A stretch of 64,000 nucleotides of DNA, from assembly GCA_947502495.1 (NCBI GenBank), contig CANNAC010000001.1:124001-188000 (forward strand). Reading direction: 5' to 3'. Made by a program: the position numbers and the translations under genes. Below are positions 1 through 64,000 of this stretch, piece after piece; position 1 is the stretch's first letter; each line of letters opens with the position of its first letter. Under the pieces are notes generated by a model. The model was not told where the DNA came from. It saw only the letters and a list, made by a program, of their open reading frames with translations, and made no database searches. Source of the DNA: an uncultured Flavobacteriaceae bacterium (GTDB taxonomy: Bacteria; Bacteroidota; Bacteroidia; Flavobacteriales; Flavobacteriaceae).

Positions 1-288
1 GCAGGACAAACCTTACGAGTAGATACGGGTTGTATTGTTGGTTTTGACCAAACCGTAAATTATGATATTGAGTTTGTTGGCGGTATAAAAAATACGGTCT
101 TTGGTGGTGAAGGTTTGTTCTTTGCAAAACTAGAAGGCCCAGGAACCGTATTTGTACAATCTTTGCCTTTTAGCAGATTAGCCGGAAGAGTTTTAGCTAC
201 GGCACCACGATCTGGAGGTGCTAGTAAAGGAGAAGGTAGTATTCTTGGGGGGATTGGAGATCTTTTAGATGGCGATAATAGGTTTTAG
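1..288 (+). CDS. AIM24/TIGR00266 family protein, 3' part only
   Basis: The open frame enters from the left edge and ends in TAG at 286-288, so only the last 95 codons are present. The residues (VGFDQTVNYDIEFVGG near the start, FFAKLEGPGTVFVQSLPFS in the middle, a Gly-rich tail ending GDLLDGDNRF) are those of the C-terminal half of the AIM24/TIGR00266 family, beta-sandwich proteins of unclear function that are common in bacteria. The family is recognised from memory of its conserved GPG and QSLPFS stretches. The start and N-terminal half lie outside the window. Confidence 0.85.
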   Translation, partial: AGQTLRVDTGCIVGFDQTVNYDIEFVGGIKNTVFGGEGLFFAKLEGPGTVFVQSLPFSRLAGRVLATAPRSGGASKGEGSILGGIGDLLDGDNRF

Positions 289-425
289 TTAATAAAGATT
301 CTGTGTTAAAGTTTTGTTTAAATAGAAATGCAATGCACTTTTTTTACTATATTTAATCAAAATAAAAATATATACAGCCTATAGAACATTTCTACTTTTT
401 ATTTACAACTAAACCTAATTAAATT

Positions 426-623
426 ATGGCAAGAGCAATGTTTGAGTACACTAAAACGGTACTTAATAAAGTAAGTTTTGATGCTAGTTTGTTTTGTAAA
501 GAAGTGCAAAAAGCTATTAATAGATTATTACCTTATGAAATTGAGGAACTTAAAATATTTATAGAATCACTTGTAAAGCAAAACCCAGAGCTAAATCAAT
601 GTTTGATATATTTAAAACCATAA
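426..623 (+). CDS. Small conserved protein, function unknown (65 aa)
   Basis: A 65-codon ORF with ATG start, directly followed by a strong terminator. The protein is soluble and predicted helical, with two Cys, no signal peptide and no transmembrane segment. It lies 137 bp downstream of the AIM24-family gene, on the same strand and before the same terminator, so the two may be co-transcribed. Coding character (A/T-ending codons, clean start and stop) supports a real gene. I do not recognise a domain and assign no function. Confidence 0.65.
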   Translation: MARAMFEYTKTVLNKVSFDASLFCKEVQKAINRLLPYEIEELKIFIESLVKQNPELNQCLIYLKP

Positions 624-655
624 AAAAAAGCGACATACATGTCGCTTTTTTTTTT
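622..655 (+). terminator. Rho-independent terminator
   Basis: GCGACA (630-635) pairs with TGTCGC (640-645) around a 4-nt loop. It is extended by an A-run before the stem and a T-run of about ten after it. It ends the small ORF at 426-623. Confidence 0.9.
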
Positions 656-683
656 GTTTTTAACAGCAAGTTTATTATAATTC

Positions 684-698
684 TAGTCTAAATAAATA
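684..698. promoter_or_regulatory. Candidate metal-regulator box (TAGTCTAAATAAATA)
   Basis: The TCTAAATAAA core overlaps the minus-7 box of the copper-type operon. The same core recurs at 38879 and 38953, upstream of the porin/FMN operon. An overlap with the promoter would suit a repressor. The regulator is unknown; a Fur- or DtxR-type protein is a guess. Confidence 0.4.
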
Positions 699-704
699 TA
701 TTTG
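697..704 (+). promoter_or_regulatory. Promoter minus-7 box TATATTTG
   Basis: Matches the Bacteroidota consensus TAnnTTTG. It lies 14 bp before the probable CTG start at 719, which would give a very short leader. Confidence 0.5.
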
Positions 705-718
705 CTAAAATTTTTATT

Positions 719-1096
719 CTGAAAAAAGTATTTATATTCATATTGCTATTTGCATTCGCGTTTAAGCCAATGTATTATGTAGGTCAAGTACTGTACTACG
801 AGCTTAATATTGATTATATTATAGATACCTATTGTGTTAATAAAGACAAACCAGAACTACAATGTAATGGTAAATGTCATTTAGCAAAACAACTACAACC
901 AGTTTCTAACGATAATAATAGTAACGATGCTATTTCTAGTTTAGTAGAAGCTTTTACATTTGTTTATTATAACGAATATCCTTCCATGGTATTTCGTACT
1001 GTTTTCTTTTTAGAAAGCAGAGAAGCATCTTTTTTCCACACGAATAACTATGTCTATTCTTTTGCGCATAGTCATTTCAAACCTCCAATCGTATAA
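719..1096 (+). CDS. Small Cys-containing protein, probably metal-linked; likely CTG start
   Basis: No ATG occurs near the 5' end. Reading from CTG at 719 gives KKVFIFILLFAFAFKP, a normal Lys-Lys start with one hydrophobic segment. The ORF starting only at TTG 743 would cut that segment. The mature part holds INKDKPELQCNGKCHL-type residues (here CVNKDKPELQCNGKCHL), a conserved feature of a flavobacterial family of about 125 aa that I recognise only as a recurrent neighbour of metal-uptake genes. The Cys-x4-Cys-His group is a plausible metal ligand. The gene leads the MbnP-MbnH-transporter operon and has a TCTAAATAAA box at its promoter. The start codon is inferred and would be non-canonical. 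Confidence 0.6.
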   Translation: MKKVFIFILLFAFAFKPMYYVGQVLYYELNIDYIIDTYCVNKDKPELQCNGKCHLAKQLQPVSNDNNSNDAISSLVEAFTFVYYNEYPSMVFRTVFFLESREASFFHTNNYVYSFAHSHFKPPIV

Positions 1097-1266
1097 TTTT
1101 ATTTTTTAGAATTAGACTTTTATAGTCTTTACCAAATCAACTTTTAAATAGTATTTAAGCGCGTTTCTGTGTATAAGAAACTTTGCTAAAACTAGTAGTT
1201 TACTAGATGTACTATTTATGATTTTTTGGTGCAAATCAACAATTCACAAAATTAAAATAATACAAA

Positions 1267-2070
1267 ATGAAATTATTAAAATATACATTTGCGTTCTTAG
1301 CATGCGCAGCAATTACTTCTTGTTCCTCCGATGATGACAATAACAATTCAGAAGACTTAACAGGGCAAACAGGAGAAGTAACTCTAAAATTTGACAACGG
1401 CGTAGGAGATCAAGACTTTATCTTCGGAACAACCTATAACAAATCTAACGACGAATCTTTTCAACTAGAAACTTTAAAATATATTATTAGTAATGTACAA
1501 TTTACAGATAGCGAAGGAAATACCTTTATGTATCCTGCAGAAGATAATGTGTTTATAGTAGACGAAACCGATGGGAATAATGCAGGTGAAATCTATATTA
1601 CTTTAAACAATGTAGATGCTGCAGATTATGTTTCGGTAAGCTTTGGTGTTGGTATAGATCAAGATCGTTTTGCGCTTGGTGCAGACGGACAAGGAGATTT
1701 TTTAGATGAAGCATCCGATGAAGGAATGATGTGGAGCTGGGCTTCCGGTTATAAATTTATTAAATTAGATGGTACATTCTCTACAAGTACACTTATAGAC
1801 GAGCCATTAAACGTACACATGGGAAGTGTAGGTACTGCATTAGATAATTACCGCGAAGTAACTTTAGCTTTTCCAAATACCGTATTAGTAAGAGACGATG
1901 CTTCACCAGAAGTTCATATTAAAGCAGATATAGCAAAAGTATTTGATGGAGCTACAACTGTGAATTTTGCAGATGGTTATGACCAAGTGCATACAGACGT
2001 AAATGAAACGCCTATTATCGCAGATAATATAAACACGATGTTTTCTGTACACCACGTACACAACGATTAA
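1267..2070 (+). CDS. MbnP-like copper-binding lipoprotein
   Basis: 267 aa. Residues 1-19 form a lipoprotein signal with lipobox ending at Cys19 (ITSC), followed by an acidic linker. The body resembles the MbnP family: an early strand (VTLKFDNGVG), FQLETLKYIISNVQF, and the motif MMWSWASGYKFIKLDG around residues 154-169. In methanotroph MbnP a Trp is oxidised to kynurenine by the partner dihaem enzyme MbnH and takes part in copper binding. Trp156 or Trp158 here are the candidates, by inference. The C-terminus VHHVHND (261-267) adds possible ligands. The next gene encodes an MbnH-type enzyme, which strongly supports the call. Expected location: periplasm or outer membrane. Confidence 0.8.
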   Translation: MKLLKYTFAFLACAAITSCSSDDDNNNSEDLTGQTGEVTLKFDNGVGDQDFIFGTTYNKSNDESFQLETLKYIISNVQFTDSEGNTFMYPAEDNVFIVDETDGNNAGEIYITLNNVDAADYVSVSFGVGIDQDRFALGADGQGDFLDEASDEGMMWSWASGYKFIKLDGTFSTSTLIDEPLNVHMGSVGTALDNYREVTLAFPNTVLVRDDASPEVHIKADIAKVFDGATTVNFADGYDQVHTDVNETPIIADNINTMFSVHHVHND

Positions 2071-2132
2071 TTAGTAACTAAAAATCAAGGGAAGCAATGT
2101 GGCTTTCCTTGATTTTACTAAACACATAAAAT

Positions 2133-3179
2133 ATGAAAAGAATACTTCTTTTTTTATTCGTGTGCTTTCTTGTTTTGTCGTGTAATAAAGATTCCGAAAC
2201 AGAAGTATACGTCCCCGTTCCCATACAAGTAGAATGGCCAGAAAATTTTCCAGAAATGGCATATAACCTAGATAATAATCCGCTTACAGAAGCTGGTTTT
2301 GAATTAGGTAAAGATTTGTTTTACGAAGGCAAACTGTCTTCCAACGGTGCAATAGCATGTGCTTTTTGTCATGAACAAGCTTTTGCATTTACACATCACG
2401 GACATAATTTAAGTCATGGTGTAAATGGAGGTGTCGGTTTTAGAAATGCACAGCCTATTCAAAACATGGCTTACCAAACTTCCTTTATGTGGAATGGATC
2501 TGCTTCACATCTAGATTTGCAACCTATTATACCTATTACTAGCGAAATAGAAATGGGAGAAACTTTGAGTAATATTATTGAAAAGTTAAGCGCAGATAGT
2601 GAATATCAAGAAAAATTTGAAAGGGCTTTTGAAGATGGTGAAGTAAGTACCGAAAACATGCTGAAAGCACTATCACAATTCATGGTTATGATGGTTTCTT
2701 CAAATGCTACTTACGATAAGTATGTTAGACAAGAAGACAATGTTACCTTATCTACAATCGAATTGGATGGCTTAAATACCTTTCAACAAAAATGTACTTC
2801 CTGTCATGCAACAGATTTGTTTACCGATCAAACTTTTAGAAATAACGGTCTACCAGTAAATCCTTTATTGAATGATACCGGACGCTATGAAATACTTGAA
2901 GATCCTAATGATTTATACAAGTTTAAAGTACCAAGTCTAAGAAACGTTGCCGTTTCCGGACCTTATATGCATGATGGACGATTTGCAACTTTAGAAGTGG
3001 TTTTAGATTTTTATGATGCTGGAGCTGTAGATAACGGTAATGTAGATCCATCGCTTTTAAGAGAAGATAATACTTATGGTATCACGCTTAACGATTACGA
3101 AAAAGAAAGTTTAATCGCTTTCTTGAAAACATTAACAGATAACGAATTTTTAGAAGATGAACGTTTTGCAGAATATTAA
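2133..3179 (+). CDS. MbnH/MauG-type dihaem cytochrome c peroxidase family lipoprotein
   Basis: 348 aa with a lipobox at Cys17 (LVLSC). Two c-type haem sites are visible: CAFCH at 76-80 and CTSCH at 221-225. The family signature PYMHDGRF occurs around 277-284. The length fits bacterial dihaem peroxidases and MauG-like enzymes. Its position directly after an MbnP-like gene argues for the MbnH role, oxidising a Trp of MbnP, rather than peroxide detoxification; that is inference from context. It overlaps the next gene by 23 bp, suggesting one transcript. Confidence 0.8.
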   Translation: MKRILLFLFVCFLVLSCNKDSETEVYVPVPIQVEWPENFPEMAYNLDNNPLTEAGFELGKDLFYEGKLSSNGAIACAFCHEQAFAFTHHGHNLSHGVNGGVGFRNAQPIQNMAYQTSFMWNGSASHLDLQPIIPITSEIEMGETLSNIIEKLSADSEYQEKFERAFEDGEVSTENMLKALSQFMVMMVSSNATYDKYVRQEDNVTLSTIELDGLNTFQQKCTSCHATDLFTDQTFRNNGLPVNPLLNDTGRYEILEDPNDLYKFKVPSLRNVAVSGPYMHDGRFATLEVVLDFYDAGAVDNGNVDPSLLREDNTYGITLNDYEKESLIAFLKTLTDNEFLEDERFAEY

Positions 3180-4149
3180 AACAGGAATACTACTACTTGC
3201 ATTGGTACTTTTACAAACCAATATGGTACAAGCACATACGATAAAAAAAGTATGCACGCATGACGAACCATTTAAAGTGTATTGTGATTTATGTGGATGC
3301 TCCACAAGTAGCGGAAGCTTTGGTTTTGGGACCTTAAGCAATGCTAATTTTGTTGGTGTACGATACATATATCAAAATTTTGAGTCTAGAAACGGTATTT
3401 TTGAAAACTCCCCAACCAGTAAAGAAAGTTTTAATACCTACCAATTGTGGGCGCAAATACCAATTAATAATTCTTTTTATGTTAGTGCTAATTTGCCATA
3501 TCAAGATTTAACTAGAAACTTTAATAATGCGAAGGAAAACATCAACGGTTTAGGAGATGCAAGCGTTATTGGTTGGTTTAAATTACCATTTTATAAAAAA
3601 CAGCATACCGATAAAGTCGATTTTAATATCGATCGTGAAGCTTCCGGGCATTCTTTACAATTTGGTTTAGGTATAAAATTACCAACCGGTAAATTTGAAG
3701 AAAGCTTGACAGATAATATAAATCCAGGTTTTCAAGTAGGAACCGGAAGTGTAGATGGGATTTTTTCTCTAGGTTATAATTACGGTGGAGACAAATATGG
3801 TGTAAATACTCTTTTTAGTTATTACTTAAAAGGCGAAAATAAAAACGATTACCAGTTTGGGAATCAGTTTAGTTATGCAACTAATCTATATCGTGCATTT
3901 GCAACAGAAAAAATGAATATCATGCCATTTGTTGGTGTTTCTGGAGATGTATATAAAAAGATTACGCAGTATGGTGAAACCTTAGAAGACACCGACGGAA
4001 ACATTTTAAATGCTTCTATTGGATCGGAATTAGCCATCGATAAATTTATTTTTGGTGCCAGTTATACGTTACCAATTAGCCAGAGTTTATTTGGTGATAA
4101 TGTAGAATCTAAACAGCGTTTGTCTGTGTATGTGAATTTTGCCTTGTAG
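3157..4149 (+). CDS. Outer-membrane transporter-like protein of the MbnP/MbnH operon
   Basis: 330 aa with signal peptide cleaved near AHT (residues 26-28). A short Cys cluster follows (VYCDLCGCSTSS, about 42-53), typical of porin-like proteins that accompany MbnP-MbnH pairs in Bacteroidota. The rest alternates polar and hydrophobic residues, with strand-like motifs (LPYQDLTRNF, FGLGIKLPTGKFEES) and ends in YVNFAL, an aromatic outer-membrane barrel ending. The start overlaps the peroxidase gene by 23 bp; it is preferred because it gives a full signal peptide. Likely job: passage of the copper ligand or metal across the outer membrane. Confidence 0.65.
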   Translation: MNVLQNIKTGILLLALVLLQTNMVQAHTIKKVCTHDEPFKVYCDLCGCSTSSGSFGFGTLSNANFVGVRYIYQNFESRNGIFENSPTSKESFNTYQLWAQIPINNSFYVSANLPYQDLTRNFNNAKENINGLGDASVIGWFKLPFYKKQHTDKVDFNIDREASGHSLQFGLGIKLPTGKFEESLTDNINPGFQVGTGSVDGIFSLGYNYGGDKYGVNTLFSYYLKGENKNDYQFGNQFSYATNLYRAFATEKMNIMPFVGVSGDVYKKITQYGETLEDTDGNILNASIGSELAIDKFIFGASYTLPISQSLFGDNVESKQRLSVYVNFAL

Positions 4150-4170
4150 GATTTCTACTGAATTTTATAT

Positions 4171-4203
4171 AAAAACAGATTGTGTATGCAGTCTGTTTTT
4201 TTT
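4171..4203 (+). terminator. Terminator of the copper-type operon
   Basis: AAAACAGA and TCTGTTTT arms separated by 11 nt, followed by a T-run. It sits 21 bp after the transporter stop. Confidence 0.75.
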
Positions 4204-4283
4204 AGTTTGGAATGTTTCTGATAGCTTACTAATTCATTCAGAATATTACCACACTATTTCCACACATTTATTTTAAAGAACTA

Positions 4284-4291
4284 TATCTTTG
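4284..4291 (+). promoter_or_regulatory. Promoter minus-7 box TATCTTTG, near-leaderless gene
   Basis: TAnnTTTG consensus ending only 4 nt before the ATG at 4296, so the transcript probably begins at or next to the start codon. Confidence 0.6.
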
Positions 4292-4295
4292 CAGC

Positions 4296-6152
4296 ATGCA
4301 ATCTAAAATCCTTTTTATTACACCTCCTTTTACGCAGTTAAATACCGCGTATCCTGCAACTGCTTATCTTAAAGGGTTTTTAGAAAAACACGAGATCTCA
4401 GTTACCCATTGCGATTTAAGTATCGAACTTTTTACTTCTGTTTTTAGAAGTGATTTTCTACGAGCAATTTTTCAGGAAGCTATCGATTTGGAGAATTATC
4501 AGTATCCAGAAATGAGCAAAAGAAAGGACTTGTATATTTCTAGAGTAGATGTGGTACTTGCATTTCTTCAGAAACAAGATATTAAAACGGCTAAAAAAAT
4601 CTTAGAAAAAGGTTTTTTACCATTAGGGCATCGTTTATCTAAAGTAAATACGACTATTACATGGGAAGCAGGAGAAATAGGAGTCATCGATAAAGCAAAG
4701 CATCATGCAACGCTTTTTATTGAAGAGATTGGCGATTTTATTCAAGCCAATGTCGATGAGTTTTTTGCCTTTACAAAATATGCCGAGCAAATTGCGACTT
4801 CGGCAAGTAGTTTTGATCAACTAGATACTTTTTTGAGTTATCAACCTACAATTATAGAAGAGGAAATGCTAGATATTCTAGTCGCGCAAATCGAAGAACA
4901 TACACCTGTTTTAGTTTGTTTTACGATTCCTTTTCCTGGGAATTTATTCGCAGCATTACGTTGTTCGCAGTTTATCAAACAACTTTTTCCAGATATACAT
5001 GTGGCTTTTGGTGGCGGATATTGTAACACCGAATTACGTACGCTGGAAGATCCTAGAATTTTTGAATTTGTAGATTTTATTTCCCTAGATGATGGCGAAG
5101 GTCCTTTGCTGAAAATAGTCCGATATCTAGAGGGTAAAGTGGATGCTAGTGAACTGGAGCGAACCTTTGTTCTAGAAAATGAAGCAGTGGTGTACAAGAA
5201 TAAAATTCCGAATACCATTTACCACCATAAAAATTTACCAGCACCAGATTATTCCGGATTGCCTTTTGACAAATATGTTTCTTTCTTAGATGTGGTAAAT
5301 CCGATGCATCGTATGTGGACAGATGCCAGATGGAATAAACTTACTATTTCGCATGGTTGTTACTGGAAACAGTGTTCGTTTTGTGATGTGACTTTAGATT
5401 ATATAGGGAATTATCAAAATACAACAGCCGAAGATTTAGTCGATAAAATTGAGAAAATAACAAAGGATACAGGCATTACTGGTTTTCATTTTGTAGATGA
5501 AGCTGCGCCTCCTAAAATGCTAAGAGCTTTGTCTAAAGCATTAATCGATAGAAATGTAAAGATTACTTGGTGGACGAACATTCGATTCGAAAAAACATTC
5601 GACTTCGAATTATGTGAGGTCATGGCAAAATCTGGTTGTATTGCGGTAACTGGTGGACTAGAAGTAGCTTCCGATAGGTTATTGGCTAAGATGAAAAAAG
5701 GGGTAGATATCGCACAAGTTACCAGAGTGACCAATAATTTTTCTAAGAATAATATCATGGTGCATGCCTATCTTATGTATGGATTCCCAACGCAAACCGA
5801 ACAAGAAACTATCGATTCTTTAGAAGTAGTGCGACAATTATTTGAAAGGAATTGTATTCAGTCTGCATTTTGGCATCAATTTACAACCACTATTCATAGT
5901 CCGATTGGTCAAAACCCAGAAGCATTTGGTATCGAAATAACAGGGCCTGTTTTTGAAGGATTTGCCCAAAACGATTTGTATCATGTAGATCCGCAAGGAG
6001 CAACCCATCCTAAGTATACCAAAGGTTTAAACGTGGCACTTCATAACTATTTAAATAATGCAGGCTTTGAAGAAAAGCTGCAAAACTGGTTTGATTTCCC
6101 GGTGCTTCCAACGAGTCATTCTAAAGGTTTGATTGCAAGTTTTTTAGTTTAA
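4296..6152 (+). CDS. B12-binding radical SAM protein
   Basis: 618 aa. The N-terminus (KILFITPPFTQLNTAYP) and a region around 200-290 with FGGGYC and LDDGEGP fit a cobalamin-binding Rossmann-like domain. The radical SAM domain begins about 350, with Cys355, Cys360 and Cys363 in HGCYWKQCSFC. The spacing is therefore Cx4CxxC, not the usual Cx3CxxC, although the rest of the domain (TWWTNIRFE, GGLEVASDRLL, MYGFPTQTEQET) is normal. The product is unknown: family members include methyltransferases and ring-forming enzymes. It is monocistronic with its own promoter, between two unrelated operons. Confidence 0.85.
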   Translation: MQSKILFITPPFTQLNTAYPATAYLKGFLEKHEISVTHCDLSIELFTSVFRSDFLRAIFQEAIDLENYQYPEMSKRKDLYISRVDVVLAFLQKQDIKTAKKILEKGFLPLGHRLSKVNTTITWEAGEIGVIDKAKHHATLFIEEIGDFIQANVDEFFAFTKYAEQIATSASSFDQLDTFLSYQPTIIEEEMLDILVAQIEEHTPVLVCFTIPFPGNLFAALRCSQFIKQLFPDIHVAFGGGYCNTELRTLEDPRIFEFVDFISLDDGEGPLLKIVRYLEGKVDASELERTFVLENEAVVYKNKIPNTIYHHKNLPAPDYSGLPFDKYVSFLDVVNPMHRMWTDARWNKLTISHGCYWKQCSFCDVTLDYIGNYQNTTAEDLVDKIEKITKDTGITGFHFVDEAAPPKMLRALSKALIDRNVKITWWTNIRFEKTFDFELCEVMAKSGCIAVTGGLEVASDRLLAKMKKGVDIAQVTRVTNNFSKNNIMVHAYLMYGFPTQTEQETIDSLEVVRQLFERNCIQSAFWHQFTTTIHSPIGQNPEAFGIEITGPVFEGFAQNDLYHVDPQGATHPKYTKGLNVALHNYLNNAGFEEKLQNWFDFPVLPTSHSKGLIASFLV

Positions 6153-6233
6153 AGTTTTTCTAAAAAAGAATAGGAGTGCGTTATCGACCTTCTTGTTAGT
6201 GGTAATTTATGCTTTGTAAAAAAAACGTATAAA

Positions 6234-6247
6234 CCCTGTTTTCGGGG
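6234..6247. promoter_or_regulatory. Candidate response-regulator operator CCCTGTTTTCGGGG
   Basis: It ends 23 nt before the TACATTTG box of the kinase-regulator operon. A near copy, CCCTGTTTTCAGGG, and a diverged second half-site lie before the next operon, the latter again exactly 23 nt before the minus-7 box. No minus-33 TTG is obvious, as expected for an activator-dependent promoter. Binding by the RR at 8383 is inferred. Confidence 0.5.
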
Positions 6248-6270
6248 ATGCTTATAAGGTTAGCAATTCC

Positions 6271-6278
6271 TACATTTG
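6271..6278 (+). promoter_or_regulatory. Promoter minus-7 box TACATTTG
   Basis: Consensus TAnnTTTG, 3 nt before the ATG at 6282, suggesting a leaderless transcript for the kinase gene. Confidence 0.6.
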
Positions 6279-6281
6279 TGC

Positions 6282-8378
6282 ATGTTTTTAAAGTCCCGAT
6301 ACTTTTTTACTTTTCTATTTGTATGCTATACTTCCATTGGTATGGCACAAACAACAACATCTATTATTGAAAGTGAAGAGGAAAAAGTAGATCAGCTTTT
6401 TTATTATTTCAATAATGGTTTTGAAAAAAAAGCATACAAGGAAGCGCATCATGTATTAGGTGCTTTTAAGTCTGAAAAAGCGATAACGAATACCAATTTA
6501 TTATTGGCGTACTACCATAGTAAATATGTGGCGATGGATTCTTCCATTTATTATACGCATCAAGCACTTAAAAGTAAAAAGAATATTAAAGATTCTTTAG
6601 GTGTGCGTTTAACCATATTGTCTTATCAACTTCTAGCTCTAAATAACAAAAACAAGGGCTTGTATCAGGAAAGTAAAAAGTGGCATATCAAAGGAGCAGA
6701 ACTCAGTGAGAAACATAAGGAAACAAACTTGTATTATACGCATTTACACGGATTGGCAAGTACCTATGTTACTCTTGGGAAAACAGAAGAGGCTTTAGCC
6801 CTTTTTGATAAATGTATTGCGTTTTCTAACGATGAGGAACTTATTTTAGGAAGCTATATTAATTTAGGTTCTATCTATTCATCCCTTTCTAACTATGAAA
6901 AAGCCAACGCCTATTTACAGAAAGCAAAAGATATCTGTGAGCAGGATACGCATAGAAAGCAAGCCTTAGTAAACGTTATAATTAATATAGGAGATAATTA
7001 TTTAAGTCAAGGAGAAACAGACAAAGCGCTTACGGCATTCTACGAAGCAAAAGAAATTAGCAGAGACAATAGATCTTATAATTTAGAACTCATCATTTTA
7101 GGAAAAATAGGAACTATCTTATTCAATGAAAAAAGAGATAGCGAAGCGCTTTTAATTTTTTCTAATACGCTAATTAAATCCTTGAATTTGGGGAATTTAG
7201 ATATAGAGATGAATAGTTATCTCATGTTAGAAAAGCTTTCGCTTCGAAAAGGGGATCATCGCAGTGCATATAACTACGGAAAACATTATTACGAGATAAA
7301 AGATTCTATCGAGAATTCACAAACCGAAAAAGAGATAAACAGTTTAGAGGTTAAATTTAAAACGCTAGAAAAAGAAAAAACGATAAAACTATTACAGATA
7401 GAAAACCTGAATAAGAGTTTACATATTAAGAACAAGGATGCAGATATAGAAAAGTATAAACTGCAAGAAGCTATTATTGCAAAACAAAATGAAAATCAGG
7501 TTTTACAATTACAAAACGGTGTTGAAAAACGTAAAAATGAAATCGCATTACTTAAAGAAAAAGAAACTTTAAAAGCTTTAGAACTAGATAGAGAAAAGAC
7601 TATTAAGTACATTGTTCTTGTGGCTTTTTTCATTTTATTAGTGCCAATTGCTGGACTTTTAATTATCTATTATCAAAAATTACAAGCACAAGGTTTACTT
7701 AATTTAAAAGAGAAAGAGATTAATGAGCAGCAAGTGATTTCCTTAAAAAAAGATCAAGAAATAAAGCTAATTAAAGCATCTATTAGAGGGCAAGATCAAG
7801 AGCGTAAAAAGATTGCTCAAGAAATGCATGATAGCGTTGGTGGTAACTTAGCAGCTATAAAATTGCAATTTAGTCAGCTTTCGAATCATCCAGATAAGTT
7901 GAAATTAATTTATAGTCAGTTAGACGATACGTATGAGCAAGTACGGAACATTTCGCATAATTTATTGCCGAAAAAAATCAGAGAAAATGATTTCGTTTTT
8001 TTAATCAAAGAATATATCCATACTGTGGAAGATGCTAGTGAGATACAATGCAATGTTTCTTTTTATGACGAAGAAAAGATCAATAGCCTAAACAAGATTT
8101 TACAAAACGAATTGTTTTCAATCTTTCAGGAATTAACAACCAATACACTAAAATACGCAAAAGCGAAAACCATAGATATACAGTTAGATCTTTTAAACGA
8201 ATGTCTCTTTTTTGTGTATGAAGACGATGGCATCGGATTTGATGTATCGAAGACTACATTAGGCATCGGTTTAACGAATATTAAGAATAGAATTGAAAAT
8301 TATAATGGCAAATTGCATATCGATTCCAAAGCGAATAGAGGTACCAATATCCATATAGAAATCCCATTAAAAGCATAA
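6282..8378 (+). CDS. TPR-containing sensor histidine kinase (HisKA_3/NarX type)
   Basis: 698 aa from the ATG at 6282; a TTG two codons upstream is less likely because the ATG fits the promoter. Order: signal peptide (to about 24), periplasmic tetratricopeptide-like repeats (about 40-350), long coiled coil, one transmembrane helix (YIVLVAFFILLVPIAGLLIIY, about 445-465), second coiled coil, HisKA_3 dimerisation helix with the phospho-acceptor in QERKKIAQEMHDS (His516), and a HATPase_c domain with DDGIGFD and GIGLTNIKNRIE. Family members sense an extracellular signal through the repeats. It sits 4 bp upstream of its cognate regulator. The operon likely controls itself and the LipL32 operon (see the shared operator). 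Confidence 0.92.
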   Translation: MFLKSRYFFTFLFVCYTSIGMAQTTTSIIESEEEKVDQLFYYFNNGFEKKAYKEAHHVLGAFKSEKAITNTNLLLAYYHSKYVAMDSSIYYTHQALKSKKNIKDSLGVRLTILSYQLLALNNKNKGLYQESKKWHIKGAELSEKHKETNLYYTHLHGLASTYVTLGKTEEALALFDKCIAFSNDEELILGSYINLGSIYSSLSNYEKANAYLQKAKDICEQDTHRKQALVNVIINIGDNYLSQGETDKALTAFYEAKEISRDNRSYNLELIILGKIGTILFNEKRDSEALLIFSNTLIKSLNLGNLDIEMNSYLMLEKLSLRKGDHRSAYNYGKHYYEIKDSIENSQTEKEINSLEVKFKTLEKEKTIKLLQIENLNKSLHIKNKDADIEKYKLQEAIIAKQNENQVLQLQNGVEKRKNEIALLKEKETLKALELDREKTIKYIVLVAFFILLVPIAGLLIIYYQKLQAQGLLNLKEKEINEQQVISLKKDQEIKLIKASIRGQDQERKKIAQEMHDSVGGNLAAIKLQFSQLSNHPDKLKLIYSQLDDTYEQVRNISHNLLPKKIRENDFVFLIKEYIHTVEDASEIQCNVSFYDEEKINSLNKILQNELFSIFQELTTNTLKYAKAKTIDIQLDLLNECLFFVYEDDGIGFDVSKTTLGIGLTNIKNRIENYNGKLHIDSKANRGTNIHIEIPLKA

Positions 8379-8382
8379 ATAA

Positions 8383-9027
8383 ATGAAGCATAACCTAATT
8401 ATAGCAGACGATCATAAAATGTTTTTAGATGGTTTATTAAGTATTTTAAAAACCGAAAGTAATTACAATATTCTATTTACGGCGAAGCATGGCGGACATG
8501 TTCAAAAATATATTTCGATAAATACAGAAGAAAAAATAGATCTTGTAATTACCGATGTCACTATGCCAGAAGTAGATGGTATTGCTTTAAATAAGTGGAT
8601 TAAAAAAACAGACAGAAATATAAAAACGTTAGTGGTTAGTATGCATAATGACCCAAAAATTATTGACGATCTTATTGAAAGTAACGTGGATGGTTATCTT
8701 CAGAAAAATGCACGAAAAGAAGAGTTTTTAAAAGCGATAGCAACCATTTTAGGAGGAGAAAAATACTTTTCAAAGGAAATTAAAGATATCTATCTGAAAA
8801 ATAAATTTGAAAAAAATAAAGAAAAGGAAATTAAACTCACCAAAAGGGAAGTGGAAGTTATCTCGCTAATTGCGGAAGAATTTACTACACAAGAAATTGC
8901 AGATCAGTTGTTTTTGAGCAAGCATACTATTGAAAGCTACCGAAAAAACCTGATTACAAAACTGGATGTGAGAAACCTCGCTGGACTTACCAAATACGCC
9001 ATAAAAAAAGGCTACGTGTCTTCCTAG
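8383..9027 (+). CDS. NarL/LuxR-family response regulator
   Basis: 214 aa. The receiver domain (1-120) has the acidic pair DD at 9-10, phospho-acceptor Asp58 in DLVITDVTMPEVDG and a conserved Lys in LQKNA. The C-terminal GerE/LuxR helix-turn-helix (about 147-207) includes LTKREVEVISLIAEEFTTQE and FLSKHTIESYRKNL. It is translationally close to the kinase. Likely targets are its own operon and the one starting at 9397, because both promoters carry a CCCTGTTTTC-type motif. Confidence 0.95.
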   Translation: MKHNLIIADDHKMFLDGLLSILKTESNYNILFTAKHGGHVQKYISINTEEKIDLVITDVTMPEVDGIALNKWIKKTDRNIKTLVVSMHNDPKIIDDLIESNVDGYLQKNARKEEFLKAIATILGGEKYFSKEIKDIYLKNKFEKNKEKEIKLTKREVEVISLIAEEFTTQEIADQLFLSKHTIESYRKNLITKLDVRNLAGLTKYAIKKGYVSS

Positions 9028-9053
9028 TATATATATTCTCATTAATTATATCC

Positions 9054-9085
9054 AAGGGTTCTATTTTATAATAGAGCCCTTTTTT
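9054..9085 (+). terminator. Terminator of the two-component operon
   Basis: AAGGGTTCTATT pairs with AATAGAGCCCTT (with G-T pairs) around a TTAT loop, followed by a T-run. Confidence 0.85.
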
Positions 9086-9229
9086 ATTACTTATTCTCTA
9101 AAGTCAAGTCCTGCAGTGTTTTAATGAAAAACAGACTTTATATACTATTATGTTCCGTGTTACTTCATTTTAAAAACAAACAAAATACATCTGTTAAATC
9201 GTTGTAAATCAGTTAAAAATAATTAAACA

Positions 9230-9267
9230 CCCTGTTTTCAGGGTATTCATTTTCACTAAAAACGGGG
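9230..9267. promoter_or_regulatory. Candidate tandem operator of the LipL32 operon
   Basis: CCCTGTTTTCAGGG at 9230-9243 is nearly identical to the motif before the kinase gene. A weaker relative, CACTAAAAACGGGG at 9254-9267, lies 24 bp downstream. It ends exactly 23 nt before the minus-7 box, the same distance as at the kinase promoter. The 370-bp intergenic region otherwise holds only A/T-rich sequence. Confidence 0.5.
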
Positions 9268-9290
9268 TTAAAACAAACGGACTTCTGCCA

Positions 9291-9298
9291 TAAATTTG
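9291..9298 (+). promoter_or_regulatory. Promoter minus-7 box TAAATTTG
   Basis: TAnnTTTG consensus about 100 bp before the gene at 9397, implying a leader of about 90 nt with no recognised riboswitch. Confidence 0.55.
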
Positions 9299-9396
9299 TA
9301 CCAGAGAATAAGAAACACCATAAACAAATAACATAAAAAATATCTGGTGTTTCCTTTCTGAAAAAAAAACAAACTTTAACCATTAAAAACAAAATT

Positions 9397-9816
9397 ATGA
9401 CTTTCGGAATTACACTTATTTTATTAAGCATTATCGCAGTACCATCTTTATTATTATCCAAAAAACCTAACGCAAAAGAATTGTTAGAAAAAATAGAACC
9501 TTACCAAGGTTGGATCGGACTTATTTTTTGTTTTTACGGAGTGTGGGGTATTATTTTTTCCATTTTAAATTTAGGTTGGCTTACAACATTCCCAATTTGG
9601 TGGGTAACATTATTAGCAGGAAGTATTGTAGAAGCTGTTCTAGGGTTTATGTTAGGATTTAGCCTTATCAATAAATTTGTTTTATCTAAAAATGAAGCTG
9701 CTAAAGAAAAAGCAATGGTGCTTAGAGAGAAATTAGCTCCAAAACAAGGAAAACTAGGAATCGTAGGGCTATTTGTAGGTGCCTGGATGATTGTTGCTTC
9801 TATCTTATTCTTCTAA
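9397..9816 (+). CDS. Small integral membrane protein, function unknown
   Basis: 139 aa with four hydrophobic segments at about 1-20, 38-60, 65-90 and 120-139. The loop after helix 1 is charged ([15 protein letters not shown]) and the motif [11 protein letters not shown] precedes the last helix. No Cys or obvious catalytic residues. It is the first gene of an operon with a SIMPL protein and a LipL32 homologue, downstream of a likely RR-dependent promoter, so it may belong to an envelope-stress or surface response. I do not recognise the family. Confidence 0.75.
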
Positions 9817-9857
9817 AAAAATATAAAATTTAAACTAAAACATAAATTAAAATTATT

Positions 9858-10475
9858 ATGAAAAAATTCATCTTTTTAATGGCGGTACTATTCGCGGTAT
9901 CCTCCATAGCGCAAGAAAACAGAAATACCATTACCGTAGTTGGTGAAACCGAAACAAGTGTAGAAGACAATAGCTACACGATTTTAATCTCTTTACAACA
10001 AATACTTGTTTATGAAGGGCAAGGCGAAGTAGAAGTTGCCTCTGTAAGCGACGTAAAGAATAATTACATTAATAAATTAGGAGATTTAGGTATAGATTTT
10101 AGCAGGTTTCGTAGAAGTACCTATTACGAGTTTGCTTCATCTTATGGGCAAGGCAGAGTAACAGAGTTTTATTACCTAAAAACAGAGAATAAAGAAGAGG
10201 TTAGAAAAATTATAAACCTAAAAGTAGCTGGAATGTCCATTACTAATACAGAGATAGAAGCCAATAAATTATCCAACGATGAATTAGTAGCTCTTGCAAA
10301 AAAAGCAATGGATAACGCAAGAGAAAAAGCAGAGGCTTTAGCTCAAAAAATGAATAAAACGGTTGGTGAAGTTGTTGGTATTGTAGATCAAAACACAAGC
10401 GAACAATATGCACAAAGTTATGGTACTTCTAGATTACAAAGTCATGTAGTAACGGTCTCTTTCGAATTAAAATAA
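9858..10475 (+). CDS. SIMPL domain (DUF541) periplasmic protein
   Basis: 205 aa with a clear signal peptide (to about residue 18, SIAQ). The body follows the SIMPL pattern: NTITVVGETETSVEDNSY near the N-terminus, then KAMDNAREKAEALAQKMNKTVGEVVGI about 150-180, and a final beta strand. SIMPL proteins are periplasmic or secreted; the molecular function is not settled. The 41-bp gap from the upstream gene and 36-bp gap to the next suggest one operon. Confidence 0.88.
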   Translation: MKKFIFLMAVLFAVSSIAQENRNTITVVGETETSVEDNSYTILISLQQILVYEGQGEVEVASVSDVKNNYINKLGDLGIDFSRFRRSTYYEFASSYGQGRVTEFYYLKTENKEEVRKIINLKVAGMSITNTEIEANKLSNDELVALAKKAMDNAREKAEALAQKMNKTVGEVVGIVDQNTSEQYAQSYGTSRLQSHVVTVSFELK

Positions 10476-10511
10476 GGAATGTCTATAAATTAATAAATTA
10501 AATAAAAAATC

Positions 10512-11192
10512 ATGAAAATTAAATTAGTAGTATTATCCGTATTCACTTTCTGTTGTGTTTTTAATGCAGAAGCTCAAAAATTAAAAAAGTTTGGAAGTTC
10601 TGTCGAGAAAAAGATTGGTCCAAAAACAATTAAAGTACCTTATACAGATGTTATATCGTATTTAGGTTACGCTTCTGCAGGAAATGAAGACGAAATAGTA
10701 GATGGTAAAAAATTCCATTATATATACTTATGGATTCCTGCTGTTGCTCCAGAACTTGGTGTAAGAATGCTTTCTCCTGTAGCTAAAACAAAAATTAAAG
10801 GAGCTATTAGTTCGGAAGCTTACACAGAAAACGCTTCTTCTAGCGATTATTTTGACACGTACATTACTTTAGAACGTTCTACCATTTTCAAAAAAGAAGA
10901 TATTACTGTAGCGACTGCTAAAAGTGCTACTTGGACTAAACTAGATAGCAATGATGATAGTAGTGAAATGCCAAAACAACCTAGTGGAAGAAGTTACAAT
11001 TCGTTATTAAGATATAAGAGTGAAGTGGGAAGTCCTACAAAAGCTTTAACTGCTGGTTTATACCGTATTGGTTTTACAACGTATAAAACAGGAGAAGTTA
11101 AAGGAACCTTTTTAGCAGAAGTTGCAGCTCCAGTAAAATTACCAGGTGTGGTAATGGCTAAAACCATTGAAGCACTTAAAAAAGAACTATAG
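10512..11192 (+). CDS. LipL32-family secreted surface protein
   Basis: 226 aa. The signal peptide (to about 22, AEA-Q) has no lipobox, so it is probably a type I substrate, unlike lipidated leptospiral LipL32. The core matches LipL32 in order: YIYLWIPAVAPELGVRMLSP, YFDTYITLERS, SYNSLLRYK, and GLYRIGFTTYKTGEVKGTF. These correspond to the best-conserved strands of the leptospiral protein. The acidic Ca-binding run of LipL32 is only partly kept (KLDSNDDSSE). In Leptospira it is the most abundant surface protein, with debated function. Here it ends an operon under probable two-component control. Confidence 0.88.
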   Translation: MKIKLVVLSVFTFCCVFNAEAQKLKKFGSSVEKKIGPKTIKVPYTDVISYLGYASAGNEDEIVDGKKFHYIYLWIPAVAPELGVRMLSPVAKTKIKGAISSEAYTENASSSDYFDTYITLERSTIFKKEDITVATAKSATWTKLDSNDDSSEMPKQPSGRSYNSLLRYKSEVGSPTKALTAGLYRIGFTTYKTGEVKGTFLAEVAAPVKLPGVVMAKTIEALKKEL

Positions 11193-11218
11193 AAATAAAT
11201 AGACATTCTTATTTTAGT

Positions 11219-11253
11219 AAAACACCTCTTTATGTATATAAAGAGGTGTTTTT
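11219..11253 (+). terminator. Terminator of the LipL32 operon
   Basis: AAAACACCTCTTTA pairs with TAAAGAGGTGTTTT around a 4-6 nt loop, followed by Ts. The 250 bp after it (to 11507) hold no convincing gene. They contain no copy of the downstream array repeats. Confidence 0.9.
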
Positions 11254-11507
11254 ATGATTTCTATTAAAGTGTTTTTAATAGGGAATCCGCATTTCATTTA
11301 TAAGGTATTGTAAGCCGTTTTTAAATTCGGATATTTATTATTGGGAAACGAAGTGTGAATTTAGAAAGATGATTTTTTAGAAATAACATTCTATGTCGTT
11401 CGGGTTTCCCATATTGTGATACGTTCATGTAAAGTCTCACTATTTTTAATTTCTTTTTATTCATCCGTTATTTCATCATATGTTACAAACATCGAAGTTT
11501 TCTTCTT

Positions 11508-11876
11508 TTATTCTCGTAAAATTTTCTCCAGTTTACGACCTTTTGCCAATTCATCAATGAGTTTTTCCATACGTCTGCATTGTTTATATAATTCAAATTC
11601 ATCCTCTATTTCTTCAATTCGATAACCACAAACGACTCCTTTAATTAAGTGTGCATTGGGATGTATTTTAGCTTTTTGAAAGAATGTTCTAAAAGTAGCT
11701 TTCTCTTTTATAAGTAGTTGTAAGGCATCTTTATCAAAACCAGTAAACCATTCTATTACTTGGTCGAGTTCTTCTTTTTTTCTACCATTCTTCTCCAGCC
11801 TATTTAGGTAAAGTGGATAAATGGTTGCAAATATCATATTAGCGACTTTTTCATTTTTTAAGGCAGTAACTTTCAT
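11508..11876 (-). CDS. DUF2200 family protein
   Basis: 122 aa. The sequence follows the DUF2200 pattern closely: KVANMIFATIYPLYLNRLEK, KEELDQVIEWFTGFD, NAHLIKGVVCGYRIEEIED and a C-terminal IDELAKGRKLEKILR. Function unknown; no signal or membrane segment. It lies at the distal end of the cassette array, on the cassette strand, beyond the decayed repeat R1. No clean repeat follows its stop codon, so it may be a stranded old cassette or a chromosomal gene. DUF2200 genes also occur as mobile cargo elsewhere, from memory. Confidence 0.88.
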   Translation of the reverse strand: MKVTALKNEKVANMIFATIYPLYLNRLEKNGRKKEELDQVIEWFTGFDKDALQLLIKEKATFRTFFQKAKIHPNAHLIKGVVCGYRIEEIEDEFELYKQCRRMEKLIDELAKGRKLEKILRE

Positions 11877-11898
11877 CTTTATTTTATTTTGAATTAAT

Positions 11899-12006
11899 TG
11901 AAGTTCACGTGTTTTAAATAACCTGTTTTATAAACAAAACCGAACCAAAGAAAATCCGCGAGGATTTTTGTAAGTAGGCGAGAACCTAGCAATTAAATAT
12001 ACACGT
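11899..12006 (+). repeat. Array repeat R1, 5' part (attC-like, decayed, interrupted by IS110)
   Basis: It shares with R3 and R7 the central block (CGAACC, a GAAAATCC/GGATTTT-type hairpin, AAGTAGGCGAGAACCTAGCAATTAA) and ends in TATACACGT. The 5' arm is damaged: the stretch corresponding to TGTGTAAGATTAGTTGCG in R3 is missing and the AAC core reads CAC. The last 13 bp of the repeat lie beyond the IS110 element at 13308-13320. Confidence 0.8.
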
Positions 12007-12060
12007 CTTAAGTTAGCATTTTAATAAAAGTACTAATTTTAAGATATAAATAGAAAGAAC

Positions 12061-12228
12061 AAAAGAGAGAAATAAGATTAGTATACACGGTGAAGCATTA
12101 GACTTCGACAACATTGATAATCCTCTCTCTTTTACTACTAATATTTCGTTCAGTTCTGTGAGACCTAGATCTCGTTTTCAAGTTGTTGAAACATCGGTAG
12201 CTATGTTCTTTCCAAATTTCAAGTTGTT
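12061..12228 (+). ncRNA. Candidate bridge RNA region of the IS110 element
   Basis: IS110-group elements encode a bridge RNA in the non-coding end before the transposase. Here AAAAGAGAG (12061) and GATTA (12076) pair with TAATC (12118) and CTCTCTCTTTT (12123), a strong 5' stem-loop. About 95 nt follow that could supply target- and donor-binding loops. Exact ends and guide loops were not worked out. The assignment rests on family knowledge plus the hairpin. Confidence 0.45.
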
Positions 12229-13197
12229 ATGAATAAATATAAAGAAATTTATGGAATTGACATCAGTAAAGATGTCTTTGATGTTTATGGTTCAAAAAGT
12301 GGACATAATCAATTTAAAAATGAAGCCAAAGGTTTTGTATGCTTCCTAAAGGATTTAGAAAAAGACGTTTTGATAGTCATGGAAGCTACAGGCTATTATC
12401 ATTATCGTTTAGCACAGTTTTTATACAAATCAGGCTTCCAAGTTTCTGTAGTAAATCCATTATCTGTAAAGCGATTTATCCAGATGAAATTAGCTAAGGT
12501 AAAAACAGATAAAAGTGATGCTAAAGCGATAAGTGAGTATGGAGAGATGAATGATGTTCCATTGTACACGGCTTTAACAGATGTTCAGAGTGAGTGTTTG
12601 CAATTGTTTAGACTATTAGATAGTTATATAAAACACAGAACAGCGACAAAGAACAAACTAAAAGGAGAAGAAGTCTTAGGTATTCCTTCAAGGTTTGTTT
12701 ATCGTTCTTTAACTCGAAATTTAAAACATTTAAACAAAGAAGTTTTAGCATTGGAATCCCGTTTACTGGAGCTTGTTAAACAAGACCAGCAACATCAATT
12801 AACGTTATTAAAAAGTATTCCAGGTATGGGTGTAAAAACGGCTTTGTTTTTAATCGTTGTAACCGATGGATTTAAGAAGTTTGAAAACGCATCACAGCTA
12901 TGTAGTTATGTTGGTATTACACCAACTATACGAAAATCTGGGAGTAGTGTAAGAGGTCGAAGTAGAATAAGTAAAGTAGGTAACAAGAAACTAAGAAATC
13001 TACTGTTTTTATGTGCATTTTCTGCATGTAAGCACAATAAGGCTTGTAGAGAGATTTATGAACGATTGGTTGCCAAAGGAAAGAGTAAAAAACTTGCGTT
13101 AATAGCAGTAGGTAATAAGTTATTAAAGCAAGCTTTTGCTATTGCTAAATCAGGATTGCCATATTGTGAAAATCACGTTTCAGTATTGCCTAAATAG
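12229..13197 (+). CDS. IS110-family transposase (DEDD recombinase)
   Basis: 322 aa. The N-terminal RuvC-like DEDD domain shows GIDISKDVFDV (Asp10), VMEATGYYHY (Glu52) and the acidic pair in KVKTDKSDAKAI. The C-terminal transposase_20 domain shows SIPGMGVKTALFLI, FENASQLCSYVGITP and the catalytic-Ser region GSSVRGRSRISKVGNKKLR. Length and both domains are complete, so the element may be active. It is transcribed against the cassette genes. Confidence 0.95.
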   Translation: MNKYKEIYGIDISKDVFDVYGSKSGHNQFKNEAKGFVCFLKDLEKDVLIVMEATGYYHYRLAQFLYKSGFQVSVVNPLSVKRFIQMKLAKVKTDKSDAKAISEYGEMNDVPLYTALTDVQSECLQLFRLLDSYIKHRTATKNKLKGEEVLGIPSRFVYRSLTRNLKHLNKEVLALESRLLELVKQDQQHQLTLLKSIPGMGVKTALFLIVVTDGFKKFENASQLCSYVGITPTIRKSGSSVRGRSRISKVGNKKLRNLLFLCAFSACKHNKACREIYERLVAKGKSKKLALIAVGNKLLKQAFAIAKSGLPYCENHVSVLPK

Positions 13198-13221
13198 TAA
13201 AGAATTACATAAAATATAAAA

Positions 13222-13250
13222 GGCTCAAAACAATAATATTATTTTGAGCC
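13222..13250 (+). terminator. Hairpin after the IS110 transposase
   Basis: GGCTCAAAA and TTTTGAGCC arms with an 11-nt A/T loop, 25 bp after the transposase stop. No T-run of note follows. Confidence 0.5.
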
Positions 13251-13307
13251 AAAACTAATAATGTCTAAAATTAACGAAGAAAAGAGTTGTTTTTTACCTC
13301 AGTTCTT

Positions 13308-13320
13308 TGTTAGCCACTGG
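13308..13320 (+). repeat. Array repeat R1, 3' end (cassette core GTTAGCCACTGG)
   Basis: This is the part of R1 displaced by the IS110 element. GTTAGCCAC at 13309-13317 is the boundary of the HigBA cassette. It matches the reverse complement of the other boundary (TTGTGGCTAAC at the start of R2). Confidence 0.8.
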
Positions 13321-13329
13321 CTCCTGCAG

Positions 13330-13686
13330 TTAGTAATCTTGAATTAATACTTCGGTAGGAATATGAAGAGTAGTATTCAGTTTTCTAATCATATCTAAAG
13401 TCAGTTTTCGTTTTTTATTCAAAATCTCACTAACTCTACTCTTAAAACCAACAACTTCAGCCAAATCTTTTTGTTTCATTCCCATTTGTTCCATTCGGAA
13501 TTTAATAGCTTCAATAGGATCAGGCATTCCAATTGGAAAATTTTCGTTTTCAAATCGGTCAATTAAGATTGAAAGTATTTCAAGTTCGTCTCCTTGTTCA
13601 GTTCCTTTTTTAGAATCAAAAATCTCCTCAAGTCTTTCGAGTGCTTTTTGATAATCTTTTTCGTTTCTAATAGGTGTAATATTCAT
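13330..13686 (-). CDS. higA: HigA-type antitoxin, HTH domain
   Basis: 118 aa. An acidic helical N-terminal part (ERLEEIFDSKKGTEQGDELE) is followed by a Xre-type helix-turn-helix at about 65-115 (MGMKQKDLAEVVGFKSRVSE, NKKRKLTLDMIRKLN), the usual form of long HigA antitoxins. It lies 2 bp after the toxin gene on the same strand, the normal toxin-first HigBA order. Its stop is 9 bp before the array core, as expected for a cassette gene. It probably represses its own promoter through the palindrome at 14017. Confidence 0.93.
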   Translation of the reverse strand: MNITPIRNEKDYQKALERLEEIFDSKKGTEQGDELEILSILIDRFENENFPIGMPDPIEAIKFRMEQMGMKQKDLAEVVGFKSRVSEILNKKRKLTLDMIRKLNTTLHIPTEVLIQDY

Positions 13687-13688
13687 AA

Positions 13689-13982
13689 TCAGATATTATT
13701 TGCGTCAATTTTGTCATATTCAGCGTGAGTTCCGATAAATCTTATCCAACAAATTTGAAATTCAAAATTGAACTTCACAATTAATCGATAATTATTTCCT
13801 TTAATGTTGTAGACAATTCTATTGTCCTTTAAAATACTTGCGCTAGGATATTCCCTTTTTAATTCGTTTATATTATTCCATTCGGATTTTTCGGTTTCTC
13901 TGTACCACGATTTTAATTGTTCTTCACAACCTGCGTGTTTTTCCCAAAAATCTCGTAAAGTTCGTTTTGCGATTACTCTCAC
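13689..13982 (-). CDS. higB: HigB-type mRNA interferase toxin
   Basis: 97 aa, basic. It follows the HigB_toxin family: MRVIAKRTLRDFWEKH at the start, LKSWYRETEKSEW, NRIVYNIKGNNYRLIVKFN, and the family ending FIGTHAEYDKIDANNI. HigB cleaves translated mRNAs at the ribosome. As first gene of its cassette it has its own promoter (TATATTTG at 14000-14007, minus strand), so it does not depend on an array promoter. Toxin-antitoxin cassettes are a known stabiliser of large integron arrays. Confidence 0.95.
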   Translation of the reverse strand: MRVIAKRTLRDFWEKHAGCEEQLKSWYRETEKSEWNNINELKREYPSASILKDNRIVYNIKGNNYRLIVKFNFEFQICWIRFIGTHAEYDKIDANNI

Positions 13983-13999
13983 ATTATAATTGTTTGACG

Positions 14000-14007
14000 C
14001 AAATATA
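14000..14007 (-). promoter_or_regulatory. Promoter minus-7 box TATATTTG of higBA
   Basis: Minus-strand TAnnTTTG box 18 nt before the higB start codon. Confidence 0.6.
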
Positions 14008-14016
14008 ATAAAAAAG

Positions 14017-14031
14017 TTACCAATATGGTAA
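14017..14031. promoter_or_regulatory. Palindrome TTACCAATATGGTAA, candidate HigA operator
   Basis: Perfect 6-bp arms around a 3-nt centre, placed 10-24 bp upstream of the higBA minus-7 box. It is well sited for autorepression by the HTH antitoxin. Confidence 0.55.
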
Positions 14032-14050
14032 TTATTGTGATTTTTTTAGC

Positions 14051-14194
14051 TTGTGGCTAACGGTCTTGTATAAAAATAGTTGCGTTTTTTCGAGCGAGGA
14101 TTTTCCGAAGGAAAATCAGAAGTAGCAAAAGTGCAACGGCTTTTAAAATTAGTTCTAAATATAGCAATTTTTTTTATGCGTTGTTAGCTACAGT
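14051..14194 (+). repeat. Array repeat R2 (attC-like, 144 bp)
   Basis: Outer core TTGTGGCTAAC (HigBA cassette side), 6-nt spacer GGTCTT, arm GTATAAAAATAGTTGC, central hairpin GGATTTTCC-GAA-GGAAAATC, complementary arm GCAATTTTTTTTATGC, 3-nt spacer GTT, outer core GTTAGCTACAGT (next cassette). GTTGC (14079) can alternatively pair with GCAAC further in (about 14133). Confidence 0.9.
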
Positions 14195-14512
14195 TTATAG
14201 AAGAGCTAGAAGAATAACTGACCCAATTATTAAAAACGTTTTGGTTATAAAAATGGACTTCATATAAAATTCCAATTTTGAGTTATGAATCCATCTAACA
14301 ATAATTATTAGCCAACTAATAAATCCAATAAATATTGTGAATAAAGATAAAAGTGCAGGTATATTTATGGCAAAAGAATCTACTTCATTGGTTTGGTACA
14401 ATCCATTTTTAAATATGTCATCTAAAAGTAGAGAAGTTGAAACGAACAGAAACATAAGTGCAATTGCATGAAAAATAATTAATGATATTTTTTTTATTTC
14501 TTGGACTGTCAT
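14195..14512 (-). CDS. Cassette-borne membrane protein, function unknown
   Basis: 105 aa with three hydrophobic segments, at about 10-30 (ISLIIFHAIALMFLFVSTSL), 50-70 (PALLSLFTIFIGFISWLIII) and 88-105. No recognisable domain. The stop codon directly abuts the R2 core, the tight packing usual for cassette genes. It shares one cassette with the 172-aa gene upstream, from which it is separated by a leftover core at 14526. Confidence 0.7.
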   Translation of the reverse strand: MTVQEIKKISLIIFHAIALMFLFVSTSLLLDDIFKNGLYQTNEVDSFAINIPALLSLFTIFIGFISWLIIIVRWIHNSKLEFYMKSIFITKTFLIIGSVILLALL

Positions 14513-14525
14513 TTATTTTAAACTT

Positions 14526-14539
14526 TATTAGCTACAGTG
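14526..14539 (+). repeat. Orphan cassette core TTATTAGCTACAGT
   Basis: TTAGCTACAGT here repeats the 3' end of R2 (14184-14194) but the rest of a repeat is missing. It probably marks a lost repeat between two once separate cassettes. Confidence 0.55.
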
Positions 14540-14541
14540 TT

Positions 14542-15060
14542 TTATTCAGTCATTGTAAATCCAGCTCTTGTTTTTAATTTATTCGGTTTAAACATAAATG
14601 AAACTCCATTAATATTTAAATCGGTCAATTCATCAAGTTTTTTATAATCCGTAAAAATTTGACAAGAAACAGCAGTGAAATCAAATCTACTATCCACAGG
14701 ATTGAAAAATAATTGAATTCCACCATCATAAGTGTTTTCAATTAATTCAACGTTTGGGAATAATTCAGTTAAATATTCCAATTTTAGATTCAGATTTTTT
14801 CCGCTAAATTCAATATAACTAATTGGCTTGTCAGTTTCATTTTCTTCCAAGTCAGGATTTATAGCAATATAATTCAGATTTTCATTTCTTGGAATTAAGA
14901 ATTTAGAGGTTCGTTCTGTTTTTTTATATTTAGGATTTTCAATGCCAAATAAATCAGAAAAGGTTTTTGTTGATTGAGAATTTCCATTCGATAATAATTC
15001 AGAAATTGAGTCCAACCATTCTTTTGATTTTGTATTGTCTATGTTTTTTAATTCAGTCAC
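14542..15060 (-). CDS. Cassette-borne protein, function unknown (about 172 aa)
   Basis: The open frame extends to a TTG inside R3, but that stretch would merely translate the repeat. GTG at 15058-15060 (TELKNIDNTKS follows) is the likelier start, just after the R3 core. The protein is soluble and acidic, without signal or membrane segments. It has a Trp-rich early helix (SKEWLDSISELL) and mixed alpha/beta character later (IQLFFNPVDSRFDF). It resembles immunity- or SMI1-like small cytosolic cargo only in general composition. I assign no function. Confidence 0.65.
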   Translation of the reverse strand: MTELKNIDNTKSKEWLDSISELLSNGNSQSTKTFSDLFGIENPKYKKTERTSKFLIPRNENLNYIAINPDLEENETDKPISYIEFSGKNLNLKLEYLTELFPNVELIENTYDGGIQLFFNPVDSRFDFTAVSCQIFTDYKKLDELTDLNINGVSFMFKPNKLKTRAGFTMTE

Positions 15061-15073
15061 GATGTTTCTCAAA

Positions 15074-15212
15074 TTGTAGCTAACGTGTTTGTGTAAGATT
15101 AGTTGCGTGTTCAAGTAACTAATTTAGCAAATAAAAACCGAATAGAATATTCCGCAGGAATATTCGTAAGTAGGCTAGAACTAGCAATTAATTTTACACG
15201 TTGTTGCCAGTA
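15074..15212 (+). repeat. Array repeat R3 (attC-like, second subtype)
   Basis: Outer core TTGTAGCTAAC, spacer GTGTTT, arm GTGTAAGATTAGTTGC, central hairpin GAATATTCC-GCA-GGAATATTC, arm GCAATTAATTTTACAC, spacer GTT, outer core GTTGCCAGTAGT. With R1 and R7 it forms the subtype whose centre reads CTAATTTAG…AAACCGAA…AAGTAGG…GAAC. Confidence 0.9.
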
Positions 15213-15227
15213 GTATTTAATCCGGTT

Positions 15228-15878
15228 TTAAAAATTCCAATTTATAATTGGTAGTTTTCGTTTCTCGTTAATATTCCAAAGTCCTAATTGAATTCCTTTT
15301 GTGTTTTTACTTTTATTCCAAATTCCGATTTGTAGCCCAACCATTTTTTCATTCGCGTTATTCAATCCACCAATTTGAATCCCTTTCATATATTCCGTTG
15401 AATTCGATATTGCGATTTGAATACCATTACTATAAATTGCTTCGTTAAGTAATCCAGCAATTTGAATTCCATTTGAGTTATCCATTCCGTTCCACAAACC
15501 AGCAATCGCAATTCCGTTGTTTTCGGTTCCGCTTTGAGTAACTAAAGCCAATGTTATTCCGTTATAAGATATATCTCCAATTGTTCCACTCGAAATATTT
15601 AAACCATTGACAATTTCATCTGTTTTTTCGTTTCTAAGCAAACTACCATTTGCCATAAATCCGATAAGTCCAATTCCTGGAATTTCTAATCTAATTCCAT
15701 TCGTTCTTACAAATCTCTGTTTGTTATTTAGCTGCGGTAAAGCTCCAAAAGAAATTCCATTAATAGTAGTGTTTTGAGTGTGAAAAGTTCCAAATAAATA
15801 TCTGGTTTTTTCATTATAATCTTGACTAAAACAAGTAATTGAAATCAGAAGTAAAATGGTTATTGTGAGGTTTCTCAT
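15228..15878 (-). CDS. Secreted surface-repeat protein (LA_2272-like)
   Basis: 216 aa with signal peptide (to about 19, TCFSQ). From residue 90 on it is built of imperfect 20-residue units with the core NGIQIAGLxN or KGIQxGxWN, at least six of them: NGIAIAGLWN, NGIQIAGLLN, NGIQIAISN, KGIQIGGLNN, VGLQIGIWNK, KGIQLGLWN. This is the pattern of the LA_2272 surface repeat, first noted in Leptospira. It predicts a stacked beta structure at the cell surface. The IS3 element starts 4 bp upstream of its ATG and has probably removed the native promoter region. Confidence 0.8.
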   Translation of the reverse strand: MRNLTITILLLISITCFSQDYNEKTRYLFGTFHTQNTTINGISFGALPQLNNKQRFVRTNGIRLEIPGIGLIGFMANGSLLRNEKTDEIVNGLNISSGTIGDISYNGITLALVTQSGTENNGIAIAGLWNGMDNSNGIQIAGLLNEAIYSNGIQIAISNSTEYMKGIQIGGLNNANEKMVGLQIGIWNKSKNTKGIQLGLWNINEKRKLPIINWNF

Positions 15879-15920
15879 ATATGTCTTGTCCTGAAATACG
15901 GCTACAGGTTAAAATTGATT

Positions 15921-16790
15921 TTACGCTGATAATTTGTATACCATATTAGGTGTTTTATAGTCTAAAGATAAATGTAATCTTACTTCATTGTATAAATTAA
16001 TTGCACTTTTTGCAGCTCTCTTTGCGTGTGCTACGTTTTCAAAGGTTTGATCGAGATAAAATTCGTCTTTTAGTATTCCGTTTACGCGTTCTGCCATGGC
16101 ATTTTCGTAGCAATGATTTTCTTCAGTCATGCTAATATCTATCTTTTTTCTTTTGAGTATTTGGGTGTATACATTGCTACAATACTGTATTCCTCTATCA
16201 GAGTGGTGTATTAGCCCTTTAATGTTTTTAGCTTGATAAATGGCCTTATTTATTGCTCTCACACATCCTTTAAGTTCCAAGCTATCACTTAGATCATAAC
16301 CAACTATTCTCCTAGAGTACATATCTGTTATTAAAGCTAGGTAACAAAACCCTTTAACTGTTCTAATGTATGTGATATCTGATACCCAAACTTGGTTAGC
16401 TCTAGTTACTTCTAAGTCTTTTATGATGTTATTATATTTATAAAATCGATGATAAGAGTTAGTAGTTCTAGCGCTTGTTTTCTTTCTAAGTGTTAGCATA
16501 TTATGCTTTCTAAGCACTTTAAATAGTGTATCTCGGCCTACTTTAATGTTAGCTTTAACAAACTCTTTGTCTAAAGATCTGGTAAGTTTACGAACACCTT
16601 CTCTAGGAAGGGATTTGCGTCTTTTTCTAACAATATCTATAATTTGTTGTTCTAGTTTTATACGCTTATCAGCTCTTTTTTTATGCTTATAATAAGCATT
16701 ACGTTTAAGTCCAAAACAATGAGTTATAGTTGTCAGAGAAGCAAATCCCTTAGATTTCTTTTTAGCTTTAATTAAGGCTTTATACTTAGC
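15921..16790 (-). CDS. IS3 transposase OrfB, made as OrfAB by -1 frameshift
   Basis: 289 aa from the slippery site, without a start codon of its own near the 5' end. HTH_21-like region (GFASLTTITHCFGLKRNAYY), then the rve integrase core with the DDE residues in WVSDITYIR, HHSDRGIQYCS and NAMAERVNGILKDE. The final part includes LHLSLDYKTPNMVY. The frame is intact. The run of nine A then G (16799-16790 read on the minus strand) at the end of orfA lets ribosomes slip back one base into this frame. Confidence 0.93.
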   Translation of the reverse strand, partial: AKYKALIKAKKKSKGFASLTTITHCFGLKRNAYYKHKKRADKRIKLEQQIIDIVRKRRKSLPREGVRKLTRSLDKEFVKANIKVGRDTLFKVLRKHNMLTLRKKTSARTTNSYHRFYKYNNIIKDLEVTRANQVWVSDITYIRTVKGFCYLALITDMYSRRIVGYDLSDSLELKGCVRAINKAIYQAKNIKGLIHHSDRGIQYCSNVYTQILKRKKIDISMTEENHCYENAMAERVNGILKDEFYLDQTFENVAHAKRAAKSAINLYNEVRLHLSLDYKTPNMVYKLSA

Positions 16791-17143
16791 TTTTTTTTTA
16801 GTTCATTAACCGATTTATAGCCAAGATCTTCAGCTGCAACTTCAAGATAACAATCTTGTACCATAGCATCGAGATCCTTTTTAAGTAGTAGCTTTTTAAG
16901 CTGCTCAACCTCTTTTTGAAGTGCCTTAATTCTAGATATTTCGTCTTTTGTTTCCACTTTTACTCTGGTGTTCATTAAGTCTTTACGATTATACTTTTTA
17001 ATCCACTCATTTACCGTTGTAGGTGCAATAGAGTAGAGTTTACAAAGTTCGCTCTTTGTGTGTTTTCCGGTTGTAAGTTCGGCTAAAATTTTTAATTTAA
17101 AAGGTTCGCTGTAACGTCTAATTACTTTGTCATTTCTATACAT
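16772..17143 (-). CDS. IS3 transposase OrfA
   Basis: 123 aa. The N-terminal helix-turn-helix (RRYSEPFKLKILAEL, TKSELCKLYSIAPTTVNEWI) is followed by a leucine-zipper helix (EISRIKALQKEVEQLKKLLL) and the usual short tail. It overlaps orfB. Alone it is expected to act as regulator; fused to OrfB by -1 frameshifting it forms the transposase. Confidence 0.93.
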   Translation of the reverse strand: MYRNDKVIRRYSEPFKLKILAELTTGKHTKSELCKLYSIAPTTVNEWIKKYNRKDLMNTRVKVETKDEISRIKALQKEVEQLKKLLLKKDLDAMVQDCYLEVAAEDLGYKSVNELKKKLSIKP

Positions 17144-17188
17144 AATGTTTAAAATTATGTAGCCTTATTTTAGGACGGGTCACAATTA

Positions 17189-17330
17189 AAGATAACGTGT
17201 TCGTGTATGGAAAGTTGCGTTTTTGTAAGCGAGGATTTTCCGAAGGAAAATCAGACGTAACAAAAGAGCAACAATTTTAATTTAAGCACTAATCTAGCAA
17301 TTTTTGATACACGTTGTTAGTTTTTAGTGC
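17189..17330 (+). repeat. Array repeat R4 (attC-like)
   Basis: Outer core AAAGATAAC (abuts the IS3 end), spacer GTGTTC, arm GTGTATGGAAAGTTGC, centre GCGAGGATTTTCC-GAA-GGAAAATC, arm GCAATTTTTGATACAC, spacer GTT, outer core GTTAGTTTTTAGTGC. The 5' core does not match the other end of its cassette (GTTGCCAGT), the only mismatch in the array. Confidence 0.9.
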
Positions 17331-17630
17331 TTTTTAGATTCCAATTAAATTCTTTTTTATTCATTATATTTTTCAATTCCGCAAACTTGCTAAAATTCCG
17401 TTTGAGTGATTTCCCTTTTTCCTTTTTTGGAGTTTGAGTAAATAATTCCGCAACTAGCTAAACTCCGATTGAGTAAGTTTTAGCGTAATCTATTTTTTTT
17501 TGATTCCGCAAGCAAGTTAAATAACCCATAAAATATTCCTTTTAGAAATTGAGTGAGAATTGATTTTTATATCTTTTTGGAAAATAGCATATTCATGTTA
17601 CGTTTTTAATTCCGCAAACTTGCTTAAGCA
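17331..17630 (-). other. Non-coding cassette made of degenerate repeats
   Basis: Between R4 and R5 there is no ORF longer than about 23 codons. Instead the + strand holds four diverged units: TTCCGCAAACTTGCT (about 17378), TTCCGCAACTAGCT (17446), TTCCGCAAGCAAGTT (17513) and TTCCGCAAACTTGCTT (17610). Most are followed within about 40 bp by a (T)GAGTRA element (TTTGAGTGAT, TTGAGTAAG, TTGAGTGAG). The boundaries GTTAGTTTT and AAAACTAAC match, so it behaves as a true cassette. A structured RNA or decayed gene are both possible. Confidence 0.6.
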
Positions 17631-17771
17631 TTAAAACTAACGGTTACGTATAAGAATAGTGCGGTTTTGTGTGCGAGGATTTTCCGTAGGAAAATCAGAA
17701 GTAACAAAAATGCACTGTTCATTGTTTAAGCACTAATCTACGCATTATTTTTATGCGATGTTAGCCACTGG
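17631..17771 (+). repeat. Array repeat R5 (attC-like, best-paired copy)
   Basis: Outer core AAAACTAAC, spacer GGTTAC, arm GTATAAGAATAGTGCG, centre GGATTTTCC-GTA-GGAAAATC, arm CGCATTATTTTTATGC, spacer GAT, outer core GTTAGCCACTGG. On the + strand all 16 arm positions pair, counting G-T wobbles. On the minus strand the wobbles become A-C mismatches. Confidence 0.92.
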
Positions 17772-17773
17772 TT

Positions 17774-18568
17774 TTATTTCAGTTGAAAATGGATATGATC
17801 ATCGTGTCTCACAGCTTGACAACCATGAAATCTTACTTTTCCATTTTTTAAATTCAGTCGATGTTTTAAATGAGGTTCAATAAATAGTTTTCCAATCTCA
17901 TTTCGTTTGAGAATCAGATTTGCTAATTCTCGAGTTCCTTTATTTGAAAATTTTATTTCTTTATTAATTGTACCTAAAGTGACATATTTCGTAAAATCGT
18001 ATTGCCAATTCCCTTTGTTTTTGCAAATAGAAATTTGGTCATATTCCTTTTCAGTTGGACTTTCAAAAGCTCCATAACCACTTATAGAAGGTTTTTTATT
18101 TGTAAGTTTTCCATTTTTATTTTCGTAAATCAGAGAAATATCTATTTTCTTTCCGTCGTTGTGACTCAAATGTGGGAGTAAAGGAAATTTGTCAATGAAA
18201 GGAAAATTTGCGTCTAGATAAACCATTCTGATTCCGCTATTCCGTTTTTCAAAGTCGTTAGCTATTTTTTCAATTGCTTTGTTTAATTGAGGTTTAACAT
18301 AATTTCTATTAGCTAGTTTGTAAAAGAATGAATGAGCTTGAAGAAATTCCGTTTCCTTTATTTTCTCACGACCAAAAGTTGGAGCTAAGTTTGGTATAAT
18401 TAGAAAAGTTGCAAAAATGTAAAGTGTTGCGAAAATTCCGATTCGCTTTAATCTTTTCTTTTCAGTTTTCTTATTAACTAGGATTAATGAAATAAGGTAA
18501 ATTAATCCGCCTATTTGAGTAATAGCGGTTAAAAGAAGTATAATTATAATGTAAAGTATGATTTTCAA
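17774..18568 (-). CDS. Membrane-anchored LAS-family metallopeptidase (MepA/M15-like)
   Basis: 264 aa. Two N-terminal transmembrane helices (about 3-30 and 44-64) are followed by an extracytoplasmic domain. It keeps the zinc-ligand pattern of LAS peptidases: SHNDGKKIDIS (first His and Asp, about 140-150) and RHDDHIHFQ near the C-terminus (HxH). MepA and M15 enzymes cut peptidoglycan cross-links or D-Ala-D-Ala. Activity here is inferred from these motifs. Its stop abuts the R5 core and its start is 14 bp from R6, so it fills one cassette. Confidence 0.72.
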   Translation of the reverse strand: MKIILYIIIILLLTAITQIGGLIYLISLILVNKKTEKKRLKRIGIFATLYIFATFLIIPNLAPTFGREKIKETEFLQAHSFFYKLANRNYVKPQLNKAIEKIANDFEKRNSGIRMVYLDANFPFIDKFPLLPHLSHNDGKKIDISLIYENKNGKLTNKKPSISGYGAFESPTEKEYDQISICKNKGNWQYDFTKYVTLGTINKEIKFSNKGTRELANLILKRNEIGKLFIEPHLKHRLNLKNGKVRFHGCQAVRHDDHIHFQLK

Positions 18569-18581
18569 TAGTATGTTTAAC

Positions 18582-18722
18582 TTGTGGCTAACGTTGTTGT
18601 ATAAGAATAGTTGCGGGTTTGTATGCGAGGATTTTCCGAAGGAAAATCAGACGTTACAAACACGCAACGACCTTTGATTAAGCACTAAACCGCAATTATT
18701 TTTATACGGTGTTCTACGCAGT
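18582..18722 (+). repeat. Array repeat R6 (attC-like)
   Basis: Outer core TTGTGGCTAAC, spacer GTTGTT, arm GTATAAGAATAGTTGCG, centre GGATTTTCC-GAA-GGAAAATC, arm CGCAATTATTTTTATAC, spacer GGT, outer core GTTCTACGCAGT. The two outer cores are unrelated to each other, yet each matches the far end of its own neighbouring cassette. Confidence 0.92.
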
Positions 18723-18724
18723 TT

Positions 18725-19162
18725 TTATTTTAAATATTCTATTAATAAATTCAATTCGTTTTCCGAGTATTTGAAATTATGACTGTTCGCTTGATTTCCC
18801 CATTCTTCTTTAATTGCTAAAGCGTATTTATCTTTGTTTTCGGTCAGAGAATCTTGTTTCGTTATGTATAATTTTAAATAATCAGCACCAACTTTATCTA
18901 CGATTCCATCCAAATAATTATGAAGCCGTCCTTTAGTAACGTGACACTTTTTGCAATCGGTTAAGAATAATTCCAATCCTTTTTCAAATTCAGGTGTTCG
19001 TATATCATCTTTAGAAACTAAAGGTACGTAATCTGGTTTGTCAGAAGTAAACTCTGTAATTCCGTTTATTTTGAGAATATAAAGAATTCCGAAAACCACG
19101 ATAATCGCAAGGATAGAAAATCCGAGTATTATTTTCCATAATCGTTTGATTAGTTTATTCAT
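18725..19162 (-). CDS. Membrane-anchored mono-haem cytochrome c, cassette-borne
   Basis: 145 aa. One N-terminal transmembrane anchor (about 10-31) and a small c-type cytochrome domain with CKKCH (about 70-74). A helical tail follows (NSHNFKYSENELNLLIEYLK) that resembles the last helix of class I cytochromes. No clear distal Met is obvious. It overlaps the upstream gene by 8 bp, so the two are translated together. The stop lies 2 bp from the R6 core. An electron-transfer protein as mobile cassette cargo is uncommon. Confidence 0.75.
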   Translation of the reverse strand: MNKLIKRLWKIILGFSILAIIVVFGILYILKINGITEFTSDKPDYVPLVSKDDIRTPEFEKGLELFLTDCKKCHVTKGRLHNYLDGIVDKVGADYLKLYITKQDSLTENKDKYALAIKEEWGNQANSHNFKYSENELNLLIEYLK

Positions 19163-19556
19163 TTTGGTGTTCGAGTATTAACTTGATTTTCTGTTCAGAA
19201 ATCAATTTTTTAATATCATTGAATTCCATTTGTTTTATTCCTTCAATCTCTTTTCTTGGTCGATACACTTTAATTTTCGAATAATAACTTGCCTTACTTA
19301 CAAAAAAGTATAGGTCAGTTGAATCTTTTTCTTTTGTCCAAACGTTTAATCTTTTCCAATTCTTTCCAACAATTCCGAATTCAGATGTTTCCTCATTTAC
19401 AATTATATCCGAATCTTTCGATTCATAATAAATGTTTTGATAATCGCCATATTGGTCTTCAATTTCCATTAATGAAAATCCGTAACCAATAAGTCCAACA
19501 ACTGAAATTGTCACAATTCCAAAAATCAGAAGTCCATATTTTAATGCTTTGCTCAA
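19155..19556 (-). CDS. Cassette-borne single-pass membrane protein, function unknown
   Basis: 133 aa. One hydrophobic segment at about 8-28 (YGLLIFGIVTISVVGLIGYG) with an extracytoplasmic remainder (VGKNWKRLNVWTKEKDSTDLY) that looks like a small beta-rich domain. Its 3' end overlaps the cytochrome c gene by 8 bp, so a shared role in an envelope redox or sensing step is possible but unproven. The start is 13 bp downstream of the R7 core on the minus strand. Confidence 0.7.
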   Translation of the reverse strand: MSKALKYGLLIFGIVTISVVGLIGYGFSLMEIEDQYGDYQNIYYESKDSDIIVNEETSEFGIVGKNWKRLNVWTKEKDSTDLYFFVSKASYYSKIKVYRPRKEIEGIKQMEFNDIKKLISEQKIKLILEHQNE

Positions 19557-19569
19557 TGTTTGTTTTAAA

Positions 19570-19712
19570 TTGCGTAGAACGTGTTCGTGTATGATTAGTT
19601 GCGTGTGTAAGGATCTAATTTAGTAAACAAAAACGAACCGGAGAAAATTCCGCAGGAATTTTCCAAATAGGCGTGAACCTAGCAATTAATGATACACGTT
19701 GTTGTAAACAGT
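19570..19712 (+). repeat. Array repeat R7 (attC-like, second subtype)
   Basis: Outer core TTGCGTAGAAC, spacer GTGTTC, arm GTGTATGATTAGTTGC, centre GAAAATTCC-GCA-GGAATTTTC, arm GCAATTAATGATACAC, spacer GTT, outer core GTTGTAAACAGT. It is the repeat nearest the recombinase. Confidence 0.92.
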
Positions 19713-19713
19713 T

Positions 19714-20358
19714 TTATTCACAAATTAAATTATAATCATTAACTAATTCTATTATGTCAATTTCTTCATATAGATCATTATTTAAATATGCGACGATTTC
19801 TTTACAGTCAGAAAAATATTTAATAGCCTTTGTTTTGAATTTCCGTAAAGACTTTTGAGAAATCAAAGGAGTAAGCTGAGGCTCGCCATCTCTAATTATA
19901 TAATATTCATCATCTTCTTTAAACTCTGGTTTTTTAAAATTTACAGAGACAGTAATACCTGGTAGATTAGGACTATAATTATTAGTGGTATCAATTACTT
20001 TATATACAGTTCTAGTATATAATTTCGCTTTTCCATTTATTAATTTTTTAAATAGTCTTAATTTGCGTTTTTTTATTGGAACATATTCGTAATATCCATA
20101 GTCTGGATCATAAGTGTCAAAATATATTTTATCGATTTGTGATTTATCAAAAATGACCCTTTCTTCTTCTATTTTGGTTTTAAATGCAACCCATGATCTT
20201 CCGTATGTTATTGCATTAATTTCAATCATTGGTATCAGAATTATACCTTTTAACGTGTCTCCTTTTTTTAAAATCAATTTCCCAGGAGTCCATTCATACT
20301 GTCCATAGCTAATTGCGCATACAAGAACTAAAATAATAAACATAATCTTTTTCTGCAT
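19714..20358 (-). CDS. Secreted protein, function unknown; first cassette
   Basis: 214 aa with signal peptide (to about 19, SYGQ). The mature part is basic and Tyr/Lys-rich, with an early beta strand pattern (GKLILKKGDTLKGIILIP), typical of small flavobacterial secreted proteins that I cannot place in a family. One Cys pair late in the sequence (SDCKEIV, LICE). It is the cassette next to the recombinase, with its start 12 bp from the candidate attI core and its stop 1 bp from R7. If cassettes are inserted next to the recombinase, this is the newest one. Confidence 0.75.
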   Translation of the reverse strand: MQKKIMFIILVLVCAISYGQYEWTPGKLILKKGDTLKGIILIPMIEINAITYGRSWVAFKTKIEEERVIFDKSQIDKIYFDTYDPDYGYYEYVPIKKRKLRLFKKLINGKAKLYTRTVYKVIDTTNNYSPNLPGITVSVNFKKPEFKEDDEYYIIRDGEPQLTPLISQKSLRKFKTKAIKYFSDCKEIVAYLNNDLYEEIDIIELVNDYNLICE

Positions 20359-20370
20359 TGCTTGTCTAAA

Positions 20371-20405
20371 TTGTTTACAACTGGTTATATCCTAACAAAT
20401 ATAAC
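20371..20405 (+). other. Candidate primary insertion site (attI-like)
   Basis: TTGTTTACAAC matches the far end of the first cassette (GTTGTAAACA at R7) but is not followed by a full repeat. Directly after the AAC comes an inverted pair, GTTATAT (20384-20390) and ATATAAC (20399-20405), with an 8-nt spacer. This is a layout like a simple tyrosine-recombinase core. It lies between the recombinase stop and the first cassette. Confidence 0.55.
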
Positions 20406-20417
20406 AATTTTTGGGTC

Positions 20418-21581
20418 TTATGTTCCGGATATGCCAACTTTCTCTTGCTGTTTACGGGCGTCCATAATTTGCTTTACCGCATGATCTAACGGACTGCTAA
20501 TTGCCAATAAATCCTTTTTGGCTACATGCGTATAAATCATGGTCGTTTCTGGTTTCGCATGCCCTAATAACGCTTGTATATAACGTATATCTGTTCCTTG
20601 TTCCAATAAATGTGTAGCATAACTATGTCTTAAGGTATGCGGCGTTACTCGCTTTTTAATTTGTGCCAGATTACAGGTCTTTTTTAGAAATGCACGAACA
20701 CTTTCCGAACTGTACTTGCCGTGATTCTGCCCTTCAGCAAAATAACGCTTTGGCCTATATGTGCTTAAATAATTGCGCAATAATGGTAAAAAACTTTCTG
20801 CTATGATTACATAACGATCTTTTCTTCCTTTCGCATTTCTAATCGTTATTTGCTTTCTAGCAATATCTATATGACTTAATTCTAAATTAATTAACTCGCT
20901 AATTCGTAAACCACAAGAGTAAATGATAGCAATAATGGCACGATGTTTTAAGTTTTTTGTGACACTTATTATTTGAATTACTTCTTCTAACGACAAAACA
21001 GTTGGTAACTTTTTATCTCTTTTTGGACGAACAAGTAACAATTCCTCTAAAGAAATAGTCGGATAGTAGTTTTTAAAAATTTTTAAAGCACTAATAAACT
21101 GTCGTTGCTTACTAATAGAATATTGTCTTCTTATATAAATATCTTCAATATACAGTTCTGCATGCCTATTGTTTAAGGAATCAACCAGTTCTTTATGATG
21201 GTAAGCTATAAAATCTGCAGTTAAAAAAGTATAGGTATCTATAGTGCTTTGGCTATATCTTTTGCCTCTTAAGTATTTGTAAAAACCATTTAAAATGGCT
21301 TTTTGCTCCGTAGTAAGTTGAGAAGTATTATGAAATACTTTTATTGGCGCACTTTTCTTAAGAATAGAATCATCAATAGTATATGCATGGAATTTTTTTC
21401 TAATATTTTGTAGATTTTCCGAAGATCGTATCACATACCATTTTTGCAAACTCGCACTCCATTTTCTGCCAGGAATAGTCCGTACCAATTGGATGACTGC
21501 CTGATTGTAATCAAAACAAATTAAAATTTGCTCTGCTTTATTATGATACTTCGGTTTTAACGTTATAATTATATTTTCCAT
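20418..21581 (-). CDS. XerC/D-like tyrosine recombinase of the cassette array
   Basis: 387 aa. Residues 1-70 form an extra domain with IPGRKWSASLQKWYV (36-50), a pattern like the HARP DNA-binding domain and like the N-termini of some Bacteroidota integrases. About 90-180 is a SAM-like core-binding domain (YSQSTIDTYTFLTADFI). The catalytic domain shows Arg226 (GLRISEL), Lys251 or Lys254 (NAKGRKDRY), His315 and Arg318 (HTLRHSYATHL), His341 (LLGHA) and Tyr350 (TTMIYTH), followed by SPLD. Only about 55 residues separate the beta-hairpin Lys from HTLRH, so the extra segment that marks integron IntI proteins appears to be absent. It is complete and oriented with the cassettes, 60 bp from the first. 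Confidence 0.93.
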   Translation of the reverse strand: MENIIITLKPKYHNKAEQILICFDYNQAVIQLVRTIPGRKWSASLQKWYVIRSSENLQNIRKKFHAYTIDDSILKKSAPIKVFHNTSQLTTEQKAILNGFYKYLRGKRYSQSTIDTYTFLTADFIAYHHKELVDSLNNRHAELYIEDIYIRRQYSISKQRQFISALKIFKNYYPTISLEELLLVRPKRDKKLPTVLSLEEVIQIISVTKNLKHRAIIAIIYSCGLRISELINLELSHIDIARKQITIRNAKGRKDRYVIIAESFLPLLRNYLSTYRPKRYFAEGQNHGKYSSESVRAFLKKTCNLAQIKKRVTPHTLRHSYATHLLEQGTDIRYIQALLGHAKPETTMIYTHVAKKDLLAISSPLDHAVKQIMDARKQQEKVGISGT

Positions 21582-21643
21582 GATTTTTTATTAAAGGACT
21601 AACCTTTAAATATAGAAAATAAACGACACAAAAGCAAGTAGAT

Positions 21644-22198
21644 TTACTTCCACTTTATATTACAACCAATACTGGGTTTTTGAAGTTTTGTATTTTCCGT
21701 TTTATTTAACACACAATCTAAAGCATGATGTAGATCTAATCCTGTAACAGCAACACCATTTCCTGGTCTAGAATCGTCTAATTGTCCGCGATACACCAAA
21801 AGTAAATCGGCATTAAAAACGTAAAAATCTGGAGTACAAGCGGCGTCATAAGCTTTTGCTATTTCTTGGGTTTCGTCATATAAATACGGGAAAGGATATT
21901 GGTTTTCTTTTGCGTGCTCCTTCATTTCTGCCGGTCCGTCTTGCGGATAATTTTTTGCGTCATTACTAGAAATAGCTATAAATCGAACACCTAAATCTTC
22001 ATATTGCTTTGCCATTGTTACTAAAATCGGATTTACATGAATTACAAACGGACAATGGTTGCATATAAACATAATAACAGTTGCTTGGTTTCCTTTTAAT
22101 TGCGGAAGTGGTAATCGTTTACCGGAAACGGTATCCATCAATTCAAAATTGGGAGCTTTTGTACCCAGCGGAAGCATATTCGAAAGTGTTCTTGCCAT
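21644..22198 (-). CDS. Thioredoxin-fold redoxin (AhpC/TSA family)
   Basis: 184 aa, cytosolic. The fold is evident from GTKAPNFELMDTVSG, KGNQATVIMFICNHCPFV, RFIAISSNDAKNYPQDGP and a late ACTPDFYVF (cis-Pro). The active-site region NHCPF has a single Cys in place of the CxxC of thioredoxins, as in a common branch of family proteins. It may be a peroxidase or thiol protein; no substrate can be named. It is a chromosomal flank of the cassette array. Confidence 0.88.
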   Translation of the reverse strand: MARTLSNMLPLGTKAPNFELMDTVSGKRLPLPQLKGNQATVIMFICNHCPFVIHVNPILVTMAKQYEDLGVRFIAISSNDAKNYPQDGPAEMKEHAKENQYPFPYLYDETQEIAKAYDAACTPDFYVFNADLLLVYRGQLDDSRPGNGVAVTGLDLHHALDCVLNKTENTKLQKPSIGCNIKWK

Positions 22199-22283
22199 AA
22201 CTTAATTTTTGACTAATGTAAAAAAATAAAAATCCAAAAAGCAAAATCTAAATTCCAAAAACAATATTTTGTACATTTAGCGC

Positions 22284-22619
22284 ATGAGTAATACTATAAA
22301 TTTTGATGATTTTACTAAAGTAGATTTGCGAATAGGCACTATTATAGAAGTTAACGACTTTCCAGAAGCTCGTAATCCTGCGTACCAACTTACCATCGAT
22401 TTTGGTGCTTTAGGAATTAAAAAATCTTCGGCACAAATAACAACGTTATATAAAAAGGAGGATTTACTAAACAAACAGATTGTTGCTGTTGTCAATTTTA
22501 AGAAAAAACAGATTGGTAAATTTATGAGCGAATGCCTAGTTGTTGGTGCTGTGAATAACAAAGATGTTATTTTATTAAATCCGGAAAACAAAGTCAAAAA
22601 CGGAACTACTGTCTCTTAA
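22284..22619 (+). CDS. csaA: CsaA-type tRNA-binding protein
   Basis: 111 aa, a single EMAP-II/OB-fold domain. Characteristic residues: FTKVDLRIGTIIEVNDFPEARNPAY, GIKKSSAQITTLY, QIVAVVNFKKKQIGKFMSE and VVGAV. It binds tRNA and has been linked to secretion chaperoning in Bacillus. A TACATTTA box ending 4 nt before the ATG suggests a near-leaderless transcript. Two base pairs separate it from the transporter gene, so the three genes to 24558 form one operon. Confidence 0.92.
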   Translation: MSNTINFDDFTKVDLRIGTIIEVNDFPEARNPAYQLTIDFGALGIKKSSAQITTLYKKEDLLNKQIVAVVNFKKKQIGKFMSECLVVGAVNNKDVILLNPENKVKNGTTVS

Positions 22620-22621
22620 AT

Positions 22622-23530
22622 ATGGTGGAATTAGACGATGTAAAAATTAATTTTGATGCCAACGGACTTTGGGTCTTAAACATTGCACTTGCCATAGTTA
22701 TGTTTGGCGTTGCTCTTGGTGTAACGATTAACGATTTTAAAGAATTGTTTAAACAACCAAAAGTAGTTTTACTCGGTATACTTTCGCAATTTGTACTATT
22801 GCCTTTTGTGACATATCTTTTTATTTTACTTATAAAACCACAAGCAAGTATTGCGCTTGGTATGATGATGGTTGCTGCTTGTCCTGGCGGAAATATTTCT
22901 AATTTCATGACGCATCTCGCAAAAGGAAATACCGCACTTTCTGTAAGTTTAACTGCTTTTGCTACTTTTTTAGCCATGGTTTTAACGCCGATAAATTTTC
23001 AGTTTTATGGCAATTTATACGAACCTACAGCGCAATTATTAGAGAATGTAGAATTGAATTTCTTAGATTTAGTACAACTTGTATTACTTATTTTAGGTAT
23101 TCCGTTAGTATTAGGAATGACTTTACGCAGTAAAATGCCGGAGCTTGCACAAAAGCTTTCCAAAATATTAAGACCCTTTTCTATATTCGTTTTTGTAGGT
23201 ATTGTTGTCGTCGCTTTTTCAAACAATTTAGATATTTTTAATCAGTATATAGATAAGGTATTACTTATTGGAATTAGTCATAATATTATAGCGATTGCAT
23301 TGGGCTTTTTTGTCGCTAAGGCTTTTGGCTTATCGTTTAAAAACCAAAAAACATTAGCAATAGAAACCGGAATACAAAACTCTGGTTTAGGCTTATTACT
23401 GATTTTCACTTTTTTCAATGGCCTTGGCGGCATGGCTTTAATGGCCGCTTTTTGGGGAATTTGGCATATTGTTTCTGGTTTATGTTTGTCCTTTTATTGG
23501 TCTTCAAAATCTAAAAAAGAAAGCATTTGA
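22622..23530 (+). CDS. Bile acid:sodium symporter (BASS) family transporter
   Basis: 302 aa with eight to ten hydrophobic helices. The family core is clear: VMFGVALGVTINDFKELFKQP near the start, GMMMVAACPGGNISNFMTHLAKGN (about 80-103), and IETGIQNSGLGLLLIF (about 247-262). These two crossover regions carry the sodium and substrate sites. Bacterial members move bile acids, pantoate or other organic anions; the substrate is unknown here. The TGA stop overlaps the TTG start of the next gene. Confidence 0.92.
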   Translation: MVELDDVKINFDANGLWVLNIALAIVMFGVALGVTINDFKELFKQPKVVLLGILSQFVLLPFVTYLFILLIKPQASIALGMMMVAACPGGNISNFMTHLAKGNTALSVSLTAFATFLAMVLTPINFQFYGNLYEPTAQLLENVELNFLDLVQLVLLILGIPLVLGMTLRSKMPELAQKLSKILRPFSIFVFVGIVVVAFSNNLDIFNQYIDKVLLIGISHNIIAIALGFFVAKAFGLSFKNQKTLAIETGIQNSGLGLLLIFTFFNGLGGMALMAAFWGIWHIVSGLCLSFYWSSKSKKESI

Positions 23531-24558
23531 AACTACTTTGGCTACATTTTGTTAGAACCTATATTAGGCTAGGACTTTTTTGTTATTACAAAAGTTTTAA
23601 GGTGTATAATGTGCAAAATGTACCCAAAAATAAACCGGTACTATTTTTAAGTAATCACCAAAATGCGCTTATCGACCCGTTGCTAATAGCTACAAAATCG
23701 GGTAGGTTTTGTTACTTTTTAACACGAGCTTCTGTCTTTAATAAACCTATTGTAGATAAACTTTTACGCAGTTTACAAATGCTTCCGGTATACCGAATTA
23801 GAGATGGTTGGAGTACTATTAGTAACAATAATTCTATATTTTCTGCGTGTACAGATATTTTAAAACAAAATAAAGCAGTTGCTATTTTTCCAGAAGGAAA
23901 TCATCATTTAAACCGAACAGTACGACCGTTAAGTAAAGGTTTTACCCGAATTGTTTTCGAAACTTTAGAGAAATACCCAGAATTAGATTTGCAAATTATT
24001 CCTGTTGGTGTTAATTATATAAAAGCGGATAATTTTGTAGATAGTACTGCGGTTTTCTTCGGAAAGCCAATCCCTGCAAAAAAATACCTTTTAAAAGATA
24101 GAAACCAAGCTGTTATTGCGCTTAAAGCGGATATGCACCAGGCGATTTCTAAATTAACGACACATATTCCTTCGGAAAGTTATGAGGAAACAATTGCCAA
24201 ACTGGAAGAAAAACAAGTAGATTTTTTAAATCCGGAAGCTGTAAATAATTGTATTGCTTCTAATTTTGAAGATTGCCAGAAACAAGTAAAAGCTAAAACT
24301 AGTTTTTTGAAAAGCGTTTTAAAATATGTACTTCTAGCCAATTTTATGCTTCCTTATGTTATTTGGAAAAGCTATGTAAAACCAAAAATTAAGGAAATAG
24401 AATTTGTGGCAACCTTTAGGTTTGCTATTTATATTACACTCTTTCCTATTTGGTTCTTTATAGTAGTTTCTGCTTTATCTGTATTACTTGGTTGGCAAAT
24501 AGCTCTCGTTTATGCTTTAGTGATTTCTGTTTTCGCTTTGTTGTATGTGAAGACTTAA
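23527..24558 (+). CDS. PlsC-like glycerol-phosphate/lysophospholipid acyltransferase
   Basis: 343 aa, TTG start overlapping the previous stop by 4 bp (ATTTGA). The acyltransferase motifs are present: block 1 NHQNALIDP (HX4D, about 43-51), block 3 FPEGNHH (about 118-124), and block 4 IIPVGVNY. Two C-terminal membrane helices (about 292-340) anchor it. Likely role: acylation of a lysophospholipid at the inner membrane. Operon partners (CsaA, BASS transporter) give no further clue. Confidence 0.9.
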   Translation: MKLLWLHFVRTYIRLGLFCYYKSFKVYNVQNVPKNKPVLFLSNHQNALIDPLLIATKSGRFCYFLTRASVFNKPIVDKLLRSLQMLPVYRIRDGWSTISNNNSIFSACTDILKQNKAVAIFPEGNHHLNRTVRPLSKGFTRIVFETLEKYPELDLQIIPVGVNYIKADNFVDSTAVFFGKPIPAKKYLLKDRNQAVIALKADMHQAISKLTTHIPSESYEETIAKLEEKQVDFLNPEAVNNCIASNFEDCQKQVKAKTSFLKSVLKYVLLANFMLPYVIWKSYVKPKIKEIEFVATFRFAIYITLFPIWFFIVVSALSVLLGWQIALVYALVISVFALLYVKT

Positions 24559-24625
24559 GTCGGCGCGAGGTACGAAGTAAACTGTTAAAGGAATTCTGTT
24601 TTATTAACGAGGAGTTATGTGCTAG

Positions 24626-24703
24626 TAAAAATAGCTTCGCATTTAAGGTCAAACTCTCCGAATTTTATTTCATAAAATCCACCTCTCTTTAGCTAAAGAG
24701 AGG
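24626..24703 (+). repeat. Interspersed repeat, copy A
   Basis: Starts AAAAATAGCTTCGCATTT, then AGGTCAAACTC, an A/T-rich hairpin, and ends in a perfect 22-bp palindrome with arms CCTCTCTTTAG/CTAAAGAGAGG. A second copy lies at 30405-30483 in the same orientation. Both occupy intergenic space downstream of operons. Confidence 0.8.
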
Positions 24704-24732
24704 AGCCGGTATTAATTGTCAATTTATAGCCA

Positions 24733-24763
24733 CAAAAAAACCGTTACGAATAGCAACGGTTTT
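24733..24763. terminator. Bidirectional terminator
   Basis: AAAACCGTT pairs with AACGGTTTT around a 9-nt loop, with A- and T-runs on both sides. It lies between the acyltransferase operon (+) and the convergent DUF3276 gene (-). Confidence 0.85.
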
Positions 24764-24785
24764 AAAATTTTAAATGTTTCAGATA

Positions 24786-25193
24786 TTAAATATCATCAAA
24801 ATCTACATCTGTAAATCTGCTTTCCACAGGTTCTGATGTTTCCGTTGCTTCTGTAGTTGTTGTACTTTCTGTTACAGCTTCGGTATTATATTCTTTTTTA
24901 AAGTCTTTTTGGTGACGTTCGCTAATTACTTCATCTCCTTTTTCAGATATAATATAATCTGTCATTTCCGCTAAAATACTGTTGAATTCAGAAAAGTCTT
25001 CTTTATATATATAGATTTTATGTTTCTTATAGTGAAAGGAACCATCGTCATTAGTAAACTTTTTACTTTCGGTAACTGTTAAGTAATAATCTCCTGCCTT
25101 AGTTGCTCTAACATCAAAAAAATAAGTGCGTCGTCCTGCTCTTAATACTTTAGAATAAATTTCCTCTTTCTCCATCATGCCATTGGTTTCCAT
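24786..25193 (-). CDS. DUF3276 / PUR-alpha-like nucleic-acid-binding protein
   Basis: 135 aa. The N-terminal PUR repeat spans about 9-80 (KEEIYSKVLRAGRRTYFFDV, GDYYLTVTESKK, KIYIYKEDFSEF). An acidic, Thr-rich tail ends in FTDVDFDDI. PUR proteins bind single-stranded nucleic acid; the Bacteroidota form is widespread and uncharacterised. The second or sixth Met could also be the start; the first is kept. Confidence 0.9.
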   Translation of the reverse strand: METNGMMEKEEIYSKVLRAGRRTYFFDVRATKAGDYYLTVTESKKFTNDDGSFHYKKHKIYIYKEDFSEFNSILAEMTDYIISEKGDEVISERHQKDFKKEYNTEAVTESTTTTEATETSEPVESRFTDVDFDDI

Positions 25194-25333
25194 AGTCTTG
25201 TTTTTATATTAAGGTTTAATTAATAGAAGTCCAAAAATCAAAAAAAAATACATAACCACCAACTAAATATTATAAATCTTTTTAAAACATGATGTATAAG
25301 AAATTTATAATGGCCTGTAAAATATAAAACGGT

Positions 25334-27088
25334 CTACGCTTTTTCCGATAGTTGCTTTACATATAGCTCTTTGTAATAACCATCTTGTTCTATAAGCGCA
25401 TCATGCGAACCTTCCTGCACAATTTTTCCGTCATCTAAAACAATGATTTTATCTGCATTTTTAGCCGAAGAAATTCTATGACTTACAATTATGGTTGTTT
25501 TTCCTTTAGATAGTTTGTTTAAACTTTTTAGTATTTTTTCTTCCGTTTCGGTATCTACAGCAGAAAGACAATCGTCAAATAATAATATTTGAGGATCTTT
25601 AAGTATTGCTCTAGCAATAGATACACGTTGTTTTTGTCCGCCAGAAAGAGTAATGCCGCGTTCTCCTAAAACCGTTTCATAACCTTTAGTGAATCCAATA
25701 ATATTTTTGTGTACTTGTGCATATTTTGCTGCTTGTATCACTTCTTGGTCGGTAGCATCTTCTTTACCAAATTTAATATTGTTATTAATGGTATCGCTAA
25801 ACAAAAAGGCGTCTTGCGGTACATAACCAATGCTATCGCGTAAACTAGTTAGGTTTACTTGGTCTATGGATTTATTATCTACTAATAATTGTCCGTTTTT
25901 TATATCATAAAGTCTGGCAATTAAATCTAGAATTGTAGATTTTCCAGAACCTGTTTTTCCTATAATAGCTAAGGTTTCTCCTGGTTTTATAGAGAAACTT
26001 ACATCTTTTAATGCTTCAATATTTGTATCGTCATAAATAAAGGAAACGTTTTTAAATGCAATGTTTCCTTGTATCACAGAAGCTTCGCTAGCCTTATTTT
26101 GAATTTCGGGTTCTATTTTTAAAAAGTGATTGATACGTTTTTGAGATGCTTCTGCTTGCTGTATTATAGAGGTAACCCAACCAACAGTTGCTACTGGCCA
26201 CGTTAGCATGTTCACGTAAATAATAAATTCGGCAATGGTACCTAAGCTTTCAATTTCGCCATTAATATATTGTTGTCCGCCAATGTATATAACTATCAAG
26301 TTACTTAAACCAATAAGTAATATCATAGTCGGAAAAAACAAGGCTTGTACTTGTACTAAGCTTAATTGTTTTTCTTTACTTGTGGTCGAAAGCGTTTCAA
26401 AATTAGCAAAGGTTTGGGGCTCCATGCCATAGGCTTTTATAATAGAAATTCCGCTAAAGGATTCTTGTGTAAAGGTCGAAAGTTTAGATAAGTATTCCTG
26501 TACAACGGTACTTCGTTTGTGTATTTCTTTACTGACTTTAAATACAATTATAGATAATATAGGTAAGGGTATTAGCGTGTATAAGGTTAGTTTTGGCGCT
26601 TGGCTATACATCGATCCAATAACAATAATAAAAAGCGTGATGGTGTTTATACTGTACATAATTGCAGGTCCTACGTACATACGCACTTTACCAACATCTT
26701 CACTAATTCTATTCATTAAATCTCCTGTTCTATTCTTTTTGTAAAAATTTAGAGACAGTTTTTGGTATTGTTGGTATACTTCGTTTTTTAAATCAAACTC
26801 AATATAACGAGATACATTAATAATGGTTTGGCGCATAAAAAAGGTAAGTACTCCCGTAATTAAGGCAGCACCAATAATATAAAGAATATTTTCTAGCAGT
26901 TCTCCTTTTACTAATTGAATATCTGTAATGTTCCCTTTTCTATATTCATCGACTACATTAATCGATTTTCTAATGAGTCTAGGTGTATACAGTAAAAAGA
27001 TCTTAGAGACAATGGTTATAAAAATACCAAAGATTAAACTAAATTTATATTTTAAAAAGTACTTATTTAAGTGCTGTAATTCTTTCAT
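25334..27088 (-). CDS. ABC-type exporter, fused permease-ATPase
   Basis: 584 aa half-transporter. The N-terminal permease domain has six helices (about 17-310). The ATPase domain has Walker A GKTGSGKST, Q-loop GYVPQDAFLF, signature LSGGQKQR, Walker B ILLFDDCLSAVD and the switch VSHR. It is similar to MdlB/LmrA-type multidrug or lipid exporters; the substrate cannot be told. Single gene. The divergent ldh promoter lies about 80-150 bp upstream. Confidence 0.93.
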   Translation of the reverse strand: MKELQHLNKYFLKYKFSLIFGIFITIVSKIFLLYTPRLIRKSINVVDEYRKGNITDIQLVKGELLENILYIIGAALITGVLTFFMRQTIINVSRYIEFDLKNEVYQQYQKLSLNFYKKNRTGDLMNRISEDVGKVRMYVGPAIMYSINTITLFIIVIGSMYSQAPKLTLYTLIPLPILSIIVFKVSKEIHKRSTVVQEYLSKLSTFTQESFSGISIIKAYGMEPQTFANFETLSTTSKEKQLSLVQVQALFFPTMILLIGLSNLIVIYIGGQQYINGEIESLGTIAEFIIYVNMLTWPVATVGWVTSIIQQAEASQKRINHFLKIEPEIQNKASEASVIQGNIAFKNVSFIYDDTNIEALKDVSFSIKPGETLAIIGKTGSGKSTILDLIARLYDIKNGQLLVDNKSIDQVNLTSLRDSIGYVPQDAFLFSDTINNNIKFGKEDATDQEVIQAAKYAQVHKNIIGFTKGYETVLGERGITLSGGQKQRVSIARAILKDPQILLFDDCLSAVDTETEEKILKSLNKLSKGKTTIIVSHRISSAKNADKIIVLDDGKIVQEGSHDALIEQDGYYKELYVKQLSEKA

Positions 27089-27167
27089 TTACACGAGTAG
27101 TGTTTTTAAGTTTTTAACAATTTCATAATTTAACAGCAATTATGTTGCGTTTACATGAATATTGGTT

Positions 27168-27175
27168 TAATTTTG
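27168..27175 (+). promoter_or_regulatory. Promoter of ldh: TAATTTTG with TTG at 27145
   Basis: Minus-7 TAnnTTTG box, with a TTG 20 nt upstream as minus-33 element. Confidence 0.6.
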
Positions 27176-27232
27176 CACGTTGTTTTTTATAAATCATCAA
27201 AACAACAATCCTAACTTTAAATTAAAAATTAA

Positions 27233-28336
27233 ATGGTTTCAGACGTTATTAATGCAAATGATCTAAAAAAAATAGATCCAGTTTTTGGACAAATGTCTTT
27301 CGATGATCATGAGCAAATTGTTTTTTGCAACGACAAAGATACAGGTTTAAAAGCAATTATTGGAATACATAATACAGTATTAGGTCCTGCACTTGGAGGT
27401 ACCAGAATGTGGAAGTATAATAATGAATGGGAAGCCTTAAATGATGTATTACGTCTTTCTCGTGGTATGACTTTTAAAGCAGCAATTACAGGTTTAAACC
27501 TTGGCGGTGGAAAAGCGGTAATTATCGGAGATGCTAAAACCCAGAAAACACCAGAACTTATGAAAAAGTTTGGTGAGTTTGTTCATTCCTTAAGCGGAAA
27601 GTACATTACAGCAGAAGATGTTGGAATGGAAACTTCAGATATGGATTTAGTTCGTGAGGTTACACCTTATGTAACTGGTATTTCTGAAAGTAAAGGAGGA
27701 GCAGGGAATCCTTCACCAATAACAGCCTATGGTGTGTTTATGGGAATGAAAGCTGCTGCGAAATATAAATTTGGAAGCGACATACTAGAAGATAGAAAAA
27801 TAATTGTTCAAGGTATTGGTCATGTTGGTGAATCTCTTGTAGAGCATTTAACGAATGAAGGAGCAAAGGTTATTATCTCTGATATTAACCAAGAACGCTT
27901 ACAAGAAGTGAGTAAAAAATACGGAGCAACTATTTATACCGGAAACGATATTTATAGCGAAGAGGTAGATATTTATGCACCTTGTGCTTTAGGAGCAACA
28001 ATTAACGACGATACTATTAATAGAATACGTGCAAAAGTAATTGCAGGAGCTGCCAATAATCAATTAGCAGAAGAAGCGAAACATGGCGCAATTCTTCAAG
28101 AAAAAGGTATCGTTTATGCACCAGACTTTTTAATTAATGCTGGAGGAATTATTAATGTGTATGCAGAGTTAGAAGGTTACGATAAAAAAGAAATTATGCG
28201 TAAAACCGAAAACATCTATAATACTACGCTGGAGATTTTATCTAATGCAGATACCAATGGGATAACAACCAATCAAGCGGCACTTAATATTGCAAAAAGT
28301 AGAATAGAAGCAAGAAAATTAGAGAATTCAAAATAA
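27233..28336 (+). CDS. ldh: Leucine (branched-chain amino acid) dehydrogenase
   Basis: 367 aa. Glu/Leu/Phe/Val dehydrogenase signatures: GPALGGTRMWKY, the catalytic-Lys loop GLNLGGGKAVI (about 83-93), TAEDVGM, and the NAD-binding GIGHVGESL in a Rossmann domain (about 185-310), with AGAANNQL. It deaminates Leu/Val/Ile oxidatively to keto acids with NAD, feeding branched fatty acid synthesis, abundant in Flavobacteria. Its own promoter and terminator mark a single-gene unit. Confidence 0.94.
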   Translation: MVSDVINANDLKKIDPVFGQMSFDDHEQIVFCNDKDTGLKAIIGIHNTVLGPALGGTRMWKYNNEWEALNDVLRLSRGMTFKAAITGLNLGGGKAVIIGDAKTQKTPELMKKFGEFVHSLSGKYITAEDVGMETSDMDLVREVTPYVTGISESKGGAGNPSPITAYGVFMGMKAAAKYKFGSDILEDRKIIVQGIGHVGESLVEHLTNEGAKVIISDINQERLQEVSKKYGATIYTGNDIYSEEVDIYAPCALGATINDDTINRIRAKVIAGAANNQLAEEAKHGAILQEKGIVYAPDFLINAGGIINVYAELEGYDKKEIMRKTENIYNTTLEILSNADTNGITTNQAALNIAKSRIEARKLENSK

Positions 28337-28360
28337 TTCTTTTAAAACACTATAATATCA

Positions 28361-28389
28361 AGGCGAAAGTAACTACTTTCGCCTTTTTT
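28361..28389 (+). terminator. Terminator of ldh
   Basis: AGGCGAAAGTA pairs with TACTTTCGCCT around 2 nt, then six Ts. Confidence 0.92.
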
Positions 28390-28408
28390 AAACTAAGTTC
28401 TTTTTTAT

Positions 28409-29353
28409 ATGCTTAATAGAAGACACATTCGTATTAAAGTTATGCAAATCCTTTACGCTTTTAAAGGAGGCGAAAGTGATAATTTCAGTAAAGACCAAAG
28501 GTTTTTATTACACAGTATTGATGGTATGTACAATCTGTATTTGCTTTTAATGTCCTTATTAATTGAGGTGCATAGAAAAGCAGAAATAAACATAGAAAAA
28601 ACACAAAAGAAGCTTCTTGCTACCGCAGAAGACAAAAATCCAAACAAAAAATTAGTATTTAACGAAGTCTTTTTGTTATTGAAAAATGACCCAGAACTTC
28701 TAGCAGATATTGAGAACCATAGAATCACTAACTGGCAGTTAGATGATGAATATGTCGATCTTCTTTTTAGAGAAATATTAGCAAGTGATTTGTATACCGA
28801 ATACATGCAAACAAAAACGTCTACCTTTAAAGAAGATAGAGATTTTGTGGTGGATGTATTTAAAGAAATCATTGCTCCTAACGAAAAGCTTTACGAATAC
28901 ATTGAAGATAAGAACTTAACTTGGTTAGATGATTTACCTATAATTAATACAGCTATTTTAAAGCTATTAAAAAAGGTAAAGGAAAATACAAAACCAAACT
29001 ATTTTGTTCCGGATTTGTATAAGGATGAAGATGATAAAAAGTTTGCTATCGATTTATTAAAGAAAACGATCTTAAATCAAAGTAGTCTTGCTGCAGAAAT
29101 TGAAGGAAAAACAAAAAATTGGGATGCAGATCGTATTGCAAGCATTGACTATATATTATTGCAAATGGGAATTTGCGAAATGTTAAACTTTTCTTCTATT
29201 CCAGTAAAAGTTACTATTAATGAGTATTTAGAAATAGCAAAAGAGTACTCAACGCCTAAGAGTAGTGTGTTTATCAATGGTGTGTTAGATAAGTTGGTTA
29301 AAGAATATGAAGCCGACAAAAAGTTAAATAAAATTGGTAGAGGATTGCTGTAA
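28409..29353 (+). CDS. nusB: Transcription antitermination factor NusB (long Bacteroidota form)
   Basis: 314 aa, about twice the size of E. coli NusB. The N-terminus starts MLNRRHIRIKVMQILYAF, and the C-terminal NusB fold holds ASIDYILLQMGICEML, VTINEYLEIAKEYSTPKSS and VFINGVLDKL. The extra N-terminal helical part is normal for Bacteroidota. It acts with NusE (S10) on boxA RNA in rRNA transcription. It is followed by a DUF1573 gene and yajC, the usual order in this group. Confidence 0.95.
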   Translation: MLNRRHIRIKVMQILYAFKGGESDNFSKDQRFLLHSIDGMYNLYLLLMSLLIEVHRKAEINIEKTQKKLLATAEDKNPNKKLVFNEVFLLLKNDPELLADIENHRITNWQLDDEYVDLLFREILASDLYTEYMQTKTSTFKEDRDFVVDVFKEIIAPNEKLYEYIEDKNLTWLDDLPIINTAILKLLKKVKENTKPNYFVPDLYKDEDDKKFAIDLLKKTILNQSSLAAEIEGKTKNWDADRIASIDYILLQMGICEMLNFSSIPVKVTINEYLEIAKEYSTPKSSVFINGVLDKLVKEYEADKKLNKIGRGLL

Positions 29354-29413
29354 TTGTAAAATTTATTACATTTACAGTTCGAAAATAACGTTGAACAATT
29401 TAAAAAAAAAATT

Positions 29414-29989
29414 ATGAAAAAAGTATTATTAGGTTTAAGCGCATTTTGCTTAATCGCTTTTACTTCATGTAAAGAAGACGCATCAAAGAAAATTGATGAC
29501 AAAAACGTTGCAGAGGCAGCAGAAAGAGATGCTAATGTTGGTGATTTTCCAGTTTTAACATTCGATAAGAGTGAACATGATTTTGGAGAAATTGAAGCTA
29601 AAGCTTCAGTAGAAACTGTATTTACTTATAAAAACACAGGAAAAACTCCTTTAGTTATTACAAATATTAAAAGTACATGTGGTTGTACGGTACCTCAAGA
29701 TTGGTCTAAAGAGCCTTTAGCACCAGGAGAAGCAGGTAAATTTACAGTAAAGTATAACGGTTCTGGTAAAAATGCAGTTTCTAAAACGATTACAGTAACT
29801 GCTAATACAGAAACAGGAAAAGAAACAGTTAAGATTAAAGCTTTTGTAAAAGCAGATCCTAATGCTCCTGTACAAACTCCTGTAGCAAATAAGCAACAAG
29901 TACAAGGTATTCCTGCAGCAGCAAATGCAGCAGCACAACAAGTAAAGTCTAGTACACAACCAGGTCACGAAGGTCATAACCACGATTAA
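29414..29989 (+). CDS. DUF1573 lipoprotein
   Basis: 191 aa with lipobox at Cys19 (FTSC). The DUF1573 beta-sandwich spans about 45-140: FDKSEHDFGEIEAKASVETV, GKTPLVITNIKSTCGCTVP (CGC motif), LAPGEAGKFTVKYN. The tail is Gln/Ala-rich and ends GHEGHNHD, a potential metal-binding His stretch. Function unknown; the domain resembles ASH/Ig-like folds. It sits 5 bp before yajC. Confidence 0.9.
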   Translation: MKKVLLGLSAFCLIAFTSCKEDASKKIDDKNVAEAAERDANVGDFPVLTFDKSEHDFGEIEAKASVETVFTYKNTGKTPLVITNIKSTCGCTVPQDWSKEPLAPGEAGKFTVKYNGSGKNAVSKTITVTANTETGKETVKIKAFVKADPNAPVQTPVANKQQVQGIPAAANAAAQQVKSSTQPGHEGHNHD

Positions 29990-29994
29990 TTAGA

Positions 29995-30291
29995 ATGGGA
30001 GAAATAGGACAATTTTTACCGTTTATAGCAATGTTTGCTGTAGTGTATTTCTTTATGATTGCACCACAAATGAAACGTGCAAAACAAGAAAAAAAGTTTG
30101 CTAGCGAACTTAAAAGAGGTGATAAAGTAATTACTAAAAGTGGTTTGCATGGAAAAATAGCAGATCTTAACGATAAAGATAACAGTTGTGTTATTGAAAC
30201 TATGGCTGGAAAGCTTAAGTTTGATCGTTCTGCAATTTCTTTGGAAATGAGTAAGAACTTAAACGTTTCACCAACAGAAATTAAGAAGTAA
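29995..30291 (+). CDS. yajC: YajC, accessory subunit of the Sec translocon
   Basis: 98 aa. One N-terminal helix (FLPFIAMFAVVYFFMIAPQM, about 7-26) followed by the small cytosolic domain with KFASELKRGDKVITKSGLHG, the family hallmark. It associates with SecDF at the inner membrane. Last gene of the nusB operon before a strong terminator. Confidence 0.95.
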   Translation: MGEIGQFLPFIAMFAVVYFFMIAPQMKRAKQEKKFASELKRGDKVITKSGLHGKIADLNDKDNSCVIETMAGKLKFDRSAISLEMSKNLNVSPTEIKK

Positions 30292-30311
30292 GTTTTTAAA
30301 CTTCAAATCAT

Positions 30312-30350
30312 AAAAAAGTCTCAAAAAGAATTTTCTTTTTGAGGCTTTTT
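30312..30350 (+). terminator. Terminator of the nusB-yajC operon
   Basis: AAAAGTCTCAAAAAGAA pairs with TTCTTTTTGAGGCTTTTT around TTTT-type loop, followed by Ts. Confidence 0.92.
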
Positions 30351-30404
30351 GCTTTTTGTAATTTTCTGGTTTGTTATCTAAATGCGAAACGTTTTCAGCA
30401 CTAT

Positions 30405-30483
30405 TTAAAAATAGCTTCGCATTTTAGGTCAAAACTCTTCGATTCTGTAAATACAGAATCACCTCTCTTTAGCTAAAGAGAGG
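30405..30483 (+). repeat. Interspersed repeat, copy B
   Basis: Same elements as copy A at 24626: AAAAATAGCTTCGCATTT, AGGTCAAAACTC, a short hairpin of different sequence (GATTCTGTAAATACAGAATC), then the CCTCTCTTTAG palindrome. The changed middle hairpin still pairs. Confidence 0.8.
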
Positions 30484-30614
30484 TACAAGTGCTAATTGTG
30501 AATTTTATAAAGTAGTAGCTCTCTTTTTTAGTTAAAGCCAGAATGATTTTTTGGTTTTTAATAAAAAAGGAAAGAAAGAAGAATTTGTTTTTTCTATTTA
30601 CACCTTACACCTAA

Positions 30615-31214
30615 CTAGCAGTTCTTATACTTATCATGTAAACCTGCACCTTTGATAAGCATTGGTGTTATTTTTTCTAGTCTCGACTGTTTTGTAGCTT
30701 CTCTTTTAGCGTTATCTATATATTCGCAGTATTCGCGTTGTTTGGAAGGAGAAAGCGCTTTAAAAGCTTCCTTTAGTGCCAGATTGGTATCCAATTCTTT
30801 TTGAAGTTCTGTTGGTATAACAACATCCTTTTTAGTTGTTTTTACGACTTTAATTTCTCTTCCTAATTTCTGATTTTCAATGGCTTCTTTTATATAGGCT
30901 AATACTGCATTGTTGTCTATTTCTTCTAAAGAGGAAAAGCGCATTTGGCGCAAACCTTTTGTTTTTTCTTGGGCATTAACCAATAGCTTAGCTTCATCTT
31001 TTAAAAACACACCATTAAAAAACCAAATACAGAAATGGTTTTTAAAAGCCCCAAGACCTAAAACGTTTTTTCTGTTTAGATCATAGGTAGGAGCAGACCA
31101 TTTTATAGATTCGTTTAATTCTGTTTTTGTAACTATATCACGGAGCAAAGTTAGTTCTTCCGCAAAATGGGAGTTGTTTTCTATGTATTCTTCAACAGAG
31201 TAGACTTTTTTCAT
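30615..31214 (-). CDS. YdeI/OmpD-associated family protein
   Basis: 199 aa. N-terminal DUF1801-like part (ESIKWSAPTYDLNRKNVLGL, HFCIWFFNGVFLKD, KTKGLRQMRFSS) and C-terminal OmdA part (VIPTELQKELDTNLALKEAFKALSPSKQREYCEYI, then NAKREATKQSRLEKITPML). No signal peptide. The function of the family is not established. Single gene with free flanks. Confidence 0.88.
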   Translation of the reverse strand: MKKVYSVEEYIENNSHFAEELTLLRDIVTKTELNESIKWSAPTYDLNRKNVLGLGAFKNHFCIWFFNGVFLKDEAKLLVNAQEKTKGLRQMRFSSLEEIDNNAVLAYIKEAIENQKLGREIKVVKTTKKDVVIPTELQKELDTNLALKEAFKALSPSKQREYCEYIDNAKREATKQSRLEKITPMLIKGAGLHDKYKNC

Positions 31215-31273
31215 GGATAATGTTTTTCAAAAAGAAGAATTAGCTATTCATTATATGTTTTGTAAACAATAGT

Positions 31274-31675
31274 TTAATTTTTTAAGATGGTGCGTTCTGT
31301 AATTTTTTCGTCAAACTTTTCAATAAATGAATCTACTTTATCTGCATTAAAATTACCGTTTATGTCTAAAAGGCCTTGTTCTATAAACCATTTTATTAGC
31401 GATTTATTCCAATAGGCAGGTCGCATTTCCATGCTTTTTTGTTGGTTGGTAAAGATTATTTTTTGATAATCACCAGGGACGTTATAAACATCCGTAATTA
31501 ATTCGTTTTTTGTGTTTAGTTCATAAATAACAAATTCATTTCCATAAGATTTTTTTTCATAGCTTAATACCGGGATTCCGTCTATATAGATAGTTTCTTT
31601 TTTAAGTTTTATTTTCTGAGCGTATATACTCGTTGAAATGGATAAAAAAAGAAGGAGGATTAGTTTCGTTTTCAT
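31274..31675 (-). CDS. Secreted protein, function unknown (133 aa)
   Basis: The open frame begins 36 codons earlier, but ATG at 31673-31675 starts a clean signal peptide (MKTKLILLLFLSISTSIYAQ), so it is taken as the start. The mature part has the pattern KIKLKKETIYIDGIPVLSYE with a beta-rich middle and a helical C-terminus. This arrangement is common among uncharacterised flavobacterial secreted proteins. No function assigned. Confidence 0.75.
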   Translation of the reverse strand: MKTKLILLLFLSISTSIYAQKIKLKKETIYIDGIPVLSYEKKSYGNEFVIYELNTKNELITDVYNVPGDYQKIIFTNQQKSMEMRPAYWNKSLIKWFIEQGLLDINGNFNADKVDSFIEKFDEKITERTILKN

Positions 31676-31811
31676 TTTAGTTCGTTTAGTTATTTTAAAT
31701 GTATTTGAGGTGATTTCTAAATTATTTCTAAAATATAAGGAATAGGATGCTGTTTTAATACATTTACTATTAATTTTTAGCAACTTCTCTTAAAACCCAA
31801 ACATTAGTAAA

Positions 31812-31843
31812 AGCAAAAAGCCATAACTAATTAGTCATGGCTC
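31812..31843 (-). terminator. Terminator of the outer-membrane protein gene
   Basis: Read on the minus strand, AGCCATGACTAAT pairs with ATTAGTTATGGCT, followed by TTTTT. It lies about 45 bp after the stop at 31889. Confidence 0.75.
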
Positions 31844-31888
31844 TTTATATAAAATACTAGGGTAAGTTTATAAATGGAATATCATTTA

Positions 31889-32452
31889 TTAGAATTTATA
31901 ACCAATTCTTGCATGTACATTTACAGCAACATCACTTTCATTAATTAGTCGAACATTGTCCTTTTTAAAATAATGAATATAACCAATACCAAATCCGGCT
32001 TCATAATTAAAATGACTACCAATGTTTCTTCTAATTCCCCAAGTTGGTACAATGGTAATATCGCTTATTAGATCTACATTATCATCATTAGAAACAAGTT
32101 CCAAATCGGTTTGATAGCTTGTTTTTAGCGAAATAAAATTCCCGCTATTTCCATCGATTCTTTTGGATTTGCTTTCTCGTTTTTTTAGATTATAATACCA
32201 ACGAGGCGCTAAAGAAATATTGGGTGCAATTACAAAATATGTACCACTGTAATTGCTTCCGGTCGAAAGACCTGCAACAATACCTATTTCGCTTCGTAAA
32301 GCAATACTATTGGTTAATTTAGTTTCATTGTAACCCCAAATTCCTATTGGACCTGTTTGAATTCCGTAAAGCGATTTTTCAACACTTGCATCTTGTGCTT
32401 TTGCAAATAATGTAAATAAACAAAGGCAAGAAGCTAATATTATTTTCTTCAT
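31889..32452 (-). CDS. Small outer-membrane beta-barrel protein
   Basis: 187 aa with signal peptide (to about 20, AKAQ). Alternating strands with aromatic girdle residues (GPIGIWGYNETKLTNSIALR, YNLKKRE, FNYEAGFGIGYIHYF) and a terminal VHARIGYKF, the C-terminal Phe signature of barrels. Probably eight strands. Function unknown. Confidence 0.8.
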   Translation of the reverse strand: MKKIILASCLCLFTLFAKAQDASVEKSLYGIQTGPIGIWGYNETKLTNSIALRSEIGIVAGLSTGSNYSGTYFVIAPNISLAPRWYYNLKKRESKSKRIDGNSGNFISLKTSYQTDLELVSNDDNVDLISDITIVPTWGIRRNIGSHFNYEAGFGIGYIHYFKKDNVRLINESDVAVNVHARIGYKF

Positions 32453-32493
32453 ATTTATTTCTCTTGGAAAAGGGAGTCTTATTTAATGATTAC

Positions 32494-33732
32494 TTATTTT
32501 TTCTCAGCTGTAAGCTCACAAATCTTACAAATTACTTCGGTTGCTTTTATCATACTTTCTACAGGAACATACTCATAACGACCATGAAAATTATGTCCGC
32601 CAGCAAAAATATTCGGACAAGGTAATCCCATATAACTAAGTTGTGAACCATCTGTACCACCACGAATAGCTTTAATAAGTGGTTTTATGTTTAGTTGCTT
32701 CATCGCTTCTTCGGCAATATCTACAATATGCATTACTGGTTCTACCTTTTCTTTCATATTGAAATATTGATCTTTGATTTCAATAGTAATCACCTCACGC
32801 TCATATTGTGCATTTAACTCATCGGTAAGTTTTTGCATCACTTCTTTTCTAGCTTCAAAATGCTCTTTGTCGTGATCGCGAATAATGTATTGTAAAACCG
32901 TTTCTTCTACTTCTCCTTTAATCGAATATAGGTGAAAGAAACCTTCATAACCTTCGGTATGTTCTGGTGTTTCTAATCTTGGTAACGAGTTGATAAACTC
33001 TTGTGCTATGTACATCGAGTTTATCATTTTTCCTTTGGCATAACCAGGATGCACGATTTTTCCTTTTACTTTTACAACAGCGCCTGCTGCATTAAAGTTT
33101 TCGTATTCTAGTTCACCAATTTGGCTTCCATCCATCGTGTATGCCCAATCTGCTCCAAATTTTTCTACATCAAAATGGTGTGCGCCACGACCAATTTCTT
33201 CGTCTGGAGTAAAACCTACTCTAACTTTACCGTGTTTAATTTCTGGATGCTGAATAAGGTATTCCATTGCCGAAATAATTTCAGTAATACCAGCTTTATC
33301 ATCTGCTCCAAGAAGCGTTGTTCCGTCGGTAGTGATTAGCGTTTGTCCTTTATATAAAAGTAAATCTTCAAAATAATCTGGAGAAAGTACAATGTCTTCC
33401 GCAGCATTTAGAATAATATCTTTTCCGTCATAACTTTCAATAATCTGAGGTTTTACATCTTTTCCGGTAAAATCTGGCGTAGTATCAAAATGCGAAACAA
33501 AACCAATAGTTGGTACCTCATGATCAACATTACTTGGTAAGGTTGCCATAATGTATGCTTTGTCATCAATAGTGACATCTTGCATACCAATAGCTTTTAA
33601 CTCTTCGACTAGCGCATTTGCTAAATCCCATTGTTTTGCTGTACTTGGTGTGGTATCACTTTCTGGATCCGATTCGGTATCTACAGTTACGTAACCTACA
33701 AATCGTTTTATAATGTCTTGTTTTGAAATCAT
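32494..33732 (-). CDS. pepT: Peptidase T (tripeptidase)
   Basis: 412 aa, M20 family. The metal-ligand motifs are in place: [11 protein letters not shown] (His78, Asp80), [12 protein letters not shown] (bridging Asp), [14 protein letters not shown] (general-base Glu), [18 protein letters not shown], and a late [10 protein letters not shown]. PepT removes N-terminal residues from tripeptides in the cytosol. Single gene. Confidence 0.95.
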
Positions 33733-33739
33733 ATTATTT

Positions 33740-33757
33740 TTCCTGCGAAAGCAGGAA
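33740..33757. repeat. Short palindrome TTCCTGC-GAAA-GCAGGAA
   Basis: Perfect 7-bp arms around GAAA, just upstream of the pepT start codon. The same arms, with a longer insert, recur at 43717-43765 and both are followed by TCT. Probably a small dispersed repeat. Confidence 0.6.
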
Positions 33758-33828
33758 TCTGTTAAATGGTTAATGAATTAATTTTGAAAGCATAAAAATA
33801 CGATTCTGTAATTTATTTTTGAATTGTA

Positions 33829-34119
33829 TTAAAGGAAATTTTTTATATCTCTGCTGGAATGAAGTATTCTAACAATTTTGATATGTTTTGTGTAAATTCT
33901 ATAGCATATTAAGTGCTCCATTTCTGGAATACTATATAATCCTATCTTTAAATCCTTTCTTTGTTTTCCTATTTTTGGACTTTTGGATAGTTTTTCTATG
34001 GCATTTTCTAGTTGCATGATATAATTTTCAGCTTGAGATAGCCCAAATTCTTTATAAGAATATAAAAAGATTCCTCTTAAATCGTTTTTCGCAACTACTG
34101 AAATTTTATATTCAGACAT
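33829..34119 (-). CDS. parE: ParE-family toxin
   Basis: 96 aa. RelE/ParE fold: YKISVVAKNDLRGIFLYSYKEFGLSQAENYI, LSKSPKIGKQR, IPEMEHLICYRI and the end IVRILHSSRDIKNFL. ParE toxins usually poison gyrase. Its start codon overlaps the antitoxin stop by one base, a tight translational coupling. Confidence 0.93.
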   Translation of the reverse strand: MSEYKISVVAKNDLRGIFLYSYKEFGLSQAENYIMQLENAIEKLSKSPKIGKQRKDLKIGLYSIPEMEHLICYRIYTKHIKIVRILHSSRDIKNFL

Positions 34120-34352
34120 TATAGCTCTAATTCTTTTTTCTGCTCTGCTAAAATTTCACTTACCGTTTGATCTGTAGTTGGTGCAGACCATCCTTTTTCA
34201 ATTTCAGCACGTAAATCGGCTATTACTTTATGTCTATATACTTCATGTAAACGTAAAGCATCACGAACCAATTCACTAGCATTTTGAAAATCTCCAGATG
34301 CAATTTCTGAAGCGATATATTTTTCTTGTTTTTTTGTTAGGCTAATATTCAT
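34119..34352 (-). CDS. parD: ParD-family antitoxin
   Basis: 77 aa. N-terminal ribbon-helix-helix (ISLTKKQEKYIASEIASGDF, ASELVRDALRL) and a C-terminal segment (VIADLRAEIEKGWSAPTTDQ) that wraps the toxin. It probably represses its own promoter through the palindrome at 34373. Confidence 0.93.
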   Translation of the reverse strand: MNISLTKKQEKYIASEIASGDFQNASELVRDALRLHEVYRHKVIADLRAEIEKGWSAPTTDQTVSEILAEQKKELEL

Positions 34353-34372
34353 AATCGTTAATTTATTTAAAA

Positions 34373-34385
34373 ATACAATTTGTAT
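34373..34385. promoter_or_regulatory. Palindrome ATACAATTTGTAT, candidate ParD operator
   Basis: Perfect 6-bp arms around one base, between the parD start and its minus-7 box. Confidence 0.5.
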
Positions 34386-34395
34386 CCATATTTAG

Positions 34396-34403
34396 CAAAT
34401 ATA
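34396..34403 (-). promoter_or_regulatory. Promoter minus-7 box TATATTTG of parDE
   Basis: Minus-strand TAnnTTTG, 43 nt before the parD ATG. Confidence 0.55.
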
Positions 34404-34439
34404 GACATAAGGTAAATTTGATATTGTTTTTTTTAAAAG

Positions 34440-34447
34440 TACTTTTG
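34440..34447 (+). promoter_or_regulatory. Promoter minus-7 box TACTTTTG of pyrD
   Basis: TAnnTTTG 15 nt before the ATG at 34463. This also argues against translating from the upstream TTG at 34418. Confidence 0.6.
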
Positions 34448-34462
34448 CACAAACATTATCTG

Positions 34463-35488
34463 ATGTATAAATTACTACTTAGACCACTATTTTTTCTTTT
34501 CGATCCGGAGAAGATTCACCATTTTACTTTTTCATTAATTCGTTTTACGTGCAAAATACCTGGGGTTTCAAGTGTATTTAAAAGTTTATACACTATTGAA
34601 GATGCTAAACTAGAACGAAAACTCTTCGGTTTAACCTTTAAAAATCCAGTAGGTCTAGCAGCAGGTTTCGATAAAAATGCGGTTTTATATAATGAATTGT
34701 CCAACTTTGGATTCGGATTTATAGAAATAGGAACCGTTACACCTAAAGGACAAGCAGGAAATCCGAAACAAAGACTTTTTCGTTTAAAAGACGATCAAGG
34801 AATTATTAACCGAATGGGTTTTAATAACGAAGGTCTGGAAACGGCAATTACACAACTAAAGAAAAATAAAGGAAAAGTGATTATTGGTGGGAACATTGGT
34901 AAAAACACCGAAACAAAACCGGAAGATTATACCAAGGATTATCTAGAGTGTTTTAACGGTTTGCATCCTTATGTAGATTATTTTGTCTTGAATGTGAGTT
35001 GTCCAAATGTTGGTAGTCATGCTAAATTAAATGATAAAGACTATTTATTGGAATTAATTGGAGCTGTGCAAAAAGCAAATCATACGTTTGAAAAACAGAA
35101 ACCAATTCTTCTTAAAATTGCTCCAGATTTAAATAACGGACAATTAGATGAAATTATAGATCTTATTGCAGAAACCAATTTAGATGGTGTAATTGCGAGT
35201 AATACGTCTACAGATAGAAGCGGATTAAAAGCAACCGACGCTAGACTAGCCGAAATAGGAAATGGTGGATTAAGCGGAAAACCTGTTAAAGAAAAATCGA
35301 CGCAAGTCATTAAATACTTAGCCGATAAAAGTAATAAAGCATTCCCAATAATTGGTGTAGGAGGAATTCATTCTGCAAACGATGCACTAGAAAAAATAGC
35401 AGCAGGAGCAGACTTAGTTCAGATTTATACTGGTTTTATTTATGAAGGTCCTTCGCTTATTAAAAAAATAAATAAGGCCTTACTCTAA
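34463..35488 (+). CDS. pyrD: Dihydroorotate dehydrogenase (quinone), class 2
   Basis: 341 aa from [20 protein letters not shown], the usual class 2 start with a membrane-associating helix. FMN and substrate sites: [53 protein letters not shown], and [20 protein letters not shown]. It oxidises dihydroorotate to orotate in pyrimidine synthesis, passing electrons to quinone. Its 3' end overlaps the convergent gene by 9 bp. Confidence 0.96.
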
Positions 35489-36394
35489 AATTAGTTTTTG
35501 CGTTTTTGTGTTTCCAGAAGCATCAGATAATCGCACTACATACATTCCTTTTTGTAATGTCCTTAAATTTAAATCTATTTTAGAAGCGTTTTCAAAGTTT
35601 TTACTTTTTACCAAGCTACCAAGTATATTATAAATTTCTACGTTTTTAATAGATTGTGCATTGCTTATCGTGGTATTTCCTGTACTTGGATTCGGAAATA
35701 TTTTTGGACTTCCCAACGGGCTTACATCTTCTACACTTAATACATTGGTTAGTGTTACGGTTAGCGAACCAATAGAGTTTCCATTAAATGGAGCTATTGG
35801 ATTAGAACCATCAAAAATAGAAATAGGCGTATTTACATCGGCATCACTGGAAGTATAATTCGTTCCTGCATCTGTTCCAGCATCATGCACATACAATACA
35901 GGAATTTCTATTAGCGTTTTCCAATTACCAGATGTATCCATTAATTCTAAAGCATCAATAGCCATCATCCAATCTGGACTCGGGGCTACCATTGTAAATA
36001 AGGAAAGTAAAGGGAAATCTTCAGTAAATTCTAAATCACTTATAGTAATAGTTCCTGCGGCAGTACTTAAAGAAGGACCGTAAATATATTGTTCGGCATT
36101 TCCTGCATTTATAGCATTTTGAACATCTACATCTTCAAAGGTATCATTGATGCCGTTTTCGGCTATAGACTCCACACCTTGGCTTGCCATAGTGCTAATT
36201 TCAATAAAGGAAACATTTGCGTTGTGGTTAACACCAACCAATCTAGACCAATGATCGTTGGGCGGAATGGAAGTATGATCTGTAGCATTCCATGTGCTTG
36301 TAAAAACAATATCGTAGGTAGCAATAGATTGTGCTCGTATATCATTAAAGATACTTAATACTATTAAAGAAAGTAAAAATGTAATTCTTTTCAT
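35480..36394 (-). CDS. Spondin-domain protein with type IX secretion tail
   Basis: 304 aa. Signal peptide to about 21 (IRAQ). Residues about 25-215 resemble the spondin N domain ([60 protein letters not shown]). The C-terminal 80 residues form a type A T9SS sorting domain ([40 protein letters not shown]). It is therefore exported across the outer membrane and probably cell-surface linked, perhaps an adhesin. Confidence 0.9.
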
Positions 36395-36488
36395 GAGGAT
36401 GGTTTTTTTAGTAGTCGAAATTATTTTAAAATACTTACTGCATCGATTATCTATTTAAAATCTTATTTTTATAAAAAAAAATAGAAAC

Positions 36489-37106
36489 TTGGATTACGAT
36501 TTACTTCTTTCTTTTGTTTTAGCTACTTCTGCGTTAGCGTGTTCTCCTGGACCAGATAATATTTTTGTGCTGATGCAAAGTATTACTAATGGTAAACAAT
36601 ATGGTTTAGCAACCGTTGCCGGTTTAATTTCGGGATGTATCGTACATACCACATTGGTAGCTTTTGGTGTGTCTGCAATTATTAAAGCAAATGACAATTT
36701 GTTTTTGGGTATAAAACTATTGGGTGCTTTATATTTACTTTATCTCGCATACAAGGTTTTTAAAGGAGATTCTAGAATAGAGTTTAATAATACCAGTGCG
36801 CCAAAAAAGAGTTTAATGCAGTTGTTTAAGCAAGGGTTTATCATGAACGTTTTAAACCCGAAAGTGTCTATTTTCTTTTTGGCATTTTTTCCGGGATTTT
36901 TGTTTAGTGATACCATGAGTACCGTTACACAATTCTATATTTTAGGCTTTTTGTTTATGGGAGTTTCCTTAATCATTTTTTCTATTATAGCCATTTTAGC
37001 AGGATCTATTTCCGATTATATAAAACAAAATAAGAACGTAGGTGTAGTATTAAAATGGTTGCAGATTGTTGTTTTTATCGGAATTGCAATTTTAATATTA
37101 CTTTAA
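36489..37106 (+). CDS. LysE/RhtB-family amino acid exporter
   Basis: 205 aa, six helices. The family start reads CSPGPDNIFVLMQSITNGKQYGL (about 18-40), and a later MNVLNPKVSIFFLAFFPGF (about 119-137). Translation appears to begin at TTG 36489, because no ATG lies upstream in frame. It exports amino acids or analogues; the substrate is unknown. Confidence 0.9.
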   Translation: MDYDLLLSFVLATSALACSPGPDNIFVLMQSITNGKQYGLATVAGLISGCIVHTTLVAFGVSAIIKANDNLFLGIKLLGALYLLYLAYKVFKGDSRIEFNNTSAPKKSLMQLFKQGFIMNVLNPKVSIFFLAFFPGFLFSDTMSTVTQFYILGFLFMGVSLIIFSIIAILAGSISDYIKQNKNVGVVLKWLQIVVFIGIAILILL

Positions 37107-37140
37107 AATCGAAATCGTTTTCGTTCACACGAATCTTTTC

Positions 37141-37148
37141 TATCTTTG
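37141..37148 (+). promoter_or_regulatory. Promoter minus-7 box TATCTTTG
   Basis: TAnnTTTG 7 nt before the ATG at 37156; near-leaderless. Confidence 0.6.
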
Positions 37149-37155
37149 AACTTAT

Positions 37156-38022
37156 ATGAAAGATAAGTATGTGAAAATTATTGAATGTCCTCGCGATGCT
37201 ATGCAAGGTATAAAAGAGTTTATACCAACAGCACTTAAGGTACAATATATACAATCGCTTTTACGCGTAGGTTTTGATACTATTGACTTCGGAAGTTTTG
37301 TTTCTGCAAAAGCTATTCCGCAAATGGTAGATACTGCAGAAGTTTTAGCACAATTAGATTTAAGTAAAACGACAAGTAAATTATTATCTATTGTTGCAAA
37401 TTTACGTGGCGCGGAAGCTGCTTGTCAACATCCTGAAATTGATTATTTAGGCTATCCTTTTTCTATTTCTGAAAACTTTCAGATGCGTAATACACATAAA
37501 ACCATTGCGCAATCGGTTTTAATTTTACAAGATATTTTAGATCTAGCATATAAACACAATAAAGAAGTTGTAGTATACATTTCTATGGGCTTTGGTAATC
37601 CGTATGGCGATCCATGGAATGTGGATATAGTAGGAGAGTGGACCGAACGTTTAAGCAAAATGGGCGTTAAAATACTTTCGTTAAGTGATACGGTAGGAAC
37701 TTCTAATCCGGAAAACATAAACTATTTGTTTTCTAATTTAATTCCGAAATATCCAGAAATCGAATTCGGAGCACATTTACATACCACACCAACCACTTGG
37801 TACGAAAAAGTAGATGCAGCATACAAAGCTGGTTGCAGGCGTTTTGATGGTGCCATTCAAGGTTTTGGCGGTTGCCCAATGGCAAAAGATGAACTTACGG
37901 GTAATATGCCAACCGAAAAAGTACTCTCGTATTTAACCACCAAAAAAGCACATGATTTAAATGCAATGTGTTTTGAGAGTAGCTATAACGAAGCAACAAA
38001 GATCTTTACTAAATACCACTAA
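37156..38022 (+). CDS. Hydroxymethylglutaryl-CoA lyase family protein
   Basis: 288 aa TIM-barrel of the HMGL/DRE family. Residues: IIECPRDAMQGIKEFIPT (catalytic Arg/Asp pair), GSFVSAKAIPQMVDT, LSLSDTVGT, GAHLHTTP, and the HMGL signature GGCPMAKDELTGNMPTE with the active Cys. It splits HMG-CoA into acetoacetate and acetyl-CoA, in leucine breakdown, in keeping with the ldh gene 9 kb upstream. Confidence 0.92.
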   Translation: MKDKYVKIIECPRDAMQGIKEFIPTALKVQYIQSLLRVGFDTIDFGSFVSAKAIPQMVDTAEVLAQLDLSKTTSKLLSIVANLRGAEAACQHPEIDYLGYPFSISENFQMRNTHKTIAQSVLILQDILDLAYKHNKEVVVYISMGFGNPYGDPWNVDIVGEWTERLSKMGVKILSLSDTVGTSNPENINYLFSNLIPKYPEIEFGAHLHTTPTTWYEKVDAAYKAGCRRFDGAIQGFGGCPMAKDELTGNMPTEKVLSYLTTKKAHDLNAMCFESSYNEATKIFTKYH

Positions 38023-38119
38023 TTTAACGATTTTATAGGAATTTGCTTTTGGTACTTCGTGCTAAATGCAATACTTTTATAAAGATAAACGAACATACAC
38101 ACTTTTTAAAATTACACCT

Positions 38120-38623
38120 ATGAATACTATTATCGAAAAACTACTGAATGACCAAGTGAAATTTGAAGCACAAGCTTCTATGCAATATTTAGCAATGGCT
38201 TCTTGGGCAGATGCGAATGGATTTAATGGCGTAGCAGATTTTTTTTATAGTCAGTCAGAAGAAGAACGCGTGCACATGCTTAAGCTTGTCAAGTTTATTA
38301 ATGAAAGAAGTGGAAATGTAGCTATTCCAGCTTTAGAAAAACCAAAAGAATCGTACAGCGGAATTATAGAACTTTTTGAGAAATTTCTTCAGAGTGAAAT
38401 ATTTGTAACCGAACAAATCAATCATGTGATTTTTGAAAGTTTACAGAATAAAGAATATAGCATTCATAATTTTATGCAATGGTATGTAAGCGAACAATTA
38501 GAAGAAGAAGCATTAGCAAGAACTCTATTAGATAAGCTAAACATCATAGGAAATGATAAATCTGGACATTATCTTTTTGATCGTGATGTAAATGCTATTG
38601 CTGCAGCGAACTCGAAAGAATAG
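38120..38623 (+). CDS. ftnA: Ferritin
   Basis: 167 aa from the ATG at 38120; the 18 codons before it are not ferritin-like. Four-helix bundle with di-iron ligands: Glu in KFEAQASMQYLAM, EEERVHMLKLVKFI (ExxH), EKFLQSEIFVTEQIN, FMQWYVSEQLEEE. It stores iron in the cytosol. It lies just upstream of the Cys-rich/porin/FMN operon, so iron homeostasis may link them. Confidence 0.95.
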   Translation: MNTIIEKLLNDQVKFEAQASMQYLAMASWADANGFNGVADFFYSQSEEERVHMLKLVKFINERSGNVAIPALEKPKESYSGIIELFEKFLQSEIFVTEQINHVIFESLQNKEYSIHNFMQWYVSEQLEEEALARTLLDKLNIIGNDKSGHYLFDRDVNAIAAANSKE

Positions 38624-38647
38624 ATAAAAACGTTATAATTAAATGTT

Positions 38648-38677
38648 AAAAGATTCCTTTATAGGAATCTTTTTTTT
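38648..38677 (+). terminator. Terminator of the ferritin gene
   Basis: AAAAGATTCCT pairs with AGGAATCTTTT around 4 nt, then a long T-run. Confidence 0.9.
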
Positions 38678-38689
38678 GTAGTTTTGTTC

Positions 38690-38704
38690 TTATTTAGAAT
38701 AAAT
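38690..38704. promoter_or_regulatory. TTATTTAGAATAAAT, candidate metal box
   Basis: Near-palindromic and related to TCTAAATAAA. It ends 8 bp before the ATG of the Cys-rich small protein. Confidence 0.35.
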
Positions 38705-38711
38705 TAAAATA

Positions 38712-38855
38712 ATGCAAACACAAATATCTTCCGAAATCACACCCGTTTTATTAACGCCAAGCTTTATTTGTTGCAGTGATAATAAGAAATCCAAATGCTG
38801 TAAAAAGTATAAGAAGAAGGGGAAATCTAATTGTAAACGCTGTCCGAAACTGTAA
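38712..38855 (+). CDS. Small Cys/Lys-rich protein (47 aa), function unknown
   Basis: An ORF of 48 codons, ATG to TAA: an acidic/hydrophobic first third (MQTQISSEITPVLLTP), then six Cys among Lys (ICCSDNKKSKCC, then CKRCPKL at the end). No membrane helix. The C-terminal Cys-x2-Cys plus a CC pair could bind a metal. It follows a TTATTTAGAATAAAT box and precedes the TCTAAATAAA-flanked porin promoter, so I read it as part of a metal-responsive group. The clean stop and strongly biased composition argue for a real gene, though no homologue can be checked here. Confidence 0.6.
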   Translation: MQTQISSEITPVLLTPSFICCSDNKKSKCCKKYKKKGKSNCKRCPKL

Positions 38856-38878
38856 AATTCCATTTTATTTAAAATAAA

Positions 38879-38888
38879 TCTAAATAAA
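38879..38888. promoter_or_regulatory. TCTAAATAAA box upstream of the porin promoter
   Basis: Lies 24 bp before the minus-7 box TATTTTTG; preceded by TTATTTAAAATAAA and followed by TAGGTCTAAG, further partial copies. Confidence 0.4.
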
Positions 38889-38912
38889 GTAGGTCTAAGT
38901 CAATTTCATTTC

Positions 38913-38920
38913 TATTTTTG
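38913..38920 (+). promoter_or_regulatory. Promoter minus-7 box TATTTTTG of the porin operon
   Basis: TAnnTTTG 51 nt before the ATG at 38972; the leader contains another TCTAAATAAA box. Confidence 0.55.
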
Positions 38921-38952
38921 CACTCGAAAAATTATAATTTATTTATAATAAG

Positions 38953-38962
38953 TCTAAATAAA
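38953..38962. promoter_or_regulatory. TCTAAATAAA box in the porin leader
   Basis: An exact copy of the core at 38879 and 687, placed 9 bp before the porin ATG, inside the transcribed leader. Confidence 0.4.
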
Positions 38963-38971
38963 ATTAAAGAA

Positions 38972-40135
38972 ATGAAAAGAATTTTACTTTCAATTGCAAT
39001 GTTAACAGCAACAATAGGATTTTCTCAAACCGTTGTTCAGGATACCACTTCAGGAAAAAATCAGCAAATTAACGCTGCGCAAAACATTTTAAATGGTACT
39101 ACATCCAAAGGAATAACTATTGGTGGTTATGCACAAGTAGACTATAACCAACCAGAAGGAGATAATGGTACTTTAGATGTGCACCGTTTAGTAATGCTTT
39201 TAGGATATAAGTTTAGTGATAAAGTACAGTTTGTTACAGAAATTGAATACGAACACGTAAAAGAAGTATATATCGAACAAGCATTCTTAAACTATAGCTT
39301 AAACGATAAAGTAAACATTCGTGGTGGTTTAATGTTAGTACCAATGGGAATTGTAAATGAATACCATGAGCCAACCGTTTTTAATGGTGTGGAAAGACCT
39401 AGTATGGATAAAAGTATTGTGCCTACTACATGGAGAGAAATTGGTGTTGGTGTAACTGGTAAATTTGATGACGCCTCTTTACGTTACCAAGCATATATCT
39501 TTAATGGTTTCACTTCTTTAAATGGTGATAAAACTTTAGGAGGAAGTAATGGTTTACGTAATGGTCGTCAAAAAGGAGCAGAGTCTACCGTGAATACGCC
39601 TAATCTTTCTGCAAAAGTAGATTATTATGGTATTCCTGGTTTACGTTTAGGTGCTTCTGGTTACTTTGGTAGAACACAAGCAGCAGATGATATACAAGAA
39701 ATTGCAGGAGCAGATGTTGGTATTAACATGTTCGGATTAGATGCACGTTATATTAAAAAACGTTTTTCTGCTAGAGGACAATATATCCACGCATTAATTA
39801 GTGATGCAGATGATTATAATACCTTAAACGAAGCGAACCTTGGTAGTGAATTAAAAGGATGGTATGTAGAAAGTGCTTATAACCTTTTGCCTTTATCTAA
39901 AGAGCAAAAATTAGATGCCTTTGTTCGTTATGAGCAATATGATACGCATGCAGCAACTAAAGATGCAGCAATTACTAGAAATTTAGCGTTTAACAGACAA
40001 GAATGGACTGCAGGTTTAAGTTACCACATTGCTAATGGAGCAGTAGTAAAAGCAGATTACCAAATTTTAGATAATGCAGCAGCAGGAAATGAAGCAACAG
40101 GTCAACTTAATGTTGGTTTCGGAGTTTGGTTCTAA
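38972..40135 (+). CDS. Porin (phosphate-selective porin O/P-like barrel)
   Basis: 387 aa from ATG 38972 (MKRILLSIAMLTATIGFSQ signal peptide); the longer frame from 38918 would start at the promoter. Long beta-barrel pattern: GITIGGYAQVDYNQP, VQFVTEIEYEHVKEVYIEQAF, PMGIVNEYHEPTVFNGVERP, PTTWREIGVGVTGKF, and a terminal LNVGFGVWF. Such porins move small anions across the outer membrane. It is first in an operon with an FMN-binding protein and a membrane protein. Confidence 0.88.
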   Translation: MKRILLSIAMLTATIGFSQTVVQDTTSGKNQQINAAQNILNGTTSKGITIGGYAQVDYNQPEGDNGTLDVHRLVMLLGYKFSDKVQFVTEIEYEHVKEVYIEQAFLNYSLNDKVNIRGGLMLVPMGIVNEYHEPTVFNGVERPSMDKSIVPTTWREIGVGVTGKFDDASLRYQAYIFNGFTSLNGDKTLGGSNGLRNGRQKGAESTVNTPNLSAKVDYYGIPGLRLGASGYFGRTQAADDIQEIAGADVGINMFGLDARYIKKRFSARGQYIHALISDADDYNTLNEANLGSELKGWYVESAYNLLPLSKEQKLDAFVRYEQYDTHAATKDAAITRNLAFNRQEWTAGLSYHIANGAVVKADYQILDNAAAGNEATGQLNVGFGVWF

Positions 40136-40254
40136 AGATTTGATTTAGTTAATGGAGTAATGTTTATAGCTAAAGTGAGCCTTTTCACTTTAGCTATTTG
40201 CTATTTAAATCTGTTGGCATGATTAATGCCAATAAAAAATAATACTTTTACAAA

Positions 40255-40782
40255 ATGAAAATGAAATCAGTTTTTATACTATTTATCACGTTTACTTTAT
40301 TGTCTTTTAACTTGCCTAAACATTTGCAAAAAAAGGTAGATAAGGAAATTAAAGATACTTTTAGTGTAGAAACTTTTGCTTTTAATGCCATTACGATTTC
40401 TTCGGAAGTGGTTCCAGATCTTCCAGCTACTTTTGGAAGTGATAATCTATTCGAAATAAAAAAAGAAGATTCCCTTTTAGGATATGCTTATGTTGCAAAA
40501 GCGCCAAGTAAAACCGATAAATTTGATTATTTGGTTTTATTAGATCCAGAACTTATTGTTTTAAAAACGAAAGTACTTATCTATAGAGAAGATTATGGCG
40601 GAGAAATTGGTAGCAAACGTTGGCTAAAACAATTCACAGGAAAAACACAAGAAGATACCTTGCGTTATAATGATAATATAATGGCTATTTCTGGTGCTAC
40701 TATTTCTGTGCGATCCATGACTAATGCTATGAATAACTTATTAGCATCTTTAAAAATCCTTCACGAAAAAAACATCCTGTAA
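40255..40782 (+). CDS. FMN-binding domain protein, exported
   Basis: 175 aa with signal peptide (to about 20). The FMN_bind domain covers about 60-165: LLGYAYVAKAPSKTDKFDYLV, YREDYGGEIGSKRWLKQFTGK, and the flavinylation motif SGATISVRSMT, where the Thr after GA (about 151) would carry FMN covalently through a phosphoester. An RnfG/NqrC- or ferric-reductase-like role in extracytoplasmic electron transfer is likely. The next gene starts at the following base (40783). Confidence 0.87.
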   Translation: MKMKSVFILFITFTLLSFNLPKHLQKKVDKEIKDTFSVETFAFNAITISSEVVPDLPATFGSDNLFEIKKEDSLLGYAYVAKAPSKTDKFDYLVLLDPELIVLKTKVLIYREDYGGEIGSKRWLKQFTGKTQEDTLRYNDNIMAISGATISVRSMTNAMNNLLASLKILHEKNIL

Positions 40783-41286
40783 ATGCAACTCAACGGTTTA
40801 ATACATACGTTTCCAAAAGAGATAAAAAGCTTATTAGTCGCTTTTATTCTGGTATTGAGTGTTGGATATTATACCGGTTTATTGTTTGTTTCTGAAACAT
40901 CTTCTGCTAATCCTAACGGAATAGAAGAACAGTATTTAGGAAACGAAACAGATGAAGATGCAACCGTAATGAAATTTAAAAAGAGCGAAAAAGAAATGCT
41001 CACTTTAGTACACGGACATATTTTATCTATGTCTATTATTTTCTTTTTATTAGGTCTTATTTTAAGTACAACAAAACTGAATAAAAAATGGAAACTATTT
41101 TTAATGATAGAACCTTTTATATCGGTAGTTCTCACTTTTGGAGGTATTTATTTACTTTGGAAAGGTATGCTTTGGACTAAATATATCGTTATGTTTTCTG
41201 GTACTTTAATGACACTAACATTTTCCCTTTCGGTACTTATTATTTTAAAACAAATATTTTCTAGTACGAAAGCGCTTTCCAAATAA
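40783..41286 (+). CDS. Membrane protein paired with the FMN-binding protein
   Basis: 167 aa with four hydrophobic segments (about 16-36, 80-97, 104-126, 135-158). The long second loop (residues 38-75) is polar and acidic. A VHGHILSMSIIFFLLGL segment holds two His in a helix that could bind haem. Translational coupling with the flavoprotein (no gap) suggests a membrane electron-transfer partner, for instance in iron reduction. The family is not recognised. Confidence 0.7.
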   Translation: MQLNGLIHTFPKEIKSLLVAFILVLSVGYYTGLLFVSETSSANPNGIEEQYLGNETDEDATVMKFKKSEKEMLTLVHGHILSMSIIFFLLGLILSTTKLNKKWKLFLMIEPFISVVLTFGGIYLLWKGMLWTKYIVMFSGTLMTLTFSLSVLIILKQIFSSTKALSK

Positions 41287-41368
41287 TCTTGTATTTTTAG
41301 ACTTTACTAGGATGTAATTCAGCATCATTTGTCTAACTAAATAGATTTTCGTTGTCACGGAAAGTAAC

Positions 41369-42073
41369 ATGAAGCAATTTCTTTTTTATTTCCTGTTTTT
41401 TATTTCTATTTCCGCTTCTTCCAAAGAATGGAAAAGTCTTCAGCAATATAAAGAAGAAACCAATAAAAATATTTTATCTAAAAAAGATTGGTTGCATTCC
41501 GATAGAAAACAAAACAGCCTAATTTGGCAACAAGCCAATAGCTATAATCTTCAAAATAACTTTCCGGAAGAATACGAAACCATCAAACAACGTACTGATT
41601 TTTATCTATGGTATTATACCGAAATAGGCAAAAAAGGACACGAAGTAGTTTGGCCAAAAATGGCGCATTTTATTTCTAATAAATTAAGATTAGTTACTGT
41701 GTTTCCGTATACTTTATTTATTACAAAAAATGTAAAAATGTATTCCTATCAAGGCAGTGAAACGGTTTTTAATAATGCCTTTTTAGATATGAAAACATTA
41801 TATTTTTCCGAAGAAATTCTACAAGGAGAAGCAGCATTACATTGGGACGAAGCTATTTTGTATCAAGAACAATACGAATGGATTGAAGGCATCTATAAAA
41901 ACATGGATGCAAAAAGCTTAAAAACAATAGAACGAATGGCAAAAGGAAAAGGTTTTTATCGTATTAAGCTCGCTAAAGAGATTCGTTTACGAGGCAATAT
42001 TTCTAGTGCAAACGAACGTTATGATTATGCAATACATACTTTAAGAGCGTACTGTAAGAAATGGTATGAATAA
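41369..42073 (+). CDS. Exported protein, function unknown (234 aa)
   Basis: Signal peptide to about 18 (SASSKE). The mature part is helical and rich in Trp/Tyr and Lys: SLIWQQANSYNLQNNFPEEY, FYLWYYTEIGKKGHEVVWPKM, NAFLDMKTLYFSEEILQG. No Cys until the end and no lipobox. It resembles uncharacterised proteins of Flavobacteria. No catalytic motif is visible. Confidence 0.7.
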   Translation: MKQFLFYFLFFISISASSKEWKSLQQYKEETNKNILSKKDWLHSDRKQNSLIWQQANSYNLQNNFPEEYETIKQRTDFYLWYYTEIGKKGHEVVWPKMAHFISNKLRLVTVFPYTLFITKNVKMYSYQGSETVFNNAFLDMKTLYFSEEILQGEAALHWDEAILYQEQYEWIEGIYKNMDAKSLKTIERMAKGKGFYRIKLAKEIRLRGNISSANERYDYAIHTLRAYCKKWYE

Positions 42074-42205
42074 TTAGCGGTATCTTAAAAGGCATATCTT
42101 AATTATTGTCGTACATTTTTTCGGAAGGTTTTTATTTAAATAATAAGGACCTCAAGAATCTACTATATAATTTTTTCTTTTAAAGCTTTAAATGAAAAAA
42201 AAGCG

Positions 42206-42213
42206 TAGATTTG
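42206..42213 (+). promoter_or_regulatory. Promoter minus-7 box TAGATTTG of guaB
   Basis: TAnnTTTG 25 nt before the chosen ATG (42239). The in-frame ATG at 42215 would fall at or before the transcription start. Confidence 0.55.
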
Positions 42214-42238
42214 TATGCAATTATATCTTAATTGCAAC

Positions 42239-43711
42239 ATGACAGCACACAACAACAAAATTGTAGGAGAAGGATTAACCTACGACGACGTCCTTTTAGT
42301 TCCAGCGTATTCAGAAATACTACCACGCGAAGTCAATATTCAAACAAAATTTTCACGTAATATCACCATAAACATTCCTATTGTATCTGCAGCGATGGAT
42401 ACCGTAACCGAAAGCGCTATGGCAATTGCTATTGCTCGTGAAGGAGGAATTGGTGTTTTACATAAAAATATGTCTATTGCACAACAAGCAAACGAAGTTA
42501 GAAAAGTAAAGCGTGCCGAAAGTGGTATGATTACAGATCCCGTTACTTTAACCTTAGATGCAAAAGTTTTAGATGCGAAGCAAAATATGGCAGAGCATGG
42601 TATTGGTGGAATTCCGATAGTAGACGAAAACGGAACCTTAAAAGGAATTGTTACCAATAGAGATTTACGTTTTGAAAAAGACAATACAAGACCAATTATA
42701 GAAGTAATGACTAGCGAAAATCTAGTAACTGCTTCTGTTGGAACTTCATTACAAGATGCCGAAGGTATTTTGAATAAACACAAAATTGAAAAACTACTTA
42801 TTGTAGACGAAAACTATAAACTAGCAGGTTTAATCACTTTTAGAGATATTACTAAAGTGACGCAAAAGCCAATTGCTAATAAAGATAGCTTTGGTAGACT
42901 TCGCGTTGCAGCAGCACTTGGTGTAACTGCAGATGCGGTAGAACGTACAGAAGCTTTAGTGAAATGTGGCGTAGATGCTGTAATTATTGATACTGCTCAC
43001 GGACATACAAAAGGTGTAGTAACCGTTTTAAAAGAAGTAAAAAAGAAATTTCCAAACCTAGATGTTATTGTTGGTAATATTGCAACAGGAGCAGCAGCAA
43101 AATATTTAGTAGAAGCAGGAGCAGATGCTGTAAAGGTAGGTATTGGACCAGGTTCTATTTGTACTACGCGTGTCGTTGCAGGAGTCGGATTTCCGCAGTT
43201 TTCTGCGGTATTGGAAGTTGCAGCAGCAATAAAAGGTTCTGGTGTACCAGTAATTGCAGATGGAGGAATACGTTACACAGGAGATATTCCAAAAGCAATT
43301 GCAGCAGGAGCAGATACCGTAATGTTAGGATCACTACTTGCAGGAACGAAAGAATCTCCAGGGGAAACGATTATTTACGAAGGAAGAAAATTCAAATCGT
43401 ATCGCGGAATGGGTTCTGTTGAAGCCATGAAACAAGGTAGTAAAGACAGATATTTTCAAGATGTGGAAGACGATATTAAAAAACTAGTACCAGAAGGAAT
43501 TGTCGGACGTGTACCATATAAAGGAGAGCTTTATGAAAGTATTCACCAGTTTGTTGGTGGTTTACGTGCAGGAATGGGATACTGTGGTTCTAAAGATATA
43601 GAGACTTTAAAAGAAACGGGACAGTTTGTGAAAATTACAGCTTCCGGAATTAATGAAAGTCATCCACATGATGTAACCATTACTAAAGAATCTCCAAATT
43701 ATTCTAGATAA
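42239..43711 (+). CDS. guaB: Inosine-5'-monophosphate dehydrogenase
   Basis: 490 aa from [17 protein letters not shown], the normal start. TIM barrel interrupted by a CBS pair (about 95-215). Catalytic loop [11 protein letters not shown] with the active Cys, AAMDTVTE near the start, [18 protein letters not shown], and the flap region [13 protein letters not shown]. It converts IMP to XMP in GTP synthesis. Confidence 0.97.
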
Positions 43712-43716
43712 CTACA

Positions 43717-43768
43717 TTCCTGCGTCTTTGTGCAACGAAACGATAGTGAAGTTGTGAGGCAGGAATCT
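43717..43768. repeat. Dispersed repeat with TTCCTGC/GCAGGAA arms
   Basis: Same outer arms as the palindrome at 33740, here enclosing 35 nt with TTTGTGCAACGAAACG. Both copies end in GAATCT. Confidence 0.5.
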
Positions 43769-43774
43769 CATGTA

Positions 43775-43812
43775 TAAAAAAAAACAGCATCCAATGGATG
43801 CTGTTTTTTTAT
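43775..43812 (+). terminator. Terminator of guaB
   Basis: AAAACAGCATCC pairs with GGATGCTGTTTT around AAT, with long A- and T-runs; may serve both strands. Confidence 0.92.
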
Positions 43813-43814
43813 AG

Positions 43815-44009
43815 CTATATTTTTTTCTCAGCAGATTGAAACTTCAAAGCGCTATCCGAAATAGACCCAAATCTAGTAGTTAGCATATCCATCACATAAT
43901 TTTGATAGACGCGCCAAGGTCTTTTCTTTCCTTGTTTTGGTTTTCTTTTTTAAACTCTTCCTGAAATTCCTGCACCAACAATAACAATGTCATATTTTTT
44001 ATTAGTCAT
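43815..44009 (-). pseudogene. Remnant of a flavin-containing monooxygenase, internal deletion
   Basis: On the minus strand, ATG at 44009 starts MTNKKYDIVIVGAGISG, a complete FAD-binding Rossmann start (GAGISG), then RV and a stop. In the same frame the remaining 44 codons read KRKPKQGKKRPWRVYQNYVM, then DMLTTRFGSISDS, the usual C-terminus of class B flavin monooxygenases (RPWRVYQNY). About 1.4 kb of the middle is missing, assuming a typical length of about 500 aa. Both ends and the reading frame are kept, so a single clean deletion is likely. Nothing else was seen between 43815 and 44236. Confidence 0.75.
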
Positions 44010-44236
44010 AGCTGCTTTTATCTTAAAGGTTTGCGAATTATAAGTACCTAAATATAGTGTAGAAATAATTAGGCAACAATAAAGTATATCCAATTACGGA
44101 GTTCCGTTTATTTATGGAATCATCATTATTAGCTTTTAGTTAATTGTAAGTCAGTATTTTAATCGCTTAAAACTGATATTTGTCATAGTGTTTCATTGAA
44201 AAGAATAGTAATTTAATTACTATAAATTTTAATGCT

Positions 44237-44968
44237 ATGGAACTAAAGAAAAACCCTAATATTGAAGTAAGTAGAAACAGTAGTATTTATTTTCTTATTG
44301 GAATAAACCTTATGCTATTGTTTACTTGGCAAGCTTTTGAGTATAAATCGTACGAACGAGAAACTATGAAGCAAGATATTATTCAAATAGAACAGGAACT
44401 AGAAGAAGATATACCTATCACCAATTTAAATACGCCACCTCCACCGCCTCCAATAGAGGTTTCTACTCCAGAAGTAATTACGGTTGTTGAAGACACAGAA
44501 GTAGTTGAAGAAACGGTTATAGAAAGTACAGAAACCAGTCAGGAAGAATATATGGAAGCCCGAGAAGTGGTGGAAGTAAAAGATGTGGTAGTAATTGATG
44601 AAATTGAGGAAGAGATTGAGGTTGCTTTTGCGGTTGTAGAAAACGTTCCCGTTTTTCCAGGTTGCACAGGAAATAATGCGGAACTAAAAAAATGCTTTAA
44701 CAATAAAGTCTTAGAACATGTAAAAAAGACCTTTAAATATCCAGCACAAGCACAAGAGTTGGGGATACAAGGGAAAGTGTATGTGATGTTTATTGTGGAT
44801 AGTAGAGGTTATATTAGTAACATTAGAACTAGAGGTCCGAACGCATATTTAGAGACGGAGGCTAGCAGAATTATTGATGCCTTGCCAAAAATGATTCCAG
44901 GTATGCAACGTAATAGACCCGTAAATGTACCTTATTCTATTCCTATTTCATTTCAGTTGGAACAGTAA
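44237..44968 (+). CDS. TonB-type energy transducer
   Basis: 243 aa. One N-terminal helix (SIYFLIGINLMLLFTWQAF, about 16-34), a periplasmic linker with a proline run (NTPPPPPPIEV) and Glu/Val-rich repeats, then the TonB C-terminal domain (about 155-243): VFPGCTGNNAELKKCFN, FKYPAQAQELGIQGKVYVMF, and VPYSIPISFQLEQ. It couples the proton gradient to TonB-dependent receptors such as those at 50691 and 61544. Confidence 0.92.
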   Translation: MELKKNPNIEVSRNSSIYFLIGINLMLLFTWQAFEYKSYERETMKQDIIQIEQELEEDIPITNLNTPPPPPPIEVSTPEVITVVEDTEVVEETVIESTETSQEEYMEAREVVEVKDVVVIDEIEEEIEVAFAVVENVPVFPGCTGNNAELKKCFNNKVLEHVKKTFKYPAQAQELGIQGKVYVMFIVDSRGYISNIRTRGPNAYLETEASRIIDALPKMIPGMQRNRPVNVPYSIPISFQLEQ

Positions 44969-45117
44969 ATAGTCTTTCCTTGCTTGACAAAGAAGTAGCA
45001 CTTTATTTTTTTCATGTGGAGGATGAAGTCCAATTTTGTAATTAACACGATCGGAAGAAAGAGATGTTTAAAATGTTTATCGTTCTAATGAAGCATTAAA
45101 GTAGTTGAAGTTATATG

Positions 45118-46068
45118 CTAATGGTTTTCTAAAAAGGCATTCAATGCCTCTAAGCTTTCTTTCGGACTTTCTTCCATTGGCACATGACCAACATGGTCTA
45201 AAATAATAAGTGTACTGTTCACTAAATCTTTCTCAAATGTATACGCATTACTTACCGGAATCAATAAATCTTCTTTTCCCCATAGAATAAGTGTTGGTGT
45301 TTTAATAGTACTAATGTTTTTATAAGAATCCGAATGATCTTCTTGTAGCATTCTATCGACTAGTGCTTGTCTGTTTCCTGCACGTAATGTAAGATCAAAA
45401 TACTGCGTAACTAGCGCGTCTGTAACTTTCGTTTTATCTGCATACACATTTTCTATGCTAGATTTTACAAGGAATTTTGGCGTAATAAAAGTCAAGGCCT
45501 TGTTTATAATTGGTGTTTTTGCCGCTTTAAATGCCAAAGGAATACTTTTTGCTTCCGAAGGATAACCTAAAGCATCTATAAGTATTAGCTTATCTACGGT
45601 CTGCGGATTTTTAAGTGTGTAGCTCCAGGCAATTTTTCCACCTAAAGAATTTCCAGCTAATATGCATTGGTTCACTTGTAAGGCTGCAAGAAAGTCTTCT
45701 ATAAACTGCACGTAATTTTGCATGGCATAATCGTTATTTGGAAAAGGACCTGTTAATCCAAAAGCAGGTAAATCCATTCTAATAACACGATGTTCTTTTT
45801 TTAAGTCTTCGGTCCAAGCATTAAAAGTATGTAAACTAGCGCTAGTACCATGAATTAAAACAATTGGAAGCGAATCGTTAGCAATTCCTTCATCTCTGTA
45901 GTGTACGTCCATACCGTTTATAGGAATGAATTTAGAAGGAGTATTTGCGTATTTCTCTTTTAAGGTGTCTAAAGGAATGTCCTTATAACCAAAACAGATA
46001 ACGATTACAAGCAATATTACACCAAGGATTACTGTTAGTTTTTTATAGATAGAAATTGTTTTATTCAT
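45118..46068 (-). CDS. Alpha/beta hydrolase
   Basis: 316 aa. An N-terminal membrane anchor (about 10-28) precedes a standard alpha/beta-hydrolase fold: PIVLIHGTSASLHTF (oxyanion), nucleophile elbow AGNSLGGKIAW, acid TLILWGKEDLLIP, and base His in DHVGHVPMEE. The anchor suggests it acts at the membrane or periplasm. The substrate is unknown. Confidence 0.92.
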   Translation of the reverse strand: MNKTISIYKKLTVILGVILLVIVICFGYKDIPLDTLKEKYANTPSKFIPINGMDVHYRDEGIANDSLPIVLIHGTSASLHTFNAWTEDLKKEHRVIRMDLPAFGLTGPFPNNDYAMQNYVQFIEDFLAALQVNQCILAGNSLGGKIAWSYTLKNPQTVDKLILIDALGYPSEAKSIPLAFKAAKTPIINKALTFITPKFLVKSSIENVYADKTKVTDALVTQYFDLTLRAGNRQALVDRMLQEDHSDSYKNISTIKTPTLILWGKEDLLIPVSNAYTFEKDLVNSTLIILDHVGHVPMEESPKESLEALNAFLENH

Positions 46069-46183
46069 AGATGAATTTTTATAAATATAAACTTTTTAGA
46101 ATTGTAGGTTTTCAAAAACGTAGAATTTAATTCATTTTGAAAACACGCGGATACCTAGCTTAAATTTTTCTAAGGAAGCAGCT

Positions 46184-46205
46184 CTCCTCTTTTTTTTAAG
46201 AGGAG
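46184..46205. terminator. Hairpin CTCCTCTT/AAGAGGAG
   Basis: Eight-base arms around a 6-nt T-loop, downstream of the small minus-strand gene at 46272. It could end transcription from that side. Confidence 0.45.
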
Positions 46206-46271
46206 AATGAATTTCAGTTTTCTTTTTTTGAAAGCTGGAAGAAATAGGATTTCTCCTATAGAAATTTATTA

Positions 46272-46445
46272 TTATTCTCCTAAATTATCCTTACTTTTTG
46301 TTTTGTCTTTGGTTTCCAAATTAGCTGGCACACGTCCTTGTTTTTGTTGTATTACCTGCCATGCCTCATGTGGTAAATGTTTTTCTTGTTTGGAATTGAC
46401 ATGGAATTCTTTTTTTATTTTTTGGTTGGCATCTTCGTCTTTCAT
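46272..46445 (-). CDS. Small hydrophilic protein (57 aa), function unknown
   Basis: A 58-codon minus-strand ORF with ATG start and two stops in tandem. The protein is highly charged: MKDEDANQKIKKEFHVNSKQ, then KHLPHEAWQVIQQKQGRVPA, then a Lys-rich tail. Composition suggests a small soluble protein; codon use is ordinary. The plus-strand ORF over the same stretch is Cys- and Phe-rich nonsense and is its shadow. No homologue known to me. Confidence 0.55.
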   Translation of the reverse strand: MKDEDANQKIKKEFHVNSKQEKHLPHEAWQVIQQKQGRVPANLETKDKTKSKDNLGE

Positions 46446-46750
46446 AATAACTTAAAGTTTAATAAGTGAAATCGGTTTGATAGCTGCCATTTGGAGAATC
46501 TTCAGAACGCCATCCTACCGTTAGATGTTTTAGCTACTTAATAGTTATCTTCTTTGCGTTTATGGACAGCATCTTGTTATAAAAGCTCTGTGTCCCTTTC
46601 TAGTCATCTCTATATACGGTTTTTACTAACGTTTTGTGTGTAATTAAAGATAGCAAAAAGAAAAGAAATTTTATTTAGTAGTACAGATATCCCGTTTCAG
46701 AAAAGTAAAAAGAATAAATTTTATACGGTTTTAGCCTTAGCTATTTGGTT
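46446..46750. other. Intergenic region, nothing recognised
   Basis: About 300 bp without a convincing ORF, hairpin or repeat. It includes a TTTTGTGTG stretch that could serve as part of a promoter for the small minus-strand gene. Confidence 0.4.
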
Positions 46751-47143
46751 TTACTTTGTGACTTTAGTAGGATTAGTTTTAAATACATAAGCAAATAGTA
46801 TTGCAAAAATCACATACAGTATGGTGAGTGCAATAATAATTTCTGAATGCGTTTTTATATTTGTGAAAATTTTAAATAATGCAATTGCTCCAACTCCAAA
46901 ATGCATCAGATTTCCTAATGCAATGGGTCTGTTATATATTCCTCCAATTAGAGTTCCTTTTGCCATCCCATTTAATATTGCAAAACCCAAATATAAAGCA
47001 CTCAATATTTTCAAAAAGAGTATTGTAATAATATTAGGTTCTACATTTAGATAGCTCGTTATTTCATTTGGTAAAAAAGAAAGAAGGATCCCCATAATTC
47101 CCAAGAATAATGCACTTGCAGTCATTAATAACTTTGTATTCAT
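46751..47143 (-). CDS. Small membrane protein, function unknown
   Basis: 130 aa with four hydrophobic segments (about 5-25, 40-60, 75-95, 103-122). A NMAKGTLIGGIYNRPIALGN loop between the second and third is shared, from memory, with uncharacterised flavobacterial membrane proteins. No active-site residues visible. Confidence 0.7.
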   Translation of the reverse strand: MNTKLLMTASALFLGIMGILLSFLPNEITSYLNVEPNIITILFLKILSALYLGFAILNGMAKGTLIGGIYNRPIALGNLMHFGVGAIALFKIFTNIKTHSEIIIALTILYVIFAILFAYVFKTNPTKVTK

Positions 47144-47384
47144 TTTCTATATTTAGTAATAATCATTAGTTAGTAGCTTGAAATTAAATGTGGTTACAAA
47201 GTGCTGCCAACATTTATGTAAAAGATTAATAGTGTTGTTGCGCAACGAATTTACCCAATAAAAATTAAATAAAAAAATCTGCAAATAGTTTCCGAAAAGA
47301 CAGGGATCTTTCCATTAAATGTATAAGCTGTTGGTAGTAGTTTCCTTCTTTTTACTATTCCATATTTAAAATCTATTTTGACCA

Positions 47385-48281
47385 CTATTTTTTTTGTCTT
47401 AGTTTTTCTAAAACCTGAGTGCTTACCCAAAAAATATCTACATTTTCATATTGGTCTGATCCCATATTTCTGGAAAAGAAAAGATACTTGCCATCCGGAG
47501 TTACACTGGCAGAAGCCTCCCAAGATTCTGTGTTTATTTTATCTCCTAAGTTAATAGCTTTACTCCAAGTGTTATCTTCCTGTTTAAAACTAATATAGAT
47601 GTCAGAACTGCCATATCCTTCTTCTTTAACCGCATCCCACAATAAGTAGGATTCATCTGGAGCTATAAATGGATGATTCAGATTTTTTATAGCCTTGTTA
47701 ATTGTTTTATTTAATTCTTTTGGGAATTCATATTCCCCATCAATAAATCGTGAATAACGCATAGGAAAGTCAGGTTTATCTTTGTCGTAAGTATCAAAAT
47801 AATAGGTGCCACTAGCTGAAACTGAAAGGCGCATAATAGGAATATCATTAAAAGGCGCTTTAAGCTCTTTTACTTTGGACCATCCTTTTCCGTTTCTTTC
47901 CATATATCGTCTTCCTAAATGCATGGTATTGCCATCGGGAGAAATAACAGGTTGTCCTACCCATTTAGATAAGATGGATTCTTTCCATTTACCCTTATTA
48001 TTTTTAAATTGGACTAGACTTGCTTCATCTAAATCTCCACCATCTCTTATAAAATAGAACTCTTGTAAATCCGGAGAGAAAGTGCCACTATATTCATAAT
48101 CTTTGGTAGTAACAATGCCAGGAGCGAAAGGTTCAGGTATTAATCCAGGTGGTTTTTGTCCCAGATATATACTTTTCTCATTCGTTGAATTATTCTCTTT
48201 GGAGCTCGGCTTCTTCGTATTACAAGCATTTAAAAATAGTACAAATACCTGTACTAAAAATATAATTACGTAATTTTTCAA
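47385..48281 (-). CDS. PD40/TolB-like beta-propeller lipoprotein
   Basis: 298 aa, lipobox at Cys20 (LNAC). Blades of the WD40-like PD40 type: YSGTFSPDLQEFYFIRDGG, QPVISPDGNTMHLGRRYM, NHPFIAPDESYLLWDA, ASASVTPDGKYLFFSRNMG. Such proteins bind peptidoglycan or partner proteins in the periplasm, or are surface lipoproteins. Function not further resolvable. Confidence 0.85.
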   Translation of the reverse strand: MKNYVIIFLVQVFVLFLNACNTKKPSSKENNSTNEKSIYLGQKPPGLIPEPFAPGIVTTKDYEYSGTFSPDLQEFYFIRDGGDLDEASLVQFKNNKGKWKESILSKWVGQPVISPDGNTMHLGRRYMERNGKGWSKVKELKAPFNDIPIMRLSVSASGTYYFDTYDKDKPDFPMRYSRFIDGEYEFPKELNKTINKAIKNLNHPFIAPDESYLLWDAVKEEGYGSSDIYISFKQEDNTWSKAINLGDKINTESWEASASVTPDGKYLFFSRNMGSDQYENVDIFWVSTQVLEKLRQKK

Positions 48282-48451
48282 TGGTCCATTTATTTTTTTA
48301 TTACTGCCAACCGAGTTTTATATGAAACGTAGCGGGTTTTAATGTACTATCTTTTTGGTTGGATACGCACCTTAAATTTATGAAATTCATTTTCTTTTAA
48401 GTCCTTAAACCGCTATTTTTTATACACGTCTTTGTTGGGAACTGACTTTTT

Positions 48452-49054
48452 TTAGGTGTAAATTCTAATTATTTCTCCATTTCCTTTTCCGTTAACACTT
48501 CTAACATAGCCATTAATTACTTTTTTCATTGGTATAGGATTGTGTCCAGGGAAATAGTCTTTGTACTTTTCGTATGCATCTTCGACCATTCCAGAAGAAA
48601 CTACATTTACTCTAATTCCATTTTCAATTTCAAGTGCAACAGCTTGCACAAAACTATGTATTCCGCCATTTACCATTGAGGCACTTGTAGTTTTTACAAC
48701 TGGGTCGTCTGCTAAAATTCCTGTTGATAAAGTTATTGAACCATTTGGGTTTAAATAATTCTGTCCGATACGTACAAGGTTTACTTGTCCCATTAATTTA
48801 CTTTTTAATCCAATATAGTAGTCGTCTTCGGTAAGTTCATTAAAATTGTCCCATTTGGCTTCTCCAGCGATACAAATTATAGCGTCCACTTTTCCAACCT
48901 TCTCAAACATCGATTTTATGGAACTGCTATCAACAATATCAACAAGCACGTCTCCATTGGTTCGTCCAGCTACTAGAATTTCGTTATTTTCTTTAAAGTG
49001 TGAAACAACCGTTTTTCCTATTGTTCCATTTCCTCCAATTATTAAAATTTTCAT
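48452..49054 (-). CDS. Short-chain dehydrogenase/reductase
   Basis: 200 aa, short SDR. Cofactor motif IIGGNGTIGKTVVSHF at the N-terminus. The usual active-site positions are altered: STGILADDP in place of the Ser region, and Tyr-x3-Lys is not in its standard place (the SMVNGGIHSFVQ segment stands there). It may be an atypical SDR with different catalysis or a binding role. It follows an ArsR regulator and a small membrane protein on the same strand (8-bp gap), probably as an operon. Confidence 0.85.
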   Translation of the reverse strand: MKILIIGGNGTIGKTVVSHFKENNEILVAGRTNGDVLVDIVDSSSIKSMFEKVGKVDAIICIAGEAKWDNFNELTEDDYYIGLKSKLMGQVNLVRIGQNYLNPNGSITLSTGILADDPVVKTTSASMVNGGIHSFVQAVALEIENGIRVNVVSSGMVEDAYEKYKDYFPGHNPIPMKKVINGYVRSVNGKGNGEIIRIYT

Positions 49055-49061
49055 AGTTTTT

Positions 49062-49331
49062 TTAATTTAAACATTGATTTTTGTTACATTTTTCTTTTTT
49101 ATTTCTTGACTTATAAATCGTTAAAGTAGCAATGAAACTCCAAAGTAAATTGGTTGCAAATGGTGGAATTGCATTATAGTAATAACAGTTTATAGCTATT
49201 AAAATACCTCCAAGCAAGTTGAAGTACTTGCCATAATTTAAATACTTTTTATTTTCAATAAGAGTTAGGGTATAGGCAAGGATTATTAATCCTGAACCTG
49301 ACCAACCTATAATGTCGATGAATAATCCCAT
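49062..49331 (-). CDS. Small membrane protein (CBU_0592-like)
   Basis: 89 aa with three hydrophobic segments: IIGWSGSGLIILAYTLTLI (about 7-25), FNLLGGILIAINCYYY (about 37-52) and NLLWSFIATLTIY. This pattern (GW.G...L..Y, N..G...L) matches the CBU_0592 family of small membrane proteins, function unknown. Middle gene of the ArsR-SDR operon. Confidence 0.75.
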   Translation of the reverse strand: MGLFIDIIGWSGSGLIILAYTLTLIENKKYLNYGKYFNLLGGILIAINCYYYNAIPPFATNLLWSFIATLTIYKSRNKKEKCNKNQCLN

Positions 49332-49375
49332 AGTTTGTTATATTGCGAAATGTCGATATATTTTAGTAAACTTTT

Positions 49376-49678
49376 TTATGTTAGAAAGCTGGTAAACTGT
49401 TTAATTGTTCTTTCATTCCTTTTTAAATAGGACCATTTTCCATGTCTTGTGCAGATTAAAAGTCCACATTTTTCCATATTAGATAGATAGGTCGAAATGG
49501 TCGATTGTGATAATCCTGCTTTTTCCTGAATATAAGTAACGCAAACACCATCATTGAAATGTTTTAAGGTCTCGTGTGGTGGAAAATGTTTCTCTGGTTC
49601 TTTCAGCCATTCCAGTATCTGAAACCTAATTTGGTTTGATAAACATTTTCCTATTTCTGTCGCTGTTTTCAAATTCAT
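49376..49678 (-). CDS. ArsR-family transcriptional regulator
   Basis: 100 aa winged helix. KCLSNQIRFQILEWLKEPEK, then VTYIQEKAGLSQSTISTYLS (recognition helix), then CGLLICTRHGKWSYLK. It has Cys residues (Cys13, Cys46) but no clear alpha-3 metal site. It heads the operon and probably represses it through the inverted repeat overlapping its promoter. Confidence 0.9.
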   Translation of the reverse strand: MNLKTATEIGKCLSNQIRFQILEWLKEPEKHFPPHETLKHFNDGVCVTYIQEKAGLSQSTISTYLSNMEKCGLLICTRHGKWSYLKRNERTIKQFTSFLT

Positions 49679-49682
49679 ATCA

Positions 49683-49709
49683 CAAACATATCTATAATTA
49701 TCGATATGT
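49683..49709 (-). promoter_or_regulatory. Leaderless promoter TATGTTTG with overlapping operator
   Basis: The minus-7 box (49683-49690, minus strand) ends 4 nt before the arsR-type start codon. ACATATC (49686) and GATATGT (49703) form an inverted repeat across it, spaced 10 nt; a related half-site (GTCGATATAT) lies at about 49351, after the arsR gene. Binding would block the promoter. Confidence 0.6.
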
Positions 49710-49789
49710 AAAAATGAAAATGTAATTTTATTGGAAGCACGATGTTTTTTCAGCTTGTTGGCAATTTTTAATATGAGAAATTTGTAGTA

Positions 49790-50479
49790 TTACTTATTCG
49801 TTTTATCATCCTTCAAAATCAGTTCCCCTTTTGTAATCCAAGAAATCCCAAAAGCCCAAAGTGCTATGCTTTCTAACCAAAATACAAGATTGAGATGATG
49901 TAATTCTGGAAACTTTTCTTGTAAATAGAAAAAGTATAAAGCAATGAAAACCACACAGGCAATCATGACATAACCACAAGTTTTAAAAATGACATTTCGT
50001 TTTCTTTTATGCGGTTCTAATTCCGATTTAGAACTTTTAGATTCTGTAAATAGAAATAAGGAAAAATAGATAAGTACCCCAAAAAACAATCCAGCAAAAG
50101 TAAAATGAACGGCTTTTATCCATGGTTCATACACAATACATTGTTCGGCACATTCCGAAAGGGTATCTACTCCAGTAGGAAAAAAGGCAACACCAAGCGC
50201 AAAAACACAAGCTAGGTTTCCGGCAATACTATCTCTAATATCATAGCCTTTATAGGTAAACATAAAAAAGGCAACTGCACATAAAACACCGACTAATATA
50301 TTGCGCATTTTGGTATGGTAATAATCACTTATAGAACTTTGTACAATCTCACAATTACCATAATAAAAAGCACCAACTATTAATAAAATAGGTAATATAA
50401 TTCCTAAAAGACCAATGAGTTGTCTTAATAGATTGTAGGATATTAATTGCGGATTTTCATTATTTCGTTCTGTAGCCAT
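49790..50479 (-). CDS. Six-helix membrane protein (DUF998-like)
   Basis: 229 aa with six hydrophobic segments. The early QSSISDYYHTKMRNILVGVL and the GVAFFPTG motif are typical of DUF998-like membrane proteins of unknown function. Single gene with no clear link to its neighbours. Confidence 0.75.
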   Translation of the reverse strand: MATERNNENPQLISYNLLRQLIGLLGIILPILLIVGAFYYGNCEIVQSSISDYYHTKMRNILVGVLCAVAFFMFTYKGYDIRDSIAGNLACVFALGVAFFPTGVDTLSECAEQCIVYEPWIKAVHFTFAGLFFGVLIYFSLFLFTESKSSKSELEPHKRKRNVIFKTCGYVMIACVVFIALYFFYLQEKFPELHHLNLVFWLESIALWAFGISWITKGELILKDDKTNK

Positions 50480-50690
50480 ACCTTTTTTATTTGTTGTTTA
50501 AAGTTAGACATTTTATCTAGTAAAATAATACCGACTAGTAGGTATTTCTTTTCTGTTTACATTTCAGCAATAGTATTTTACAATTCGGTAGGTTTTAATT
50601 TCTAGCGATTGCTTTCTGTTTCATATTTGTCTTATGCTTCGTAGCTATTATGAGCGAAGTAGTATATAAAACCAACAACCAATACGAATT

Positions 50691-52841
50691 ATGAAAAATG
50701 TAATCCTAGTTTTTAGCTTTTTATGCAGCCTCTCGCTTTCTGCGCAAACCATTAGCGGAATAGTTACAGATGCTAAAAATAATCCGATAGTACAAGCCAA
50801 TGTATATTTAGAAGGTACGTACGACGGCGGAACAACCAACGCGAAAGGGGCGTTTTCCTTTAAAACGGAAGAAACCGGAACGCAAAATTTACTGGTATCT
50901 TTTGTCGGTTTTGAAACCTACACGATGCTTGGTGATATTTCCTATATGAAAGATTTAAAAATCCAACTTCGGGAAGATGTGAATTCTCTAGATACTGTGA
51001 TTCTTTCTGCAGGAACGTTTTCCGCTGGAGATAACTCGAAAGTAAATGCATTAAAACCTTTAGACGTAGTAACCACTGCAAGTGCTTTGGGCGATTTTGT
51101 TGGTGCTTTACAAACCTTACCAGGAACTACAACGGTTGCCGAAGATGGAAGACTTTTTGTTCGTGGTGGTGAGGCAGAAGAAACACAGATCTTTATTGAT
51201 GGTATCAAAGTCTTTACGCCGTATAGTCCAACGACCAATAATACACCAACTCGCGGACGCTATTCCCCGTTTTTGTTTGATGGTATTACGTTTTCTACTG
51301 GAGGATATTCGGCAGAATACGGACAAGCATTATCTAGTGTTTTGCTTTTAAATACCACAGGAGAACCAGATCAAGAAAAAACAGATATAGGTATTATGAC
51401 GCTTGGAGGATCTCTTGGTAATACCCAAAAATGGAAAAACAATTCCTTAAGTGTAAATGCTTCCTATATTAATTTAGCGCCTTATAATGCTGTTTTTAAA
51501 AGTAGAAACGATTGGAAGAAACCTGCGGAATTTGCTTCTGGTGAGGCCGTTTTTCGTCAGAAAATAAATAATGGCATGTTAAAATTATACACTGCTTTTG
51601 AAGCTACTAATTTTGAATTGACGCAGGAAGATATAAATGCTTCGGAAGGTGTTCATTTTAAATTGAAAAATAACAACTTGTATTTTAATGGATCTTATAA
51701 AGGAATGTTAAGTGATTCTTGGACTTTAGAAACCGGAATGAGTTATACCCTTGCCAACGACAAAATAAACATCGATGCTGCCGATATTAAAGATACCGAA
51801 AACTCTTTTCATGGAAAAGTAAAACTGAAACATAGATTTAATAATCGCTTCAAATTAAATTTTGGTGCAGAATATTTAGCAACCAATTTTAATGAAAATT
51901 ATCAAGATACGTTTACGCCTAAAGTAGCTTACGGATTTAACAATAATATTAGTGCAGCATTTACAGAAGCAGATATTTTCTTTTCTAGAAAACTAGCCTT
52001 AAAAGCTGGATTACGAATAGAACATAGCGTATTATTTGATGAAGTAACACTTTCACCAAGAGTTTCTATGGCGTATAAAACTTCCGATAAAAGTCAGGTT
52101 TCTTTGGCTTATGGCGATTTTTATCAGAATCCAAATAGTAGCATCTTAAAGTTTGAACAAGATTTACAAGCACAGCAGACTTCACATTATATTTTAAACT
52201 ATCAGTATAATGGTAAAAAGCAATTGTTTCGCGCAGAAGCTTATTATAAAGATTATGATCAATTAGTGAAATACGATAGCGATTTTGCCAGTTTTGATAG
52301 TAATTATAACAACAAAGGCTATGGTTTTGCAAAAGGAATCGATTTGTTTTGGCGAGATAGCAATAGTATTAAAAATGTAGATTACTGGGTGAGTTATTCG
52401 TTTTTAGATAGTGAGAGAAACTATCAGAACTATTCTAAATCTGCACAACCAAATTTTGCGAATACACATAATCTTTCCGTTGTTGGTAAATATTGGATTG
52501 ACAAATGGAAAAGTCAAGTAGGAATGAGTTATTCTTTAGCTTCTGGTAGAACGTATACCAATCCGAATACAACAGGTTTTTTAGATCAGAAAACCAAAGC
52601 GTATAATAGTTTAAGTCTTAACTGGGCATATTTAATTTCACCACAAAAAATACTGTATCTATCGGTAAACAACGCACTAGGTTTTAAAAATGTAAATGGG
52701 TATCAATTTGCAAATACACCAGACATAAATGGAAACTTTGCAAGTAGAAGTTTACGTCCTGCAACCGATCAATTCTTTTTTGTTGGTTTCTTCTGGACCA
52801 TCAGTGAAAAAGGAAACGATAACCAATTAAATAATTTGTAA
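50691..52841 (+). CDS. TonB-dependent receptor with N-terminal CarboxypepD_reg-like domain
   Basis: 716 aa. Signal peptide to about 20 (LSAQ). Regulatory-like beta domain (TISGIVTDAKNNPIVQANVY, about 21-100), plug domain (VVTTASALGDFVGALQTLPG, then LFVRGGEAEETQIFIDGIKV) and a 22-strand barrel ending FFVGFFWTI. No TonB box could be placed with confidence. Substrate unknown. A tetratricopeptide protein and a LytS/LytTR system follow. Confidence 0.92.
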   Translation: MKNVILVFSFLCSLSLSAQTISGIVTDAKNNPIVQANVYLEGTYDGGTTNAKGAFSFKTEETGTQNLLVSFVGFETYTMLGDISYMKDLKIQLREDVNSLDTVILSAGTFSAGDNSKVNALKPLDVVTTASALGDFVGALQTLPGTTTVAEDGRLFVRGGEAEETQIFIDGIKVFTPYSPTTNNTPTRGRYSPFLFDGITFSTGGYSAEYGQALSSVLLLNTTGEPDQEKTDIGIMTLGGSLGNTQKWKNNSLSVNASYINLAPYNAVFKSRNDWKKPAEFASGEAVFRQKINNGMLKLYTAFEATNFELTQEDINASEGVHFKLKNNNLYFNGSYKGMLSDSWTLETGMSYTLANDKINIDAADIKDTENSFHGKVKLKHRFNNRFKLNFGAEYLATNFNENYQDTFTPKVAYGFNNNISAAFTEADIFFSRKLALKAGLRIEHSVLFDEVTLSPRVSMAYKTSDKSQVSLAYGDFYQNPNSSILKFEQDLQAQQTSHYILNYQYNGKKQLFRAEAYYKDYDQLVKYDSDFASFDSNYNNKGYGFAKGIDLFWRDSNSIKNVDYWVSYSFLDSERNYQNYSKSAQPNFANTHNLSVVGKYWIDKWKSQVGMSYSLASGRTYTNPNTTGFLDQKTKAYNSLSLNWAYLISPQKILYLSVNNALGFKNVNGYQFANTPDINGNFASRSLRPATDQFFFVGFFWTISEKGNDNQLNNL

Positions 52842-52936
52842 CAGTCTATCCTAAAATAATAACAGTTCGGTAGAACACTTTTTTAAAACAAGCAGATTCC
52901 ATAGATATTTGTATAACAATAAAAATCATAATAAAA

Positions 52937-53560
52937 ATGAAACATCTAATCCTCATCGTAACTTTATTAATCACAAGTATCGTTGCTACAGCACAAACCA
53001 AATACGAACAAGGCATGTATAAAGCATTAGACCTTTGGAAAACGAATCCTATAGAAGCTTCGCAACTTTTTGAACGCATCGCAAAAGCAGAACCTGATAA
53101 CTGGTTGCCTCCTTATTATGCAGCAGAAACTTTAATTTTAGATGGCTTTAGTAAAATGCAAGATGCAGATGCTTTAAAAGCACAACTAGATCAAGCGCAA
53201 AATTTTTTAAATGATGCCACAGCAATCTCTAAAGACAATCCGGAAATTATGGTAATGCAAGCCATATTGTACACGGTTTATGTAGCAAGTGATGGTGCAA
53301 CTTATGGTATGACACTTTCGGGTAAAGTAATGGCGCTATATGCACAAGCAGAAAAATTAGCACCAAATAACCCAAGAGTCGTTTTAAACAAAGCGGATTG
53401 GAATATTGGTGGAGCACGTTATTTTGGTACAGACATCAAACCATTTTGTAAAGAAGTAGAAAGAGCTTTAGAACTTTTTGCTACCTTTAAACCAGAAACA
53501 GAATTTCATCCAAATTGGGGAAGAGAACGTGCCCAAGAAATTATAGCAAGCTGTAAATAA
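52937..53560 (+). CDS. Exported tetratricopeptide-like protein
   Basis: 207 aa with signal peptide (to about 20, ATAQ). Helical repeats with the pattern of TPR units (LWKTNPIEASQLFERIAKAEP, AQAEKLAPNNPRVVLNKADW). The late GGARYFGTDIKPFC and PETEFHPNWGRE segments recur in a flavobacterial family next to TonB receptors. Probably a periplasmic accessory of the upstream receptor. It lies 26 bp before the kinase gene, so all four may be co-transcribed. Confidence 0.78.
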   Translation: MKHLILIVTLLITSIVATAQTKYEQGMYKALDLWKTNPIEASQLFERIAKAEPDNWLPPYYAAETLILDGFSKMQDADALKAQLDQAQNFLNDATAISKDNPEIMVMQAILYTVYVASDGATYGMTLSGKVMALYAQAEKLAPNNPRVVLNKADWNIGGARYFGTDIKPFCKEVERALELFATFKPETEFHPNWGRERAQEIIASCK

Positions 53561-53586
53561 TAGTTTAAGAATAGATACCAATCCTT

Positions 53587-54924
53587 ATGAATGCATACAT
53601 AAAAAATATACTAATCACCTTTGCTATTGGTTGCCTGGTATTTGTAATAGGAAATGCCTTTTATAACGGATTTGCCTTTAAAAATGCCAATGCATTATTA
53701 ATCAATTTTAGCTTTTATCAGCTATATGCATTTGTGTTAGGCTATTCTAATATGTATTATTTTAACTACTTAGAGAAAAAGACTTGGGAAACCAAAAATG
53801 GCGTAAGTATTAAACGCGTTATCATAGGAATTGTAGGTTCTATCATAATAACTATTATTGGTTTATTTATCCTAAGAGTACTTACTGCTGTGATGTATGA
53901 TGGGACAACTTTTGAAGCTTTTATAGCTAAAGAAAGTTGGAGGAATTACTCCTTCGGTATCTGGATTACACTGTCCATTGTTATTACCTTTCATGCCTTT
54001 TATTTTTTCAATAAACTGCAACAAAATAAAATAAAGGAACAAAAGGTTATTGCAGGAACAGCAAGCGCAAAGTTTGATGCTTTAAAAAATCAGTTAGACC
54101 CACATTTTCTATTTAATAGCTTGAATGTATTAACGAGTTTAATTGAAGAAAATCCAGATAACGCACAAAAGTTTACCACATCGCTATCTAAAGTATATCG
54201 TTATGTGTTAGAACAGAAAAATAAAGATCTAGTTACTGTTGACGAAGAATTAGCCTTCGCTAAAACCTATATGTCGCTTTTAAAAATGCGATTTGAAGAT
54301 AGCATTGTTTTTGAAATCCCAGAACAGGCTACCAATCCGGAAAGTAAAGTAGTGCCATTATCCTTGCAGCTCTTATTAGAAAACGCAGTCAAGCATAATA
54401 TAGTGACATCTAGTAAACCATTACATATAAAAATATATGAAGAAAATGGAAATCTAATCGTAGAGAATAATTTGCAAATCAAGCAAATAGTGAAAAAGAG
54501 TAGTGGTGTTGGTTTAAATAATATTACACAACGTTACCAATTATTAACTACCAAAAAAGTAAACATCAATCAAGAAGCAAACCGTTTTGCAGTTGCAATA
54601 CCAATGCTAACAAAACAAATCACAAGTATGGAACGTATAAATACAAACACTAAAGAAGACGCTTATTATAGAGCAAAAAAACGCGTAGAAGAAATCAAAG
54701 GTTTTTATGGCAACCTAACTTCTTATTGCCTGGTTATCCCATTTTTAATATTTATAAACTATTCGACTTCATGGAATTTTCAATGGTTTTGGTTTCCAAT
54801 GTTTGGTTGGGGAATGGGAGTTGTAATCCATGGGTTTACCGTATTTGGTTATGGTAAAACATGGGAAGAACGTAAAATAAATGAGATTTTAGAAAAAGAA
54901 GAACAACAAAATAAATGGCGATAA
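53587..54924 (+). CDS. LytS-like sensor kinase fused to a 2TM domain
   Basis: 445 aa. Four N-terminal helices (about 8-28, 38-60, 78-100, 122-142), then His_kinase domain with the acceptor in LDPHFLFNSLN (His173), HATPase region LLLENAVKHN and GVGLNNITQRY. The C-terminus (about 355-445) is a 2TM domain: AKKRVEEIKGFYGNLTSY, two helices, then GKTWEERKINEILEKEEQQ. The same module stands alone in the next two genes. The cognate regulator is at 55739. Confidence 0.92.
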   Translation: MNAYIKNILITFAIGCLVFVIGNAFYNGFAFKNANALLINFSFYQLYAFVLGYSNMYYFNYLEKKTWETKNGVSIKRVIIGIVGSIIITIIGLFILRVLTAVMYDGTTFEAFIAKESWRNYSFGIWITLSIVITFHAFYFFNKLQQNKIKEQKVIAGTASAKFDALKNQLDPHFLFNSLNVLTSLIEENPDNAQKFTTSLSKVYRYVLEQKNKDLVTVDEELAFAKTYMSLLKMRFEDSIVFEIPEQATNPESKVVPLSLQLLLENAVKHNIVTSSKPLHIKIYEENGNLIVENNLQIKQIVKKSSGVGLNNITQRYQLLTTKKVNINQEANRFAVAIPMLTKQITSMERINTNTKEDAYYRAKKRVEEIKGFYGNLTSYCLVIPFLIFINYSTSWNFQWFWFPMFGWGMGVVIHGFTVFGYGKTWEERKINEILEKEEQQNKWR

Positions 54925-54926
54925 TT

Positions 54927-55244
54927 ATGGATTCTAAACCTTTTAATAACGAACGTGTAGAACACGCAAGAAAGCAAGTCAAAAGAATCAAAGGCTTTTA
55001 TACACACTTACTGATTTATATTATCGTAAATCTGGTCTTTGTATTTATAAACATTGAAAATTTAGATCCTGGCGAAAGTTATTTTCAATTACGTAATTTT
55101 ATAACTCTAGGTACTTGGGGAATTGCAATAATTATTCACGCAGTTTCTGTTTTTCTACCAAACTTTGCTTTTGGAAGTGCATGGGAACAACGTAAGATTA
55201 AGGAGTATATGGAGAAGGAAGAAAAACACCAACAATGGGATTAA
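54927..55244 (+). CDS. Stand-alone 2TM-domain protein 1
   Basis: 105 aa from ATG 54927 (an ATG at 54915 would overlap the kinase stop). EHARKQVKRIKGFYTHLLIY, two helices, and a C-terminal GSAWEQRKIKEYMEKEEK. Matches the kinase C-terminus closely: the charged segments R-K.V.RIKGFY and W.(E/D)(R/K)KI.EY.EKEE are shared. Function unknown; may oligomerise with the kinase. Confidence 0.85.
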   Translation: MDSKPFNNERVEHARKQVKRIKGFYTHLLIYIIVNLVFVFINIENLDPGESYFQLRNFITLGTWGIAIIIHAVSVFLPNFAFGSAWEQRKIKEYMEKEEKHQQWD

Positions 55245-55255
55245 AAAATACAAGC

Positions 55256-55597
55256 ATGAATAATAACCACAACATAGAATCCAACACAGAAAGCGCATAT
55301 AGCAGGCAAGAAGCTTATGATAATGCCAAAAAGCGTGTTGGTCAATTAAAAGGATTTTATTGGCATTTACTTTCCTATATCGTAATTAATATGGTGATTC
55401 TAATTATGATTTCAAGAACGGTAGACAGTACCCATTTTTGGACATTTAATGTGTTTTCTACCGTATTTTATTGGGGAATTGGTATCTTTTTTCATTTTAT
55501 GGGCGTTTTTGGTAAAAATGTGTTTTTAGGAAAAAAATGGGAAGATAAAAAAGTGCAAGAATATATAGATAAAGAGGAAAAGCAAAATTGGGAATAA
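55256..55597 (+). CDS. Stand-alone 2TM-domain protein 2
   Basis: 113 aa from ATG 55256; the longer frame from 55235 overlaps the previous gene. AYDNAKKRVGQLKGFYWHLL, two helices, and WEDKKVQEYIDKEEKQNW. Third copy of the module in a row. It is followed by a gap of about 140 bp before the LytTR regulator. Confidence 0.85.
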   Translation: MNNNHNIESNTESAYSRQEAYDNAKKRVGQLKGFYWHLLSYIVINMVILIMISRTVDSTHFWTFNVFSTVFYWGIGIFFHFMGVFGKNVFLGKKWEDKKVQEYIDKEEKQNWE

Positions 55598-55738
55598 TTT
55601 TTTGGGCGTTACCCTTTTTGCTAAAAAGCTGCAAAGGGTCGCGCTTTCCACTTCAATCTTTTTCTATTGTCTTTTCTGCTTAAACAGTAAAAACAACATA
55701 AAAAGGATAACGTTTCAATCGCTAACGCAAATACAAGT

Positions 55739-56494
55739 ATGACCACAATAATTATAGAAGACGAGAAACCATCTGCAAGACGACTACAGCGTATGCTGGA
55801 TGCTTTAGGAGTACAAGCAGAAACCATGTTGCACTCTGTAGAAGAATCGATTGCTTGGTTTCAAAATAATGCGCATCCAGATCTGATTTTTTTAGATATT
55901 CAATTAAGTGACGGATTATCCTTCGAGATTTTTGAAAGTATCGATATTCAATCTGCCGTAATCTTCACTACAGCTTATGATGAATATGCTTTGCAAGCCT
56001 TCAAATTAAATAGCATCGATTATTTATTAAAACCTATTGACGATGAAGATTTAGCCAAAGCAGTTGCTAAGTACAAAACCCGAATCCCAAAACAACAAAG
56101 TGTTACTTTAGATTTTGATGATATTAAAAAACTATTAGTGAATCCTATAGAACGAGAATACAAGAAAAGGTTTTCAGTAAAAGTCGGACAACATTTAAAA
56201 CTCATTAATATTGAGGATATCGAGTGTTTCTACAGTGAAAACAAAGGCACGTATTTATATACTACAGAAGGAAGAAACTATTTGCTAGATACCACTTTGG
56301 AACAATTAGAAAACGAATTAGAACCACGGCAGTTTTTCCGAATAAACAGAAAATTCTTTGTAAACATTCATGCCATAAAAGATATGGTAAGCTATACCAA
56401 TTCACGTTTACAAATAAAATTAAATTCCTTTAACGAACAAGAAGTAATTGTTGCAAGAGAGCGTGTTAAGGATTTTAAAAACTGGTTGGAATAA
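55739..56494 (+). CDS. LytTR-family response regulator
   Basis: 251 aa. Receiver domain (1-120) with Asp53 in LIFLDIQLSDG, and KPIDDEDLAKAV. LytTR DNA-binding domain (about 145-250): VKVGQHLKLINIEDIECFYSEN, RNYLLDTTLEQLE, RINRKFFVNIHAI. Pairs with the kinase at 53587. Confidence 0.94.
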   Translation: MTTIIIEDEKPSARRLQRMLDALGVQAETMLHSVEESIAWFQNNAHPDLIFLDIQLSDGLSFEIFESIDIQSAVIFTTAYDEYALQAFKLNSIDYLLKPIDDEDLAKAVAKYKTRIPKQQSVTLDFDDIKKLLVNPIEREYKKRFSVKVGQHLKLINIEDIECFYSENKGTYLYTTEGRNYLLDTTLEQLENELEPRQFFRINRKFFVNIHAIKDMVSYTNSRLQIKLNSFNEQEVIVARERVKDFKNWLE

Positions 56495-56537
56495 TCTAAA
56501 TATCGGTAAAATACTTTTTAGTGCCCATCCGATTTTG

Positions 56538-56545
56538 TATCTTTG
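56538..56545 (+). promoter_or_regulatory. Promoter minus-7 box TATCTTTG of the fic gene
   Basis: TAnnTTTG ending 3 nt before the GTG start at 56549; near-leaderless. Confidence 0.6.
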
Positions 56546-56548
56546 TGT

Positions 56549-57502
56549 GTGGTAGAGTTTGATTTAACATATAGAGAAGAATTAAATATTACATTTTCAA
56601 GGTTGCAAGACAAGCTAAATCTTTTAAATGCAGCTAGACCTTTACCTAGTGCTTCCTTAAATAGTATTAGAGAATCTTTGCTAATAGAATGGACGTACAA
56701 TTCTAATAGTATAGAAGGAAATACTTTAAACTTACGCGAAACACAAATGGTTTTGCAAGAAGGTATTACTGTAAAAGGTAAATCTTTGCGTGAACATTTT
56801 GAAGCAAAAAATCATGAACATGCTATAACGTACTTATATGGTTTGGTGAAACCTGCTTACAAAATGACTAGTAAAGACATACTAGCTATACACGCTTTGG
56901 TATTAAGAGTAATAGAAGATGATTTTGCTGGTAGATTACGCAATGCTTCTGTTCGTATTTCTGGTGCTAATTTTATTCCGCCTAATGCGCGTAAAGTTCC
57001 AGATTTACTGGATAATCTTGTTGATTTTGTGAATAGAAATCCTTTACAGCTAAACGCTATAGAGTTAGCTACGGTTTTTCACCATCAGTTTGTACATATT
57101 CATCCTTTCTTTGATGGTAATGGTAGAACCGTTCGTCTTGCCATGAATTTACTTTTAATGAAAGTTGGTTTTCCTCCTGCTATTATTTTAACAACAGATA
57201 GAAAAAAATACTACGAAGCTTTAAACCAAGCGAATAAGGGTAAATATCATAAGCTTATGTTACTCATGTGTCAAGCTGTGGAACGTAGTTTAAATATTTA
57301 TTTAAGTGCTGTTCCTAATAATGATCAAGACTACGAAGCAATTTCAACTATTGTTAAAGAGCCAGATGTGCCTTATGGTCAAGAGTATGTTAGTTTATTA
57401 GCTAGACAAGGTAAAATTGATGCTCATAAAGAGGGAAGAGTATGGTATACAACTAAAGATGCTATTTTAAATTATATTATAAATAGAGAACGTAAACGTT
57501 AG
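56549..57502 (+). CDS. Fic-domain AMPylase-type protein
   Basis: 317 aa from GTG 56549, which lies right after the promoter box; a TTG two codons earlier is inside it. The N-terminal inhibitory helix carries SNSIEGN (S/TxxxE-G/N), the class II autoinhibition motif. The Fic core has HPFFDGNGRTVR with catalytic His. The C-terminal about 70 residues form a winged helix (LARQGKIDAHKEGRVWYTT). Fic proteins transfer AMP or other nucleotide groups to protein hydroxyls. Single gene. Confidence 0.93.
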   Translation: MVEFDLTYREELNITFSRLQDKLNLLNAARPLPSASLNSIRESLLIEWTYNSNSIEGNTLNLRETQMVLQEGITVKGKSLREHFEAKNHEHAITYLYGLVKPAYKMTSKDILAIHALVLRVIEDDFAGRLRNASVRISGANFIPPNARKVPDLLDNLVDFVNRNPLQLNAIELATVFHHQFVHIHPFFDGNGRTVRLAMNLLLMKVGFPPAIILTTDRKKYYEALNQANKGKYHKLMLLMCQAVERSLNIYLSAVPNNDQDYEAISTIVKEPDVPYGQEYVSLLARQGKIDAHKEGRVWYTTKDAILNYIINRERKR

Positions 57503-58674
57503 TCTTCTTCAATTCTATTATCATCAAAAGCACTAGGTAATAATTTAGGAATAAACTTAATTACTAAAGGCAGTAATAATGCACCACCAGGAAGTATAAA
57601 AATAGCCAAGCTAGGTATCGATTTAAATATATCTAATAACTGACTTTGTACTTTTTTTTGTTCTTCCTCGGTTAGATCTCTAACCGTAGATTGCGAGATT
57701 AGCATTACTAATTCTTTACTTTCACCCAATTCTTTATACAAGCGTTTGCTATTTCTAGAAATAAGCTTGCTTACCATTTTACTAGAATTATCGTAAAAAG
57801 TTTTTACAATATTTTTAGAACCAAGTAATACAATCTGATCTTTATAGTTATTAAAAAACAGAGAAATAGAGGTTTTAGCTTCGTTAACCGTTTTTTGTTC
57901 TAATTTTAAATCTGTTCCTAACTGATTTAAAAAGGCATGTTCTGTAGTATCAATAGAGGCATCTGTCCAAGTTGCCATGCAAGCCATATCGATAATATAT
58001 TGCGTTTCAAATTCGCTATTAATAAAAGATATTGCTTGACTATACGTTATATTATATTTCTTTTGATAGCGTAGTGATTGTTCAAATAGCTTAATTAAAC
58101 TAGTGTCATACTCACTCTTGGTTTGTTTTGCATTTAAAACACATAAAACAATAGTCTCTAATGAAGATTCTAAATTCTTAATATAATTGACAGTTATTGT
58201 TTTATTCCTTAAATAATGCTTGTAGGCAAGTACATCTATATATAGTAGCGCATTTGTAATAAAATAGTTAAAGCTTTTAGAGATGAGGTTGTCATCAATT
58301 AAAACACGCTTATGAATTATTTTTTCTAACAGTCCGGTCGACTTTTTCTCTCCTAGAAGTTCTTTAAAGTAGGAGGTTTTATATTCTTCAATCTGCGTAT
58401 AGAATTCTATAATACTATCGATGAAGTTTTCAGAGGTATCTAGCTTTTTATGTGAGAAATATAGGGCTAAGAAAAGGTTGGTTTTACAAATTTCTTCATT
58501 TGTAAAATCTTTTTTATCAAATAAATTTTCAACTATACTAACGTTATTTCCGTAGATAAACCCGCTTTCTCTTAGTGCTAAATAAAAGGCATTACTAGAT
58601 GCGTTTTCTATAGCCTTATTGACTTCTAGCGTTTTTAGAAGTTTGTTTATCCAGCCATTTGCCGATGGATTCAT
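57499..58674 (-). CDS. LETM1-like membrane protein with TerB-like middle domain
   Basis: 391 aa. The late segment LLDIFKSIPSLAIFILPGGA, then LLLPLVIKFIPKLLPSAFDD, matches the LETM1 signature around the single transmembrane helix (about 355-380). The middle part (INSEFETQYIIDMACMATWTD, then DTTEHAFLNQLG) looks like a TerB fold. Flavobacterial members have been called biofilm-associated, from memory. It overlaps the convergent fic gene by 4 bp. Confidence 0.82.
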   Translation of the reverse strand: MNPSANGWINKLLKTLEVNKAIENASSNAFYLALRESGFIYGNNVSIVENLFDKKDFTNEEICKTNLFLALYFSHKKLDTSENFIDSIIEFYTQIEEYKTSYFKELLGEKKSTGLLEKIIHKRVLIDDNLISKSFNYFITNALLYIDVLAYKHYLRNKTITVNYIKNLESSLETIVLCVLNAKQTKSEYDTSLIKLFEQSLRYQKKYNITYSQAISFINSEFETQYIIDMACMATWTDASIDTTEHAFLNQLGTDLKLEQKTVNEAKTSISLFFNNYKDQIVLLGSKNIVKTFYDNSSKMVSKLISRNSKRLYKELGESKELVMLISQSTVRDLTEEEQKKVQSQLLDIFKSIPSLAIFILPGGALLLPLVIKFIPKLLPSAFDDNRIEED

Positions 58675-58812
58675 AGTTGATTTATTAAGTTGGTGTAAAG
58701 ATAATTCTTTCTGTAAAAGAAAACTATTTAAACTTTTTTAAAACCGACTTTACTTTTTTTGCGTAGGTATGGTTGAGAGTCAAAAATTAATTAACAAAAA
58801 ACCTCATTTATT

Positions 58813-59463
58813 ATGAAAAAAACAAAAATTATTTTAGGAATTGGAGCTTTAGCAATAGCTGGTTTCTTTATGGTAGCAGCAGATCACATTGATGCTCCTG
58901 CAGTTGCAAGTGGTACAGCAGATATCACAGATTTCTACGCATTTCAAGCGCAAGACCCAGATAATGTGGTGTTTATTGCAAATGTACAAGGACTATTAAG
59001 CCCAAGTGCAACAGCTTCAGCAGCATTTGATGAAAATGTATTAATAGAATTTAACATTGACACAACAGGTGATAATGTAGAAGACTTAGTAATACAAGCA
59101 ATACCAAGAGATGGTAAAATGTATTTCTTTGGTCCAACAGCGCCAGGAAGCGTTGGGTTAAACAGTTCTGTAGAAACAATGGGGAAAAAATCATCTGTTG
59201 ATATTTCTGTTTATGGATCTCCTGCTACCATTTCATCTAATGAAAGAATGCGCTTTTTCGCTGGTCCTCGTGATGATCCTTTCTTTATGGATTTTGCACA
59301 GTATGGAGAAATCATTGCAGGAAATGCAACAAGTTTCAATATGCCAGGTTCAGATACATTTGCAGGAACGAATGTAATGTCTATAGTAGTAGAAGTGCCA
59401 AAACAATTAATTGGTGGTTCTGGAACTATCAATACTTGGGTAGAAGCAAAAACAAAACAATAA
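58813..59463 (+). CDS. DUF4331 protein, N-terminal-type half
   Basis: 216 aa with an N-terminal membrane/signal segment (about 5-22). The DUF4331 start ADHIDAPAVASGTADITDFYAF is intact (His25 and Asp residues are conserved), then LIEFNIDTTGDNVEDLVIQ and FFAGPRDDPFFMDF. The C-terminal half of a full DUF4331 protein is missing but appears in the next gene. DUF4331 function is unknown; the operon also has a TPR protein and a TonB receptor. Confidence 0.85.
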   Translation: MKKTKIILGIGALAIAGFFMVAADHIDAPAVASGTADITDFYAFQAQDPDNVVFIANVQGLLSPSATASAAFDENVLIEFNIDTTGDNVEDLVIQAIPRDGKMYFFGPTAPGSVGLNSSVETMGKKSSVDISVYGSPATISSNERMRFFAGPRDDPFFMDFAQYGEIIAGNATSFNMPGSDTFAGTNVMSIVVEVPKQLIGGSGTINTWVEAKTKQ

Positions 59464-59539
59464 CAACTAACTTATTTTAAAACGTACAATTATGAAAAAT
59501 TCAAAGAATTTTCACGAATACTTAATCAATAAAAGTAGC

Positions 59540-60112
59540 ATGAGTAAAAATATAAAATTAATACTAAGCGCAATTTTAATCTCAACATTTGCATTTAATT
59601 GCTCTAGTGATGATGATAATGCTAGTGGAGAAATGACAACAATAGAAACAGATTTCTCTGGAACCTATGCACAACAAGACCAAATGGGGAGACCAGCAGT
59701 AAATACTGTATTTGTAGGTGCGGCTAGTAAAAATACATTTAATGTAACTACACCTTCAGATCAAGGTGCCGCTTTTCAATCTATGTTTCAAACTAACTTA
59801 GAAGGTTTAAGCCCAGCTTTTGCTAATCCAGGAGATAGGAATGCTTTAATGCAAACTTCTGCAGACTTTACAGGATTATTAGCTACAGATGTACTTAATC
59901 TTTCTTTAGATGGAGAAACTACTTTTTTTAATCCAGTATCTGGAGCATTGTTAACCGGAAGAAATTTAACAGATGATGTGATTACAGTAGAATTATTATT
60001 AATATTTGGAGGGGAAGACTTTACAGAAAACCCTGAATTATCTAACGATAATGTAGATGCTAACGATAAACCTTTTTCTGACTCCTTTCCTTACTTAGCT
60101 TCTGCTTGGTAA
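59540..60112 (+). CDS. DUF4331 protein, C-terminal-type half (lipoprotein)
   Basis: 190 aa from ATG 59540 (MSKNIKLILSAILIS signal, lipobox at Cys20, FAFNC). An ATG at 59492 would add 16 residues before the signal. The features are those that end full DUF4331 proteins: QMGRPAVNTVFVG, GRNLTDDVITVEL, and the final PFSDSFPYLASAW. It lies 76 bp after the other half, both exported, so they may form one functional unit from two chains. Confidence 0.8.
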   Translation: MSKNIKLILSAILISTFAFNCSSDDDNASGEMTTIETDFSGTYAQQDQMGRPAVNTVFVGAASKNTFNVTTPSDQGAAFQSMFQTNLEGLSPAFANPGDRNALMQTSADFTGLLATDVLNLSLDGETTFFNPVSGALLTGRNLTDDVITVELLLIFGGEDFTENPELSNDNVDANDKPFSDSFPYLASAW

Positions 60113-60219
60113 AATATATAATAGCATTAGAGTGTGTTAAGCGCACTCTAATGTTTTTTAAACAACCAGACTACCAACTACCTACAATTACAACCAACAA
60201 AACAACAAAAAACAACAAA

Positions 60220-61518
60220 ATGAAAACAGCAAATTATAAACTACTATTTATTTTATTACTAGTCTTAACAATAACAAGCTGTAATACAAGTAATAACCAA
60301 ATAACGAGTGTAAATGATTACAGCGCATTTCTAGAATTAACAGAGAGCGAGACGTTGCAGACTATTCAAGGAGATCATGACTTTTGGGAAAATAAGCTAG
60401 AAAAAGAACCGAATCAATATCCGCATTTACTGAAATTAGCAGCGTCTCAATCTCAGTTATTTACTGCAACAGGAAATATTGATTATTTAATTAATGCAGA
60501 AGAAAGCCTAATTAAGGCTAATGAAAAAATCAACTATACCAATTCTGGTTATTTGCGTGCTTTAGCTAGAAACTATATTTCACAACACCGTTTTAAAGAA
60601 GCACTAACGCTTTTAGAAAAAGCCGAAACTATTGGCGAAAACTTAAAAGGAACACAAAAAATGCTATTTGATGTGCATTTAGAATTAGGAAATACTAAAG
60701 AAGCATCTCATTATTTAGCACAAGTAAAAAACTTAAGTGATTTTGGGTTTTTAATTCGCTTGTCTAAATGGAGCGATCATAGAGGAGATTTAGCGTCTAC
60801 CATAAAATATATGGAGAAAGCGATGGCAATTGCAGAGGCATCTAAAAACAAAGCATTAATGCAATGGGCATATACCAATATTGCTGATTATTATGGACAT
60901 GACGGACAAATAGAAAAATCATACAATTACTATTTAAAAGCATTAACCATAAATGCAAATGATGCCTATGCTAAAAAAGGAATTGCTTGGATTGTTTATT
61001 CTTATGAGCGTAACCCTAAGGAAGCATTACGTATTTTAAATACGATTGAAAAACAGCACCAAGCACCAGATTACTTTTTATTGAAAGCTGAAATTTCCGA
61101 ATACATGGAAGATTCCCTTGCTAAAACAAAAAACTTAACATTATACGCAGAAGCAGTTACCAATGCTAAATATGGCGATATGTATAATGCATACAACGCA
61201 AAACTGTTTGCCGAAGAATTAAACCTTACCGATAAAGCTTTAGCGCTTTCTAGATTAGAAATTGAAAACAGACCAACAGCGCAATCTTATGATTTGTTAG
61301 CTTGGACTTATTATAATAAAGGACATTTTGAAAATGCTTTACATATTGCTGAAGAAAACGTTTTAAACAAAACCTTTGAACCAGAAGCAATGTATCATTT
61401 AGCAAAAATATATAAAGCGAATGGTAAATTATCGGAAGCTAAAAGACTTAAAAAAGAATTACTAGAAAGTAGTTTTGAGCTCGGTCCTTTAGTAGAGAAA
61501 GAAATAAAAAATATTTAA
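60220..61518 (+). CDS. Tetratricopeptide-repeat lipoprotein
   Basis: 432 aa from ATG 60220 (MKTANYKLLFILLLVLTITSC, lipobox Cys21); the frame from 60106 only adds a non-signal leader. At least six TPR-like units (LALLEKAETIGENLKGTQ-type, YMEKAMAIAEASKNKALMQW, NYYLKALTINANDAYAKKG). Third gene of the DUF4331 operon. It likely scaffolds proteins at the inner face of the outer membrane. Confidence 0.87.
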   Translation: MKTANYKLLFILLLVLTITSCNTSNNQITSVNDYSAFLELTESETLQTIQGDHDFWENKLEKEPNQYPHLLKLAASQSQLFTATGNIDYLINAEESLIKANEKINYTNSGYLRALARNYISQHRFKEALTLLEKAETIGENLKGTQKMLFDVHLELGNTKEASHYLAQVKNLSDFGFLIRLSKWSDHRGDLASTIKYMEKAMAIAEASKNKALMQWAYTNIADYYGHDGQIEKSYNYYLKALTINANDAYAKKGIAWIVYSYERNPKEALRILNTIEKQHQAPDYFLLKAEISEYMEDSLAKTKNLTLYAEAVTNAKYGDMYNAYNAKLFAEELNLTDKALALSRLEIENRPTAQSYDLLAWTYYNKGHFENALHIAEENVLNKTFEPEAMYHLAKIYKANGKLSEAKRLKKELLESSFELGPLVEKEIKNI

Positions 61519-61543
61519 TTTAGCGTTTTTAAAAAATTTAAAT

Positions 61544-63772
61544 ATGAAAAAGATAATACTAGCAAGCATCTTATTTTGTTCCTTTTCAACAATAATTGCA
61601 CAAAATATTAAAGGAAAAATAACAGATAGCTTTAAACAACCATTAGAAAATGTGTATGTGTTTAATACCAATGCAAATACACACGCGCATACCTTACCAA
61701 ACGGAACCTTTATTTTATTAGATAATAAAGTAGGAGACACCTTAAATATTGGTTTGTTAGGCTTTAAAAAACAAATAGTTATTGTAGATAATAGTCATGT
61801 AAATAGCGGATTAGAAATTGTTTTACAAAGCAAAACATTAATGCTGGATGAATTGATACTTACAGAACAATTAGACGCAGTAAGTACTATTACAAAAATA
61901 GATATTGCAACATCACCTGTAAATTCATCACAAGAAATATTACAAAAAGTACCTGGATTAATTATTGGTCAGCATGCAGGAGGAGGAAAGGCAGAACAGC
62001 TTTTTTTAAGAGGTTTTGATATCGATCATGGAACCGATATTTCTATCGGTGTAGATGGAATGCCTGTAAATATGGTGTCTCATGCACACGGACAAGGATA
62101 TAGTGATTTGCACTTTGTGATTCCCGAAACCATAAATAAAATAGATTTTGGTAAAGGTCCATATTACGGAAAACAAGGAGATTTTAACACTGCAGGATAT
62201 GTAGATTTTTCTACCAAAGATCATTTAAGAGAAAGCACCATTAAGCTTTCTGCAGGACAATTTAATTCTTTAAAAACCTTGGCTATGTTTAACTTATTAG
62301 AAGATAAGCAAAATCAAAATGCATACATAGCTGCAGAGTATATTGCTACAGATGGACCTTTTAAGTCACCTCAAAATTTTAATAGATTGAATCTTTTTGG
62401 AAAGTACGTCGTGTACACTCCAGATAATAATAAACTTTCTTTAACGGCTTCACATTTTACAAGTCGTTGGGATGCTTCTGGGCAAATTCCGCAAAGAGAA
62501 GTAGATAACGGTAATATCACCCGTTTTGGAGCAATTGATGATACCGAAGGTGGTAACACAGAACGCACAAACTTTAATGTGGTGTATGATAAATATATTT
62601 CAGATAATACAAAGCTGAAAGCCAATGCTTTTTATTCACATTACGCTTTTGAATTGTATTCTAATTTTACCTTCTTTTTAGAAGATGCAGTGAATGGAGA
62701 TCAAATCAAACAAAAAGAAAATAGACATATTTTTGGTGTAAATACAGAAATCACCAAAGATTTATTTTTAGGAAATGTACCTCTACAATTAAATTACGGC
62801 GTTGGTTTAAGACACGATATATCTAATGATGTGGAGTTATCTAAAACATTAAATAGAACTACACTTATTGAAAGTGTACAGTTAGGTGACATTAATCAAA
62901 CCAACTTAGATGCATTTGTTGGAGCAGATTTTGAGTTTGGTAAACTTACCGTCAGTCCTGCATTACGTCTAGATTATTTTAAGTTTTTATACAATGATCA
63001 ATTACAACCTGCTTTAAATACGCAATCGGAAACCAAAACAATTGTTAGTCCGAAACTAAATTTTTTCTATGATGCTAAAGACAATTTACAACTGTTTGTA
63101 AAGTCGGGAATCGGATTTCATTCTAACGACACTAGAGTAGTGGTAGCACAAAGTGGCGAAGAGATTTTACCTCGCGCTTATGGCGTAGATGTGGGAAATA
63201 TTTGGAAACCATTTTCAAAACTTGTCGTTAATTCTGCAGTATGGTATTTGTTTTCAGAACAAGAGTTTGTATATGTTGGCGATGCAGGAATAGTAGAACC
63301 AAGTGGAAAAAGTGAACGTTACGGATTAGATTTAGGATTGCGCTATCAGTTTAATGATTGGCTGTATTTTGATACCGATGCAACACTAACGCATGCAAGA
63401 AGTGTAGAAGAACCGGAAGGAGAAAACTATATTCCGTTAGCGCCAGATTTTACAATGGCAGGAGGATTCTCGGTTAAAGATTTAAACGGTTTTTCTGGAG
63501 GAATTAGATACCGATTTATTGATGATAGACCAGCAAACGAAGATAATTCTATAGTTGCGGAAGGTTATTTTGTGACCGATTTTAATGTAAACTATACCTT
63601 TAATAATATCACTTTAGGAATGGTTATAGAAAATCTATTCGATGTAGATTGGAATGAAACACAATTTGCGACAGAATCTAGATTACAAAACGAAGCTCAA
63701 TCTGTAGAAGAAATTCACTTTACACCAGGAACACCATTTTTTATAAAAGGAAGCATTAGCTACACCTTTTAA
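61544..63772 (+). CDS. TonB-dependent receptor of the DUF4331 operon
   Basis: 742 aa. Signal peptide to about 20 (IIAQ), CarboxypepD_reg-like domain (IKGKITDSFKQPLENVYVFN, about 22-100), plug (SSQEILQKVPGLIIGQHAGG, then LFLRGFDIDHGTDISIGVDG), barrel ending FIKGSISYTF. Between plug and barrel MVSHAHGQGYSDLHFV holds several His, hinting at a metal or haem-like ligand. DUF4331-TPR-receptor order suggests joint uptake of an unknown compound. Confidence 0.93.
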   Translation: MKKIILASILFCSFSTIIAQNIKGKITDSFKQPLENVYVFNTNANTHAHTLPNGTFILLDNKVGDTLNIGLLGFKKQIVIVDNSHVNSGLEIVLQSKTLMLDELILTEQLDAVSTITKIDIATSPVNSSQEILQKVPGLIIGQHAGGGKAEQLFLRGFDIDHGTDISIGVDGMPVNMVSHAHGQGYSDLHFVIPETINKIDFGKGPYYGKQGDFNTAGYVDFSTKDHLRESTIKLSAGQFNSLKTLAMFNLLEDKQNQNAYIAAEYIATDGPFKSPQNFNRLNLFGKYVVYTPDNNKLSLTASHFTSRWDASGQIPQREVDNGNITRFGAIDDTEGGNTERTNFNVVYDKYISDNTKLKANAFYSHYAFELYSNFTFFLEDAVNGDQIKQKENRHIFGVNTEITKDLFLGNVPLQLNYGVGLRHDISNDVELSKTLNRTTLIESVQLGDINQTNLDAFVGADFEFGKLTVSPALRLDYFKFLYNDQLQPALNTQSETKTIVSPKLNFFYDAKDNLQLFVKSGIGFHSNDTRVVVAQSGEEILPRAYGVDVGNIWKPFSKLVVNSAVWYLFSEQEFVYVGDAGIVEPSGKSERYGLDLGLRYQFNDWLYFDTDATLTHARSVEEPEGENYIPLAPDFTMAGGFSVKDLNGFSGGIRYRFIDDRPANEDNSIVAEGYFVTDFNVNYTFNNITLGMVIENLFDVDWNETQFATESRLQNEAQSVEEIHFTPGTPFFIKGSISYTF

Positions 63773-63865
63773 TAATAGAATACACACCAATGAAACACCA
63801 TATATTGCTATATAATCTAGAGAAATTTTAAGGGAGTTTTTTGAAGGAGTTTTTTGTTGGTTAGG

Positions 63866-63897
63866 AAACGCTATGTTTAGAAATAAACTGGCGTTTT
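63866..63897 (+). terminator. Probable terminator after the DUF4331 operon
   Basis: AAACGC and GCGTTT(T) arms around an A/T-rich loop of 19 nt, then TCTTT. Weak. Confidence 0.4.
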
Positions 63898-63960
63898 CTT
63901 TATTATATTGGTTTGTTGGTTTTGTCTATATTGATTCCTTCAGTATTTTAATTAATGAAG

Positions 63961-63992
63961 TTCGTTCTCTTAAAAACAATCAAGAGAACGAA
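63961..63992. promoter_or_regulatory. Perfect hairpin TTCGTTCTCTT/AAGAGAACGAA
   Basis: Eleven-base arms, 10-nt A-rich loop, at the right edge. An ORF beginning ATG at 63955 runs through it to the edge (MKFVLLKTIKRTNY), so it may be an early stem in the next gene, or a terminator or attenuator. It cannot be decided from this window. Confidence 0.4.
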
Positions 63993-64000
63993 TTATATTA

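Follow-up and report, generated by a model that had tools for sequence, protein, structure and literature searches.

Along the minus strand of the window (the whole 64,000-nucleotide stretch of DNA analysed here), a tyrosine recombinase gene is followed by an attI-like site and then by seven same-strand cassettes carrying hairpin repeats of about 140 bp. The features are the following:

20418-21581, minus strand: tyrosine recombinase of 387 aa, with Phage_integrase and SAM-like domains
20379-20404, minus strand: attI-like site TTATATTTGTTAGGATATAACCAG^TT, where crossover is predicted to fall after G (20381) and ahead of TT
19580-20380, minus strand: cassette 1, ORF 19714-20358 (function unassigned) and attC-like site R7 at 19580-19721 (covariance-model match 19573-19708)
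18592-19579, minus strand: cassette 2, ORFs 19155-19556 and 18725-19162 and attC-like site R6 at 18592-18735 (match 18585-18718)
17641-18591, minus strand: cassette 3, ORF 17774-18568 and attC-like site R5 at 17641-17782 (match 17634-17767)
17196-17640, minus strand: cassette 4, attC-like site R4 at 17196-17340 (match 17189-17323)
15084-17195, minus strand: cassette 5, IS3-family element, ORF 15228-15878 and attC-like site R3 at 15084-15225 (match 15077-15210)
about 15888-17182, ends placed by eye: IS3-family element inside cassette 5
14061-15083, minus strand: cassette 6, ORFs 14542-15114 and 14195-14512 (functions unassigned) and attC-like site R2 at 14061-14200 (match 14054-14190)
11883-14060, minus strand: cassette 7, HigB 13689-13982 and HigA 13330-13686; end of the array
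12010-13308, plus strand, ends approximate: IS110-family insertion inside the last attC-like site, with transposase 12229-13197
47204-47337 and 48304-48441, minus strand: two isolated, decayed attC-like sites (covariance model)

The original prediction had placed seven repeats of about 140 bp here, and R2-R7 were recovered at those positions, full-length and on the minus strand, by a repeat HMM and by a covariance model (92-135 bits; two of these six repeats belong to the model's training set). R1 is a degenerate, weaker copy (11883-12009, 46 bits), also recovered by a sequence HMM made from R2-R7. An Rfam search of positions 10000-24000 returned six matches to unrelated families, all far under their gathering scores, and no match covering the repeats as a set. 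Also, the recombinase announced as complete has an intact frame. The claim that the whole array lies on the minus strand held for the repeats but not for every gene, since the IS110-family transposase is on the plus strand. The two IS elements of the array were overlooked at that stage, as were the attI-like site, the complementarity of cassette ends and the modified GTT/AAC cores.

The cassette contents are varied. In cassette 2, ORF 18725-19162 matches Cytochrom_C (28.4 bits, cut-off 21.3) and ORF 19155-19556 is without assigned function; the ORF of cassette 3 matches a penicillin-insensitive murein endopeptidase under the cut-off, that of cassette 5 carries LA_2272-type surface repeats, and cassette 4 has no ORF of at least 60 aa. 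Cassette 5, which holds IS3-family transposase pieces at 15921-16517 and 16772-17143, is probably composite, because its two ends fail to match. The listed start of ORF 14542-15114 falls in R3, and its real start is probably inside cassette 6. The attC-like site of cassette 7 appears to have been split by the IS110-family element into 13309-13327 and 11883-12009 (R1). The two decayed sites flank ORF 47385-48281, and their cores match at 4/5 positions by eye. Repeats are also present elsewhere in the same genome, in one case following another recombinase of this kind, 48% identical to that of the window.

Cassette ends, hairpins and the attI-like site

Each of R2-R7 starts with AAC and ends with G^TT. 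The original prediction had stated that RYYYAAC/GTTRRRY cores were absent; R2-R7 do have cores that resemble those of integrons, but the full GTTRRRY is rare across arrays (12/181 cassette ends, GTTR being found in 178/181). Beside GTT and AAC, at opposite ends of a cassette, stand private 5-nt cores, which were complementary in 181/239 adjacent repeat pairs from 50 loci and in 80/2783 non-adjacent pairs. Complete 5/5 matches were obtained for 69/90 adjacent vs. 36/1147 non-adjacent pairs in clade A, 93/123 vs. 41/1530 in clade B and 19/26 vs. 3/106 in the own genome, and the two cores inside one repeat matched in 7/272. The 58 of 239 adjacent pairs without such a match may be missed repeats, insertions, decay or exceptions. 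In the window, 6/7 cassettes match (the ends of cassette 1, for example, agree in the core TTGTAAAC / GTTTACAA), and among 5040 permutations only 2 reach this score, the real order included. The longest ORF is on the array strand in 163/181 cassettes, with a median distance of 10 nt from its stop to the repeat that follows.

The repeats show hairpin covariation, with a score of 0.277 vs. 0.076 in shuffled alignments (0/500) and at most 0.082 in slid ones, and an A.C mismatch occupies one stem position in 55/55. The bottom strand gives the stabler fold in 178/178 repeats (three of the 181 were not folded), with a mean difference of -4.6 kcal/mol vs. -1.4 in shuffles. Shuffled sequences favour the bottom strand too (137/178), so that base composition accounts for part of the asymmetry.

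The attI motif is present in 38/41 loci. The core that follows it matches the first repeat in 20/34 loci vs. 48/1122 cross-locus comparisons and mismatches the first repeat found in the other 14/34, in a test that is not fully independent, since the motif was taken from sites already seen. Inside the attI-like site of the window, TATATTTG is a candidate promoter.

The recombinase family

The recombinase of the window consists of an N-terminal extension of about 90 aa, a SAM-like core-binding domain and a catalytic domain, in which R226, H315, R318, H341 and Y350 presumably have the catalytic roles known from tyrosine recombinases generally. The extension has no sequence match in the PDB, and there is no more than a weak sign of kinship with the HARP domain (3/14 members at E<=1, best 0.014; 12.9 bits for the window recombinase vs. 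a cut-off of 25). It is not universal, as the L116 recombinase matches only from residue 95 and still heads an array.

The integron-integrase HMM gave 201.8 and 205.0 bits vs. a curated cut-off of 265. For the window recombinase and that of locus L021, the NCBIfam scores were 208.9 and 215.1 bits for XerA (cut-off 220; the best NCBIfam score of the window recombinase), 170.5 and 178.9 for XerC (cut-off 335.15) and 170.2 and 176.5 for XerD (cut-off 329.6). The same genome encodes a separate XerD over the cut-off and a second Xer-like gene. Among solved structures, an integron integrase gave the highest Z (17.7), level with XerA (17.5), in a comparison that scarcely reaches the N-terminal extension.

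Between the motifs that bound the IntI insert region, 64-66 residues were counted in 78/78 new recombinases, in which the insert is therefore absent, vs. 106 in 24/24 Bacteroidota IntI, where it is present; XerC/D have 68-73 (n = 22). This alignment covered 78 of the 82 new recombinases requested (four clade-B loci had no usable frame), 24 of 30 IntI and 22 of 32 XerC/D. The phylogeny proposed as a check places the new clade apart from both IntI and XerC/D: the branch that sets off the new family has support 99/94, that of IntI 100/100, and that of the XerC/D rows, which leaves the new family outside, 100/100. The tree covered the new family, IntI and XerC/D but not archaeal XerA; its sample, like the Pfam and PADLOC samples, is an author-chosen subset, and a grouping of IntI with one new subclade to the exclusion of the other was not rejected (p-AU 0.16-0.17). 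With the insert absent, scores under the integron-integrase cut-off and a separate clade, the recombinase is without IntI identity. It is improbable that we are dealing with a very diverged true integron, having an aberrant IntI as recombinase and ordinary attC as repeats. The insert count, the cut-off, the separate branches and the scarcity of GTTRRRY speak against this, as does the repeat model, which, searched against 30 short IntI loci, gave no match at E<0.01.

Distribution, linkage and turnover

Within Flavobacteriaceae, the recombinase family was found in 90/199 genomes, and the covariance-model search suggested in the original prediction found the repeats in 168/199. No canonical IntI exceeded the integron-integrase cut-off in the 199 genomes; as positive control, the same HMM detected IntI in 70/247 Bacteroidota genomes.

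A comparison of arrays between close strains had also been advised, and the cassette content of a close relative differs exactly at attI. The turnover evidence was drawn from a single related Oceanihabitans MAG, in which each of two platforms departs from its counterpart in this genome precisely at G^TT, the predicted crossover point: L025 diverges from the window (93% DNA identity) at window positions 20379-20381, and L031 diverges from L021 (94.6%) after ATATAACACG^TT. Near-identical cassettes (86-93% identity) occur in three genera. Of seven alignments of cassettes common to different genera, from locus pairs that we selected, four have their start 1-13 nt ahead of G^TT and their end 11-15 nt past it; the other three (L119/L129, L115/L119 and one of L080/L124) do not have G^TT at both ends. 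The two IS elements and the degenerate last site of the window array could suggest that the arrays are inactive relics, copied vertically. We regard this as improbable, too: the first cassette is different in the MAG with 93% similarity, the cassettes are shared by three genera, the recombinase frame is intact, and 9/9 cassettes match in Lacinutrix himadriensis (L030).

Repeats unlinked to the recombinase had been named as evidence that would count against the prediction, but a link between the two is seen. In 20 relatives, 113 repeats (112 on the recombinase strand) were found in 317 kb downstream of the recombinase, vs. one in 377 kb upstream; downstream of clade B recombinases there are 146, all on the same strand, and no repeat was detected in 5/40 downstream loci. 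Repeats are nonetheless present in 82 of the 109 family genomes in which no recombinase reached E<=1e-60. Twelve repeat-rich genomes of this kind were searched again: eight yielded a longer match, with E between 1e-52 and 1e-60, one a fragment and three only weaker Xer-like matches. The window repeat model has no match on the Chryseobacterium plasmid L208, where direct inspection reveals a different type of repeat whose cores obey the same logic. That the repeats are dispersed hairpins (MITE/REP-like or terminators), arrayed by transposition or homologous recombination next to a bystander recombinase, is scarcely credible: hairpins after gene ends, repeats in genomes without a detected recombinase and near-identical duplicates within several arrays would fit it, but complementary private cores across different repeats, the 113:1 downstream bias and the attI G^TT breakpoints are not predicted by it.

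Proposed mechanism and comparison with known systems

The original prediction of an integron-like array served by a non-IntI recombinase, as a distinct system of Bacteroidota, is supported by the covariance search, the phylogeny and the comparison of relatives. As read from sequence, with its array architecture, core complementarity, hairpin covariation and strand asymmetry of folding, and with an attI motif, G^TT breakpoints and near-identical cassettes in different genera, the locus is very probably a chromosomal integron-type platform without IntI. We hypothesize that a tyrosine recombinase of a lineage found in Bacteroidia, whose gene immediately precedes an attI-like site of its own, would catalyse the excision and insertion of cassettes, which follow attI in the same direction and typically carry one short gene and one attC-like hairpin site each. 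In an excised circle, the two halves of a site would meet, and the bottom strand would fold up as a long hairpin, with the private core of the cassette (N5-AAC ... GTT-N5) as outer stem. This folded single strand would be the substrate, and the recombinase would join it at G^TT to either attI or a further attC; genes would thus enter one way round, and the newest cassette would stand beside the recombinase.

We lean towards the view that a second, insert-less recombinase lineage has either evolved or retained integron-type recombination, in which a folded strand is joined to a double-stranded attI, and that these platforms are the main cassette exchange of Flavobacteriaceae and relatives, across genera and both subclades, missed by surveys based on IntI and attC. 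Integrons are treated as a single system defined by IntI and attC. A parallel platform as frequent as this one, with a recombinase devoid of the "essential" insert, would alter this picture; the origin of integron recombination becomes testable with two lineages to compare, and a large cassette pool, including defence genes, is opened up.

No prior description was found in the open-access literature searched, which takes in neither preprints nor most subscription journals, nor in passages of PMC8618304, PMC9024848, PMC8138268, PMC9668308, PMC3478194, PMC11187229, PMC2426708 and PMC8946536. A review lists Bacteroidota among integron-bearing phyla (PMC8618304), the single complete integron that the IntegronFinder 2.0 paper gives for Bacteroidetes proper is that of Salinibacter ruber (PMC9024848), and the IntI insert is called essential for integron function, although its conservation within that subgroup is incomplete (PMC8138268).

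The new system resembles sedentary chromosomal integrons (IntI, attI, attC) in that the recombinase adjoins an attI-like site, cassettes lie on the same strand, each closes with an imperfect-palindrome site and has cassette-specific complementary ends, the crossover is at G^TT (here predicted) and the bottom strand is predicted to fold better. It differs from them in a recombinase without the IntI insert and outside the IntI clade, in cores that are mostly GTTR and not GTTRRRY, and in sites of about 140 bp whose inner stem is conserved and which show A.C mismatches. Also, intI is usually opposite in direction to the cassettes, whereas the new recombinase reads towards them, with attI past its stop codon. 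XerA, XerC and XerD have the same domains, but members of the new family stand at the head of cassette arrays and in most cases carry the N-terminal extension. Finally, some new-type repeat clusters of this genome and its relatives, which are without a recombinase in the piece of DNA examined, recall CALIN, described in PMC9024848 as clusters of attC without integrase, although the new-type sites are not canonical attC.

Array layout and complementary cassette ends

All seven repeats announced by the original prediction were recovered at their positions in the window, six of them full and one degenerate. The array belongs to a genome of 4.07 Mb in 60 contigs, and its recombinase is 97% identical to the nearest named one, from an Oceanihabitans MAG. 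The architecture was as follows:

21581-20418, minus strand: recombinase, first in array order
G^TT (predicted crossover) at 20381, minus strand: attI-like site, between recombinase and cassettes
After the attI-like site, minus strand: seven cassettes, with one repeat at the end of each

Cassette 4 contained no ORF of at least 60 aa, an IS3-family element interrupted cassette 5, and an IS110-family element split the last repeat of the window array. No family reached its gathering score in an Rfam search over the array. Also, two lone decayed attC-like sites surrounded one gene at 47204-48441 of the window, 26 kb from the recombinase, and more repeat groups were observed in this genome (contig C1 at 89-92 kb and 1029-1031 kb, the end of C2, C7, C11, C18, C20 and C22), several of which sit at contig ends or on tiny contigs made up mostly of array.

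Insertion of integron cassettes involves a cut within attC. Thus, complementarity is preserved between both ends of a given cassette but is not required between the halves of one in-array repeat. In the window, the ends of 6 of the 7 cassettes were complementary over 6 bases beyond GTT, the sole exception being the IS3-bearing cassette 5, and the observed score was reached by 2 of 5040 permutations, namely the real order and a swap of two same-core cassettes. A repeat HMM trained on 34 repeats of the genome was then applied to the downstream side of 40 loci, 20 from each of the two subclades of the recombinase family (clades A and B), and to 10 stretches of the genome itself. Among 301 same-strand matches, AAC was readable in 282 and GTT in 289; we counted every adjacent pair with readable cores (the private 5-nt stretches beside GTT or AAC), leaving out any pair in which one of the two was missing, and required 5/5 bases for a match. 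Adjacent pairs matched in 69/90 cases for clade A, 93/123 for clade B and 19/26 for the own genome, against 36/1147, 41/1530 and 3/106 for non-adjacent pairs, and the two cores of one repeat matched in 3/105, 3/139 and 1/28, respectively. The 181 matching cassettes displayed 61 distinct cores and kept a mismatch at position 8 (A in 181/181 cassette starts, opposing G in 155).

Linkage to the recombinase, attI-like site and hairpin

Recombinase homologs (E<=1e-60) were detected in 90 of 199 genomes sampled from the family, probably Flavobacteriaceae, and in 92 of 295 from the class, probably Bacteroidia. The repeats lie downstream of these genes, as seen in 40 loci hand-chosen from the homolog list with a preference for long contigs. 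For clade A (20 loci), 317 kb of downstream sequence held 113 repeats, of which 112 shared the strand of the recombinase, against 1 repeat in 377 kb on the mirrored upstream side; for clade B (20 loci, recombinases 36-45% identical), where the downstream side alone was searched, all 146 repeats were on the recombinase strand. In 5 of the 40 downstream loci no repeat was found; 3 of these 5 loci end less than 250 bases from the recombinase. Contigs ended downstream of the recombinase in 33 cases (minus-strand homologs <5 kb from the start) and upstream in 1 (plus-strand homologs <5 kb from the start), both counted by hand, a skew that repeat-rich arrays would produce in draft assemblies. Next to the second recombinase of the genome (L021, 48% identical), the following cassette also had matching ends. 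An in-frame stop was flagged in many clade-B homologs, reflecting either end effects or true pseudogenes. The new recombinase would be the likely catalyst of cassette recombination.

A covariance-model survey, scoring at most 16 candidates per genome, found repeats in 168/199 family genomes. At least 10 repeats were present in 59/90 genomes with the recombinase and 35/109 without, and at least one in 86/90 and 82/109, respectively. When 12 repeat-rich recombinase-negative genomes were searched again at a laxer limit, a longer match appeared in 8 of them at E 1e-52 to 1e-60, indicating that the E threshold conceals part of the platforms; one gave a 127-residue fragment and 3 only weaker Xer-like matches. 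The remaining repeat-bearing genomes may contain clusters without an integrase.

An attI motif was located 24-205 nt past the recombinase stop codon in 38/41 loci. Its typical clade-A form is TATATTT-N6-ATATAAC-N-AG^TT, and in clade B it is often a perfect palindrome, for example ATAAACGCACCGGTGCGTTTAT, with 7 nt separating it from the crossover downstream. The core after the motif matched the first repeat found in 20/34 loci, against 48/1122 cross-locus comparisons, a test not fully independent because the motif was derived from sites already seen. In 11 of the 14 mismatches, the first detected repeat was more than 1.6 kb past the stop codon, beyond the typical cassette length.

The hairpin is conserved: in 55 diverse repeats, 92.1% of stem cells held standard pairs, and stem covariation was 0.277, against 0.076 +/- 0.009 for shuffles and at most 0.082 for slid alignments. 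A.C mismatches, found at stem position 28/120 in 55/55 repeats and at 23/126 in 44/55, read as G.T pairs on the complementary strand. Sites were folded in their circle form (178, as 3 of 181 could not be delimited), and the bottom strand was stabler in 178/178 (mean -28.5 vs -23.9 kcal/mol). Dinucleotide shuffles also favoured it, in 137/178 and by 1.4 on average; therefore, composition contributes without explaining the size of the asymmetry. The circle form was stabler than the array form in 171/178 sites. Folded alone, the six in-array window repeats had only a moderate advantage over shuffles (z -1.6 to -3.8). According to PMC8946536, the folded bottom strand is the recombined strand in published integrons and sets cassette orientation. 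The substrate here would probably likewise be single-stranded DNA.

Cassette turnover and cargo

Both turnover comparisons come from one Oceanihabitans MAG. Across flank, recombinase and attI, its contig L025 shares 93% identity with the window, until the alignment stops at window position 20379; the first cassette of L025 opens with GTTATCTTTAATTG, also the start of window cassette 5. Another contig of the MAG, L031, shares 94.6% identity with L021 and departs from it after ATATAACACG^TT. Near-identical cassettes also occur in different genera: L078, L080 and L124 (three genera, the L124 recombinase belonging to clade B) gave five cassette alignments at 86-93% identity. Four of these start 1-13 nt before and stop 11-15 nt after G^TT, and the remaining one begins within a composite cassette. 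The L115/L119 alignment starts 47-48 nt before G^TT and stops 2 nt after, and that of L119/L129 starts 57 nt and stops 100 nt before it. Cassettes presumably move as circles. In L079, L115, L129 and L112, near-identical cassettes (93-100%) recur inside one array, pointing to recent duplication.

The median repeat-to-repeat distance was 788 bp (181 matched cassettes), and the longest ORF was on the array strand in 163/181, opposite in 5, with none of at least 50 aa in 13; a common promoter could drive their expression. We scanned 120 proteins, hand-picked from other window ORFs and from a list of 160 cassette proteins (its first 150 entries), and matched 52 Pfam families, the commonest having 3 members. 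Among the matches listed (25 of 52 families), PADLOC recognized AbiEii, AbiGi, type I and IV restriction, PD-Lambda-2 and PD-T4-1.

Insertion elements and comparison with integrons

A related recombinase (39% identical) with an attI-like site was observed on a Chryseobacterium plasmid (L208, NZ_CP041688.1, 16900-31500). Its cassettes bear a different repeat type, an ORF-less unit of about 190 bp recurs between them, and an IS110 element plus a group II intron break the array beside the cores, as judged by eye.

IS110-type copies followed by a truncated repeat
Window 12010-13308: one copy
L018: one copy
L119: two copies
L122: one copy

All 6 IS110-type copies found in the arrays analysed had the same orientation, and in 5 of them an attC-like repeat lacking the first 9-14 model positions followed 210-227 nt further on. 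IS110 elements thus seem to target the start of attC-like repeats. This resembles canonical integrons, whose attC is the target of some IS1111-family elements (PMC11187229). The platform would work like an integron, and its integrase and core consensus place it outside the IntI family.
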